This document shows, piece after piece, positions 1-64,000 of a stretch of 64,000 bases of DNA. This DNA is from Liolophura sinensis. Its lineage: Eukaryota > Mollusca > Polyplacophora > Chitonida > Chitonidae. The stretch spans positions 7,303,375-7,367,374 of the forward strand of contig NC_088297.1 in NCBI RefSeq assembly GCF_032854445.1, written 5' to 3'. The first letter of the stretch is position 1; the number at the start of each line of letters is the position of its first letter. The translations under genes were made by a program, and so were the position numbers. The notes beneath the pieces were generated by a model. The model did not search any database, was not told where the DNA came from, and saw nothing but the letters and a program-made list of their open reading frames with translations.

Positions 1-24
1 AGTTACTTTCTAATATTTAATGCA

Positions 25-587
25 GTTTTCGTCAAGGTAGATCCACTATTGATCACCTTGTTCGATTCGAAACCTTTATTCGCAATGGCTTCATGAATAA
101 CGAACATGTGGTGTCCATATTTTTCGACCTTGAAAAGGCCTACGACACTACATGGAAATATGGTATTTTAAAAGATCTCGCGGATATGGGTCTTAAAGGT
201 CGCTTACCTATATTTATATCCGAACTTTTATCAGATCGTCAGTTTAAGGTACGGGTGGCGTCCACTCTTTCTGACTCTTATGAGCAGGAAATGGGTGTAC
301 CCCAGGGCAGCATTCTATCACCAACTCTGTTTAGCATAAAAGTAAATATCCTAGCAAAAACATTAACATCGGGCACAGAGGGTTCTTTATACGTGGATGA
401 TTTCCTTATATGCTACCGAGCTAAGAATATGAATAATATCGAACGTCAGTTGCAGCTTTGTCTCAATAAGATCGAGAAATGGGCAACTGAAAACGGTTTT
501 AGATTTTCAACGTCTAAAACCGTCGGTATGCATTTTTGTAATAAACGGAAACTTCATCTTGACCCTGAGCTTAATTTTTTGTGGTGA
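25..587 (+). pseudogene. LINE reverse transcriptase fragment
   Basis: This open segment encodes palm and finger motifs of a non-LTR reverse transcriptase: an RQGRSTIDHL block in frame upstream of the first Met, FDLEKAYD, the PQG turn and the YVDD active site. It should continue into a thumb region reading VGETKFLGIIFDSK, but that part (about 590-663) lies in another frame, so a frameshift separates the two pieces near 580. The in-frame TAA at 18-20 stands where the family usually has a Gln codon. It is one part of the element at 1-2328 and is not expected to be active. Confidence 0.8.
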
Positions 588-666
588 ACAGGTTAAAATT
601 GTTGGAGAAACAAAATTTTTAGGTATAATATTTGATAGTAAACTATATTTTATACCTCATTTTTAA

Positions 667-2067
667 ATGCTTAAAGCTAAATGTACAAAGGCTCTCGATA
701 TAAATAAGGTCGTATATAGCACCGACTGGGGTGCTGACCGATCAGTTTTACTTAATTTATGTCGTTCTCTGGTGAGGTCTAAATTGGACTATGGATCCAT
801 CATTTACGGTTCCGCTAGGAAGTCGTACATTAAAATGTTGGATCCTGTTCATCACCAAGGTTTGAGGCTCAGCCTTGGTGCTTTTAAAACCTCACCAGTA
901 GAAAGTTTATACGTGGAGGCTTCTTTATATAACCGACGTATAAAACTTAGCCTTCAATACGCTAGTAAGCTTAAAGCTCATCCAACAAACCCTGCCTACG
1001 ACTGTGTTTTCAATCCATTATATGTAGACAAATATATTAAATGTCCTAACAAGATCCCTTCGTTCGGTCTTGGCATACGGGACCATATTGTGGGTGCTAA
1101 CATCAAGCTGGAGGATATAGCTCCGGTGTCTTTTCCGGAGTCTCCTCCATGGCTTCTTCCACAAACTAAACTAATATTTGATCTACGTAAATATAATAAA
1201 TCCAATACAAATCCTATTATAATTCAGCAAAGTTTTGCTGAAATCAAGGCCGATTATATGGATTATAAATTTATATATACTGACGGGTCAAAGGATGGGG
1301 ACAGGGTTGCGGCTGTGGCTGTCTTAGAGCAGCGGGTCACTTCTCTTCGTCTGCCACCTTCATCTTCTATCTTTTCTGCAGAGGCCAGGGCTATACTCCT
1401 GACCTTATCATATGTTTCCTCTGGACATGTACAGAGGGCCGTGATATGCAGCGACTCGCTGCCTTGCCTTTTGGCGATTCAGAATAATAAATTTAAAAAT
1501 CCATTGATACTTGAGATAATAGCCAAACACCGAAAACTAATTAAAAGAGGTAAAGATATTATATTCTGTTGGATGCCAAGTCACACTGGTATCCATGGAA
1601 ACACAGTCGTGGACAGGGAAGCGAAAGCTGCCTCATATAAACCTGTATCTCGGGTTAAAATCCCTTATACTGACGTGAAGTCTAATATTCTTAAATATAT
1701 TCGTCGCCTTTGGCAGGGTGAATGGGACTTGCATATCCATAATAAACTGCATGCCATTCATCTTATCATTGGCTATAATGCCTATACTTGTCTAATGTCT
1801 CGCAGAGACCAAGTAGTTTTAACGAGGTGTCGTATTGGGCATTCTCATCTGACACACAATTTCATCTTAGATGGGAACAGTGCTCCCAAGTGTGTTGGAT
1901 GTGCTGCTCAATACCGCATCAAACATATCCTGGTTGACTGTGTAGACTTTGTTCATGTTCGGCAAAAGTTCTACACGGTCACCTCTATATATGATTTATT
2001 TGATATCATCGCTGGCGATGTTGTCATAAATTATTTGAAGGCCATTGGCCTACATCATAAAATATAA
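667..2067 (+). pseudogene. LINE thumb, RNase H and CCHC knuckle segment
   Basis: A 466-residue open stretch forms the C-terminal half of the LINE polyprotein. Residues from about 205 to 325 make an RNase H domain with all four acidic positions and the PSHTGI(H)GN motif. A C-x2-C-x7-H-x4-C motif lies near residue 410. In the live element the RNase H would remove the RNA template and the knuckle would bind nucleic acid. The start Met is not a real start: it follows a TAA at 664-666 that interrupts the original frame. The stop at 2065-2067 looks like the natural ORF end because a 3' UTR and simple-sequence tail follow. Confidence 0.8.
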
Positions 2068-4611
2068 ATTTTAATTGTCATAAATATCTATAGATAAACA
2101 GTTATATACATATATATTTATACATGTACTATAACCCTGGTTTTCGAGTTTTTACTCTTATTTTTCTTTTAAACGATTTTAAACACCTCTGTACTTTTTG
2201 TTTTACTTTTGGTGTTCATATTATCATATCGGAAACCTTAATCGTCTCGCTTTTCCACCTTGTTCTCGCCACGATATGGCTCAAATATTACCGATGTGGC
2301 GTTAAGCCATAATCATTCATTCATTCATTCTATATACAAATGATGAGGTATGGTAGAACATGTTGGTAAAGCCATAGGGTTAGTGTTCGACTTACAAGTA
2401 AGACAATTTCTGAGTCAGTTAAATGATGATGGCCCAAAGATTGGACATCTTATGGGCTACCGAACGGCACATTAGTTTCAGCCCAAGGTTTAATACAGAA
2501 ATGTCCAGTCGCGATTGTACACACTACATTGTAGCTGATATCAATTAGCAAAGTAATCAGGCAAAAATTCGAAAGTGGAAAAAATGTTAAAATGCGCTTG
2601 CAAAGAAGCTAATCCGACGTATTTTGTGACGAGAAATCGAATGGTGCAAACTTGCTCTCCTACCAATATTTTGAACTATAGTGACGTTTCAAATATGGTT
2701 GACGTCAAAATGGTGTGCCAAGCAACGGATTTTTCTCCCTAGAAACCAGAGAAATTTTCCAATTTTTTTTATACTTGTCGATTGCTTACATTATTTCACG
2801 TCTTTTGGTACCTCAATTATGTGCATCAGTGCTAAATTGTAGTTTCCAGCAGAGACTGTATCAAGTACCTTGTATTTTCTATATACAAATGATGTGGTAT
2901 GGTAGAACATGTAGGGAAAGCCATTGAGTTAGTCTTCGACATAGAAGTAAGACAATTTCTGGGTCAGTTAAATGATGATGGCCCAAAGATTGGACATCTG
3001 ATGGGCTACCGAACGGCAGATTAGTTTCAGCCGAAAGTTTAATAGAGAAATGACCAGTCGCGGTGGGACACACCACATTGTATCTGATGTCAATTAGCAA
3101 AGTAATCAAGCAAAAATTCGAAACTGGAAAAAAGATTTAAATGCGTTTGCAAAGAAGCTAATCCGATGTATTTTGTGACGAGAAATCGAATGATGCAAGC
3201 CGCATTGCTCTCCTACCAATATTTTGAGCTGTAACGGCTTTACAAATATGGTTGACGTCATAATGGTGTGCCCAGTAACGGAGTTTTCTCCCTAGAAACC
3301 AGAAAAATTTTCTAGTTTTTTAACACTTGTCGATTGCGTACATTATTTGACGTTTTTTGACACTGCAATTATGTGCATCAGTGTTAAATTGTAGTTTTCA
3401 GAAGAGACTGTATCAAGTACCCTGTATTTTCCATATACAAATGATATGGTCTGGTAGAACACGTAGGTAAAGCCTTTGGGTTAGTCTTCGACTTAGAAGT
3501 AAGACAATTGCTGGGTCAGTTAAATGATCAAGGCACAAAGATTCGACATCTTACGGGCTGCCGAACGGCACAATAGTTTCAGCCGAAAATTTAATAGAGA
3601 AATGACCAATCGCGATGGTACACACTACATTGTAGCTGATGACAATTAGCAAAGTAATTAGTCAAAAATTCGAAAGTGGAAAAGTTGTTTAAATACCCTT
3701 TCAAAACAACTAATCCGACGTATTTTGTGACGAGAAATCGAATGGTGCACACTGCATTGCTCTCCGACCAACATTTTAAGCTCTAGCCGTGTTTCAAGTA
3801 TGGTTGACGTCATAATGGTGTGCCCAGCAACGGATTTTTCCCCTTAGAAACCAGAGAAATTGTCCAATTTTTTAATACTTGTCTAACGCTTACATTATTT
3901 CACGTCTTTTAGCACCGCAAATATGTGCATCAGTGTTAAATTGTAGTTTTCAGAAGAGACTGTATCAAGTACACTGTATTTTCTATATACAAATGATGTG
4001 ATATGGTAGAACATGTAGGTAAAGCCATTGGGTTAGTCTTCGACTTACAAGTAAGACAGTTTCTGGGTCAGTTAAATGATGATGGCCCAAAGATTGGACA
4101 TCTGATGGGCTACCGAACGGCACATTAGTTTCAGTCGAAAGTTTAATAGAGAAATGACCAGTCGCGATGGTACACACTACATTGTATCTGATGTCAATCA
4201 GCAAAGTAATTAGGCAAAAATTCGAAAGTGGAAAAATTGGTCAAATGCACTTGCAAAAAAGCTAATCCGACGTATTTTGTGACGAGAAATGGAATGGTGT
4301 AAACGGAATTGCTCTCCGGCCAATACTTTGTGCTGTGGCCGCGTTTCAAATAATGGTGTGCCCAGCAACGGATTTTTCTCTTTAGAAACCACAGAAATTT
4401 CTCAATTTTTTAACACTTTTCGATTGTTTACATTATTTTACGTCTTTTGGCACCGCAATTAAGTGGGTCAGTTAAATAATCATGGCCCAAAGATTGGACA
4501 TCTGATGGGCTACCGAACGGCACATTAGTTTCAGCCGAAAGTTTAATAGAGAAATGACCAGTCGCGGTGGTACACACTACATTGTATCTGATGCCAATTA
4601 GCAATGTAATC

Positions 4612-6469
4612 AGGCAAAACTTCGCAAGTGAAAAAGAATGTTCAAATGCACTTGCAAAGAAGCTAAACCGACGTATTTTGTGACGAGAAAACGAATGGTG
4701 CAAACGGCATTGCTCTCCGGCCAATACTTTGAGTGTGGCGGCGTTCTAAATTTTGTAGACGTCATAATGGTGTGCCAAGCAACGGATTTTTCTCCCTAGA
4801 AACCAGAGAAATTTTCCAATTTTTTAACACTTGTCGATTGCTTACATTATTTTATGTCTTTTAGCACCGCAATTATGTGCATGAGTGTTAAATTGTAGTT
4901 TTTAGAAGAGACTGTATCAAGTAGCCTGTATTTTCTATATACAAATGATGTGGTATGGTAGAACATGTAGGTAAAGCCATTGGGTTAGTCTTCGAGTGAG
5001 AAGTAAGACAATTGCTGGGTGAGTAAATTGCTCCTGGCCCAAAGATTGGACATCTGATGGGCTACCGAACGGCTCATTAGTTTTATCCGAAAGATTAATA
5101 GTAAAATGGATAGTCGCGATGGTACACACTACATTGTATCTGATGTCAATTAGCAATGTAATCAGGCGAAAATTCGAAAGTGGAAAAGTTGTTCAAATGC
5201 GCTTGCAAAGAAGCTATACCGACGTATTTTGTGACGAGAAGTCGAATGATGCAAGCCGCATTGCTCTCCGACCAATACTTTTAGCTGTAGCGGCGTTTCA
5301 AATATGGTTGATTACGGATTATACTTCTTAGAAACTATATAAATTTTCTTAATTTTTAACACTTGTCGATTGCTTATCAGTGAGAGAAATGCTGGGTCAG
5401 TTAAATGACTACTGTGTAGACACTGGAAGTCTTCTTGGCTACCGAACGGCACATTAGTTTTAGTCGACAGTTTGATATAGAAATGACCAGTCGGGATTCC
5501 ACACATTAAATTGTAGCTGATGTCAATCAGCAAAGTAATAAGGCAAAACTTCGCAAGTGAAAAAGAATGTTCAAATGCACTTGCAAAGAAGCTAAACCGA
5601 CGTATTTTGTGACGAGAAAACGAATGGTGCAAACGGCATTGCTCTCCGGCCAATACTTTGAGTGTGGCGGCGTTCTAAATTTTGTAGACGTCATAATGGT
5701 GTGCCAAGCAACGGATTTTTCTCCCTAGAAACCAGAGAAATTTTCCAATTTTTTAACACTTGTCGATTGCTTACATTATTTTATGTCTTTTAGCACCGCA
5801 ATTATGTGCATGAGTGTTAAATTGTAGTTTTTAGAAGAGACTGTATCAAGTAGCCTGTATTTTCTATATACAAATGATGTGGTATGGTAGAACATGTAGG
5901 TAAAGCCATTGGGTTAGTCTTCGAGTGAGAAGTAAGACAATTGCTGGGTGAGTAAATTGCTCCTGGCCCAAAGATTGGACATCTGATGGGCTACCGAACG
6001 GCTCATTAGTTTTATCCGAAAGATTAATAGTAAAATGGATAGTCGCGATGGTACACACTACATTGTATCTGATGTCAATTAGCAATGTAATCAGGCGAAA
6101 ATTCGAAAGTGGAAAAGTTGTTCAAATGCGCTTGCAAAGAAGCTATACCGACGTATTTTATGACGAGAAGTCGAATGATGCAAGCCGCATTGCTCTCCGA
6201 CCAATACTTTTAGCTGTAGCGGCGTTTCAAATATGGTTGATTACGGATTATACTTCTTAGAAACTATATAAATTTTCTTAATTTTTAACACTTGTCGATT
6301 GCTTATCAGTGAGAGAAATGCTGGGTCAGTTAAATGACTACTGTGTAGACACTGGAAGTCTTCTTGGCTACCGAACGGCACATTAGTTTTAGTCGACAGT
6401 TTGATATAGAAATGACCAGTCGGGATTCCACACATTAAATTGTAGCTGATGTCAATCAGCAAAGTAATA
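4612..6469. repeat. Direct 929-bp duplication inside the satellite array
   Basis: Bases 4612-5540 are repeated at 5541-6469 with a constant 929-bp offset. I found a single clear substitution (TTTTGTGACG in the first, TTTTATGACG in the second). Each unit is a composite of one full and one partial ~550-bp monomer, so this is a higher-order repeat much younger than the surrounding monomers. Confidence 0.85.
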
Positions 6470-6854
6470 AGGCAAAAATTCGAAAGGGGAAAAATTGTTT
6501 AATTGCGCTTGCAAAGAAGCTAAACCGACGTATTTTGTGACTAGAAATTGAATGGTGCAAACCGCATTGCTCTGCGACCAATACTTTTAGCTGTAGTGGC
6601 CTTTAAACATGATGACGTCCTAATTTTGTGACCAGCAACGGATTTTACACCTAAGAAACTAGAGAAATTTGCAATTTTCCAACACTTGTCGATCACTTAC
6701 ATTATTTCACCTTTTCTGGCACTGCAATTATGCGGGTTGGTTTTAAATTTTTTTTAAAACAGACTGTATCGAGTACGTTGTAATTTCTATTTGGAGATTG
6801 TGCGGTATGGTAATTACATGTAGGTAAAGCCATAGGGTTAGTCTTCGACTTAGA

Positions 6855-7220
6855 GTGAGTGATTGAATGCTTGGGGTTTAACATCGTACTCAACAATTTT
6901 TCAGTCATATGACGACGAAGGAATCGTTAGGGTTCATGTACGTGTAATGTGCCTCCTTGTTGCAGGACAGATTTCCACCGCTCTTTTATTTAGTGCTGCT
7001 TCACTGAGACCACTTACCGAAGGCAAGTAAGTCGCCCCGCCCGAGCCATTATACTGATACGGGTCAACCAGTCGTTTCACTATCCCCTTCATGCTGAACG
7101 CCAAGCGAGGAAGTTACAACTTCCTCTTTTAAAGTCTTATGTGTGACTCGATTAAGGATTGATCCTGGACCAACCGATCCCGAAGCGGACGCTCTACCAA
7201 CTGTGCTATCCGGGCTGGCC
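6855..7220 (-). mobile_element. tRNA-derived SINE, family B, full length with TSD
   Basis: The element is flanked by a perfect 13-bp target-site duplication, TCTTCGACTTAGA, at 6842-6854 and 7221-7233. Read on the minus strand it begins with a tRNA-like head: the A-box-like TAGCACAGTTGG and the B-box-like GGATCAATCC. A body follows, then a tail whose complement reads GTTTAACATCGTACTCAACA. The insertion splits a satellite monomer, so it is younger than that part of the array. Confidence 0.85.
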
Positions 7221-8460
7221 TCTTCGACTTAGAAGTAACACAATTGCAGGGCCAGATAAACGGGCTTGGCCCAAAGATTCGAGATCTTCTGGGGTCTAGA
7301 AAGCTACATTACTTGTTGCCTAATGTTTATTGGAGAAATGAGCAGTGGCGATTTTTTACAATTCAATGTATCTGATGTCAATCAGCAAAGTAATTAGGGA
7401 AAAATTCTAAAGTGGAAAAAATGTTCCAATGCTGCTGGTAAGAGGCTAATCCGACCTATTCCTTGACGAGAAATCGAATGGTGCAAACCGCATTGCTCTC
7501 CCATCAATACTTGTAGCTGTAATAGTGTTTAAAATATTGTTGACGTCATAACTGTATGCTCAGCAACGGCCTTTTCTCCTAAGAAACCTGAGAAATTTTG
7601 AATGTTTTTAAAACCTAGCGACTCTTTATTGTTAGACACCCTATATATGCGGGTGAGTGTTAAAATCTTTTCTTTTTTTTAGAACAGGATGTGCCAAGTA
7701 TCTTGTCTATTCTGAAAACAAACGCCGTGCCGTGGCAGTATATGTACATAAATGTTTTGGGTTTGTATCCAATTTGGAACTGACTGAGTTGATGGGTCAG
7801 TAGAATACACTTGACGCAAAGATTTTGTATCTTCTGGACTACCGAACGGCATATTACTTATAGCCGAAAGCTTAACATAGAAGTGAACAGTCGCGATGGT
7901 AAACACTACATTGTAGAAAACTGTTTAAATTCGTCTGGAAAGATGCTAACCCGACTTATTTTGTTATGCGAAATTGGCTGAGTGAACCGCATTTTTCTCC
8001 AGCCAATACATATAGTTGTTTTTGCCTTTAACCTTGGCTGATATAATGGCTTGACCAGCGACCTCCCTTACTGCTTAGAAACCATAGAAATTTGTAATTT
8101 TGTTCTACACCTGTTCATTCCCTGCTTGTATCCGCATTGTCTGGTATTTTATTTATGTGCGTTAGTGTTAAAGTGTATTTTTTTAGAACAGATTGTATTA
8201 TGTACCTTTTGTTTTCCAAACGCAAAACATGTCGTATTGTAGTACTTGTACATCGAATAAGCTTGGGCCAGGGATTTGGCATCTTCTGGAGGGCTACCTA
8301 ATGGCACATTACTTTTAGCCGAAAGTTTTATTGCCCAGCACCTTATTGATGTGGGTCAGTGTTAAGTTGCACTTTTTAGATCAGATGGTATTTCGTATCT
8401 CATGTTTTTTTTTGTTTTTTTTTGCATACAAACGCTGTAGTATGGTAATACATATATGTG

Positions 8461-9379
8461 ACTTTGCTAATTGTTTGACGTTTTATCAGCATCGTCTAAC
8501 ATCGTTTGGCATGAAAAATTGCAGGGAATTTTCATGCTATTCGACATTCGTCATCTGCAGTCCATTGTCTGTCTGTAGCACTCTGTGAGCCTACATTTCA
8601 CACTTGCTTAATTTTTGAGACATTATTTTGGACCTTGTATCGCTCATTATCTCTAAGTGCGGTTACGTATATTTCATCCCAGTTGACTATGAAAGTGACT
8701 TTGTATATATTTCTGAAGAGTGAAACATAGATCGACAGCTCTGCATCACGGATACTACTGTTAACCCGTCCTCCCTGGGAAGTAAATATGAAAATCTAAC
8801 TTCTCTGATCCGACTGCGTCGAAAACTGATATGCATATAAAAATCTGCGATGGAATCAGGATTGAAAATTTTATCCAAATCGGTCAAGAAATGTCGAAGC
8901 TCGTTATTGGTCGTTTTAGTCACGTGATAACATGTTAACGTTAAGGTATGATCGGCTACGATCGAGTCCCGTCGTAAATCCAAGGGAGTTTTTATGGAAA
9001 TCTGGCCCATACCTGTATTTTCACTATCTGTGCCAATTTTTAGTCCATGTATATAACTTATCTTGCCTTGTGTTATTGCATTCACTTGGGCATGGTATAA
9101 TCGCGAAAGTAGCTGTAAAAGTACAGCGATTTTCTCCTATTCCTTGAGCTGGTAAAGAAAAATATTGTGCATGTCGTCATCATATTAGTACTAATGTTCA
9201 AGCCAACCAAGTTCTGAAATGTACTTAATGACCTTCAGAGAAAATACGTTATTGTTCCCACAGACAAAGGTCATAATAACATCATATTTGCAAGAATAAT
9301 TACAATCAGGTAGAGGAGCTTAATATCGCTCCAATAACTTCCGCATCATCAAAGTATTCCATAACGGCTCAGTCATTTC
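8461..9379. other. No gene seen
   Basis: This is unique-looking AT-rich sequence. Overlapping frames of 71 and 132 codons on opposite strands (8687-9147) have no recognisable motif and no supporting splice sites. Confidence 0.4.
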
Positions 9380-9388
9380 TCAAACAGA

Positions 9389-9621
9389 GGGGACCTCCAT
9401 GGTTCAGGAGCCAATCACCAATGCGGTCAATGTGAGTTCAAGTCCAGCTCATGCTGGCTTCCTCTCCGGCCGCAAGTGGGAAGGTCTGACAGCAACCTGC
9501 GGATTGTCGTGGGTTTTCTCCAAGCTCTGCCCGGTTTTCTTCCGCCATAATGCTGGCCGTCGTCGTATAGGTGAAATATGCTTGAGTATGGCGTAAAATA
9601 CCAATCAAACAAATAAATAAA
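9389..9621 (+). mobile_element. tRNA-derived SINE, family A, internally deleted head
   Basis: This plus-strand copy has the family A body (CAGCTCATGCTGGCTTCC, GGTCTGACAGCAACCTGCGG, AGTATGGCGTAAAATACC) and an AAATAAATAAAT tail. A 9-bp target-site duplication, TCAAACAGA, flanks it at 9380-9388 and 9622-9630. The head keeps GGGG(A)CCTCC and the B-box region but lacks about 30 bp of the A-box side compared with fuller copies such as 15527-15799. Confidence 0.85.
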
Positions 9622-9630
9622 TCAAACAGA

Positions 9631-10859
9631 AACAGAACTTTCCTGGACTCTAAACTTTCAGAAATCCAGTAAAGGGTTTAAAAGAAACCACAGACACTCC
9701 AGATGCTACATCATATCTGCACCTACATTTGTAAAAAGATCAAATAGCTTTCTCTCTCGCAAACTTTACAACAAGAAGGATTGATTCAATTTTGACTTAG
9801 TAAATTAGTGTTTCTTGGGCAGCAATACATTGAAGGGTCCTGCATACGGCATGTACATGTGACAGTAGTATATTTTATTTCTTCTCTTGGTCATTATTTC
9901 GTTTTCGCGTTACTTAAAAAGTGAGAGATGCTGATGTGATGGTTTTAGTTATTGATAGGCCTCAAGTTACCAGGATTTCGTTTCTAGTTGTTTTGATTCC
10001 GGCGGAGATGCTGTTCATGTTTAGTTGCACCGTATTGCACCAAGCGGAGCTTGTACATTGAGTGACCGGGGTGGTTCTCCACGTTCGGGTGGATCACGTG
10101 ATGCGTGGCTACGGTCATCATTGGCTCGCTCTTATGAGAACGTCTTACGATTTTGCACAGATTAAGCACACTTGAGGTTATACATTTCGTGTGTGTCGCG
10201 TGTAGCCTATGGCTCTCGTATTGAGCGTTACCGGCAGGAATGTATATATATTACAGGTATGACCACGGGGATCTTGTTAAGGTAGCCGATTGCTCTGCCC
10301 GATATAAATCCAAATGAAGTGCCCGTTGAACTCACCCCTTGTGATATTGTGTGCACGGTGATCTCTGTTAAATTGGTGCCCGAAATGGGACGCTTGCTGG
10401 AATATGGTGGACCTACTGAAGCCTAAACGCCTAGGAATCGCCTGCAGTGGATGTGAATCGTGTAATTTGTGCCTATGATTCGTTTGATTAATTTTTTGAG
10501 CTAGTCAGCTGTTTGTAATAAGACTGAAAGATGTTACTATAATTGGCCTTTTTGTATCATTTACTTTTGTACCGTGACATCCGCACCGTAGCATAGCGTT
10601 TTTTTTTTTTTTACAGTGAATTTCACAGTAAGTTATACAGGTTGAACGTTGCACATATATTGAATATAAATATAAGCATCACTGAATATCTTGCATTTTG
10701 TTTTTACCATTTGCTGTCAGCTATGACTTTAACGTTATTATTTGGAAGGTAGTATATACATGTAGGTCGCTTGCGAATACGTTGTAATGCAATTACTCTA
10801 TACCGTAGCCGCATCTGCTGCGACGGTTGCTGAACTAACGCGCATACCATTATCGCAAA
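9631..10859. other. No gene seen
   Basis: Intergenic sequence without convincing exons. It has a poly-T run near 10600 but no clear repeat or coding signal. Confidence 0.4.
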
Positions 10860-11177
10860 TGCTACCCGGTTGAAAGCGAAGAGTTCGTCCCCGCACCGTT
10901 CAATTTAGGCCAGACGGCGCTTTAACTGCGCTCTGTGGGAAGCAGGGACACTGCACAAACCCGTCACCTAATCATATTTTCCCCACATCGCCGCTGTCAC
11001 CACGTGAAGAGGTTACCGGCAACCGTGTTGTCACTTACACAAATCAACTTCTCTTCATTGTACATAATGCATCAACTGCAGAAACGAGTTTCTGCTTCAC
11101 CCGGACCGCAGTTATAGCGACGCCTGGCTTAAATTTAACAGTGCGGGGACGAACTTTCCGCTTTCAACCGGGCAGCA
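10860..11177. mobile_element. Foldback / MITE-like element with ~75-bp inverted termini
   Basis: The left end (about 10860-10935) and right end (about 11105-11177) are inverted repeats of each other. The left end carries TGCTACCCGGTTGAAAGCG, GTTCGTCCCCGCAC and TTTAGGCCAGACGGCG, and the right end carries close complements of all three. The total length of 318 bp and absence of an ORF fit a non-autonomous TIR or foldback element. I found no clean target-site duplication, so the exact ends and the superfamily are unknown. Confidence 0.75.
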
Positions 11178-11929
11178 TATTTAATTTTACACAGTGCTCC
11201 TCACGATAATTAGATTGGTTTTGGCAGTTGAGGACATTTGCTGTTTAATTATTCCTTTTTCTGCGTAGTTACTTTTTGCTACTGTTTATTTCTACTTTTT
11301 GGTTAACATTGTTTTCTCAGGCATATGTAAATACTAGGTTTGACCTGTTGTGAGTCAATGAACCCCTCTCGGGTGTTTACTGTGAAAAGCTGTTTCTTTC
11401 ATTGAATTGACGTTACTCTAACACGTGATGGCAACCTCAGTTATTAAATTCCCCAATATTTTTTTGCTGTGATCGGCAATGTTTGGTGACAGCTCCTTTC
11501 GTTTTATTTACCACGTTAGTTTATCAGTGCTACAGCTAGGTACTGTCCCCCCAAAGACTATTAAAACTCCACTTATTAGAGTTAAGGTTAATTGTAGGGT
11601 AATGTTTATTGCTGGATTGAACTCTGTAAAGCTCATTTGCTTCACTATTTGCACTTCTGCACTTGCGGTTTAAATTTCGAGAGCTTTTGGTGGCTGTCTT
11701 GTTCGCTTGTGGTCGGTTCCACGTGTCGCGCTTGTGTCTCGCCCAGGTTGTTACTTGTCGCATTTATCTGCCATTGACAGTGCCTACTCCAGGTGTACTT
11801 TGTTTTCTTTCTTTCTTTCTTCTTATTATTATTATTATTATCATCATAGTTCTGTTTTTTTCCTTTATTACTTTTGTTTTTGTTTATATTTGTACGTCAC
11901 ATAATTTTATGATGATATGGCCATTTAAT
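11178..11929. other. No gene seen; simple-repeat patch
   Basis: Non-coding sequence with a CTTT/TTA simple-sequence tract at about 11808-11845. The overlapping ~100-codon frames here are low complexity and unsupported. Confidence 0.4.
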
Positions 11930-12360
11930 ACACACAGATGCGTCAAGTTGTCACTCAGATCGTGACAGCGTAACGCACCTGCGTCTATCTGACAGACCCC
12001 AGGTGCTAATATTGCGATCAAAGTGACACCTTCATGATGCAACTGTGTGTATGTATTAGAATCCCAGCCTAACATGTAGTGGGCAGGGTATGTCACGGTA
12101 CGGATGTCGCGATCTGAGTGTCAACGTGACGTACTCACGTTCATGCCACAGAATCTCTGTAAATCTCTCCGAAAGCAGGTTATGTCACGGCGTAGATGTC
12201 ACTATCTGAGTGTGTGTGAGTAACAGAATGCCCGCCTATCCGCAGTGAGCACCCTATGTTACGATGCGCTTGTCACTACCTGGATGACAATTTGACGCAC
12301 CTATGTGTATGTAGCACAACCCCCGCCTATTTGACACGTTTGCAGGTTTTGTTACAATAA
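11930..12360. repeat. Degenerate tandem repeat, ~76-94 bp unit
   Basis: Imperfect units share the core TATGTCACGG followed by GATGTC, ATCTGAGTGT and a TGACG(C/T)AC segment. Clear starts lie near 12088, 12179 and 12257, and a weaker unit lies near 11940-12010. The copies differ by many substitutions and small indels, so the array is old. Confidence 0.6.
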
Positions 12361-13244
12361 GATGTGTGGGTTTGTTTGCTACTGACTCAATGTGAATTCT
12401 TTGACTGCACTTAAACGCCGCTTCCAAAATTACCTTTGTTCTATCCCGGTGTAACGGTCAACAATTGTCCATTTTCCACATATTTTTTGCTCAACGTTAC
12501 GTTTTTTACGATTTCGCTTTTTAACTTATCTAATTCCGAAAGGACCTAAAACGGTAAGGCGGAGAATCGGCCCCAGAGAGGTACGATGAGAAAGTGCAAA
12601 TTTCAGAATCCTAGCACAATTCTGTAAACGTCCAGATCAGAAGTATAAATCTAGATTGAAGCAAAAAAAAAGATTTGATAAAAGTTATATGGCCATAGAA
12701 GACACTGTTGCTCAGTAATAACCCGCCAAATATACACTCTTGGCGAAAAACGCCAATTTTTCTTGCAAAATAAACAGTGTGTCTTTACTTTACAGTATGA
12801 AGATCAACGCTAACCAGAGAAATATATTTACTGAAACTTTCATGTGTGAATTTCTAAGTGCTGTAAAAGTTACGTTTTGGTTAACGTTTGTCTTGATACG
12901 TAAAACATAAAATTTATAATGTGATCAGTTTTGTCATACTTTGGCAAGTTTAAAATCCGAATTTCTGCAGTAGTCTCACATGCATCCTCCATAATACAGT
13001 TGACTAAAGAAGTCGCTGTGGAGAACATGTTACACCTCGTGGAAGAGATCGAATCTTTGACTTTTTCATTTTGTTTGGAAATATACTTTTGTGTGAGTAA
13101 AGGTATAGGCTGTCTTGCATTAAGTAAGTGTTATCATGAATTTGAATATTTGAATGAATAAGCTATAGCAATGCGTAACATCTGGCAACTATAACGAAAT
13201 AGTCGTCCTCGAAAGCACTGTTGTAAGAGCATTCACGTAGGAAG
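12361..13244. other. No gene seen
   Basis: AT-rich unique sequence. A 76-codon frame at 12931-13161 has no motif or splice support. Confidence 0.4.
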
Positions 13245-13249
13245 GCAGT

Positions 13250-13500
13250 AGATCCAGGGACAATCCTTGGTCGGGGCACAACAAAGACCTTAAAAGAGGA
13301 AATTGTATCTTCCTAGCTTGGCCTTCAATATTAAGGGGATAGTGCAAAGACTGGTTGACTCGCATCAGGACCTGCCTTCGGTATGTCGTCTCAGTGAAGC
13401 AGCACTAGATAAAACAGCAATGGAAATCCATCCTGCAACAAGGGGGCACATTACATGCACTCTAAGGGCTCCTTGGTCGTCATTTGACTGAAAAATTGTT
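13250..13500 (+). mobile_element. Family B SINE, partial
   Basis: Plus-strand copy beginning in the head (GATCCAGGGACAATCC) and running through the body (CAGTGAAGCAGCACTAGATA) to the tail (TTGGTCGTCATTTGACTG, AAAATTGTTAAGT). It matches the reverse complement of the full copy at 6855-7220 but lacks the A-box end. Confidence 0.7.
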
Positions 13501-13513
13501 AAGTTATACGAGG

Positions 13514-13720
13514 GCGACCAGCGTTAGGGTGGAAAGAAACCGGACAGGGCCGGGGGGAAACACACAAAAACAGGGGAAGCACGTTGCTGGCAAACATTCC
13601 CACTTACAACCGGAGAGGAAGACAGGATGAGGTGGACTTGAACTCACAGCGACCGCATTGGTGAGAGTCTCGTGTGTTACTAGGCTGCGCTACCGGCTAA
13701 CCAACTGAGCCACGGAGACC
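13514..13720 (-). mobile_element. Family A SINE, 3'-truncated
   Basis: Contains the family A body and tRNA-like head on the minus strand, from GCGACCAGCG to GCCACGGAGACC. The distal tail with the TTTACGCCGTACTCAAG block is missing. It lies 13 bp from the preceding family B copy, so the two form a compound insertion. Confidence 0.75.
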
Positions 13721-15516
13721 GTTGAATAGCAAAAAAGAACTGAAAATAAAGTAACCTTAAGAGTGAGTAAGGAGCTTTCACTTACAGCTACTAGTCAGTT
13801 TCGCTACTTAAGGAGCACAGTTTCTTGCACTGGAGCCGACTCCCTGCCTTCCCCTACCAGGCCATTTTGTGAAAACAGATGCGCTAAACTCAACCAAATT
13901 ACAGCTGTACATGGAACTTGCAACAGATCCAGTTGTGTTAAACATGGTGTACAAAGCGGTGTGTACACATATTTATTTAGCGACTAGTTAGTGAATGTAC
14001 GTGTATAAATTCCAGTTGGGTACCAGAGTAAAACAATGTCTGTATCATACTCAACAGTGCAATCGCCGCTCTCTATCTCTCGAGTCTGTGAGACGCTCAT
14101 AGGCTTTTTTAGATTGTCACTTGTCTCCTTCCGCGGGGGAGTGTAGCGGTGTAACGGAGTGTAACTTTAATCAGCATTCATTGTCAGTAAAATTCAGTCA
14201 ATAAAATTGTTTTAGGTTATGGCTAGAATTATGCTAAAGAGAGTGCAGGTGTATAAAATATTGTTAGAGACCAAGGTTGAGACGGGTTTTTTGTGTTTTC
14301 TGACATCACTTCCTGCCTAATCACCGTGACTCCACTGGCCTCGGCGTTGTTCAAGATTTCTGTAAAAAATTTACTAGTGGTGATAGTGATGTTAAGTGCA
14401 AGGTATAGACCGACGCATGCGCTGTAAGAACTATGTGACTGTATCAGTGTTACAAGAGATTAGATATGCAAGTTGCAACAACAACACTGCTGTTTTTATT
14501 TAACCTCTGTGCATATGTGCGAAACGTAAAAATAATCACTTTTTCTGTTATTTTCTTTATTGTAATTTCTGAGAATGTGTGTTACTTCTCATCACCTAAC
14601 CCAGGGGAATTAAGGCTGTAAAATTCAGACGTGTAACTTTCATTTGTTTCCAGTCAATCACACAATCGCACAATTTGGTGATAATGGACAGACAGAAGAC
14701 CGATGTACCCTAAGGACTGGAATACGTGGAAAGAATATATCAGAAGAACGTTGGTCTTTCTTTGTAATTCCCATCCCAATGCCCAACAATATCTACTTTT
14801 AACTTGACCTGAACTCCAATCGAGATTGTGCTTTATTTACATTATCAGGAAGTAAAAAAAAGACAAGTAATATCGTTTAGAATATATGTTTTTCATAATG
14901 TCGCCTTCCAGAAGTCAATAATAAATAATGAATATAATGATATAAATAATTTACAGGAAAATCATGTGTGTACAGAGCAAGTAATTATTTAAGACACACT
15001 TGATCATATAACGCATATTAGTGAGAAAATAATCTCGAGAAATCTTAATTAGGAACTTACATCTATCTAATCTGATGACCCTGTCATGTGGCACCTGAGT
15101 TGTCCACATGATCTCAACCATTTTGCGTTGACCACTTCAGTCCTGTTTTCAAGTATTTCCCAAGATTCATGACTGACGTGTCTTCTGAAGTGTTGTCAAT
15201 GCAAATGCTAAAGAATACTCTTCTCACTGACGCTTCCCGAGAGTCATTCTGAAAATATTAGCCAAATCACGTAAAATCTCGTATTTTCCTCGGATGGATA
15301 GGAAAGTTATTCACTTGCCCATTCACCATGCTACAAGATATATTCACAGCTAAATTTTACCACACTCTGTTTTAATTTTTGCTTTTTTTTTTGTCTTGTA
15401 CTTCAATTGCCCCTAATGTTTCCTGTTGAATTTTGCCATTTTTTGCGTAAAGCCGAGGCTATAACAAGTGTCCTATAGCAGGGGAGAACTCCATTGTATG
15501 TCATCTTCAAGGTGAG
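13721..15516. other. No gene seen
   Basis: About 1.8 kb with no supported exon, RNA or repeat. Local GC rises slightly near 14130-14160 (CTTCCGCGGGGGAG), without a coding or RNA signature. Confidence 0.4.
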
Positions 15517-15526
15517 AAACATTATT

Positions 15527-15799
15527 TAATATTTATTTATTTATTTGATTGGTGTTTTACGCCGTATTCAAAAATATTTCACTTATACGACAGCGGCCAG
15601 CATTATGGCGGGAGGAAACCGATCACAGCCCGAAGGACACATCGAACCATCCGTAGGTTGCTGACTGACCTTCCCACGTACGGCCGGAGAGGAAGCCAGC
15701 ATGAGCTGGACTTGAACTCACAGCGATCGCATTGGTGAGAGGCTCCTGGGTCATTACGCTCCGCTAGGGCGCTAGCCAACTGAGCCACGGAGGCCCCAA
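15527..15799 (-). mobile_element. tRNA-derived SINE, family A, near full length
   Basis: Flanked by the 10-bp duplication AAACATTATT at 15517-15526 and 15800-15809. On the minus strand it starts GGGGCCTCCGTGGCTCAGTT (A box TGGCTCAGTTGG), has a B-box-like GAGTTCAAGTCC, then the family body, and ends in an AATAAATAAATA tail. The RNA polymerase III promoter boxes and the A-rich tail mark a tRNA-derived SINE moved by a LINE in trans. Confidence 0.9.
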
Positions 15800-15891
15800 A
15801 AACATTATTGAAATGTGTAAATAAATTCTGAAGGTGAGACAATTTAATCGCAGGGTAAGTCCCTTTTTGGGAAGAGGTCTCTTAATCCTGC

Positions 15892-16060
15892 AGTTTTGTG
15901 TCACACTGTCCACTCACTGGGGCTTGCATTGATTCCACCCTGATAAAATGCTCATCCCCCACCTTTGTGTCACACCGTCCATTTCCTGGGGCATGGACTT
16001 GACTGCACAGTGGTGCCATGCTCATCCTGCAGTCATGTCACATTTGTCCGCCACAGGAAC
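15892..16060. repeat. Short imperfect tandem repeat, ~69-bp unit
   Basis: Two units and part of a third share TTTGTGTCACAC(C/T)GTCCA, TGGGGC(A/T)TG and ATGCTCATCC. A 67-codon frame over it is a by-product of the repeat. Confidence 0.6.
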
Positions 16061-17287
16061 TTCGACTGATTACACTTGCGAAAGATGCTTCTTGCTTCGA
16101 TTTCCTCGACGACCTCGAAACCTGAAACATGCAAGGACGATAAGACAATAAGTGAGAGGTTTTTACAGTGTCGTCATTTTTAGCCGGTGAGTATAATGTC
16201 TTCTACTTACAGATCACTTGCTCTTGACAAATCGCGTGCCAATTTCAAACCTAACTTCCGGTGGTTCGGTAGCGGAAAGAAGTTTTGAGACATCCAGCGA
16301 AGAGCAATGGTTTTCCCATGGCTTTGCCAGATTTCTTAGACCGCTAAATTTGACATAGGTCATGTAAGTCAAAAATCTAGGGGCGGTATGAAACATAGTT
16401 GAAGGATCAACTGAAAAATCAAAATGGGACACAAGTAGGACATTCTTTCCGATTTAAAGGGTTTATTTTTGAGTAAGAATGCTCACGCATGACTACATAT
16501 GAGCTTAAAAGCGAAAGAAATTGGCAAAAGCTTGGATCATTCGTTGACAATGTCAGAAAGATAGGATGTCTTAAGTTTTGACCGAACGACTGGTAGAGTG
16601 ACTTTTATAATCGGCTTGTCCCAGGTAAAATGAGCTAACCTAAATGAGTTCAGTAACGCAACATTTACATAAATGACGAAACGTGATCCATGCATATTTC
16701 GTGCTGTATCCAAGCTTAGCATTTCAAGGTTTTAGTTTTATTTTGTTCATGGCAACGATAAGATTGGAGTATGTAACAGTCCCGATGTGACAGATAATAT
16801 TTGATATATTTCAGACTTTTTGCTAGGGGAAAAAACTTGTGTTGCCTGTCTCACCACATGATAAGCATGTTTGAATTACTGGTCGACGGATTACTTTTTA
16901 CACTATATACTGAATGATTCGGTAATAGCTTAATAGCTGAAACAACCCATTTCCTGCTTTGGATAATTTTGTCAGGCTCTTTTTATACAGCACTAAAGGT
17001 TGGGAACGGGTGGGAATGGGGGTGGGGGTAGGGGGTGGTCGGTAACACTCCCGGATTGGCTTGGACTCGTGTCAATTAAATATAAATGTTTCAGTCTCGA
17101 TGCATTTTCCCAGCAATTTGGCATCGAAAAAAATTCATGTGAAAGAGCCTAGTGCGGAAAAGACACATTCGATCATTTCCATTTGTGAAAATGTCAGAGC
17201 CAAATTGCCAGAATTAATCACTTTGTAAACATTTTGACCCTGTTCAGAAAAAGCACAGTACATTTTGTAATGACCTAATGTTTTGGA

Positions 17288-17288
<1 letters not shown>
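16061..17288. other. Upstream region of the binding-protein gene; no gene seen
   Basis: No supported coding exon. Minus-strand frames at 16214-16432 and 16537-16722 have no recognisable domain. A G-rich tract at about 17005-17040 has four runs of at least three G. Distal control elements of the gene at 17433 could lie here, but no specific site can be named. Confidence 0.35.

Positions 17289-17365
<77 letters not shown>
17289..17365. repeat. (TA)n microsatellite, ~38 units
   Basis: An uninterrupted TA run of 77 bases ends 67 bases before the ATG of the binding-protein gene. It probably lies in the promoter or 5' UTR of that gene and is likely length-polymorphic. Long isoleucine-tyrosine frames here on both strands are artefacts. 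Confidence 0.95.
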
Positions 17366-17367
<2 letters not shown>

Positions 17368-17432
17368 GCATGTATGTGCGTGTGTAATAGAGATTCAGTT
17401 TTAACGTGGCCGTGTCAGGTCTACTGCGCACA

Positions 17433-20400
17433 ATGGAAAACATCAAGGTGGTGGCACTCTTTGTGACAGCATGTCTCTGCTATTTGCGGTAAGTGTTCAT
17501 TGTCCTTTTTTTTAATTTTAAATATTTTATTTGCTATTATACGATAACAAGTACAGCTATTTTACTTATACCAAGTGCGTAAGAAGTAACTAGTGTGAGC
17601 TACATTCGAAAATGTGGTCATTGGTCTCTGTTACGAAGGTGTCTGATCCATTCTTCCCACCGAATCTCTACAGAAAAATTTTTTGTCGTTTACCAGTATT
17701 AATTTTTTTATTAGTGTTTTACGCCATACTTAAGAATATTTGACTTATGGATGGCGGCCAGCAATATGTTGGGAGGAAACCGGGGGAAAACCCACAACCA
17801 TCTCACGTACGTCAAACCTTCCCACGTAAGGTGGGAGAGGAAGCCAGCATGAGCGGGACTTGAACTCAGAGCGGATTTTTTTTTTAACCTGGTTTACATT
17901 TATTTACATATACATTTTTACTAAACCGTGTATCCCAAACACAATGCTTATCGAACGTTGCTCTTTGCGCTGTTCTACACTGGCTAGTCTCTAATAGTGC
18001 AAACTGGTCAGTTTTAATGTATATACGCTACATGTGGTCGGATATTCGAAAGCCTATTAACTGGTAAAAGCTGAGTACAATATCCACCACAAGTCACAAA
18101 AAGCAACGACATGGGGATGGAGTTATGGATCGAGCAAAAAGCGAGGACTTCTGCCGACTGCCCTGTGTATTACAACAAACGTGAGCCATCAAGAAACATA
18201 TGTGTTCAAATACGGAGTGTTAATATGCAGTTAACAGACCTTCAATATTCTACAAGTACGAGACATTATTCTACTTTAAATATATTGTTGGGCAACAAGC
18301 TAACTGATTAATATGTGCCTGATAGTACACGTGGACGAAATACTATTGGGCGCAAGGAATCAACAAAAGACAGCCTTTCTGAATTGTCTACATTTTCTCA
18401 TTCTGACTGCAGTTTCGAAAATCTTGTTTTTGTTCAAGGAATTGATAGCTTCGAAACTTCGGCATGTTTTCGTGAACTAAACATTACATTTTCAAGCAAT
18501 GCCATTGTTTTTCTTCTGTCATTTCTCGAAACAAGAAAACCCTACTTTCATAACTATATATATTGGAAATGATTATAAACAAATCAATTTACAGTCTCTT
18601 TGATTTCCCTTCAAACCGTAATGAAGTATTGTATTTGTATTTTTCGCAGACATGTGTCTGCCATTGAAGTGCCAGACGTTTACACGGAGGTGCACAAACG
18701 GTTAGAAGACCGGAGAATGAAATCCGTAGCTCCTGGAGAATTAGATCCGGAATATCGTAACGTTACTGTCGGCCTGTACTTAGTCAACATTGTACAGCTA
18801 AATACACGGGACAATTTTTTGGATGCTGTTTATTGGATTGTGCTGGTAAGGAGAGTATAATTTGACACTTTCATGTAACTGAAAAAGGCTATGTAGAGAG
18901 CTAATTAATCTCTTCTTCTCGATATCAAAAAGTACAGACTCACATGTAGATAAATACCCAAATGATTTAATGTGTGTACAATAGAAGCGCATATACCATT
19001 ACCTTTTTTTTTAACCATAATACACATTTCTCGGTACGTAAACAATTATTTCGTTCATTTGGTCGTCGTCGCAATAAATTGTTGAAAACCACTCGCCCGC
19101 CACCAGTATGGTGCGCATATTTATAGATCACACGAGGGAATGTTCGGCTGTAACTTCCCAATGTCAGTTTCCTCCACCCATAAAACTGAGAGCCATTGTT
19201 CTCTCGTGAAAAAATGTCGTCGTCAACATATATGGCATCCGTGGTCGTTTATAGGAATGCATAATCGATTCTGACTGGCTAGTGTGAGAGATGGGTAAGT
19301 CCAGTTATGTTTAACTTGAATTTTAGGTATTGTGCATTTTATCCTAGAAGGCCCCGTCTCCAGTGTTAGCCAATCAGCATCGATTCTGTATTGGGCAAGA
19401 GGAAATCAAAGTAGGCATCACAAGAAGTGGACCACTTAAAACTATGTATAAATATACTTTCATTTATTTTTCTTTACCTTTTTGTAAAGAGAGTTAAAGG
19501 CGCTCAAATGTTTGGCTTCTTAGGTGGGATTTATGGACCATACCATCAGAGGTTAGGAACTCTGAAGTCACAGGAAGTTTATCCAACTATAATCACGACA
19601 GTGAATGTGGAATAACTCTTTTTACCCGTGAGTGAATGATTACTGAAATAATTTTACCAAAAATTCATTCCTTCTGGTAAACATCCGGAAAAATTTGATG
19701 TGACGTCAGAGTTCATAAATACCGTTAGTATTGCTCATAAAACCCATCATATTATTCAAATATTTTAATGCCTTTCAACACTCTCAAAAAATCTGAAAAA
19801 AAATAAATGAAAGCATTTTTAAGCATAGTTTTCAGTTGTCTTTATGATGGACTTTACTCTGTATTTTAGCTTTCTTTTAGTTTAAGAAAATTGAGACGCT
19901 ATAAAATAAAGCAGGGCAAGTCACACTATCCCCCTACTTGCACATCCTGTAAAATTAAGCCGCATAAACATTCACAGGGTTTAAGTGTTTACCAATTAAG
20001 ATTTATTTATTTATTTATTTGATTGGTGTTTTACGCCGTACTCAAGAATATTTCACTTATACGACGGCGGCCAGCATTATGATGGATGGAAACCGGGCAG
20101 AGCCCGGGGGAAACCCACGACCATCTGCAGGTTGCCGTAGGACCTCCCCACATACGGCCGGAGAGGAAGACAGCATGAGCTGGACTTGAACTCACATCGC
20201 CGGCATTGGTGAGAGATTCCTGGGTCATTACGCTGTGCTAGCGCGCTAACCAACTGAGCCACGGAGGCCCCCACTTAAGATTGAAAACCATACATATCAT
20301 TGCTTTATGCCCTACTATATCATAAGTCCTCAAGCAATACCATTTCCCCAACAAAAATACCCAACAAAGTCCTGCGTTGATCACGTAATAGATAAAATGA

Positions 20401-22144
20401 GTAATTATTTACTTATGTTTGCTTTTTTTTAATTTAAGTTTCTTCACTGATATTTTTATTGATGGATTCATTTCCCCATTTATTCCTTTATTTGAAACTC
20501 CATCTGTCTTCTGATGTACACAAGGAAGCGTTCTGGTTCTGTATTTTAGAAGAATAATGACCCTCGGCTGACATGGAACCATACTTCCCCTGAGACCATG
20601 GTGTTGTCTAACTCCAAGATATGGATTCCGGACATTGAAATTTTCAACGGGTTAGTGGTCCATAACAAAACGTTACTTGTCGAAAGAGATGCTTAACTAA
20701 AATGTTATCATATGTTAGATATGGACATTTAACTATGTTGACAGTAACAACCATCAAATGCTTAAAATGCTCGTTTGTGACCTAAAATGTCGTAAATGGC
20801 TGAGTTATCCATTTGTCTGGTTATAATATTTCTGATTATGATATGATAAAGGTGTTTTCAAGCATGTTAAACAACTATCATGGCATTCGACTGGGAAAAA
20901 ATACCAGTTTTAGCACCAGATCTAATAATTTATGACCTGTCTGGTCTGCAAATACACTTATATGGCAAATGCAGTTCCCATAATATTTTATGCTTATGCA
21001 TGGTAGATGTGACATCTTAACAAGAATTATCGCTATGTGGCCGCTTTCTGAGTTTTTATAAAATGATACATATAACATCTTCTTCAAAGAAGACAGGCCT
21101 AATTTGAAAGTTCTATGTTATCTGTTAATTTAGGTACTGACGTTTTAATAAACGGTGCAAAAGTTAATAGGCTATATATATTTAGAAGGAAAATAACAAA
21201 TCGTGGGACAAAAACACCATTTCCCAAATTACCTCGCCTCACCTAAGCTGCAACCAGAGAAGAGACAGGTGATGCGATGGAGTTTGTGTCATCAGTCAGT
21301 GGTCTGAGCGCGATCAGAATAGAGTGCTCGCTTTTTAGTAGTCTTCTCCGTTTTCATGTTAACAGTGATACATGCAGCAAGTACGGCAGGCAACAAAATC
21401 AGGCATGAGATAATCAGGCATGACATATAGTAAACGTGATATGCCAGCCCATGACGATATTCTGATAGAAGTCATGACGTACCATCTATCACATTATACT
21501 GACAATGCACAATGGCAGCCCACTTGATCACAATATACGTAGCACATGACATAGTTTGAAGTCAGGGAACTGCCAACTGACGCTTTACTGCTGTTTAAAG
21601 CCATGCCAAATAACTTTCTTGATTTATTATTATGTCTTGAGCGATTCTACCGAATTGTATGGGTAACGGTGGCATTATTTTAAAAGAAAAGCTCAACTGC
21701 AAAACTCATTTCTCTGCTAAATTAGTTTGTGGTTACAATTAGAACGAAGTCAAATATGATTGGAGTAATAATATTTCTAATTTGAATTGAAGGTTAAACA
21801 AAATGGAATACCTAACGGTTCACGACGCCATTGTGGGGAAAGAGGGCCACGTGGTTCGTGTCCCTGCCGTCAAGTTTCGGGTGCCATGTGCAGAAGAGGA
21901 CAACAACAACATAACGTGCGGAATCATGCTGGGGTCGTGGATGTATAATACGAACGTACTGCAAACAGTGGTAGAGGGAGAAGGGGTCGACCTGCAATTC
22001 CTCAACCCAAACCCAAAGTGGAGTGTGGTGGGGTCTTCTGCAAAGCAAAATGAGATATCCTTCAAAGTGGCAGGAGCAGACAGCAATTTCTCTCATGTTG
22101 AATACAGCCTAACATTCCAAAGTAGGGACAAGTGTCGTAAATAA
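17433..22144 (+). CDS. Secreted acetylcholine-binding-protein-like (Cys-loop ligand-binding) protein, four exons
   Basis: Exons assembled by splice sites and phase: 17433-17488, 18650-18845, 20550-20650 and 21793-22144 (stop TAA). Donors are gtaagtg, gtaagg and gttagt; each acceptor ends in AG; phases 2, 0 and 2 match throughout, giving 234 residues. The ATG (cacaATGG) follows an in-frame TAG at 17388-17390. Residues 1 to about 23 form a signal peptide. The rest is a Cys-loop receptor extracellular domain: VTVGLYLVNIVQL (57-69), the WNHTS strand (93-97), WIPDI loop A (109-113), a Cys loop C150-C160, and GSW loop B (W167). It stops after YSLTF with no membrane helices, as molluscan and annelid AChBPs do. 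These soluble homologues bind acetylcholine at subunit interfaces. Here loop D Trp aligns to N86, loop A Tyr to F116, and the loop C Cys pair is absent. N-glycosylation sequons lie at N56, N94, N157 and N216. Ligand uncertain. Confidence 0.85.
17709..17876 (-). mobile_element. Family A SINE fragment in intron 1 of the binding-protein gene
   Basis: The fragment runs from TAGTGTTTTACGCCATACTT through GGCGGCCAGCAATATG and CCTTCCCACGTAAGG to GGACTTGAACTCAGAGCGG. The tRNA-like end is missing, so this copy lacks its promoter. Confidence 0.8.
19998..20274 (-). mobile_element. Family A SINE, near full length, in intron 2 of the binding-protein gene
   Basis: A full tRNA-like head and AT-rich tail are present. 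The duplication TTAAGATT occurs at 19996-20003 and 20275-20282. It is antisense to the host gene and ends about 275 bp upstream of exon 3. Confidence 0.85.
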
Positions 22145-22229
22145 CATCTGTTTAGTATATTCATAACATCTGTTTAGTATATTCATAACATCTGTTTAGT
22201 ATATTCATAACATCTGTTTAGTATATTCT
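22141..22229. repeat. 22-bp tandem repeat, four copies, spanning a stop codon
   Basis: The unit ATAACATCTGTTTAGTATATTC is repeated four times with no differences except at the last junction. The first copy begins at the stop codon of the binding-protein gene, so the TAA (22142-22144) is part of the repeat and the other copies lie in the 3' UTR. Confidence 0.95.
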
Positions 22230-25200
22230 AACTATTGCATGTACAGCACAAAATTTTAGTCAATTTTATGTTCTTTGTTTTCACTTTTTACAAAAATTCC
22301 TTTAAGAGGTTATTTAACTGTGTAACCAAAAGCATAAATATTCTCTAAAAACAAAAACACGTTAATCACTTTGGTGAAAAACAAAGCGCAATAACCTTAC
22401 CAACAGCCGCTGTGAAGATCATTTAATTATGTAAAGAACTTTCTTTCAATTTTCTATAACAATTTGACATTAATCGTGCGTACGTTTTATATATTTTTGT
22501 TTGTCACTTTCTTGCTATTATTGTTTTTGCCCTTTGTGCTGAGTGTTTGTTATATTATTATGTAACATTATATTATACATGACTTTTGAAGCAAAAACAA
22601 TAGTTTAATGTCAACAGATGAGATTGCAATGTACATGCACAGGTTTCTACCACATTGGCGTTAGAACGAACTCTTGATTAGACCTACAAAGTTTTCGCTA
22701 AAAGTTACCAATTTTAGTCCATGCATACATAACGCTACCGAATTATCTAATACATGTAAAAGGTGTCTCCAGTTTATTTCTTCAAGATAGATGGGACATG
22801 TACATGGTGTCTCCAGTCTACATTTCCAGGTCATACACTCTAAGAAAGGTTGCTTCTTCAAGGCACTCGGTTAAGTTCTTTGGCATGCTTCACTGGTGGA
22901 ACCAAAGTTAGAACCAAAGAAAGAACCAAATGTAACCCTTGTTTTCGCTGCGCCGAGTTCTTCGACCTGCCTCCATGCGCAAACATGGTCTGTAGACCAC
23001 TAAAGTGAGTTGTCACTGACCCGCACTGTGCTTTCGGCACTGTTGATTTTTCTCCACCCACACCACCAGAGGTTAAGGCTGAACCAGAGCTACCTAACGA
23101 CCGGTACCTATAGCGAACAGTTACGGTTAGATTTCAAACCTTTTCCAGAGACATTTATTGCTTACCCATGCAGTAGTTATCCAAATATTTTGGATTATAT
23201 TATATGTACACCAACAGGTTCACAAGAAAACCAATCATGAGAGCAAGAAAAACGCGCGGTTCTCTGAAGAACCATGAAGAACCATATTCTGAGAGTGTAT
23301 GGTACACACACATGGTGTGTCCAATTTGTAGGGTGAAATCAAATTGTACTTGTATTTGGTGTGTAAAGTCAATAGTGGTAGTTTAAACGATGCACGTATA
23401 TAGTGTATCCAGCCTTACAATGTACATACTGTTATCAATCACCACCAAAAAGAATTTTACACCTACATAAGGAAGCCATTATGGTGATCGATCGATCGAC
23501 CGAGTTAACTCCAAAACACAACATTTTGTCCCTCATTTTGCAAGGCAACAAAGTGTCATTTTGTAAATAAAATAAGCTTTGCCACTTTGCCACTTTCCTG
23601 TGAGAACAAGCCAGTACAATATTTTAACTTGCAATGTTCCATTGTTGCGCATAATCGATTCGGAATCAAAGAGAGAACTCACTTTTTGTCAGTTAAGTCA
23701 AAATGGCGGACAAGACGCCCCAGAATCCGCGAGGCCCATTTAAAATCCGTGATTTCGCCCTTCTGTTAACAGCTTGTGGACAAAAAAAATCTTCAGCTAT
23801 TATTGTCAGCCATAATGATTTTCATTGAATGTAATGACTATATAAACATGTTGAATGCGCATGTGTAAAAGAATAAAAATAGTTTTCTATAAGATTTTGT
23901 GTCGGTTTGTCGCCCAATCAAAGTCAATGATTTTATGTAAACCCAACCCCCAGTACCAGCTTCAACTCTTACTGACAACAAAAGTACCCCTGATGAGTGT
24001 TACAAATGTAAGCCTATTAAAATACGCGTTATAGTGTAATCCCTAATTAAATGATTATATCATTTAGTTTTTCAAAGGCAATTATTGAAAAATCTTTCGG
24101 ATTTTATTTCATTGAAATATTTCTATGACATATTGGTTATTTTAAAATATTTTAGAATCATTGTGTAATAAAAATAATGATATTAAATCATTCCAAGACG
24201 GTTTATTCACGGAAATAACTGAATCATGAAGTTTAATGCATGTAAACATGTAATTTTCACTTGATTTAACCTTCCCTGTGGTTTTCTGAATGTACTGACT
24301 GGAGATATTTCTTGGGGCACTTGACTTATTCCAAATTTAGTACATATCTTTGCCTGTATTTTACAATTTGTTCCCTCGTCGTCACATGACTGATAAATTG
24401 TGAAGTACGATATAAAACTCGATATCAATGTCCAGTTTTGGAGAACACAATGGCCGGTTTTAGTCCAGCCGAGCATCGCATTGGAGTGAAGCGTGTTACA
24501 TGGCTTTCACATAAAAGTCCAGTTTAGGCACGATTGTAATTGTTGATGTCCAAAAATGTTTCTTGGAAAGAGTTTGTCGTAAAACATCCAAACTTGGTAT
24601 CACCTTATCTATGCCCGGTCAAAAAATAACTGTGCATTAAATCGTGAAGTATTCACAGAACATGTTACGTATTAAATAAAACCCAAGGATTGACCTTTAA
24701 ACCACGTGTGTTGAGTGTTTACGACTCTGCATACTCTGATTTGGTATCATTGGAGAATCATACTTAAACCATGCAACAGTCGTTGTTCATTGTGCAGTCT
24801 TAACGGCATTACGACGCCGGTCTGCTGACTTCAATGAGACTCAGATGCACGGAGCAACATATAACTTGAAAAAAAAGGTATTTTTAAACCAATGGAGACA
24901 TAGATAAATATTTTTGGCCTGCTCATTGACAGCTGGTCAAGCGTCAGTTTTATTTTTTTTTGGTTCAGAATTTTTTTTCATATATATATATATGGTCTCT
25001 TATTAAAGACAGCGTCCAAATCTGGATGAAATATTCTGGCTTCCAAGTGAAGCCCGTCCACGTGAATATAGAATCCACAATTAAAAGATATTTCTCAATC
25101 GACCGATGACAGTCCGATAAGTGACACGCTGTAGGACGATGGTTTATTCCTCAACTGCCTATGAAGGTGTAACTTCTCAGGGCTGACGGGTTGACAGTAG

Positions 25201-27859
25201 AGTCCGTGATGCCGAGCTGTCGATGTATGTTTCACTCCTCGGAAATATATACAAAGTCACTTTCAGGTTAAACTGGGATGGAATGTACGTAAGAGACAAT
25301 GAGCGATACAAGCACACAAAAAAAAAAACGTCTCAACAAATAGCAAGTGGCCAAACACGAGCTCACAAAGTGCTCTGTGCAGAAAATGGAGTACAGATGA
25401 CGAATGTCTAATGGCGTGAAGGCCGATATCTTCCAAACCCAGCAAAATCCTTACTTGAGTAACTGACTGCTTTCAAGTGGACTTGATTAAATGACTGCGA
25501 GTTTTACAACTCGGTCTCTCTTATTAATAGAGAAACGTAAAGAAAAATCTGGACGGTTTGATTGTAAATCTGTTTACAACACCGATACATATTTCCAGAA
25601 GGTATACCCTATTTACAATGATACGAAATAAACATCGAAGCCTTGAGAACGCTCGACTGAAATACAGTGCATGCTATAACCACACAAAAGTGGAAAATGT
25701 AGGTCAGACATTGACCCGGTAAAATAACAAAAAGATGCAATACAATATTTAAAAACAGGACCCTTTTAACAGGACCCATCGGAATTTTGCTGTCAAAGTC
25801 GAGAATTGAAAAGTGTTCTTTATGACAGCAGTTTTAAGCCAATTGGAATGAATTTGTATTTGATATATTTATCAAAGATTAATTTGGATAAACAAACGCG
25901 GGATTATGGAATGAGAAAAATTCACAGGCTTCTTAGCGAACAGTCTAATTTCGATAGGTTTTCGACATTTAAGTTATAAATTGCCATATGTCTTGGTGTA
26001 AATATATCATATTAGTAAAACAATTTTTAACTTTTTTGTCACTAAGAAACTATTTATTGCTTGAAAAAAAAACCATGAACGTGAAAAAACACTTTTAAAA
26101 GTGTTAAAAGTTTGCATTTTCAAAAACAGCATTGATTATTTTGCAACTGTTCTCTGACGCGAGTTCAGCCAACGTGATTTGTAAAATCGACTCGACGAAA
26201 AACAGTACATCCAGCTCTTTTAATGCGATATGTTATTTTGTATAAAATACGTTTTCATTTGGTCAAATCAGCAATTCTGTACGTTGCAAGTGAACTAGAT
26301 TGAATGTCTGAATCTAGATTCTTTTCAAAATTCTACACGTGCTTTTCTACCCTTATTGGCGTAAAACACCAGTAATACAGAGTATGGACAATAAATATTG
26401 CCTAACAACCAGGTTCATTATATTTTCTTTTTAAAATGTATGAATTCCACGGAATATCACACGAGCTTGCTCGCCCAGTTAACAGACTGTCAATCGTACC
26501 GCTCCAGGCGAAGTGGACACTCAGTAACTCATATTATCTAATCACGTTGTTGAGGTGAAAAAACAAGCAAAAGTACAACGGGTGTGTATTGGATTAGAAC
26601 GTGAGCAGAGCAAGAGGAGGCTTTGACAATTTTCCAAAATATTATGCAAACTTACAATCTTTTGATTACTGTGTATTAAAGGACAGTTTTATGACATCAT
26701 AGAATAAATTCCGCGACACCTTGGAGCACGCCGACGACACCACAAAGATTGGTGGATTCGTTTGACACACCTTAGAAACAGATATCAAACAGCCATAGAA
26801 ACTCCATATCATCATTGCTTTGCGCAAAAACAGTAAGAAATTGTCTGCGATAGATTCGCTTAGTCGATGGTTGGAGACCAAATCATTTTTCCTCTGCCTA
26901 TTGACGATAAATTATTCTTTGACAACGAATAGTATATATGTTTGAACATGGACGAACAATATATCTTCATGTCTAAGAACGTACGTAATTGAAGTTGTGT
27001 TGATAGAAAAATTTGGGTTACAAGAGATGTCCGATTTTCTTAAATATTTTTAGGTTCCAATAACTTCACGAATCCCCCAATCCAACATAATTTAACAGTA
27101 TTGTTGTTAATTATGACTGAAGAAAAATGCATGTGGTATTTAGCTTAAATGTTTTTAGTTGGGTGCTAATGATGAATAGCACTTCAAGTTTTTTTTTTCT
27201 CACTTGTTGGTCAATTCTGTTAGGGTGATGATTGTTAAACAGTAAACACCAGGATATTAAACAGGACGTTCTTAATTCTTCATTCCGATTTTTAATTTTC
27301 AGCATGATCTTTGATTTTAACATTTTAACGTTCTAAGTGAATTACGAATTAAAGTGTCGTCACCTTAAAGTCGTAAATCCTTACCCATATTCTATTAGAA
27401 TTAGAAATGCATTTTTTGGACTTACTTCCACGGCCACTACATATAGATTTAGATCTCTTACAAGTTTTTTTTAATGAATGAAACGATACCACTAAACTGG
27501 GAGAAAAATGGTGTGTGATGTTTCGTTCTTTGTTCCCTTATTTTTAAAAAAGAGAAAGGGCTGTTCTCGTCTCCCATTTAAGATACCTTAGCGCAATTTA
27601 AGCTAGTCTCCCTATAGAATACTACTAAGTTGGGGGAATGATTCTCTAGTTAATCTTTACTTTGTCACTCAAAATTTGTCTGTGGAAAGCCCTAAAAACT
27701 TAAGAATTGGCGTTTTAGTTTTCTAGTCTTCTACTGAACCGTTATCGATGTCATTTTTAGCCCCTAAAATCACTTTTGATCTATGTTTAATTAGTTTGTG
27801 CAAGGATTTGGAACAAGATCATAATTGAAAGGGACAATACCTATGAAAGTCTTAACTAG
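22230..27859. other. Long intergenic region without supported genes
   Basis: 5.6 kb of AT-rich sequence, presumably including the 3' UTR of the binding-protein gene. I saw no exon with both a family resemblance and good splice sites, and no SINE with a head. There is a short TA run near 24978 and a perfect 18-bp palindrome (AACACTTTTAAAAGTGTT) at 26088-26105. Confidence 0.4.
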
Positions 27860-28720
27860 CAGTCTTAGGCTCGCCTTTTCCCGATCGATAAACAGTTTTC
27901 AACAGGTTTTGTCTAACTCAATGATTTTATGAACATATCCCGAATTTTGAAATAAGAGGCTAATAATTCTACCATAAATACAAGTATTTTTAACGAATTG
28001 TGTTTTTTTTAAAAATATTTAGGCCAAAGGACTTCTGGTGCTCATTAATAAATAAATTCCTAGACCTGTTGTTTAAGTCTGTTGTGGCCTACAGTATAAA
28101 ACCCAGTTTATGAATATATCACCAATTTTCAAGTGGTTGTGTTTGAGGCGTATCTACCGTAACACTAAAAAAAGCTTCCTCATTCGGACTGATAACAAAG
28201 TTAATTGCTTACCTGATAAGTTTTATCCAAATATTCCGAATTTGCAAATTAGATGTGTTTTTTTTTATCAGCGGCCTATACACGACAGTAATGAAAACGT
28301 CAAACCTGGGGGTTTTTTTGATGCGGATCGATGAACAGTTTTCTACAGATTTTGTCTAACTAAATGATTTTATAAAAATATCCTTAATTTACAAACTAGA
28401 TGTATTTTTTGTGTTGTTTATGGCCTGCCGGCGACAGTACTGAAAGCCACGGCTTTTTTCGTAACGAGCAATAAGTAGTTTTCCTCACATTTTTCCTACA
28501 TTATAAGTTTCCAAAAAAAAATATGACGAATTTTCAAATGACAGGTTAGTAAGTATAGTCCAGTAGAGCTATTTTTATCGAATTATGTGTTACTTTTGCA
28601 TATTCCGTGGTGCTGATTGATAAAACACACAGTAAAAAATAATCTCTCGGTCAAGAATTCTTTCCTTGAAATATTCTTAATATAGATGTATTTTCTTCAA
28701 AAACCTGCCTTTTTTTCTTT
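27860..28720. repeat. Highly degenerate tandem repeat
   Basis: Phrases recur with drift: GATCGATAAACAGTTTTC near 27882 and GATCGATGAACAGTTTTC near 28326; TTTTGTCTAACTCAATGATT and TTTTGTCTAACTAAATGATT; and GTGGCCTA, CGGCCTAT and TGGCCTGC at roughly 200-bp intervals. The units look like 200-450 bp repeats with many indels. No coding potential is apparent. Confidence 0.45.
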
Positions 28721-30269
28721 CTTTTTCTTGTCACAAATGCAGGTGAATTGCGAATCTTGAATTTTCTAATGTTTTCTAACTTCAAGATTTTTTAAACTCG
28801 GTCTGGTAAATTTTCCTGAGAATATTTGTATGGATTAAGAATGAATTTTCTTAAAGCAACCATGACGTCAGTCACTAAATCTGAATAAAAGTAGTATTCC
28901 ACAAAATGTTCTAAAATATTTTAAAAATTCCACACCGTTTATCAACGAAATGAATAGCAAATCAGTAACCAGCCACGCAGAGTGACGTCACAAAACCTAG
29001 GAGCTCTCATGTACCATCGGTATTAAAAATTGTGACAATACGAACATACAAACAAAAACCACCAACCAAAGAATACCGACTCTGTTCCGTGTTTAAAGGG
29101 CTGATGTTTCCTTTAACTTTGCGTTCGGTCAGGGCGATGTTTGTGGACAAGCTCGTCCTCGTCCTGCGTGGGTGTAGGCATTTGGCCTAGCTGACTGTAC
29201 CGACGGGAAGGTCAGATAACAAGACCTTCTGATTGATAACAGGCTCTTTCATTCAGATTTCGGGAGGATATTTTCGTAATGGGTCTGACTTTGCTAAGGA
29301 AAAATAAGTCACAATATTTTTCTTCAAGCTATGACTCTCCCGAGGCGGTTTTCTTGCCAGCTCATCCTGACAAGTTACTGCAGTCGGCTGCCAAAAATGT
29401 ACGCGTTGTGACACGGGCAGCCGTTCTCAGTTCCTTGCTCATCAGTGTGTGATCCAAAATGCAACAGTTCAACACTTAAACTAACCGTAAAATCCAATTT
29501 ATTGCACTAATATCTGTCTATCCACTATAAGAAACCACAATCAAGAGTTAATAGGTCTCTTGGCGTGACAGCTAATTATCACATGATACTTTTATTGCTA
29601 GTGACTGACTAAGTTCATAAGGGCTTCTACAACAGAGCTACTCGGAGTGAATTTCGTCAGTGCCATATCCGCAGTTCTGCATCTTCTCGCCTTTCAAAAA
29701 ATTTATAGAATTACTATCATATTTTTCTGTGATAACGGGGTCCTATATCATGTTTTCTATGAATATATAGTGGCAGACTCTATGTTCACTTCAAATCAGC
29801 TTTCATTCCTCCAAAAAGAAATTCTAATTAGTTTGAATTTACTTTTCTTGAGCAAGCAAGTACTGGTCAGACATACTTTCTTAAATTATCTTTTTTATTT
29901 AAATGACTTCCTTCTCTAAAACAGTTGTAGACAGTTAATATTATAAGAAATTTTATATTTATCCGTGACTTTTAGTATTATTCACATGCATGTTTGCTTT
30001 TTAAAGATATTCCATTTTCTTAAATTGCCTTTATTTCCTTGAAAAAAAAGATTAGTCCACTTCATATACTGCATACTTTGATGGTCTCTAGACAATTTTT
30101 TTTTAAAATTTGGCTTCTACTAATGAAACATTAAAGACTGAATAACCATGGTTTTAACCACGTGATCAATCTTTACGCTGAAACCTCCCTCTCGGATATG
30201 ACGTATAACTGCACCATAGACTTGGAACGAATATACAAATCACGAATCACAAATATACCAGTCTAAGTA
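28721..30269. other. No gene seen
   Basis: AT-rich. The 90-codon frame at 29647-29919 is rich in Phe, Leu and Ile as expected from base composition and has no domain or splice support. Confidence 0.4.
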
Positions 30270-30281
30270 ATTCACAATCCC

Positions 30282-30456
30282 AGCTCATGCTGGCTTCCTC
30301 TCCGGCCGTAAGTGGGAAGGTCTGTCAGCAGCCTGAGGATGGTCGTGGGTTTTCCCTGGGCTCTGCTCGGTTTCCACCCAACATAATGCTGACCGCCGTC
30401 ATATAAGTGAAATATTCTTGAGTATGGCGTAAAACACAAATGAAATAAATAAATAA
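30282..30456 (+). mobile_element. Family A SINE, 5'-truncated
   Basis: Starts inside the body (AGCTCATGCTGGCTTCC) and ends in AAATAAATAAA. An imperfect 12-bp duplication (ATTCaCAATCCC and ATTCtCAATCCC) lies at 30270-30281 and 30457-30468. The truncation removed both promoter boxes. Confidence 0.85.
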
Positions 30457-31216
30457 ATTCTCAATCCCTGACAATATCAACATTGAAATTAATACCTTGC
30501 TGTTTTTGAATATTCCTGTTGCCTCTCCTGACTTTACAATAATTGTAATGCATTAGAGTGCATGTAATGCATGTACTTATCTGGCAAATATTCATAAACT
30601 TGGTATATTCATTTAAGTTCTACAATCAATGTCGCACCCTCGTATGAATGGAGAGAATGGACAGTGAAAACAATATGACAGTGCAGCATTTTTTGTTACA
30701 TTATATACATTTTATTTTGCCCATTAAAATACAATAGATACTAGTATTGCAAGTCAATGTCTCCTGTACATGCAGACATGCTGCTATAACTACCCGTACA
30801 GCATCTCAATCGGACATACCGGAGAACTGGATTAAAATATACTATACAGTTATAATGCTTATTTATATACATAATATAGGTACGTCTAAACATGCTTCCT
30901 CGGTGTGAGCAATTTTCCAAGTGCTGCCCAACCAAGATTTTATAAAAACAAAATCATTTGCAATATACGCCTAACTCAAGTAATAGAAACAAAATCATTT
31001 GAAATATACACCTAACTCAAGTTACAGAAACAAAATAATTTTTTGAAACAGCTTCATCTGTGATGCATTCTGTTTCAGTTCGTTGTCGTCAGACTGAATC
31101 ATTGAGTGAGGAATTATAGAGGGCCTGTTTTTCATATCTGCTGAAGTCTCTGGGACATTGGTCTATGCCGCATACTACTTGGGAATTGGGAGAATTGCTG
31201 TGAGCATTATAATGTG
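30457..31216. other. No gene seen; short tandem duplication
   Basis: Mostly unique sequence. About 2.5 copies of a ~41-bp unit (AAACAAAATCATTTG ... CCTAACTCAAGT) lie at about 30946-31045. Confidence 0.45.
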
Positions 31217-31302
31217 TCACGCAAAGTTATTGCCAAGAATGAAACGCATGGCACGTCGCCAGGTATAGCCAGCCATTACAGGAATCGCTTGCAACCAAAC
31301 TC
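31217..31302 (-). other. Possible 3'-terminal coding exon, unassigned
   Basis: On the minus strand a good acceptor (pyrimidine tract then CAG at 31305-31303) leads into a 27-residue open frame beginning VWLQAIPVMAGYTW and ending ILGNNFA before TGA at 31219-31217. No upstream exon with a compatible phase was found nearby, and the family is unknown. It may be a chance acceptor. Confidence 0.18.
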
Positions 31303-31482
31303 CTGAAAGAGACAAACAATAAACAGTAAATAATAAAATCTACCAAAAAGAAACAATAAGAGGATCAAGATAAGTTTAATTATGTGTAGAATATGCCCCC
31401 GTACGCATAAGTTTAGATGATGGTTAATATCGGTGATAACCCACAACAGGTAATGTAAGGGTTTAAAGAATTTGATCTATTT

Positions 31483-31560
31483 ATTTATTTCTTCGGTGTT
31501 TTACCCCGTACTCAAAAATATTTCACCTACATCGGCGGCCGGCATTATGTTGGGAGGAAA
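31483..31560 (-). mobile_element. Family A SINE 3' fragment
   Basis: Only the tail-proximal part remains: TTCGGTGTTTTACCCCGTAC, TATTTCACCTACA and GGCGGCCGGCATTATG. Immediately after it a short motif (TTTACTGGTTACCA) is repeated about three times to 31600. Confidence 0.75.
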
Positions 31561-31730
31561 CTTTACTGGTTACCATTTTACTGGTTACCACTTTACTGGC
31601 AAAATTCGCCATGTCATTTTTCTTTGTATACATTCTTTAAGTAAGGGAAGTAACTTTGATTACATAAGAGTTTTAATGTTAATAAATATGTTGAGTCACG
31701 TGGAGGATATGAGTTGCCCGGATATTCCAG

Positions 31731-34700
31731 CTGACGACATCTGGGGCCGCTCAGCATTCTAAGACGGATAGTGATGACGTTGTCGTCGAATCGAGCATCA
31801 ACAACTTGTCATCTTTCGAGCTTTTTCCACAATTCACAGAAGTGTTTGATAAAGATGTCGCCGAAGTGTTTTCAGTTAAAGTGAGTAGGCTTATTTCATT
31901 ATTTCTATACTTCTGTTTTCAGCACAGTACAAATACAGAGGGGCACAATGTCTCCATTTTACGGCGAAAGCGACAGAATCATCAGAATTGTTGCTGTATT
32001 TGGTCGTGTATTTTTGAAAATTTATGCCTGCTTTGTTATGTTGTTCTTTTAATATCAAAATATCGAAATTTTTACTACTTACCTTAGTCAGAGAGTGACA
32101 TCATATTTCCCGCTGCCCCGGCACTTTCAACTTTTGACGGAAATGCCCGAAGAACTTCGACTTTTGCAGCTTGACCACCAGGGGTCGCTGTCTGTTTCTA
32201 CCCTTTTCGCAATAGGGATCATCATGAATAAGATGTCCTCAGTTCTTGTTTCATAGGCCTGGCCAGTATAATCGTTGTCTCTTTACCAGTTATTCTAACA
32301 ATCATTAAGTGGCCCACACAGTGATATATTAAGATGTCTTACAATGGTCAACGAAACGAAGCAAGATTGTAATTGGTAGAATTACAGAACAACAACAACA
32401 ACATCAAAACAACTTGTGACACTTATTACGGTTGTATTCATTGGTTTTTGTTTTAAACCTAATTGGCAATTTTTCAGTCAGTTCGCGGCAAAAAGCCGTT
32501 AGGTAAAACATACTACTATGTAATAAAGACAAGTTAGCTCACACGAAACACGAAACTTATTCCTGTTCAGTATTTTTTTATGATCTTTATGAGTTGTGAA
32601 ACACTTGCGGCCTGTCCGTGGATAAGAGTGCACTTGCAGCCAAATGATCAACTTTTATTTGTATAGAATGTTTATTTTTTGTTTTTAGATGCTGGAATTG
32701 ATGGGAAAACTTCCTGCACCATTCAGAGTGATGATGTCCTGGAGCTTTTCCCAGGCAATGACAGGAATGAAAACTTCCTTCTAAGCATAAAATTCTTGAC
32801 TTCGTTAAGGTGTTAAGTTCAACTTTACTTCATATAATAATTAGAGTGAGAGGCCATTTTTTCAGAAGGACTTCATTTTTTTTTTAGTTTCAGTTTAGTG
32901 CAGCAAAACCGTATCAATATAAATGATGAATAATCACCCCCCCCCCCCCCCCTTAAAATGTACATTTAAAACCTTCAACATTTATAATTACCACATTCTT
33001 CTTTTCCTTGTTACAACATTTTCAGCTTTAGGGGTGCATGGTGTTTCACTATATTTTTTCTAATTACAGCTATTTTTGAAAGTTCTGATTAGTATCTATA
33101 TTGTAATAAAATCAAATCTAATTGTGTATGGATTGTTTAAATTTTGCGTCAAAGCTAGATTTGTTTCCCCACAGACATGTGAGGAGAGTGCAGCAAGCTT
33201 AGAAACTGATGTAGGGTCACCTGTCTTAAAGATGCCGAGAGCCGACTTCACGATATACAGCCACACCGAGTTGATCCAATCTAACATCGAAGGGAAGATT
33301 ACAAGAGAAGTCACGGATCGGTGTGTGAGAACAGTTGTATTCAAAATGATTGCCTCCTGCCAACAACTAAAAGAGCCCGATAACATTTCCTACTTCCCTA
33401 GAACTATAGGGGATGGCCATTCGATGTGTCGCATTTCCAGTCTTGCAATAGGCTGCACCTATAAGCCAGTCCCGTCGTTGGGTAGGCGTTCAGTCAGTTT
33501 TGTTTTATTTTCTTTGATCTGTAGCTTTCAGAAGTTGATATGAAATCTGTTGAACGAATCCCAACGTGGGTTGGAAATCTTGTTTGTAAACCTATGTTTA
33601 CAATTTAAAAAAATGAATGCCAAGTATTTTAATTGGTTGGCTTCTCGTCATTGGCATGTACGTATCCAGTAGTTTGCAATCTGGTAATCGAAAAGTTCAC
33701 CATCAAATATTTGTAGCTATAGACTGCAAACAATGACTTACGAATAGTTTGCTTTTAACAAAGTTGTAATATCATTTCTGTCAAGTTCCCCCATGCAGAA
33801 AAGCTTTTCCTTTGAAACATTTGATGTATATATACTTTTTTTGGATACACATCCTATTATGTGATTCAGAAAGGCTATTGCTTGAACTAATTTCTAGTAA
33901 ATAATTTTTCCCTGGGAAGGTGTTTCCTTGTGGGCACGACTGCATTATTAGCTCGTTTAAAATTGAAACGCGATACACCGGTTTGTCTTATCACATCAAA
34001 AGATGTCGAACAACGTATATCTTAGTTTCACAATTTGGCAAAATTTTGTTCGTTTTTCTTGAGCAATCATTTCCTTGTGTCAGTATTTCATGTATAGATG
34101 GGTTGTATAGATGACAAGTGCAACCTCTCTATAATGACCATGACATATTTTACGTGTTGTATATACATGGTGGAGCAAAAGTCTGGACTCATAGACAATT
34201 TACTATATAACAATTTACAGTTTACCATAAGTGTTCGAACAGACTTCTGCCTTCCTCCAAACACTGTCTTACTCGGGAGGCTCGTGATCTTTGTACATTC
34301 GAAGCATGGAGTTATTCCCTCTTATGGTTTCAATTTCTTGTGAAATGTTATCTTTTAGTACTTGCAATGTTCTTGGTTTGTTGGCATAAACCGCAATTGC
34401 CTGTGGGTCCAGACTTTTGCTCCACCCTGTATACCTGCTAGGATTGGTAAATGGTAAGAGGGTCCGTCTTGTAGGAGGGAGACACAGGTTCATACTGAGG
34501 ACGTTGAAAACAGAGCCTTTTGCTATCTCGACTTGTGCTCACCATTAAGCTGGTTGGTCTAGTGTCCGTCTAACTAATACTTGGTTGGGCGTCATGTCAG
34601 GTGTCTTCATTATGATACTTCGAAGTTGCAAATCATACATCCGTGGTTAATATGACTTTTATAGTTAAGTCTTAGGCATGTGATAGGTCATAATCCCATT

Positions 34701-35572
34701 TTTTCTATTAGTTTTAACGTATATTATAAATGAACACTAAACATGTTTATTGAAATTAAGGAGGATATTACCATGGTGTGTGTAAAATATGCACAAAATA
34801 AGGAAATATAATATATTTTTTTTGTTTTTGAATATGATGTATTTGTTAGATTTTCCAGGAAAATGAAAAGTAGGCTCGTAAACAAAAACATGGTCAAGAA
34901 ACCTAATGGGCCGAAACTTCGCAAGCTATATAAGATGAAGACACCCAAGAGATTGCTCAGAATATGGAACAATTGGATGTGGAGGCCTGGGGAAGGAAGA
35001 TGTAACTGACCACGATAATAAGCATCACAATGATTCAGATGGTAAATATTGAAACAAGCTTGAACATAATGTTAAAACAGTTTCTTTACTGGAAATATTG
35101 AAGAATGGCGAAAGACACCGATCATTTCATCTACATTCGACAGGTCTGTTAATTTCTGTGTTATTTACTGCGTTCAAACCCATTTGGTAAGAGAATACCC
35201 TTGATTTTCCTGTCAGTCTTCATGGGGCCATGGGTGTAAGCAATTTACAGTACTTGGGAGTCTGCTAGCGCAGACTTGCTGTGGCGGACAACCACCTGCA
35301 TGCCACCCATATCTTGTACACTTTGTTCTGTCTCAGATTTTGAGTCATGTGAGCTAATTATTTGGGATATGCATTTATTATAATGTCAATTATTTCAGAT
35401 GAGGATTTAATGAGACAACGTTATTCAAAACTAAACGAAATGAATGGACAGAAGAAGCCAAATGAGAATGTTGTATTCAAACCATTTGATATTCATTGCT
35501 TTTTGGAAGGAATCACGAGACCGATAGAATTCTTTCATCAAGAAATACCCTTGCTTCCTTTAAGCAGTTCAT
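31731..35572 (+). pseudogene. Degenerate multi-exon gene with a SAM-like segment
   Basis: Candidate exons: 31731-31880 (donor gtgagt), 32689-32809, 33175 to about 33440, 34859-35041 (donor gtaaat) and 35399-35572 (donor gtaagt). The first two encode SSFELFPQF ... VAEVFSVK and then DAGIDGKTSC ... DDVLELFPGN ... LLSIKFL, which together resemble a SAM domain or the SAM-like unit of a multicopy invertebrate family. Exon 4 to 5 joins in phase (HNDSDG then DEDLMRQRY). The set looks broken: exon 1 to 2 is off by one base for the SAM frame, exon 2 to 3 phases disagree, and exon 4 is open only after an in-frame TGA near 34940. No 3' end was found. SAM resemblance and family are inference; a live gene with different exon limits is possible. 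Confidence 0.3.
34164..34431 (-). mobile_element. Tc1/mariner-type deletion derivative (268 bp)
   Basis: Inverted termini read TACATGGTGGAGCAAAAGTC on the left and TACAGGGTGGAGCAAAAGTC on the complement of the right, flanked by TA dinucleotides at 34162-34163 and 34432-34433, the target site of this superfamily. Inside, the minus strand still encodes a transposase C-terminal stretch including NKPRTLQVLKDNI, which in intact elements lies near the end of the protein after the catalytic domain. The catalytic core is missing, so the copy is non-autonomous. It sits within a presumed intron of the SAM-like remnant. Confidence 0.85.
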
Positions 35573-36380
35573 GTAAGTGGCGTATAGCTCACTTCACATT
35601 AATAGGTTAACTCCTACTGCACAATGGTACACATCTCTTGAGCAAGTTAAATTAGGCCAATATTAACAGCTGTTGTAAATGACAACAGCGAGCAGTTAGG
35701 GCTGCCAGGCTGGGTTTACTTGTGCAACGTAGGCCCGCTGGGTGTAAGTGAATTTCTGGGAAAATTTGTCACGAAAAAGTGTTCGTTTGAAGTCAAATAT
35801 TAATCTTGCACCTTTGAATTTATCTTGATCAGAATTGTTAACGGTTACTTCACAGTTTACATTTATTATTAAATTTGCTGTGTTTTACAATGCATATACA
35901 TCATGCATGTTAAGATTGCCTTATATTTTGTTATGAAGGTACACATTTATTTGTATCCAAATACTGCGTCACAATGAAATATATTTAACTGGCGTGGCTG
36001 AAGACAAAATCACTCCAAATGTCCATGTATATTTCATTATTTTTCCTCTATCAAACCTGCCTTGCCATTGTACAAAATATTAGTGTTAAATTTTTTGTAG
36101 GTGCTTTTAACAGGGAATGCTGGTTCCTTTTCGTCGATAATAACATTAAAAATGTTTCAAAAATGATCAAATCTAATCAACATTTTTGCAGCTAGTTTAA
36201 TTACTGTTCTCAAAGTATTTGCCCTGTCTGCATTTTAACGTTTACAATTGGCAGTTAAAGTTCCTAAAACTTAAATTACCTTTTTTTAAATTAACTATCA
36301 CATTCACACTAAAATATTACAGTCACGTCTTATTTGTTGAAAGTTAATAAATCAGCGATTGGAGAGAGTTCAATTTAATA
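35573..36380. other. No gene seen
   Basis: AT-rich sequence without exon-like frames or named repeats. Confidence 0.4.
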
Positions 36381-36384
36381 AGCT

Positions 36385-36765
36385 AATAAGTATGCATGTT
36401 TGGGGTTTCACATCGCATTTATGTTGTATGGCGACAAGGAATGAATCAATGAATCAATGAATGATGGAATGATTATAGCTTATGTTGATTATGTTTTTTG
36501 TTAAGCAGGACAATGGCCTTCAAATATTTAATGACAACATCGCCAGCAATGTTGCCGCCAAGTGCTGTCGACACTGAAGTATCATGACAGCCCACGCTGT
36601 TATACTGATATCAAGCCAACCAGTCCTGTTCCCTTGCTCTAATCTCTCAGTGCTTAACGAGTCAGCAACAAATACAATTTTTTAAAGTTTTTGGCATAAC
36701 CTGACTGGGTTTGGTCCCGGGTGCCCCCGATTTCCGGGTGAACGCTCTAACCGTGGCCCAGTTTT
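36385..36765 (-). mobile_element. Family B SINE, diverged
   Basis: On the minus strand the head contains GGTTAGAGCG and a B-box-like GGGACCAAACCC. The plus strand shows the family tail GGGGTTTCACATCGCATTTA next to an AATGAATC microsatellite at about 36438-36465. The head is less conserved than in 52431-52776. Confidence 0.65.
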
Positions 36766-37240
36766 GTTGCCAACAATATCCAGTAAAGCCTCTTTAAACA
36801 ATCCAGATAGATAAAATAATCATAGTATTAAGTAGAGACGTGAAAAATACATGCAAAAAGAAGTTAAGAAAACTCAAGTGTAAAACACGTTCGTGGAAGA
36901 GAGTTATTAAAAGCATATATCACACTATTTTAATTCTTTTAATTTACGATCATGCTTGCCGCTCTGTTACATGTCCCAATTATATAACGCATGAAGCGTC
37001 CTTAAACAGACACAGTTCAACGACACACAGATTCTGTTTCACTTATAGGAAGGTGGGATATCGGCATAGATCTAAGGCTCAGATTTTGACACCGGCCTTA
37101 AGACAGGCTTTTGATTTGGGTGGTTGTTGCTGCCGTCCCGATGTCATGAATATAGGAAAAATACAAATAGGCTGATTTCAGCGTTTTTATACACGCCAAG
37201 CGTTGAGGGGAAAGCTACACCATGTGAGGTAAATAGATAA

Positions 37241-37494
37241 TTATTTATTTGTTTGATTGGTGTTTTACGCCGTGCTCAAGAATATTTCACGTATACGACG
37301 GCGGCCAGTCTTGTGGTGGAGGGAAATCGGGCAGATCACGGTGAAGACCCACGACCATCTACACGTTGCTGGAAGACCTTGCCACGTACGGCCGGAGAGG
37401 AAGCCAGCATGAGCTCACAGAGACCGCATTGGCGAGAGACTTCTGGGTCATCACGCTGCGCTAGCGCGCTAATCAACTGAGCCACGGAGGCCCC
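37241..37494 (-). mobile_element. Family A SINE, near full length
   Basis: Tail TTATTTATTTGTTTGATTGG, the TTTTACGCCGTGCTCAAG block, the body and the tRNA-like head (AATCAACTGAGCCACGGAGG on the plus strand) are all present. No clean duplication is visible because both flanks are AT-rich. Confidence 0.85.
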
Positions 37495-39212
37495 ATAAAT
37501 AAACAAATAGGTATATAGCCTGTGTCACTAACTGCCAATGGAACCTAGTTACTGTGTGTGTGTGTGATGGCGTAAATGACATGGTACTAACGGGCATAAT
37601 CACGACAAGGGTGGCTAAGATTAAACAGATAGTCTGGAATCCGATATATGGCTCCCCCTGCGAACAGTAACAGGCCAGAGAGTAACCGGAAAAAATTATC
37701 ACGTCACGGCTGGATGTTAAACAGGTTACTGTTTATTTTCTGTTTATGCATTTCTTTTCTGTTTCCATTCTGCGAATGGAAGACAGATTGAAATGCACTG
37801 AAGTCGTTGTAACAGAAAAACAAAATACAGTAATGTAAATTGATAGTGTTTGTAGGCCATTAAGTTTCGCAATTAGATGTACTGTACCCTTCCACGAAGT
37901 GGCACTCAAGAATAATGGTGAGTATTGGCGAAGAAAAAAATAGGGGATAATGGAGCTGACGTTGAATAGAATATGTTCTACTATACTGTACCATGTATCA
38001 TGTCAGTGTGTCTGATGACAATAGACTGTCATGCCAATGTGCTGGGTGACAACAAACTTCTTCACGCGAGACACTATACCGTTGAATGTGAACCGCACAT
38101 GATCATGTATGTTTCTTACGCTCAATATTTATCAAGGCATCTATCGGAAGTTCAAAGGCATTACTACAAAATATATTTTGTCCCATTCAGGTAATGTAGC
38201 GCGGATTGCAATGAAATGCCCCCGTTGTATTCATGCCGTTGTCTAGTATAGGGCTAGCGCCTGAAGACAGTCGCTGTAACGGTCATTCCGATGATTACTG
38301 GTGTCAAATGTAAGCTAAACAGTTATCCGCAAAACCAAAGTTTAACTTCTTAAAGAACATTTAAATACAAAATATACTATATTTAATCATTAATGACAAC
38401 GTACTGGAAAATACATCGAAATCAATTACTTTTGATCGACAAAAATCATGCATTGCTGTGCAAACAATTATTCAGTCTGGAGTTAAGCATTTATGGAGTC
38501 AAGACGATCTGTATTGTACTGGGTAGGACACTGACCAAGGGCTTGCCGTCCTCAGCAAGTCTTTAGCTTAGACAACGGATCCAGTCACGGTCTAATTGAG
38601 TACATATCATCAAATGTATTAAGGATAAATATTACAGGATAAGATAAAACGATCATGCAGAGCATAGAAAAACGGAAGAGAAAAAGCTTAAAGATTAGCA
38701 AGCAAAGAATAGTCTTCCACTAAGTGTTTTATAGACAAATCGATGAGATTCGATGCTATTTTTCCAGTGTCGTCGAATGTATTCCAAGTTGAAACAATAA
38801 TAATGAAAACAAAATCTATAAAATGACTAATATGACTAATGTGCCACAACATCATAAGTAGTCTCCCTTTAATCATTGAAAACCAACGCACGTGGACTTC
38901 ACAATAGAATCTCGTCTAACGTTTTCAATCTTTCATGATATCTCGGTTGAAGTCTGAAAACTACGTGAAAAAAGCAACCGAAAATAAAATAAGGGAAGCG
39001 AAATAGCTAAAATATACTTTTTAATTGGTGAATTGATTTTTACATATGCAACAATAAAAAATGTACTGCAAATGCGACATTCATACATTTTCAACATTAA
39101 AAACAAACAAATAAATATATAACATTGATGCACTTTGACTAACAGCCATGAGATGAAATAGGCAAATATGTTTTGACAGATCGAACTAAAACAGAAATAG
39201 CAGATAGATCTA
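37495..39212. other. Downstream flank of the GPCR; no gene seen
   Basis: 1.7 kb without supported exons. The part next to 39213 is presumably the GPCR 3' UTR on the minus strand. I could not place its polyadenylation site. Confidence 0.35.
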
Positions 39213-40307
39213 TCATACCCACGATTGCTGCGTGTTTGACTCTATCTTCATACAGTTCACATACACGTTCCCCTTCTTCATCTTGTAACGAAACAGCATT
39301 CGTAGTTCCCGCCTAAAACAGGCACCCGTGATGCTGTACAGAAAAAAGTTCACGCAGTAGTTAAGGTAATACATTGCCCGCACAATCGCCACCACCCCCG
39401 GGGATACTGGCTTTCCGCTGAAAGCAGTCCGGGCCCACACCCCGAAGTAAGGTAAATTAAAGGCGATGAAACAGAGGGAAATGACGAGCAAAATGAGCGT
39501 AAATTCCAGCCGTATGACGCTCTCCTCTGTGAGCACACTCCGATCGCGGTACTTTCGGTTACGCTGAACTAATTTGTTGATTATAAACATATTCAACGCT
39601 GTAATGAGTATGAAGGGTACAAGGGTGATTGTCACGCCGTAGATGATGTCTAAGATATGAGAGACATGTTTCAAGTACGGGTTGCTAGTGCAGACATGTA
39701 CGTCCTTGGCGACAATGTACGAGCCACTCATGATGGGTTTGTACATGAGAATAATGGCGGCAACAGCAACTAGGCCAAACACAATTCTACGGCTGACAGA
39801 GGTGGAGATACTTTTCCGACGCAGCGGATGACACACGGCGATGTAACGCTCTACGGTAAAAATAACCACAATCCACGAAGAGAGAAAGCGCGAGACATAG
39901 CTCAGGTACAGTGATACATGGCATACTCCATTGATTTCCAGGAAGGCTACAGTCAGATGACCCGGAAGTATATGTAGACCTCTTTTTAACCATTCTACCA
40001 TGACGTAGGCGACTAGCGTTACGAGGTCAGATATGGAGAGCGCGGCTAGGTAGTTACTGGCGGACAAAGAGCGCATGTTTCGGGAAGTAAATACGCTTAG
40101 TGACAGAGAGTTGCCCACAATGCCAATCAGCAAGATGACAGGGGTGAGCCAAGCGTAAAACATCCGCCCTAGGCCTGGAGGAATGCCGGATGAGGCCTGC
40201 GGAGGAAAGATAGCTTGCGAGGCGTTAGAATGATTTCCCAGCGCCAAGTGCGTGAACTGTGTGTCGTCAAAGCCATCCATGCTGAAGGTTGCGTCGTCGG
40301 AATTCAT
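39213..40307 (-). CDS. Class A (rhodopsin-like) peptide G-protein-coupled receptor
   Basis: The 364-residue product has seven membrane segments: TM1 about 52-73 (GNS), TM2 84-104 (LAALSISD), TM3 129-152, ERY 153-155, TM4 173-193, TM5 215-244, TM6 267-290 and TM7 303-325. C129 and C206 can form the extracellular disulfide. TM6 has CFIAFNLPYF and TM7 has NFFLY in place of NPxxY, as in many invertebrate neuropeptide receptors related to the FMRFamide/TRH groups. Sequons lie at N25 and N28. The tail ends QSWV, a possible class I PDZ ligand. The same frame extends 35 codons upstream, but a strong acceptor (TTTCTCTTCTCTGTTGCAG, AG at 40321-40320) starts the exon at 40319, 12 bases before the ATG at 40307. 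So 40307 is the likely start, and an upstream non-coding exon is expected. It would signal through G proteins at the plasma membrane. The ligand cannot be named. Confidence 0.92.
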   Translation of the reverse strand: MNSDDATFSMDGFDDTQFTHLALGNHSNASQAIFPPQASSGIPPGLGRMFYAWLTPVILLIGIVGNSLSLSVFTSRNMRSLSASNYLAALSISDLVTLVAYVMVEWLKRGLHILPGHLTVAFLEINGVCHVSLYLSYVSRFLSSWIVVIFTVERYIAVCHPLRRKSISTSVSRRIVFGLVAVAAIILMYKPIMSGSYIVAKDVHVCTSNPYLKHVSHILDIIYGVTITLVPFILITALNMFIINKLVQRNRKYRDRSVLTEESVIRLEFTLILLVISLCFIAFNLPYFGVWARTAFSGKPVSPGVVAIVRAMYYLNYCVNFFLYSITGACFRRELRMLFRYKMKKGNVYVNCMKIESNTQQSWV

Positions 40308-43300
40308 CTCGTGAAATGCCTGCAACAGAGAAGAGAAAATGATATTTAGTAGTCCGACTTGGGAAGAGGGTAATAAGCTTGACATTAGCCATATTGGGAA
40401 ACGTCTGTGCACTTGATCGATTAGTATAAGACCCCCTATGTGACGGTGTGTGGTACGATTAGATTGATAGGAGGACGACGGGAATGGCCCATGGCCTGAA
40501 TACTTGTGTGTGTGTCCATACGTTTGAGGTGTGGACGGCTTTCAGGTTAAACCGATTGTTAGTGGCCCCTTTATTCCCAATGGCGTTTCACTTTTAACTA
40601 TATGTTTTTAAGTCCAGTAAGCCCAATGCCAAGAACAGCTATGCCGTCTACAAGTTCAGGTTGGCGGGAGATATGTTTCTATTATATGATTAAAATGGCC
40701 CAAAATTTGGACGAGGCATACTGAAATTTTCATCTAGATGCATCGAAAAACGCGCAATTATAACTAGAGAAGTATTTTGTTCTGTCAGTGAGAGATTTAT
40801 GTATGGAATGACAAATAAATCAGTTCGCTGACTGACCGTCACTGATTAGGGAATGAATGAATTAATCAGAGAATAGACGTAGAAAAACTCTTGAAAAAAT
40901 GCCGGGTTAATGCATTAGGCTGGGTAATACAGAGGCTTGCATAATGTGGAAACCGTGCGATATCTTAAAATTGGCGAGGCCGTGGGTCATCAGTGTATAT
41001 ATTTCAGTAAGGGGCTATTCTTCTGTCATGGCTAATGTTTTTTTCGGTGCATCTTAGCCATGGAGACAAATCCCAGCTTAGAGAGATGCCTAAATCGAAA
41101 TCCTATCACTTCTTGCGTAAGCTCTGTTCTGTTTGCAAAGGAAAGTCAACTTTGTTTGGATTAGAATTATTTGTGTTTGAATTTTGTGGTATACCCAACA
41201 ACATTTCACTTATACGACATTATTATGGTGATAGAAACAGCTTTATTCATCTGCTTAGTGCTCGTCAACGGTATCTAAATATTTAATAATGATATAGAAG
41301 AAGAATTTTTTCAACCATACACTATTTCAACACTAATAATGAATATCCGAATATATATATATATCCCGATGTCCTTTAACAATAGTAGAGCTAGCATAAG
41401 TCTGATTTCTAATGGCCACATCGGACAAATCCAAGAACACGTACTAAATGCTTCCATGCGCTAATTATGAGCATGATATATAGGTTTGAACACTGTACAT
41501 GAATTTTATTGGTGAAAGGCACGTGTGTCGCATTAACTGCAGTTTTACTCTCCGGCGAATTTAAGACATTTGGATAATTACACGTAAAAACTGACATATC
41601 TATAAAATGATAAGCCCAAAACCAGATCTGTAATCCAATAGATATATTTTCTTTTTATTAACACCGGCGGGCCTAGTAAATTCGATTAAAAGCTGTATCT
41701 CGAATTAAAGCGCCACATTGTGGACCCTGTGCTTTGTTTGGTTTGTACCACTTAGGTAATTGATCCAAGGTCTTTGAGGGAAAAACGTGGGCGAGTGCGA
41801 TATGAAGGTGCTTATGGAGTGGAAGAGAGATATGACTAAATCATCATGACTGCTAATCGAGAAGCCGTAAACCCAACGGTAGCGCATAGTCAATGACAGG
41901 ATGGTTTTCATGAGGTCACTTGTTATAAACAGCAGCTTTGCATTATTATGCCTTCACCGTAAATTTTCATCTACATCCTCATAAATTGTCAAATGTATTA
42001 AGCTACCTCAAGGACATGTTGGTTAAAGCAAGTTAAACACTCCACATTACTGAAATAAAATTTGACCGAGCGATTTTTTTTTAAATTGCATGAAAAAGCA
42101 GTGACTTATTTTTTCGTTCCACATTTATTTATCTTACACAGTGTGCAAGGACAATTTCTGTTTGATTAATCAGCAGCATATTTCGTACAAATTTACACAA
42201 CAGATCACCAGTTGTTGACTTTTGCAGACGATATGATTGAAATACCAGGGTCGCCAATTACTGAAATGTACCACTCCTGTCAAAAAACGTGTCACTAGCG
42301 GTCGATGTGTTACAACATGGTCAATCAGTTATGGTAGGGCAGTCGATATCAACGCTGTTGACAACTTCCATCTCATTTAAAACACTTTACAGTGTGTCCT
42401 AGCTATATACAGAGTAAACTGAAAGAGGCCACTGGGCCACCGCCAACACTGATTTCTGCGTAAAAATAAGTACCTTTTGACACCTACAGAGAAATCTGAA
42501 TTATAAATCTCTTTCTCTCGAAGATTGGTTAGGCTGTACATTACAGAACTTGGCGACGGACTGTCTAGATATTGGAAGCCATGTGTACATCTGCCACTAA
42601 TTGCTTTATTCATGCGGTAAATAATGTGAGCCATATATACACATATATGCAATCATTTTCACTAGTATTTGTCTTCGATAACCCGCAGTTCTTATGACGT
42701 TGGGAATGAAGTGTTGGAACCAATTGACCCCCCATACTACAGTTTCTCTGTGTGTCATAACTCATATCCATAGAAGATAAAAAGAGCAAAGGATTTCATG
42801 TTGCCTCTCCATGGAGAGTGTTATCCTAGTGCCCCCGAAAGCCTTTTATCGACTAATTGCCTTATACACGTACAAGTTAGCCATTAGTCTCAAACGCTGG
42901 CTTCCATGTATATTTGGTGTGTGACCAATCTTGTGGAGAAGAAGTCTGCAATAAATGGAATTTGGACTATAGCATGGTCTACTTTGGTGTCATGATTGTT
43001 GGAATCACGCCTGTACGGAAGTCTATGAGCCTTATTTTAAAACAAACCACACGATTTATCTTCATTGCAAATGCAGACTGTCAGCACAATGTCCATCAAT
43101 TTATCTGTTAACCTAAGTTGTCTTGCTCTAATCTTACCTACCCTTTATGGATTTCCAGTACGCCTCCAGTACGTAAAGATAAGTCTTTATGATTAAGATT
43201 TATCGTTTGGAAGGTCGTGCGATTGCCCAGATCGATTCCTGTATATTTCCTCATAAAACATCGCAATCTTTCTACATATATTTGCTATTCTTGTAAGTCA

Positions 43301-44970
43301 CAAGAGATGAGAACCCATTTGATAAAAATGTTTATATGGCTGTATGCCCGAGGTTGATTAGAAAACAACAGGGTAATTATGTCACCATGGGCAGGGAAAA
43401 AAAACGACGCCAGCGTTCTACATTTAGTGAGCAAATGTAGTCATGTATTCACATAAAGAAATCGTAAAAAAAAAACGTGTACAGCAGATTCACGCTGGAA
43501 GTGCTTTGTTGTGTTCGGTCTCTCTTCACTATTATGCGTTTCTGATTAAACAACTCGTCAGCAGTTGCGACATCTAATTACATACATGTAGGGGTGCGAA
43601 CGTTGTACGGAAACATAAAATATCATTACATACAATTTGAGGTGTTGGTCATTTCTGCAAATGGAACCGAGATCAAGATTTATGGATATTACGAATATCT
43701 ATGCAAGCAGTGGAGCATACACTGAGCCGTTACTAAAGCCAATAGAATTCATTTCTGGTTGGGGTGGAGAGGTTGGGAGGGGGGGGGGGGGGTGAGCGGT
43801 TTGAAGGCACGCGTGTTGGGCGGGATAACAGATAAAATTGTTACACTGGAAGTAAAGGAAATTTACCACCTAAGTGAAATTACTCAGGTTGAGACTCGTA
43901 CACATCTTATGACGCAATCCGTCACTGGCAGGAGCTGGGACCGATTTTACAAAGGTGTTTCTGACTTGAGTTAAAAACTAAAATACGGTCGTAAAGCTTA
44001 TTTGTCGGATTTAGAAATTACAATTTTGTCCACCTCATCAGTATGGGCTAAAGACAAATGTGTCCACATTTCTGTTTCTACAACCAAATATTAAGCGCTG
44101 TAAAAAGGTTTTAAATTTTGACTTAGGTCACAAATAGCCTTGTGGAATCGGCCCCTGGTGTTAACCTTTTTAACTCGGTCATAAGCACTGAACACACACA
44201 ATTCTGCGCGATGTTAATTTTGTATTACCTCGCTCTTAATGTTTAAAGTGATCAGACTGGTATACATGAAGACATTTTGAGTTTGACATTAAACATCAAT
44301 CAGCTCACTTGTTATCATCTTTTGTAACCTTACTGACCGTTTGCGCGGGGTTCACCCCTGCTATGCAAGCATTTTTAACGACAAAATCGCTGACAGCATA
44401 GTTTTTACCTCGCCAACTCATTTGAGCTTACCCAGTTAGACGAAATTCCCCGCAAACATGTTTAGGATGAGAGTCATGCCTGACAGATATTGGCTAGACA
44501 GATGGGCCTCATCCGGACAGAAATTATGCAAACCTGATCAGATTGCCTCTCATCGTATGCGGCAAACTATAGCCGTCCTCGTCTTTCAGTGTGCAACAGT
44601 GACGACATTCCTCTGCGGGCATCCATTGTCAAACATGAACATAGTCTCGTGACTCTTTGTTGCCATATGGCTAAAAAAATTCTTTGCGACTTACAAACTC
44701 ATCTACACATTCTCATATGCGCACAATATTGTGAACATTGCGAATAAAGCAGGATCCCGTCTATTACATGTATCAATTCCAATTTTACATATGCGACATT
44801 TTCACCAGAGAATGTCAACCTGGGTTGTGGTTAAATTCCTTTCAACTAACTTTGTTCGACAGGAATGGGGTCTAATTTCGAAATTTTCGTTTCGAGAAAC
44901 AAAATAATACACACAGTCTAATGACCCATAATTTCCTCCCAAACCCATTTACACTGCAAGTGTCATACCC
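40308..44970. other. Intergenic region upstream of the GPCR
   Basis: 4.7 kb that must contain the GPCR promoter and first exon if the acceptor at 40320 is used; neither could be located. A G-rich tract lies at about 43762-43793. Frames of 60-91 codons have no support. Confidence 0.35.
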
Positions 44971-45334
44971 ACAACCGATGCTTCCAAGTCCAAGAGAGTA
45001 AAATTTGTGAAAACTGACTAACACAACCGATGCTTCCAAGTCCAAGAGAGTAAAATTTGTGAAAACTGACTAACACAACCGATGCTTCCAAGTCCAAGAG
45101 AGTAAAATTTGTGAAAACTGACTAACACAACCGATGCTTCCAAGTCCAAGAGAGTAAAATTTGTGAAAACTGACTAACACAACCGATGCTTCCAAGTCCA
45201 AGAGAGTAAAATTTGTGAAAACTGACTAACACAACCGATGCTTCCAAGTCCAAGAGAGTAAAATTTGTGAAAACTGACTAACACAACCGATGCTTCCAAA
45301 TCCAAGAGAGTAAAATTTGTGAAAACTGACTAAC
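44971..45334. repeat. 52-bp minisatellite, seven copies
   Basis: Units start at 44971, 45023, 45075, 45127, 45179, 45231 and 45283 and begin ACAACCGATGCTTCCAAGTC. I find one difference among them, AAGTCC to AAATCC at 45300 in the last unit. The near identity points to recent amplification or homogenisation. No open frame crosses it. Confidence 0.97.
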
Positions 45335-45421
45335 ATATTAAAATTTTAAATATAATCTATCGCAAGAAAACGTTTTGTTCGGTTCTCTTTAGAAGGCATA
45401 GACGTAACAGAGTGTCTAGGA

Positions 45422-45463
45422 ATAAATGAGTGACAAAGCTAACTAACTCTGTCACTCATTTAT
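45422..45463. other. Perfect 14-bp inverted repeat with 14-base loop
   Basis: ATAAATGAGTGACA at 45422-45435 and its exact complement TGTCACTCATTTAT at 45450-45463 could form a hairpin. It lies 87 bp after the 52-bp array. No adjacent gene suggests a regulatory or histone-type 3' end role. Confidence 0.7.
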
Positions 45464-46970
45464 GGAGGGTATCAATTTCTGCTGTGCATGCCCGGTGGAT
45501 CTGGTATCTTTATTATACATTGAACGTATGCTGACCGTATCCATCTGTCCATCGACAACAAAACAATAAACGATAGCCAGTATGACTAATTTTACAGACA
45601 ACGGAATATAGGCGAATGGCTAAAAGATATAGACTGTATTCGCAGCGTCTCCACTCTATTGTACATTTCATAGAACACAGTACGCTATCATAAGTATCCC
45701 CTTATACAACATCGTCAGCACTCAATGTTATTCTTGGAAATTGTTAATTAAAATCGACAGATTTTCAGGTTTTTATCGGATGTTACTGGCATGTAACAGG
45801 GAAATATGATTATATTGATTATTTCCTTGTCTGGAAAACTTCTGCGATGTGAACAGGTTCATCATCGAACACACTTAAAGACAGTCTTGTTACATGGGAT
45901 GTTACGCGCGCTGGTTTGACTGTCGGTTATTACAAGATTGGTAATGAAGAGCGATGGATTTTCTCGGACATTCCGATTACCACCACACATTAATCTGGCC
46001 AAGACCATTAAATCGAAAACACTTCTCGCATGGTACAATGCCCATCGTTTACAAAAAAAAGTTGAAAGGGATGTTGAGGATTTCAGAAAAATTCCAATGG
46101 TGTTAACGTGTTTTGACCTCCGATCAATACAGTAGTTAATCTGTGGGTATCTTGAGAAAATGGACGTATTTTCAATATGGAACACACAGACTCTCTATAT
46201 CCTGACTGTTACGGTTGTGACAGAGAGACAGTGCTCTATTGTATAAACCGTCATTCTCTTCAAATTTGTGGGAGAACATTTCAGCATTAAATGGCCAGCA
46301 ATTTAGTATATTAGCAGTATTGATATGAATTTTCATCCACTGGGCTCAAGGGAATTCGTAAACGTCTGCAATTAAACAAGTAAATATTTTTAAATTGAAA
46401 TATCACGTAAACTGTTCCACCCCATCTTATTTCTGGTGCACGCGGGTTTCTTCTGTATGAAAGACAACAACATGGGGAGTAAAACGAATGTATAGACAAC
46501 CGTGTGACACACGCAACCGGCAAAGTCCGGTCAATATACGTTATGCCAGAATTTAAAAAGGCTACCTCAAAACCCATTGAAAGGCTCCATGATATAAATC
46601 TCTGTGCAAAAAGTAGATTCAAGACGCCATCGATTAGTCCCTCACGATGCTGTTACATACACCGGAGTGGGTCTTTGGGTTGGTCATTTGTGTGCTTCTC
46701 ATTTATAAATTTTGAGGATATAAGGTTTGCAGCTTAAATAACTGTGTGTCACTGAGTCTGTAAAATGTAAAGAAATAAAATGAAATTAAAAACACTCCTT
46801 ACGAGAACAGTTTTTCTACAGCTTAGTATTGCGCATGAAAGTTTGCAGAATTTTTAAACGATTTGAACGAATAGGGCCATACATGTACATCCAGCATTAT
46901 CATTCGTCATAGACGACTTCTGAAAGTGCATTTAAAGAATAAAATATGCGTTACTGTTGCCACGTGGTGA
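45464..46970. other. No gene supported
   Basis: Overlapping frames on opposite strands (45862-46185 minus and 45938-46135 plus; 46311-46622 minus and 46504-46737 plus) show no motif and no convincing splice sites, so none is called. Confidence 0.35.
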
Positions 46971-46971
46971 G

Positions 46972-47070
46972 TGGTTGCGTGGGGTTTAACGCAATAAATT
47001 TCACGATGAAGGAATACTTAGAGTGCGTGTTATGTGCCTCCTTGTCGTTGCAGACAAAATCCCTGCTTAA
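46972..47070 (-). mobile_element. Family B SINE 3' fragment
   Basis: The fragment contains GTGGGGTTTAACGCAATAAA, ACGATGAAGGAATAC and TTATGTGCCTCCTTG, matching the tail half of the full copy at 6855-7220. It lies about 135 bp left of the first duplicated block. Confidence 0.65.
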
Positions 47071-48104
47071 CGACAATAGGCTGTTCTTCAAATATGAATA
47101 AAAAAAAAACAGCATGTATTCGAAAAAAAAAAGAACAATATATTTATATCTATGCACAGCTACTGTGTTGAGTGAGTATACCACTCTGGTGCTTGTTTCA
47201 CATTTGTCAAGGCGGGAAGGCAGCGTGAACAATTGATATGAAACATTGCATGGCTATCACCATCACCATCATGTGAAGATATATTGAAGAAAAGGAAAAT
47301 GAGTGTTTCACAGCTCTCTGAATACAACACTTGTTATTCCAAAAGCGTGGGTGGGGTTTAGAGAACGAACATGATGTGCAGAACAAAACGCAGATTAATT
47401 GAGCGGAAAATTGAACATTAAACCCAAATACATCTTTTTTGCTAGTTGACGGACTTCCCAATTATTCCGTCTGGGGGTATCTTGATCGATAACTTCAGTC
47501 AATAAGCTGACATACACGTCGATATTTTCTTTTTCTCTTCGCCACACACCGTACAAATGTTGTTGGTGTTCGTGTCCATATATAACCGTGTCCTTCCGTA
47601 AAGCGACACGCGACTATTATGTAGTTTTAATATAAAAAAAATGGCCCATATTTGACACTGGTGGGAAACACCTCGCATATTGTACACAAAAGATTTATCT
47701 ATATTCAAGTCAGTAAACCCTTATCCAGTTGCCCTGAATATATTATATGCAATTCGTATTCCATTGAAAAGATGAGGATCGGAGCTCAATTTCATATCCA
47801 AAACAGAAGCAGAGAGTGAAATAAGAAACTTACAAGGCGTTTTGCTTATATACTCTTTCTTGTTTCCCCGTTGCTTAAAGCGAACAGTAACAAAAGCTGG
47901 CCACTTATACCATTGTCACCTTTATGAATGGAAGAATTCTTAGCACACTTAACAAACTCACACCACATTTTTCTAGCCATGCAGCTAAAAGTCATAGAAA
48001 CAGAGTAATTTCTTTTAAACTGGTAAAATGCACTCATGACAGTGTACAGTGATCTCAGTTTTAAGCGTCGAGTAGACCAGTCCTTGTACAGTTTAAAGCT
48101 AACG

Positions 48105-49823
48105 ATGGCTACGGTACACGTGTTGATGTTGTGTTACGTTCTAATTGCGTTTTTTCACCAAACGTGGTTCTGTGGCTGGGGGTCAATGGGCCCACTGAGC
48201 CCATACCCTCAGCGCGCCATGTTTTCAGTGCGGGATGGTCATTTCCTGACATCGTGTCGGCAATATTCCCGGTTATAGGGATTCTTGGTCACTGTTCTGA
48301 CTGGTCATCAATATGTCGACAAACGTGATATAATGATATGGCTCAAACAAATTTCGGCAGACATCGCCAAAGTTTGCATTGTTTTGCTCGATCAGCCTAA
48401 TTTTAAACAGAATTCATCCAGAATATACGAACAAGTTTGAGTCATACTGCGTACATTTCATTCCAGTGCTGGTATAGAGTTACAAAAGTTAATGATCATG
48501 CAACTAAGGATATATATTCTTCCTATATGTCATTGCTGCTAATATCAAGGCGTGAGGCTTCACATTTTGAACGTGCATGTGTTCTTTCAAAACAGTATAT
48601 ATTTTATGACTTTCGTCCTAAACTCTTTGTGATTTATTACATTCCTTGCCGTTTCCAGTCGGGAAATCCTGTAAACTCCAGCCCATCATCATCTTGTAAA
48701 TTATTCCGTGGTATTGATATGATGTACTGGACACACTCAGAGCGACGTAGACAAGTGATTGATAGGCTAGTGATGATAGTCTATCCGCTCGTCTGCTTCC
48801 GTGCGAAAAATTAATGCTCTAACCCAAATCAAGCAAATCTAAATTAGCTACGATGGTTCTTTATGACTTGACGTTCAACAAAAGAGGATACACCAAGTGC
48901 TGTTCGGCCTGTGGACAGTATAATTTGACAGGGGAAATTTCAGCAATGCCTTTTCGATGCAGCATAGGTAAATATTTGTCATGCCATTAGCACGCTGTGC
49001 TCATTCATTTGAATCGATTCTACACTGTACTCAACAAAACATTAAGAATTACTTAAATGGCGGCCATCAAATGTGTAAGTTGAGAAACCTAAATGTCATA
49101 AAGGAAACCATTTCACGTAGACGGGTACCCAATGAACAAATGTTTTTCAATAGCAGCATTAAAGCTTAGACAAACGTACGTAGTTCCGTTTGAGTGTGTT
49201 GTGGACACATGGAGAGCGGTAAGTGTGCTCCTTTAGAGCAATCTCTTACTGAAGTACATAAATATGGGAGCTGCAAATCTCCTTGTCGTTAGCATCATCC
49301 GGAATGTACAAGTATATCAAACATGAGCTGAAAGCAGTCGGACTTCGGCAGCTGTAATTCACATCTGCCATGACTGTGATTACCAATAATTGGTTGAGGG
49401 GAGTCTTATTCTAAGTATGAGAGGAAGACGAGAAAGAGAACGAGGCTTTTGGCGGTTACATATTTCGCGTACCCTAATACAGATCAAGTGCTGAGGTACA
49501 TCGTCTAAAGTTATTAGCTAAACGTGCCTACGTGTACATGTATGTCCACGGGGTTGTCTTCGCATCACTGTTCATAAAAACCCGTACAAAATGAATAACA
49601 TTAGTTACTCCCCCACCCATCCTGCCTACTCCTCTTTTGGGAACATCACCATGATTGTCTCTTTTGACATTGATTTGCAATTGTATTTTGCTGCAGTTAT
49701 TCTTTGTTTCCAAGACAATAACAATTGTCGGCTTCATGGGAATGCACCTATAAACAAGCAGCAGACCTAACTTCTAACTGTTTCAACTGCTGGAGTAAGG
49801 AGTTTCAGGATATCCCTGCTTGA
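48105..49823 (+). pseudogene. Disabled copy of the cysteine-rich secreted protein gene
   Basis: Matches all three exons of the gene at 54026-55740: exon 1 from 48105, exon 2 about 48659-48967, exon 3 49697-49823. It differs by several disabling changes: one extra base between the signal-peptide codons and the first donor (GGCTGGGG against ATCTTAG); TCGG where copy 2 has the acceptor TCAG; TAA at 48812-48814 where copy 2 has TAT; a one-base loss near 48836; and a one-base loss in exon 3 (ATGGGAATG against ATGGGGAATG, near 49741). It keeps 12 bases before the second donor that copy 2 has lost. Either it died after duplication, or the sequence has several errors. Confidence 0.55.
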
Positions 49824-50904
49824 AAGCAATTGACAAACGACAAAAACGGGTAACGACAGCCAAATCAAAACATAATGTAATTGATGGGATGCGTTGTGAA
49901 CATTCAATTGTGTGCAGTATTTTTTTAACTTGAAAGAGCGACAAATATGATGCTGTTTCACCGGCGCCTGTTTCATCATCTGTAGCTATCTCTGATAAAG
50001 TACTGGATTCAAATGGTTACAGCGTCAACAAGAAGATAAGTATGTCAATGCCCACAGAAGATGCATGAGGTAAAGAGGCCATAAAGGTTGTTCTGCTCAA
50101 ACCGGATTCTTTATGTTTTACTTTCACAAAGAAACAAATCTTTCTTAAACGTCAACTGCATATTGCCTCTGCTAACTCATCAACAAGGTATTACGATTGA
50201 GCAGGAAAAATAGATTCAGAACATCTAAATGTTAATGAGTATTCGTATAAAATTGCATCTCTCTCGCTATGAAAGAAGAACATCTCAAAAGTTCCTGCTG
50301 AAATTTTACAGTGCTTACTGAATTCGTGAAAATCCATGATTTTCACGCTCAAACATCCGGCTTTAGAGCAAAGTGGATTTCAAATTGTGTTCAAAGTTAA
50401 TGTGTCAATTCGGTAGATATTGTAATAATTCAGTTTGGAATCCAGAGCACGGTCGGACAGGGTGAGCCTCTGCCATGGATGACAAACTAAAGCCAAGAAT
50501 TTAGATGCAAATCTGTTTGTGCTATTTCAAAATTACATGTGTACTTTTTACAGTGGTAAGGACATGTCCACTTGTTGTCATTTGATCACGTTTAGACAGG
50601 CTTTGTCAATCCAGATGACAGTGTTTTGAGCTAGACAAAGGTAAGTTGTTTCCAAGAAATATTAACAGAATTGCTTCGAGGGAGTTTTGTCAAAGAAGAC
50701 TCAGTATGACTGTCGATGATTGGAAATCCTTCCAAAGATAATAGAGAAGCGCTGATAGCATCCGTGTTCTTTTGTCTTCTATTTTCTCTTCACTTCTGTA
50801 CCAGGTGTAATGTCTTTTGTAGTTGACAGTGTCTAGAGCTAAAAAAGATTAAGTGATTTCCCAGAAATACTAGCAGATTTGCTTCGAGGAAGTTTTTCTC
50901 AAAG

Positions 50905-50961
50905 AATGAAAGATTATGGCGTAACGCCACATTGGCAATATTTCTGCCATATCGTGGCGAG
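50905..50961 (-). mobile_element. 5'-truncated LINE 3' end (57 bp) in copy 1
   Basis: GATTATGGCGTAACGCCACA followed by TTGGCAATATTTCTGCCATA and TCGTGGCG is the complement of the 3' end of the LINE at 1-2328 (about 2267-2315). TTTTTCTCAAAGAA before and ATTTTGTCAAAGAAG after suggest a ~13-bp target-site duplication. The insertion splits the second of two related units: unit A about 50650-50760, unit B about 50855-51030. Confidence 0.75.
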
Positions 50962-51407
50962 ATTTTGTCAAAGAAGCCTCAGCATGACTGTCGATGATTG
51001 GAAATTCTTCCAAAGATAATAGCGAAGCACCGACAGCATCCGTGTTGTTTTTTCTTTTCCTTTCTGTATCAGATTTACAGCCTTTTGTGTTTATTATATT
51101 TGTAGATGGATTTATTTTTTTCTTTGATCAGATTTTTTTTCAGAATACAGGAAGAGCGGCCCATTGTCAAGTTACCTTTATTTACAGTTTCATTCTAACT
51201 GTTCATGTAAATGCTTTGAAAATAGCAAAGTACAACACCAAGGCTTAGGCAGAATAAAGTTTTTAAAATGCAGTGAAGTTACACGAGTGTCACATGAAGG
51301 TCTTATATGCAGTGATGCAATTTATGAGACGTTACTGGCCCAGAATTACTCAATCTACAAAACTTACGGCACATGGACTATAACCAGAGCACCGACGACA
51401 GTGTGAC

Positions 51408-51439
51408 CCGGGGGTGGGGGTGGGGTGGGGGTGGGGGGT
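51408..51439 (+). other. G-rich tract with quadruplex potential
   Basis: Five G-runs of four to six, separated mostly by single T bases, lie in a 32-base stretch (GGGGGTGGGGGTGGGG then TGGGGGTGGGGGG). Four-tier quadruplexes are possible on the plus strand. Similar but less regular tracts occur at 17005-17040 and 43762-43793. Confidence 0.7.
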
Positions 51440-51896
51440 AAATGGTTACACATGTAACAGCTGAAATAATGCTTAAGCAGAATTTGGGCAAAAAAGGCAG
51501 CACTGTTACCTACAATTTACTGTGCGTCACGGGTCTTGAATATCTAAAATGCTCTGGAGTCATTGCTTTTAATCAACAATCTCTGGAAAACAACCCAAAG
51601 GGGCCAGGCCTCAGAAAACTTATGTTGTGTTGACATTAGGAAACATTTTTGGCTCTACGTGAATATAAGCGAGAAAAGGTGATCCAAACCAATATAATAA
51701 AAAACACTTAGAGAATTGGGAATAAAAATAGAGCATAACAGTGACAACGGTGTGACAGTTGACAAATAGTGTTTTTTAACGTGAGAATTTAAAAAGGTAC
51801 TGAAAAGTAGGTAGTTAATTTTAAAAAATGCGCTGATTGTAATGTATTAGATGTCACTGGTGTAGAATGACTCACACTTCTGTGTTCTCATCATAT

Positions 51897-52166
51897 GTAT
51901 TTATTTTATTTATTTGGTGTTTTACACCGTACTAAAGTAATATTTTATTGATACGACGGCGGCCAGCATTACGGTGGAAGGAAAGCGGGCAGAGCCCTGG
52001 GGAAACCCACGACAATCCACAGGTTACTGCAAGACCTTCCCACATACGGCCGAAAGGGAAGCCAGCGTGAGCTGGACTTGAACTCACAGCGACCGCACTG
52101 GTAAGAGAGACGCCTGGGTTATTACGCTGCTCATGTGCGCTAACCAACTAAGCCACGGAGGCCCCC
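51897..52166 (-). mobile_element. Family A SINE, near full length
   Basis: Tail TTTATTTTATTTATTTGG, body and head (CCAACTAAGCCACGGAGGCC on the plus strand) are intact. A near-perfect duplication CTCATCA(T/C)AT flanks it at 51887-51896 and 52167-52176. It lies in the spacer between the two duplicated blocks. Confidence 0.85.
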
Positions 52167-52430
52167 CTCATCACATTTAATATAATATCGTATTAACATA
52201 ATGCCAATGACAAAGGCCTCTAGTCCGCGTCCATTTAGAGCGGATTTTTCTGATCCGCCAAATTGGGTGGCTAAAGATAGAGCGGCTCGGTGAAGTACGC
52301 CGTAGGTGATCCGTATAAAAGCAAAAGATTCAATTGCCACTTTAGTTGGATTCTAGTTTCAGACATGACAGGAGCAAATTTGCGCTTTCTGTAGGCGATT
52401 CAAACGCTAAATGTACTGGTCGACGTATGT

Positions 52431-52776
52431 ATGGTTAGGGTTTTATGTCGTACTTAACAGTTTTTTCAGTCATATGACGGCAAAGAGTCATAAGGTATGT
52501 GTGAATGTACCGTGTCTTTTTGAGGGAAGACTAGTCCATGCCGACAAAGCGCTGGAGCCAGTGAAGTGCCATGCCAAAGTCATCAGATATGACACCTTAC
52601 CCAGTCACATTGTACTGACACCGGGCCAACCAGTCTTATGTCCTTGCTTTAGCTTCTCAGTGCTCAGTGCGAAGCAATTCAACAAGAAGTAAAGACTTTT
52701 ACATGACTAGACCCGGGTTTGATCCTAGGTCCCCCCGATTTCGAGGCGGACGCTCTAACCATTAGGCCACTGCAGC
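52431..52776 (-). mobile_element. Family B SINE, near full length
   Basis: The minus-strand head reads GTGGCCTAATGGTTAGAGCG (A-box type) and later GGATCAAACCCGGG (B-box type). The plus strand begins with the tail TTAGGGTTTTATGTCGTACT. This is the clearest tRNA-like head of family B in the window. Confidence 0.8.
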
Positions 52777-52894
52777 TATCCTGATTAACGTGAAAATGTA
52801 CGAAACGTTTGGTGAACAGAACCGAATGGCACTGACTCCGGTCTGCATATATACCCCAGTTTAACAACGGCTCCATTTCACAAGAGGAAAACAA

Positions 52895-53035
52895 TATGCA
52901 GGTTGCTGGCAAACCTTCCCACGTACAACGTGAGAAGAAGCCACCATTGACTGGACTGCAACTTCCATCGACAACATCGATGATAGGCTCCTGAGTCACT
53001 TTGCTGCGTTAGTGGCCTACTCACTCGGTTTCCTA
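52895..53035 (-). mobile_element. Family A SINE, old partial copy
   Basis: Recognisable phrases are GCAGGTTGCTGGCAAACCTT, CCCACGTACAACGTGAGAAG and GATAGGCTCCTGAGTCAC. It is more diverged than the other copies and ends about 120 bp before the second duplicated block. Confidence 0.65.
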
Positions 53036-54025
53036 TTATAATGGAGGTGGGTTAGTGACAAATTCAAAAGTTTTAAACGACTTATAGAAATGATTGTGAC
53101 AGCTAAGAATAGAGACGACACCCGCTCCCTATTACTGAGTTGGCAATTTTAGATAGACACGGTGGGAAGGCTGCGAAAACAGCTGATATAAAATTTTGCA
53201 TCGCTGCGAACTCATCGCCATCATGTCAAGATATCTCGAAGAGAGGGAAAATAAGTGTTTCACAGGCCTCTAAATACAACCTTATCAAAAGCGTGGGTGG
53301 AGTTTAGAGAACGAACATGATGTACAGAACAAAACCCAGATTAACTGAGCGGAAAATTGAGCACTAAATGCAAATAAGTAAATTTTGCCAGTTGATGGAC
53401 TTCCCGTTTTTTCCGTGTCGGGGTACCCTGATTGATAACAACAGTCAATAAGCTGACAAACGCGTCAATAATTTCTTTTTTATAACGTATCTGATGGTAA
53501 AGTGGTTTGCCTTCTTTGCTACACACCATACAAGTGTTGTTCGAGTTCGTGTCCACTTATAACTGCGCCCTTCGGTAAAGCGACACGTCACCGTTATGTA
53601 GTTTTAAAATGAAAAAAGTGACCCATATTTGACACTGGTGGGAAACACCTCGCATATTGTACACAAAAGATTTATCTATATTCAAGTAAAGTCATTAAAT
53701 CCTCAATAATTTACCCTGAGTATAGAATATGTAATTCATATTCCATTGAAACGTACATAGTATTTTGCTTAGATACTATTTCTTGTTTCCCTGTTGCTTA
53801 AAGCGAACGGTAAAAAAAGCTGACCATTTATACCATTGTCAACTTTATGGATGGAAGAAGTCTTAGCACACTTGACAAACCCACACCACATCTAGCCAGT
53901 CATGCAGCTTAAAGACGTAGTTACATAGTAATTTCTTTTAACTTTTAAAATGTACTAGTGACAGTGAAGAGTAATTTCAGTTTGAGCCTGACGTAGACCA
54001 GTCCTTGTACACTTTAAAGCTAACG

Positions 54026-55740
54026 ATGTCTAAGGTACACGTCTTCAGATTGTGTCACCTTTTAATTGCGTTTTTTCACCAAACGTGGTTCTGTATCTTA
54101 GGTCAATGGGGTCCAGTGAGCCCATACCCTCAACGCGCCATGTTTTCAGTGCGGGTTGGTCATTTCCTGACATCGTGTTGGCAATATTCCCGGTTTATAA
54201 AGATGCTTGGTCATTGTTCTGACTGGTCATCAACATGTTGAAAAACATGATATGATGATATGGATTAAACAAATTTCGGCAGACACCGTTAAACTTTGCG
54301 TTGTTTTCCGCGATCCGTCTAATTTTAAACAGAATTCATGCAGAATATACGAACAATTTTGAGTTATACTGCGTGCATTTCCTTCTAGTACCTCTATATA
54401 GTTACGAAAGTTAATGATCATGCAACTAAGGATATATATTCTTCATATATATCATTGCTGCTAATAGCAAGGCGCGAGATTTCACATTTTGAACGTGTAT
54501 GTGTATGTAACAAAACAATATATATTTTATGACTTTCGTCCTAAACTCTTTGTGATTTATTACATTCCTTACCGTTTCCACTCAGGAATATTTGTAAACT
54601 CCAGCCCATCATCATCTTGTAAATTATTCCGTGGTATTGATATGTTGTACTGGACACACTCAGAGCGACGTAGACAAGTAATTGATGGGGTAGTGATAAC
54701 ACTCTACCCTCCTGTCTGCTTACGTGCGAAAAATTATTGCTCTAATCTAAATCAGGCAAAATCTAAATTAGCTACGATGGTTCTTTATGACTTGACGTTC
54801 AACAAAAGAGGATACACCAAGTACTGTTCGGCCTGTGGACAGTATAATTTGACAGGGGAAATTTCAGCAATGCCTTTGGGTAAATATTTGTCATGCCATT
54901 AGCACGCTGTGCTCATTCATTTGAATGGATTCTACCCTGTACTCAACAACACATGAATAATTACTTAAATGACGGCCATCAAATGTGTAAGTTGAGAAAC
55001 CTAAATGTCATAAAGGAAACCGTTTCACGCAGACGGGTACCTGATGAACAAATGATTTTCAACATAAGCATTAAAGCATAGGCAAACGTACGTAGTTCCG
55101 TTTGAGTGTGTTGTGGACACATGGAGAGCGGTAAGTGTGCTCCTTTAGAGCAATCTCTTACTGAAGTACATAAATATCGGAGCTGCAAATCTCTTGTCAT
55201 TAGCATCATCCAGGATGTGTGAGAATATCAAACTTGAAATGAAAGCAGTCGGACTTCGGCAGCTGTAATTCATATCTGCTATGACTGTGATCACCAATAA
55301 CTGCTGGAGGGGAGTCTTATTCTAAGTATGAGAGGAAGACGAGAAAGAGAACGAGGCTTTTGGCGGTTACATATTTCGCGTACCCTAATACAGATCAACT
55401 GCTGACGTACACCACTTGGTAAAAAGTTATTAGCTAAACGTGCCTACGTGTACATGTATGTCCACGGGGTTGTCTTCGCATCACTGTTCATAAAAACCCG
55501 TACAAAATGAATAACATCAGTTACCCCCTTACCCATCCTGCCTACTCCTCTTTTGGCAACATCATCATGATTGTCTCTTTAGACATTGATTTTCACTTGT
55601 ATTTTGCTGCAGTTATTCTTTGTTTCCAAGACAATAACAATTGTCGGCTTCATGGGGAATGCACCTATAAACAAGCAGCAGACCTAACTGCTAACTGTTT
55701 CAACTGCTGGAGTAAGGAGTTTCAGGATATCCCTGCTTGA
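54026..55740 (+). CDS. Unrecognised secreted cysteine-rich protein, three exons
   Basis: I do not recognise this family. Exons 54026-54101, 54586-54879 and 55613-55740 join with GT-AG introns and matching phase 1 at both junctions: donor TTAG/gtcaat, acceptor tccactcag/GA, donor TTGG/gtaaat, acceptor ttttgctgcag/TT. The product is 165 residues. Residues 1-25 form a signal peptide (core LLIAFF). The rest has ten cysteines (37, 70, 77, 106, 109, 127, 134, 140, 152, 155), including two C-x2-C pairs, sequons at N30 and N113, and a basic RRR at 53-55 that could be a processing site. It has no membrane segment, so it is probably secreted and disulfide-bonded. Relative to copy 1 it lost 12 bases just before the second donor, keeping the frame. 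AATAAA lies at 56067-56072. The gene model is inferred from splice sites; no function can be given. Confidence 0.5.
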
Positions 55741-56838
55741 AAGCAATTGACAAACAACAAAAACGGGTAACGACAGTCAAATCAAAACATAATGTATTTG
55801 ATGGGAGGCGCTGTGAACATTCTATTGTGTGCATTTTTTTTCTTTTAACTTAAAAGAGCGACAAATATGATGCTGTTTCACCGATGCTAAATGCTTTAGT
55901 CGGGTATTTCTTCGTCTGTAGTTGTCTCTGGTAAATTACTGGAACAAAATGGTTACAGCGTCAACAAGAAGATAAGTATGTCAATGCCCACAAAAGATGC
56001 ATGAGGCAAAGTGACTAAAGGTTGTCCTAAACAAACCGGTTTCTATATATTTTACTTTCACCATCAAATAAATCTTCCTTAGACGTCAACTGCATATTGC
56101 CTCTGTTAACTCAAGAACAAGGTAGTACGATTGAGCAGGAAAAATAGATTCAGAACATCTAAATGTTAATGAGTATTCGTATAAAATTGCATCTGTCTCG
56201 CTTATAAAACAGGACCATCTCAAAAGATGCTGCTGAAATTTCACAGTGCTTACTGAATTCGTGAAAAAGCATGACTATCGCGCTCAAACATCCGGCTTTA
56301 GAGCAAAGTGGATTTCAAATTGTGTGCAACATTATTGGTTCACTGCGGTCGATATTGTAATAATTCAGTTTGGAATCCAGAGCACGGTCGGACAGGGTGC
56401 GGCTCTGCCGTGGCTGACAAACTAAAGCCAAGAATGTTTATGCAAATCTGTTTGTGCTATTTCAAAATTACATGTGTGATTTTGACTGTGGTAAGGACAT
56501 GTCCACTTGTTGTCATTTGATCACGTTTAGACAGGCTTTGTCAAACCAGATGACAGTGTTTTGAGCTAAACAAGGTTAAATGATTTCCAAGAAACATTTC
56601 GCAGATTTGTTTCGAGGAAGTTTTGTCAAAGAAGCCTCAGTGTGACTGTCGATGATTGGAAATCCTTCCAAAGATAATAGCGAAGCACTGACAGCATCCG
56701 TGTTGTTTTTTTCTTGTATTGTCTTTTTATTTCTGTACCATGTTAAATGTCTTTTGTAGCTGACAGTGTATTTTAAAACAGAGTTAAGTGATTTCCCAGA
56801 AATACTAGCAGATTTGCTTCGAGGAAGTTTTCTAAAAG

Positions 56839-56901
56839 AAATGAATGATCATGGCGTAACGCCACATTTGCAATATTTCTGTCATATTGTGGCGAGATTT
56901 T
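56839..56901 (-). mobile_element. 5'-truncated LINE 3' end in copy 2
   Basis: Same insertion as 50905-50961 in the other block: ATGGCGTAACGCCACATTTG, CAATATTTCTGTCATATTG. It is flanked by TTTTCTAAAAGAA and ATTTTGCCAAAGAA. Its presence at the same site in both copies means it was there before the 4-kb duplication. Confidence 0.75.
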
Positions 56902-57259
56902 GCCAAAGAACCCTCAGTATGACTGTCGATGATTGGAAATTCTTCCAAAGATAATAGCGGAGCACTGACAGCATCCGTGTTGTTTTTTCTTGTATTTTCT
57001 CTTCATTTCTGTGCCAGGTTTAATGTCCTTTGTTTCGATTCTGCATTTATTTGTCTATATTTATATAATGACTAATTTGTTTTTTCGATCAGAGTTTTAT
57101 CAGATTACAGAGTAAAACAGGAAGAGCGGCGTATTGTCAAGTTACCGTTATTTATCAAAGAAAAGCGATAATAATACTAATCGCCAGAAGATTAGTGGAG
57201 AATCAAAGAATAATACAAATCATTTTGTCCATTTATACACATGCAGTGTAGCTCCAAAA

Positions 57260-57680
57260 AAAAAAGGAAAGCTTAATTTTTTACTCATGTTTAATGTTCA
57301 GATTTGAAGTTGGTTGACAATTATATTAACCTGGAGAAGAGCCCTTAGAAATATCAATCCCTTCGTAAATAACCTCAGTAGCAGAAAATGGTGTTCTGGT
57401 CCAAGTGTACTTGTTAAACATTAACAACTTTTGAATGAAAGTTTTTAATTAATGATTATTAAATAATGTTAACTATTTCAGTAAAAGGTACGTTTGTAAT
57501 CAGTGATTGTACATCAAGGGTAATAAATCTATAGCCATTGTTAAACAGTTCTATGTGGATTTCCTCGATTTTCCGTTGCGAGGTGAGTAGCAATCAAAGA
57601 AATTTTTAAGGTGATTTTTAATAGCCAGCTGTTGAGAGAGTGGCTGTGTGGTGGTTGTGCGATTTTACATCTAAATGATG
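57260..57680 (-). pseudogene. Possible Penelope-like reverse transcriptase remnant
   Basis: On the minus strand around 57480-57530 the frame reads GYRFITLDVQSLITNVPFTE. This resembles the (V)SFDVxSLFTNVP block that opens the catalytic palm in Penelope-like reverse transcriptases. An upstream LNSW segment and a downstream IVNII segment also fit loosely. Stops and frame changes are frequent and no YADD-type motif was found. It could be a chance match. Confidence 0.3.
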
Positions 57681-57699
57681 GATAATTGTATTCAAATGT

Positions 57700-60084
57700 T
57701 ACTTTTTCACCCCAATGTGTATTTCATGTTCATAGTGGATAAGGCAACTAGTGCTGTAGGCAAATGTGGTCTGGTTTCTTTTATTTCTCTGTTTCAGACC
57801 CCACTCAAAATGGGGGGCTGGAAAATTTGTGCACTTTACTATGACGTTAATGCTTTATTCCAAACGACCTCATCTACTCATTCCTTCAACTACTTACATC
57901 CTAACTAGCATTTAAGACTAATTGTACTGGTCTTATATGTAACCTAAAGCTCTATCATGGTGAAGAGATAATTTATTTAATAACTTCATGTGCATGACAG
58001 ATATTTATTTACAAACCAATGGGATGGGAATTGCATTACATAAATTGCATGACATAAATTGCACGACGTGGTTTAGTTTGAATGGTTAGAAGAAACTCCA
58101 ATTTCCTAAATATCGCACATACCGGTGAAACATCTGTAACACATTGCTTGCCATGGAGAATCTCTACATTTCCTAGTGATTAAAAACCATAAAACTAGTT
58201 AAGAAATATAACAGTCCATCTTCACAACTGTACATGTAGTTCATCGAACCCATCCAACTCTATGTTTCTTAAATTTTATATAAGATTATCTGGGAGTCAG
58301 TTTCAGAGTGATATTTTTTTACATTTTTTGCGCTGGTTTTGTGAAACAGGAGAAAAATTGACAGAAAGTGTTCGTACACCTTTGCAAAATAAAAGTACAT
58401 CTAAAATACACAATTCTGTTAAAATGATTACTAAAAATGTGGTTATACAGTACATTTGGAAATTTTATGCAAGGTATGTCGGAAGCGCGTGTGAGAAGCT
58501 CGTATGTATGATTCTATTATGATTGCAGACCGACTGTTCCTTACTGACATGTGATCTTGTATTAAATAATGTTTCTATAACTGTTGATGTTATAATGGGC
58601 AACCGAACTTTGAACTTCACGTTGGACATTTATTGAGCGGAATTTTGTATGACCTGGGCGACATACAACGCGATAGACAAGCACTCGATTGGGAAAGAAC
58701 AGAATTGGCCCTTGCATGCAGAATAAAGAAACAATCACGGAATTAAAACAGACAACTGGCCTGGGCCTGAAAGTTGTCTGATAGTAGCAAGTGAATGAAC
58801 AGTATGAGTTTCTGTCTGGATTGAAATCAGTGTTTTCCTATATATTCCGAATGGTTGGCTATAACAATGATACTAAAACAGGGGTGTGTGAAAGTCACTA
58901 GGCTCTGGGAATATGAATTCTCTTGCCAAGAAAATTGGCAATGCCTGAGCGGTGGCACAGATGAATCTCAGAAATGAAAAGGAACGATGACTTTAGCACG
59001 TACATGTGCATACACTTTTAGAAAAATATGGGACATTAGTGGCCAAAGGCCACGTCAAAAAGATTAGTCTTTCTGGTACATATCTCGCTTTAATACCATT
59101 TCCCATTGGTTTGTAAATGGGTTTCTCCCCCAAGGCGTGATTAAGACCGACGCTATTGACGGTGCTTTCCCATTGATGTATGTCGGGTGGCAGCCTGCTG
59201 TATGCAATCATGGTTCATGCGGTTGTAGCGTATAGATACAGAGGCCATTTTTCTAGCGTCTTCCCGTCCTAAGGCATTTTTGGAGATATATGTCTTATGG
59301 AAACTTTGTCATCATGTAGCTTGTTCCAGTGGCGCCAATGGTTCAAACCAGCCCTTGCAAATGTTCGTACATATACGAGAGTGCGGCTTAATTAGTACGT
59401 GAAAAACAACACAGGCCATATAACGGCCTAAATGGGAAAAATCTGCCCATCGATTTTATTCAGCGAACTTCATTATTAGCAATTTGCTTCGGGTCAGCTC
59501 CTTGTGTTTCCTTGGAGGTGTCTAACGAGGTGCTCTACCAGGACGAAGCCATATGCTGTAAGGCGTGGGTGTCTATTTATGCTTTCGTGCTTTGTGAGGT
59601 TTGTGGAAGTATTTAGAATTTCCGCGCTTCTCCATTCCCTATAAACGTCACATTTGACGACTGAATAAATGTATTCTTATCTAAATACAAGCGGGAGGCA
59701 AAAATGGTTATTGCAATAACGTCTAATATCTGTCTTTCACAGTTACAATTTCGCCCTTAAAGCTCTTCTAAATGACAGAGTGCAGAGCGAAACCTGTTTG
59801 TTTGAAACAAATTAATTTGATCGCGTTATGTTTTGTGTGATTAGATTGGCCAGTCATTACTACGATCATATTAACTAAAGAAAATTCTTCCCATTTCTTC
59901 TTTAAAATTTTCTAAAAACCAGGTGGAAAACACGAACCAAGGGTAACATTGAAGAATGACGTCATACCTTAGAGTAGTTTTAATTATCTCGACCTGGTTA
60001 ACGGTCGAGAATAAAAAACAAAATATTGTACAAAACAGTGTTAACATCTGACATGGTCACTACAGTAAACACACTTAGAGTAAG
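57700..60084. other. No gene supported
   Basis: 2.4 kb of AT-rich sequence. Frames at 57675-57908, 58262-58522 and 58993-59211 lack motifs and phase-matched partners. Confidence 0.35.
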
Positions 60085-60295
60085 GAAACAGGATTGATTG
60101 ACCCAGTGTCAGCATAATGCGATTGGATGTGGTGTCATGTCTGGTGTCTTTGGCATCATACTTTAGTGGCTGCAGCACTTTGGCGGCATGGAATCTTCAG
60201 AAGAAGACGCAGTATATAATCACCTAACGCCTCCTCGTCGTCAAATGACGAAAAGTTATTAAATATGACGTAAAACCCTAAGCATAAACACATCT
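60085..60295 (+). mobile_element. SINE fragment sharing the family B tail
   Basis: The 3' end (CTCCTCGTCGTCAAATGACG, AAAAGTTATTAAATATGACG, TAAAACCC) matches the family B tail in plus orientation. The upstream part (GGTGTCATGTCTGGTGTC, GGCATCATACTTTAGTGG) is a different body. A related piece (GGCGTCATGTCAGGTGTC, ATTATGATACTTCG) lies at about 34588-34625. Confidence 0.6.
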
Positions 60296-61554
60296 CTTCA
60301 TTTATTAAGCATAGTTTGTAATGAATAAACAACTAGACGCGTTTCTAAACTGTAACAGATATGTGTTTAAGAACAAAACATTTAGTGTTAATGTGCAGTT
60401 TTGGGGCAGGATTTCGGAAACGCCAAGTCCCTTGTATGAAAAGGAGTCGAGAAAATTTAATTACGCATTTTGGTGACAAGTTGTATATAAGATATACCGC
60501 GATATTGAACCATACGAATTGAAAAGAGTAGGTCAGACAATTGAACCACAGTATACAATAGTTGTCATTCATTATTGCCACCAAGAACATTTTTCTTCTT
60601 AATAGGTATTTTATGTTTATGTAAGTTTGTGGAGGCTATTACTTATTTCGGTTTTATCACGGCTGAGTATACTTTGTAAAGGTTCCATGTTTATAGTGCT
60701 GTCTCACTAAAGCCACATTCTGTGTACTTTGCTTTCTAGGAAACTCCACGATGATAGAAAAAAGTAAGTTTCGCAGCTGGAACTGAAACTCTTGGACAAC
60801 TGGAGAGGTTGTTGGACATTTGGCATGAACTCTTGTTGAGATTGCCTTATACAGGGAAGCAAGACCGTCTTCTCAGTAAAGGCAGTGAAGTCGATGTTAT
60901 TTTAAGGTGCCTGTTTTCGACTGCCAAGACTTCCAGATCCTTGTTTAATACCCCATTGTTGGAGTGTTATTGAGAGTGATTTAAGTAAGAAGTCTTCTGT
61001 GGAAACGGAAACGGACTCAGCTATTTAGGGTCTGGAGTATAGCGGATGTAACTGTTCGCCTGTCTTTCCGTGGATGTCAAGGGCTGTCGCCATGGGAACT
61101 CTTTGCGGCATTAGTTGTGCCCAAAATAAAACATAACAAAGCACTGGTATCAACTATAAAGAGATCTTTATATTGCTGGCACCAGGGACCTAATTTGAAG
61201 TTTAGTGGTTTACAATTTATTGCCTTGTAGCGTTTGAACAGATATTGTACTGTATTTGTTTAAGAGAAAATTTAATATAACTGGGTTTGTTCGTGGTCAA
61301 TATAGCGTCAGTTCCTGTTGAGGAAAATTCCTGTGGCGTTTTCTTCTTTACATATCATTCGTGTGTCCTTTTCATGAGATTGCCTGTCGAGAGACTGGTC
61401 CCCATCAGTACCAAAGTATTTGGTCGATCGATCACATCTCAGATTTCTCGGGAAAAGTCACTAAACATTTGAACCTGTGCCTTATCGGACATAAGCCTGA
61501 TCGATCTGACCACCGGGGCATGGAGGGCCACATGGACTGGTCAGTTAACAGAAG
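60296..61554. other. No gene seen
   Basis: No exon, RNA or repeat could be supported. Confidence 0.4.
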
Positions 61555-61668
61555 TCACTCAACATGTTGCTGGTGTACGTATGACCGGAGAGGAAGCCAG
61601 CATGAGCTGGCCTTGAGCTCGAATCCACCGCATTGGCGAGGCTCCTGGGTTGCTGTACTGTGCTATCA
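61555..61668 (-). mobile_element. Family A SINE fragment
   Basis: Middle and head part only: GTTGCTGGTGTACGTATGAC, CGGAGAGGAAGCCAGCATGA, CCGCATTGGCGAGGCTCCTG. A 112-codon plus-strand frame across it is a by-product. Confidence 0.75.
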
Positions 61669-62297
61669 GACTACACCTCCCCGGAAAGAAGTGAAATAAT
61701 CAATACGTATGTGTCACTACGCATGCGTATGGAGAAAAGGTATTATTTTTCGGTTAGATCCTTTGATATTGCTAGTAGGTTTGATCTATGAGGTTTCAGA
61801 AATAAATCCTTTATATAGAATAAAAGGAGCTTTGGGTCTGCGAGCGTTTGAGAAGACCCACCATGCAGCATGGGGTTTCTAACCTTAAACAAGTGAATCC
61901 ACTGCAGCCTTATCAGAGTAAACAAGTCTTCCACACGAACTTACCACGGCATATTGATCTCTCTACCTCTACAGATCGGAATCTTTTTAAGACGGATGAA
62001 ACCAGCGAAGCACCCACAGGGGAGACATCCTATCCCTTTAAGGGAATTTCAACCACCTACGCACCTACACAATGTCAAGATTCCTTAGAACTTCCTGTGG
62101 TGTGCAAAATAAAATTGTTCTTTACAAGGCCAGAAAAAAGAAATTCTTGTGGTGTGCCACTTTAAAAAAAAGAGCGTTATCTCTGTAACAAGGAGTTTAA
62201 TTGGAGGTCGATTCGAAATTTTTTTGAAGAGGATATAATATCCACAGAATGTTCACGTGTTGCTAAAACAAAAATGAAACACAATCTTGCTTCATGT
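61669..62297. other. No gene supported
   Basis: A 105-codon plus-strand frame at 61848-62165 is rich in Thr, Ser and Pro. It has no recognised domain, signal peptide or matching splice sites, so it is left uncalled. Confidence 0.3.
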
Positions 62298-62723
62298 GTA
62301 TTTGACCAAGTTGATCATGTGTGCCAGACAAGGTTGATCATGTATATTAGACCAGGATGTTCATGTGCATTTGACCAGGTTGATCGTGTGTATTTGACCA
62401 GGTTAATCATGTATATTTGATTAGGTTGATCATGTGTGCTCGACAAGGTTGATCATGTGTATTAGACCAAGATGTTCATGTGTATTTGACCAGGTTAATC
62501 ACGTATATTTGATTAGGTTGATCATGTGTGCTAGACAAGGTTGATCATGTATATTAGACCAGGATGTTCATGTGCATTTGACCAGGTTGATCGTGTGTAT
62601 TTGACCAGGTTAATCATGTATATTTGATTAGCTTGATCATGTGTGCTAGACAAGGTTGATCATGTGTATTAGGCCAAGATGTTCATGTGTATTTGGACCA
62701 GGTTGATCATGTGTATTTGACGA
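62298..62723. repeat. 23-bp minisatellite with higher-order structure
   Basis: About 18 units of the type GTTGATCATGTGTATTTGAC plus CAG. Variant units repeat in order: those with GTGTGCYAGACAAG fall at about 62321, 62436, 62528 and 62643, giving spacings of 115, 92 and 115 bp (five, four and five units). Most units contain the palindrome TGATCA. Confidence 0.9.
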
Positions 62724-64000
62724 GATACATTGATACATGTACGTAAGGATGTTATTAAACTTTTCCTCTTCAGTGTTGATATTACCATCCCGTGTATCCC
62801 AAGATTTCGTCCAGGCATGCTTTATCACCCTAATGGTGAAGCCTATCATCTGTACAAAGATAAATGTCAGATGTCCATCAGTTGATTTTCAACGAAAGGT
62901 TTCTTTCATAAAAGTCTAGGTTTTCATCCGCACCACTAAATACCTGGCAAAAAAAATTACTTTACCAAGAACAAAACTGCCAAATTTGTATGACGGAACA
63001 CTCGTTTTAATACATATTAAGTAGACATTTTTGTTGTATTTTTCTACAGGTAAATTTAGAGGTGTTTCTATATTTCAAGACTAAGTTATACGGAAGTATC
63101 TTAGAGCCTAATAAAAGAGAATGGCATTGCAATTCCAAATGCAACATAGCACTTTGAATATCCCAAGACATAATGTAGGCAAATATGGCTTGGAGGCCCG
63201 TCGACTTGCAGTACTGTCGCTTTAGTGACATCATTCGAAGAAGCAGAATCCTTACTGGTTGTCCAATATATCTAAAGTGTTTTCCAAGAGGAAGACCAAA
63301 TATTGCCGGGAGTTCAGATCCTGCCCACGCCTCCCATCTCCTGAAGTGAAGTTTTAAAAGGTTACACGAGATAGAAAGTTTTGCATCTCTTTCTCTGCAA
63401 ACAACATGACCTAATACGCAATCAGATCAATAAGTGCTGAATGCTAATTGGCTGTTTTGGAACGTGAATAATTACAAAGCAGGTTTAACATATATTTACA
63501 CTGTAGAAACAGTGGGACAAAGGGACAAAGTACACTTTTTAGGGCGAAAGGCTATACAAGATCGAGTTAATGTAAAACACAAAAAAATGAATGGACTAAA
63601 TCGGAGTCACTTTGTGCTGTTTTTTTCTATAACTTGAGTTTGTTTACTAGTTAGATTTGTTTTCATTATTTATATAAAGGCGAACTAGAGAAATTTCCGT
63701 CAGTGATAAAAGCGTTGCTTCGCACAGATTTTATACATTGCCTATTTTATATTCCAGGACATAGTGTCGCTTACGGGAAAACACACGTGGCTCGATAGTT
63801 GTCTACTATACAATTACTACTGTAATAGTTACAACCAGCAAGATTCTGTCTTCAATTTCAGACATAGTCTTTACAGCACAAAAGTTTAGTACATGAAAAT
63901 GACCCGAACTTTGCCTCAGACTTAGGAGACAAAATTTAAGGTCAGTATTCGCTAGGCTCAACACTGGGACATTTATGTGTGTTAGCGTGAGTTGGGATGG
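62724..64000. other. No gene seen
   Basis: The right-hand end of the window shows only short unsupported frames and no recognised repeat. Confidence 0.4.

Follow-up and report, generated by a model that had tools for sequence, protein, structure and literature searches.

An acetylcholine-binding protein-like gene without the loop-C cysteine pair in the chiton Liolophura sinensis

Acetylcholine-binding proteins (AChBPs) serve as the standard soluble substitutes for nicotinic receptors. In the AChBP of Lymnaea stagnalis, which we take to be the protein of PDB entry 3wip, the loop-C disulfide touches acetylcholine. As is predicted for the protein described here, it is a secreted single ligand-binding domain (LBD) without a membrane part. 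Its aromatic box is described as Trp53, Tyr89, Trp143, Tyr185 and Tyr192, with Trp53 as the cation-pi partner of acetylcholine (PMC3956608), and the same tryptophan contacts nicotine (PMC3066128). From Biomphalaria glabrata, the soluble AChBP1 and AChBP2 are described in a paper which calls the loop-C disulfide of AChBPs strictly conserved and in which both proteins keep it (PMC3423370). Tyr-to-Phe replacements are already known from this pair, at loop A in AChBP1 (F92) and at loop C in AChBP2 (F193), according to the same paper. In a search of one collection of papers, we found no work treating an acetylcholine-binding protein in a chiton.

We analysed a stretch of 64,000 nucleotides from Liolophura sinensis (the window), in which an earlier note had read a gene of four phase-matched exons coding for an AChBP-like protein. 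The gene is real as read. Its four exons are intact, and splicing of the window letters yields an open coding sequence of 705 nt for 234 residues, with all introns starting with GT and ending with AG (Table 1). An in-frame stop at 17388 lies upstream of the start codon. The complete Cys-loop LBD that had been proposed was confirmed by a profile search of the 234-residue product: Neur_chan_LBD (PF02931) is its single domain (residues 35-227, E 1.4e-20, 74.1 bits against a cut-off of 26) and is covered from position 6 to 213 of 216. Among sequences of solved structure, AChBPs score highest, with receptor chains behind them, and the best database match is Lymnaea AChBP (PDB 3wip, 1uw6 and others). 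A signal peptide, also claimed before, is indicated by hydropathy and inspection of the sequence. The 19-residue mean hydropathy reaches 1.86 at residues 6-24, and no comparable hydrophobic stretch starts beyond residue 30 (maximum 0.81). The signal peptide likely ends with HVSA and would be cut before I24.

Table 1. Features of the AChBP-like gene, in positions of the window.
Feature	Position	Strand	Remarks
Exon 1, 56 nt	17433..17488	+	start codon and most of the predicted signal peptide (MENIKVVALFVTACLCYL); donor gtaagt
Intron 1, 1161 nt, phase 2	17489..18649	+	GT..AG
Partial SINE-like repeat in intron 1	17699-17868		blastn
Exon 2, 196 nt	18650..18845	+	end of predicted signal peptide, N-terminal region, first strands, loop D W81
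W81 codon	18834-18836		exon 2; equivalent of Lymnaea W53
Intron 2, 1704 nt, phase 0	18846..20549	+	GT..AG
SINE-like repeat in intron 2	20010-20270		blastn
Exon 3, 101 nt	20550..20650	+	holds N86 and loop A F116
N86 codon	20553-20555		exon 3; equivalent of Lymnaea W58
F116 codon, loop A	20643-20645		exon 3; equivalent of Lymnaea Y89
Intron 3, 1142 nt, phase 2	20651..21792	+	GT..AG
Exon 4, 352 nt	21793..22144	+	Cys loop, loop B, loop C, stop TAA 22142-22144
Cys loop C150-C160	21887-21919	+	exon 4
Sequon N157-I-T within Cys loop	21908..21916	+	also in C2 and C3 paralogues
W167 codon, loop B	21938-21940	+	exon 4
F208 codon, loop C	22061-22063	+	exon 4
Sequon N216-F-S, loop C tip	22085..22093	+	adjoins box residue F217
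F217 codon, loop C	22088-22090	+	exon 4
C232, third Cys of mature chain	22133..22135	+	near C-terminus

A membrane part, which the earlier note had reported missing, was not found in the window. Among the matches listed from the genome search, none to the membrane domain PF02932 falls within it, and the only one on its contig is 0.85 Mb away (C3:6478152). A profile of our own, built from 37 membrane pieces of the channel-type genes of this genome, gave a best E of 1.8 over 2941 ORFs of the window, compared to 1.3e-18 for a positive control locus (L008) that had been left out of the build. An in-frame TAA directly follows the last domain strand, where receptors enter the first membrane helix, and no [FY]P[FY]D motif, as found in channel-type genes, occurs in the Cys loop. 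Each of these observations speaks against further exons that would make the gene a full receptor subunit, of which only the ligand-binding half had been read. Although two of its introns are placed as in three channel-type genes of the genome, as such a subunit might be expected to show, we find this possibility hardly credible.

Upon alignment to Lymnaea AChBP, aromatic residues were found at five of five box positions (W81, F116, W167, F208 and F217). W81 and W167 correspond to W53 and W143, while the three box tyrosines of the Lymnaea protein are phenylalanines. The earlier note had taken N86 for a replaced loop D tryptophan and had concluded that the pocket is rewired there. However, two alignments agree that N86 matches Lymnaea W58 and that the ligand-contacting W53 is retained as W81, so that N86 was rejected for this position. 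The exchange of Tyr for Phe in loop A (F116) and the conserved loop B Trp (W167) had been assigned correctly, and the adjacent cysteine pair of loop C is indeed missing. V210 is found at the position of Cys187, and A211 or A213, depending on the alignment, at that of Cys188; neither alignment puts a cysteine in the loop. Loop C is two residues longer than in Lymnaea AChBP and carries a sequon at its tip. The two proteins share 26% identity (52/197) and differ further by a Cys loop of 9 rather than 12 residues and by the extra C232.

Our results support the view that the protein is AChBP-like and secreted, has no membrane part and carries an altered loop C, and acetylcholine may not be its preferred ligand. 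Weaker binding of acetylcholine is to be expected because the protein lacks three Tyr hydroxyls and the disulfide and has a longer loop C that may be glycosylated. As all five aromatic side chains are kept, the altered pocket probably still binds a small molecule, but, with the cysteine pair lost, it may just as well have ceased to bind ligands. Alpo4, an orphan Cys-loop receptor of Alvinella, is described as having no loop-C cysteine pair, a Phe in loop A (F103) and conserved Trp residues in loops B and D, and its box holds CHAPS; unlike the window protein, it is a full membrane channel and keeps both loop C tyrosines (PMC10338036). A natural soluble member with five aromatics, no disulfide and three Tyr hydroxyls fewer would make these contributions separable without engineering.

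The genome contains at least eight LBD genes beside which no membrane exon was found, a count from picked LBD pieces among those listed that have a receptor-type last exon; the window gene is itself absent from the listed pieces, and other divergent genes may be missed. LBD pieces at about profile positions 45-121, apparently from another receptor class, are outside the sample, the eighth gene came from following up a loop-A-exon match, and the gene models do not extend to a further LBD set at C4:6.032-6.034 Mb. In addition to the window gene, the set comprises C2:18.48, C3:1.37 (a model without signal exon), C3:0.92, C3:0.90, C4:6.03, C4:6.08 and C3:25.45 Mb. All seven have a Cys loop of 10 residues and, like the window gene, no [FY]P[FY]D motif. 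They differ from it in that the three C3 copies near 1 Mb and both C4 copies keep the cysteine pair, that the C4 pair and C3:25.45 Mb bear a hydrophobic C-terminal tail, and that C3:25.45 Mb is devoid of the loop B Trp.

The closest paralogue is located on another chromosome (contig C2) and also has no loop-C cysteine pair. Its exon plan (56/193/101/355 nt) matches that of the window gene (56/196/101/352 nt) and 88 of 231 aligned residues (38%) are identical, which argues that the window gene is more than a chance assembly. The aromatic box of the C2 copy is incomplete, with Y80 in loop D and C208 at the first loop-C position; in the two copies, the box may thus be subject to drift and not to conservation. 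The stability of the window protein is not assured either, because at the position of N86 both Lymnaea AChBP and the C3:1.37 Mb paralogue retain the Trp that is replaced here. This replacement, and an end branch of 1.3 compared to a median of 0.68, might point to an unexpressed or decaying copy. Against this, the reading frame, the splice sites, the sequons and the Cys-loop cysteines are intact despite the divergence from the sister, and frames 2 and 3 of the spliced sequence carry 14 and 12 stops, respectively. We therefore consider such a copy highly improbable.

The earlier note had also emphasized a Cys loop of 9 instead of 12-13 residues. The length is correct (C150-C160, the cysteines of the Cys-loop disulfide being in place) but it is not peculiar to the window gene. 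Among 47 rows compared, the Cys loop holds 9-10 residues in 7 membrane-less genes, 12 in Lymnaea AChBP and 13 in 38 of 39 channel-type rows; the 39th (L045) also has 13 when read by eye. With the eighth membrane-less gene, which has 10, all eight are in the range of 9-10, and a short Cys loop was dismissed as a mark of the window gene. Cys-loop length has been described to vary among AChBPs (PMC4569296). The cysteine pair is missing in 3 of the 8 membrane-less genes and in 20 of 38 parsed channel-type rows, so that its absence is no rarity across the wider family.

Phylogenetic trees were computed from one exon (about 100-120 columns) with a single outside AChBP, that of Lymnaea. C3:0.92 and 0.90 Mb, for which the models are not fully spliced, entered with their last exons only; C2:5.89 Mb (L037, two pieces with a split exon), L049 and L008 were left out. 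Two control trees were computed, one with the Cys loop removed and one with the long-branched eighth membrane-less gene added. The window gene and the C2 copy are sisters in the main tree (98/89) and in both controls (97/89 and 99/90, respectively). Together with Lymnaea AChBP and the cysteine-pair AChBPs of the chiton they form a set of six rows (99/93; controls 95/90 and 99/88). This grouping places the window gene in the AChBP clade by descent, apart from the receptors. A common origin for the membrane-less LBD genes as a whole is not shown: their split from the channel-type genes (98/96 in the main tree) is found in only 44% of the bootstrap trees without the Cys loop and in 53% with the eighth gene, and the AU test for one membrane-less clade gave p 0.45 (Cys loop removed).

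In one animal, AChBPs with the cysteine pair can be compared with a sister pair that lacks it and with copies that may be tethered to the membrane. Members with and without the pair occur in the same supported set in all three trees, and nicotinic subunits without the pair are described as possibly forming mixed channels with pair-bearing ones (PMC4569296). By analogy, the window protein might be a non-binding partner subunit that spaces or tunes the sites of cysteine-pair AChBPs (C3 genes) in mixed rings. As AChBPs are described as homopentamers (PMC3423370), we regard this as quite unlikely.

It seems to us somewhat more probable than any doubt we hold against it that the gene, one of two divergent AChBP-clade copies in this chiton (window and C2), codes for a soluble binder or carrier. 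The protein would be secreted and assemble as a ring of five subunits; wherever two subunits meet, F116, W167, F208 and F217 of one face and W81 of the other would form a pocket. It would most likely act in the body fluid, on a small and probably cationic or hydrophobic ligand. Duplication may have freed the window copy from a role in acetylcholine binding, which the cysteine-pair copies may keep. C232 has a counterpart in the C2 paralogue (C231), but neither the C3:1.37 Mb model nor Lymnaea AChBP has one. This unpaired cysteine is expected on the face of the C-termini and could join two rings by disulfides; C-termini and Cys loops are described on one face for the Biomphalaria proteins, where the di-pentamers of BgAChBP2 are probably disulfide-bridged (PMC3423370).

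Double rings are also reported for the ACCBPs of Pinctada and Haliotis, which, compared by description, are secreted, glycan-bearing molluscan AChBP relatives that bind amorphous calcium carbonate, presumably via their glycans (PMC3423370, PMC5379566). The window protein could likewise be a biomineral-fluid protein that forms glycosylated single or double rings in the extrapallial fluid or the haemolymph. There it would bind amorphous calcium carbonate and hold back the growth of crystals in the plates, and the pocket would be secondary. Its four N-glycosylation sequons (compared to three in the C2 copy and one each in the C3:1.37 Mb model and Lymnaea AChBP) and its spare C-terminal cysteine would fit. 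However, ACCBP and its oyster relatives are described as having two LBDs (PMC5379566), while the window protein has one, and a scan of the window for a second LBD-like ORF was negative (next best E 1.6). With 28 D/E and 24 K/R, the precursor lacks a strongly acidic character, and the main text of a paper on the Cryptochiton radula, which deals with teeth rather than plates, never mentions acetylcholine, neurotransmitter or AChBP. We consider a function of this type unlikely. Slightly less doubtful, yet still tentative, is a more elaborate version of the soluble carrier: loss of the loop-C disulfide may have founded a separate soluble AChBP branch in chitons with diverging copies, the window copy being a Phe-lined, glycan-capped five-fold ring that serves to carry, in body or shell fluid, some ligand that is not acetylcholine; C232 would perhaps join two such rings back to back.

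Some further features are shared with the Biomphalaria genes and proteins. AChBP2 has a glycan site in the Cys loop, as has the window protein, and exon 1 of the AChBP genes ends inside the signal peptide, again as in the window gene (PMC3423370). The exon pattern of Biomphalaria is called unprecedented except for intron 1 in that paper, whereas in the window gene two further introns match those of channel-type genes. The exon that codes for loop A is 101 nt long in the window gene and its C2 sister, whereas the C3:1.37 Mb paralogue has 110 nt there, and so do three channel-type genes.

The AChBP-like gene of the window (17433-22144, plus strand) is, judged from its sequence, intact, codes for a lone ligand-binding domain (LBD) and groups with the acetylcholine-binding proteins (AChBPs). 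The four exons proposed in the earlier note were borne out, the spliced 705 nt being open to a single stop. All three introns (1161, 1704 and 1142 nt) show GT..AG, and their G+C content is 36-38% versus 46% in the exons. The 234 aa protein has a hydrophobic start closing with HVSA, followed by a single Neur_chan_LBD domain, for which the profile match (E 1.4e-20) agrees with the proposed completeness. Hydropathy over 19-residue stretches peaks at residues 6-24 (1.86), and no stretch starting beyond residue 30 exceeds 0.81. The introns contain two copies of a roughly 260-base SINE-like element, which occurs at 20010-20270 and nine other places; full or partial, the other copies are 77-89% similar to the copy at 20010. 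A 22-base unit (4.2 copies, 22141-22232) sets in one base ahead of the stop codon and occupies the beginning of the presumed 3' UTR.

A genome search (632 contigs, 609.46 Mb) with the membrane-domain model PF02932 gave no match inside the window among the matches listed; the sole one of these on the same contig (C3) is at 6478152, 0.85 Mb away. PMC11068029 describes the assembly (609.5 Mb in 632 scaffolds) under the species name Liolophura japonica, since corrected by its authors to L. sinensis (PMC12441733). A second profile was made from channel-type genes of the genome, using 37 first-to-third membrane pieces. Its best score among 2941 ORFs of the window was only E 1.8 versus 1.3e-18 for the positive control, a locus (L008) left out of the profile, in agreement with the proposed lack of a membrane part. 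With this profile, stretches fetched around the relatives on C2, C3 and C4 gave nothing below 0.1.

Among solved structures, the 27 top scorers are all named AChBP or AChBP/alpha7 chimaera (best 3wip, 7.1e-21). Entries named soluble acetylcholine receptor (Aplysia) come next, starting at 6.8e-14, and receptor chains begin with 2bg9_E (2.3e-12). The closest gene in the same genome, at 18.48 Mb on C2, shares 88 of 231 aligned residues. It was modelled with exons of 56/193/101/355 nt, also giving 234 aa; its first exon was the sole candidate to pass a filter for a hydrophobic start plus donor. Three C3 genes (1.37, 0.92 and 0.90 Mb) end at the place matching the window gene and keep YDCC in loop C, and two C4 genes (6.03 and 6.08 Mb) keep SCC. 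An eighth membrane-less gene was found at C3:25.45 Mb (no membrane exon within the 6.5 kb fetched). It has a Cys loop of 10. Its pocket, without the loop-C pair and with Arg in place of the loop B Trp (GSRRSD), is altered further than that of the window gene, which lies on C3 too. The C3 genes L003 (G000:C3:924203-924511) and L004 (904997-905305) are near-identical AChBP genes with the cysteine pair, separated by about 19 kb and with one residue different in their last exons.

The main tree has 47 rows, namely the last ligand-binding exon, a short one, of the window gene, of 45 other Liolophura genes and of Lymnaea AChBP as the single outside AChBP. In 39 rows, called channel-type, the reading frame continues into a membrane segment. 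The window and C2 genes group together (98/89), then with the three C3 genes (99/84) and then with Lymnaea (99/93). One branch (98/96) parts the seven membrane-less genes and Lymnaea from the channel-type rows. When the Cys loop was left out, the window/C2 pair (97/89) and the Lymnaea-containing set (95/90) were retained; bootstrapping gave the membrane-less/channel-type split in 44% of trees, and the C4 pair was not firmly inside the membrane-less side (AU p 0.45 for one clade). Adding the eighth gene retained the pair (99/90) and the six-row set (99/88), with the split at 53%; this gene has an end branch of 2.95 and no starred place. These trees argue that the window gene belongs with the AChBPs by descent.

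The loop A exon measures 101 nt in the window and C2 genes; in the C3:1.37 Mb gene and all three channel-type genes checked it measures 110 nt. Its boundaries fall at matching residues in all six. Thus two introns are common to these chiton AChBP genes and receptors, whereas Saur and colleagues describe similarity to non-molluscan receptors only for intron 1 of Biomphalaria AChBP genes (PMC3423370).

The Cys loop of 9 residues, singled out in the earlier note, is indeed short compared with the 13 of channel-type rows (38 of 39 by script, the last by eye), but it is not peculiar to this protein: in each of the eight membrane-less LBD genes found, 9-10 residues separate the cysteines and [FY]P[FY]D is absent. 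A shorter Cys loop thus goes with being membrane-less. Variable length is already known for AChBPs, with 16 residues described in a spider (PMC4569296).

As described in PMC3956608, the acetylcholine box of Lymnaea AChBP consists of Tyr89, Trp143, Tyr185, Tyr192 and the neighbour's Trp53, against the Cys187-Cys188 bridge. Aligned with the C2, C3 and Lymnaea proteins, the window protein has W81 at W53, F116 at Y89, W167 at W143, F208 at Y185 and F217 at Y192, so the box is kept with five aromatics but three hydroxyls are gone. The supposed replacement of the loop D Trp by N86 was a misplacement, as N86 corresponds to Lymnaea W58; the loop A Phe, the loop B Trp and the missing loop-C pair (V210-A211 in its place) were read correctly. 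V83 stands at Q55, and I131, V139 and V141 at R104, L112 and M114. A second alignment (seven sequences) agreed on the columns of F208 and F217 and placed the two extra loop-C residues differently. The C2 box is less complete (Y80, Y115, W167, C208, Y215), and the aromatic cage is thus not conserved across the pair. Two Biomphalaria AChBPs are described with Phe at loop A or at one loop C position (PMC3423370), one each. The annelid orphan receptor Alpo4, described with CHAPS in its box (PMC10338036), likewise has a loop A Phe and no Cys pair.

By analogy with the family, the protein would be secreted as a five-fold ring with a pocket at every subunit contact. The residue changes suggest weaker acetylcholine binding and a more mobile loop C, perhaps covered by glycan. 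Sequons are at N56, N94, N157 and N216; that of the Cys loop is shared with C2 and C3. C232, with a counterpart in C2 (C231) and none in C3 or Lymnaea, might provide a disulfide link on the C-terminal face. We lean towards a protein that still binds a small molecule, probably other than acetylcholine. The main rival, a mineral role like that of ACCBP, which binds amorphous calcium carbonate, seems rather improbable; ACCBP is described with two such domains (PMC5379566), which counts slightly against this role. As the loop-C pair is absent and binding only putative, the name acetylcholine-binding protein should not be applied by function. In the literature collection searched, no paper combined acetylcholine-binding protein with chiton. 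In Crassostrea gigas, PMC6896357 reports the pair in only 33 of 132 nicotinic-type genes, and mollusc departures from the usual domain plan as mostly domain loss or duplication; unreported pair-less soluble domains may well exist elsewhere.

Three of the relatives have a hydrophobic C-terminal tail directly ahead of the stop (see table). By inspection these tails look like GPI-anchor signals, so the proteins may be membrane-tethered. The C4 pair has kept the loop-C cysteines, and RD(D)A(V/I)SN is common to both its members; the C3:25.45 Mb gene has a linker containing Thr/Pro.

Ligand-binding-domain genes with hydrophobic tails elsewhere in the genome, and features of the window
Feature	Location	Strand	Remarks
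LBD gene with tail (L005)	G000:C4:6028432-6028728	+	Cys loop 10, no membrane-domain match
LBD gene with tail (L006)	G000:C4:6079619-6079912	-	Cys loop 10, no membrane-domain match
LBD gene with tail (L009:3203-3706)	G000:C3:25452702-25453205	-	Cys loop 10, no membrane-domain match
Non-LTR-type retroelement remnant	window 21-2067		two open frames: reverse transcriptase E 2.4e-21, RNase H E 8.1e-8
Overlapping direct-repeat array	window 2328-6854		units ~0.4 to 2.4 kb, 78-89% alike
Open frame between stops, 442 aa	window 39213-40541	-	rhodopsin-family GPCR, 7tm_1 E 3.2e-22
3.4 kb duplicate	window 47825-51184, 53748-57154		direct order, 88% identity

The two 3.4 kb copies contain ORFs of 135 and 144 aa, neither with a match in Pfam. 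The direct-repeat array carries related ORFs on the minus strand.
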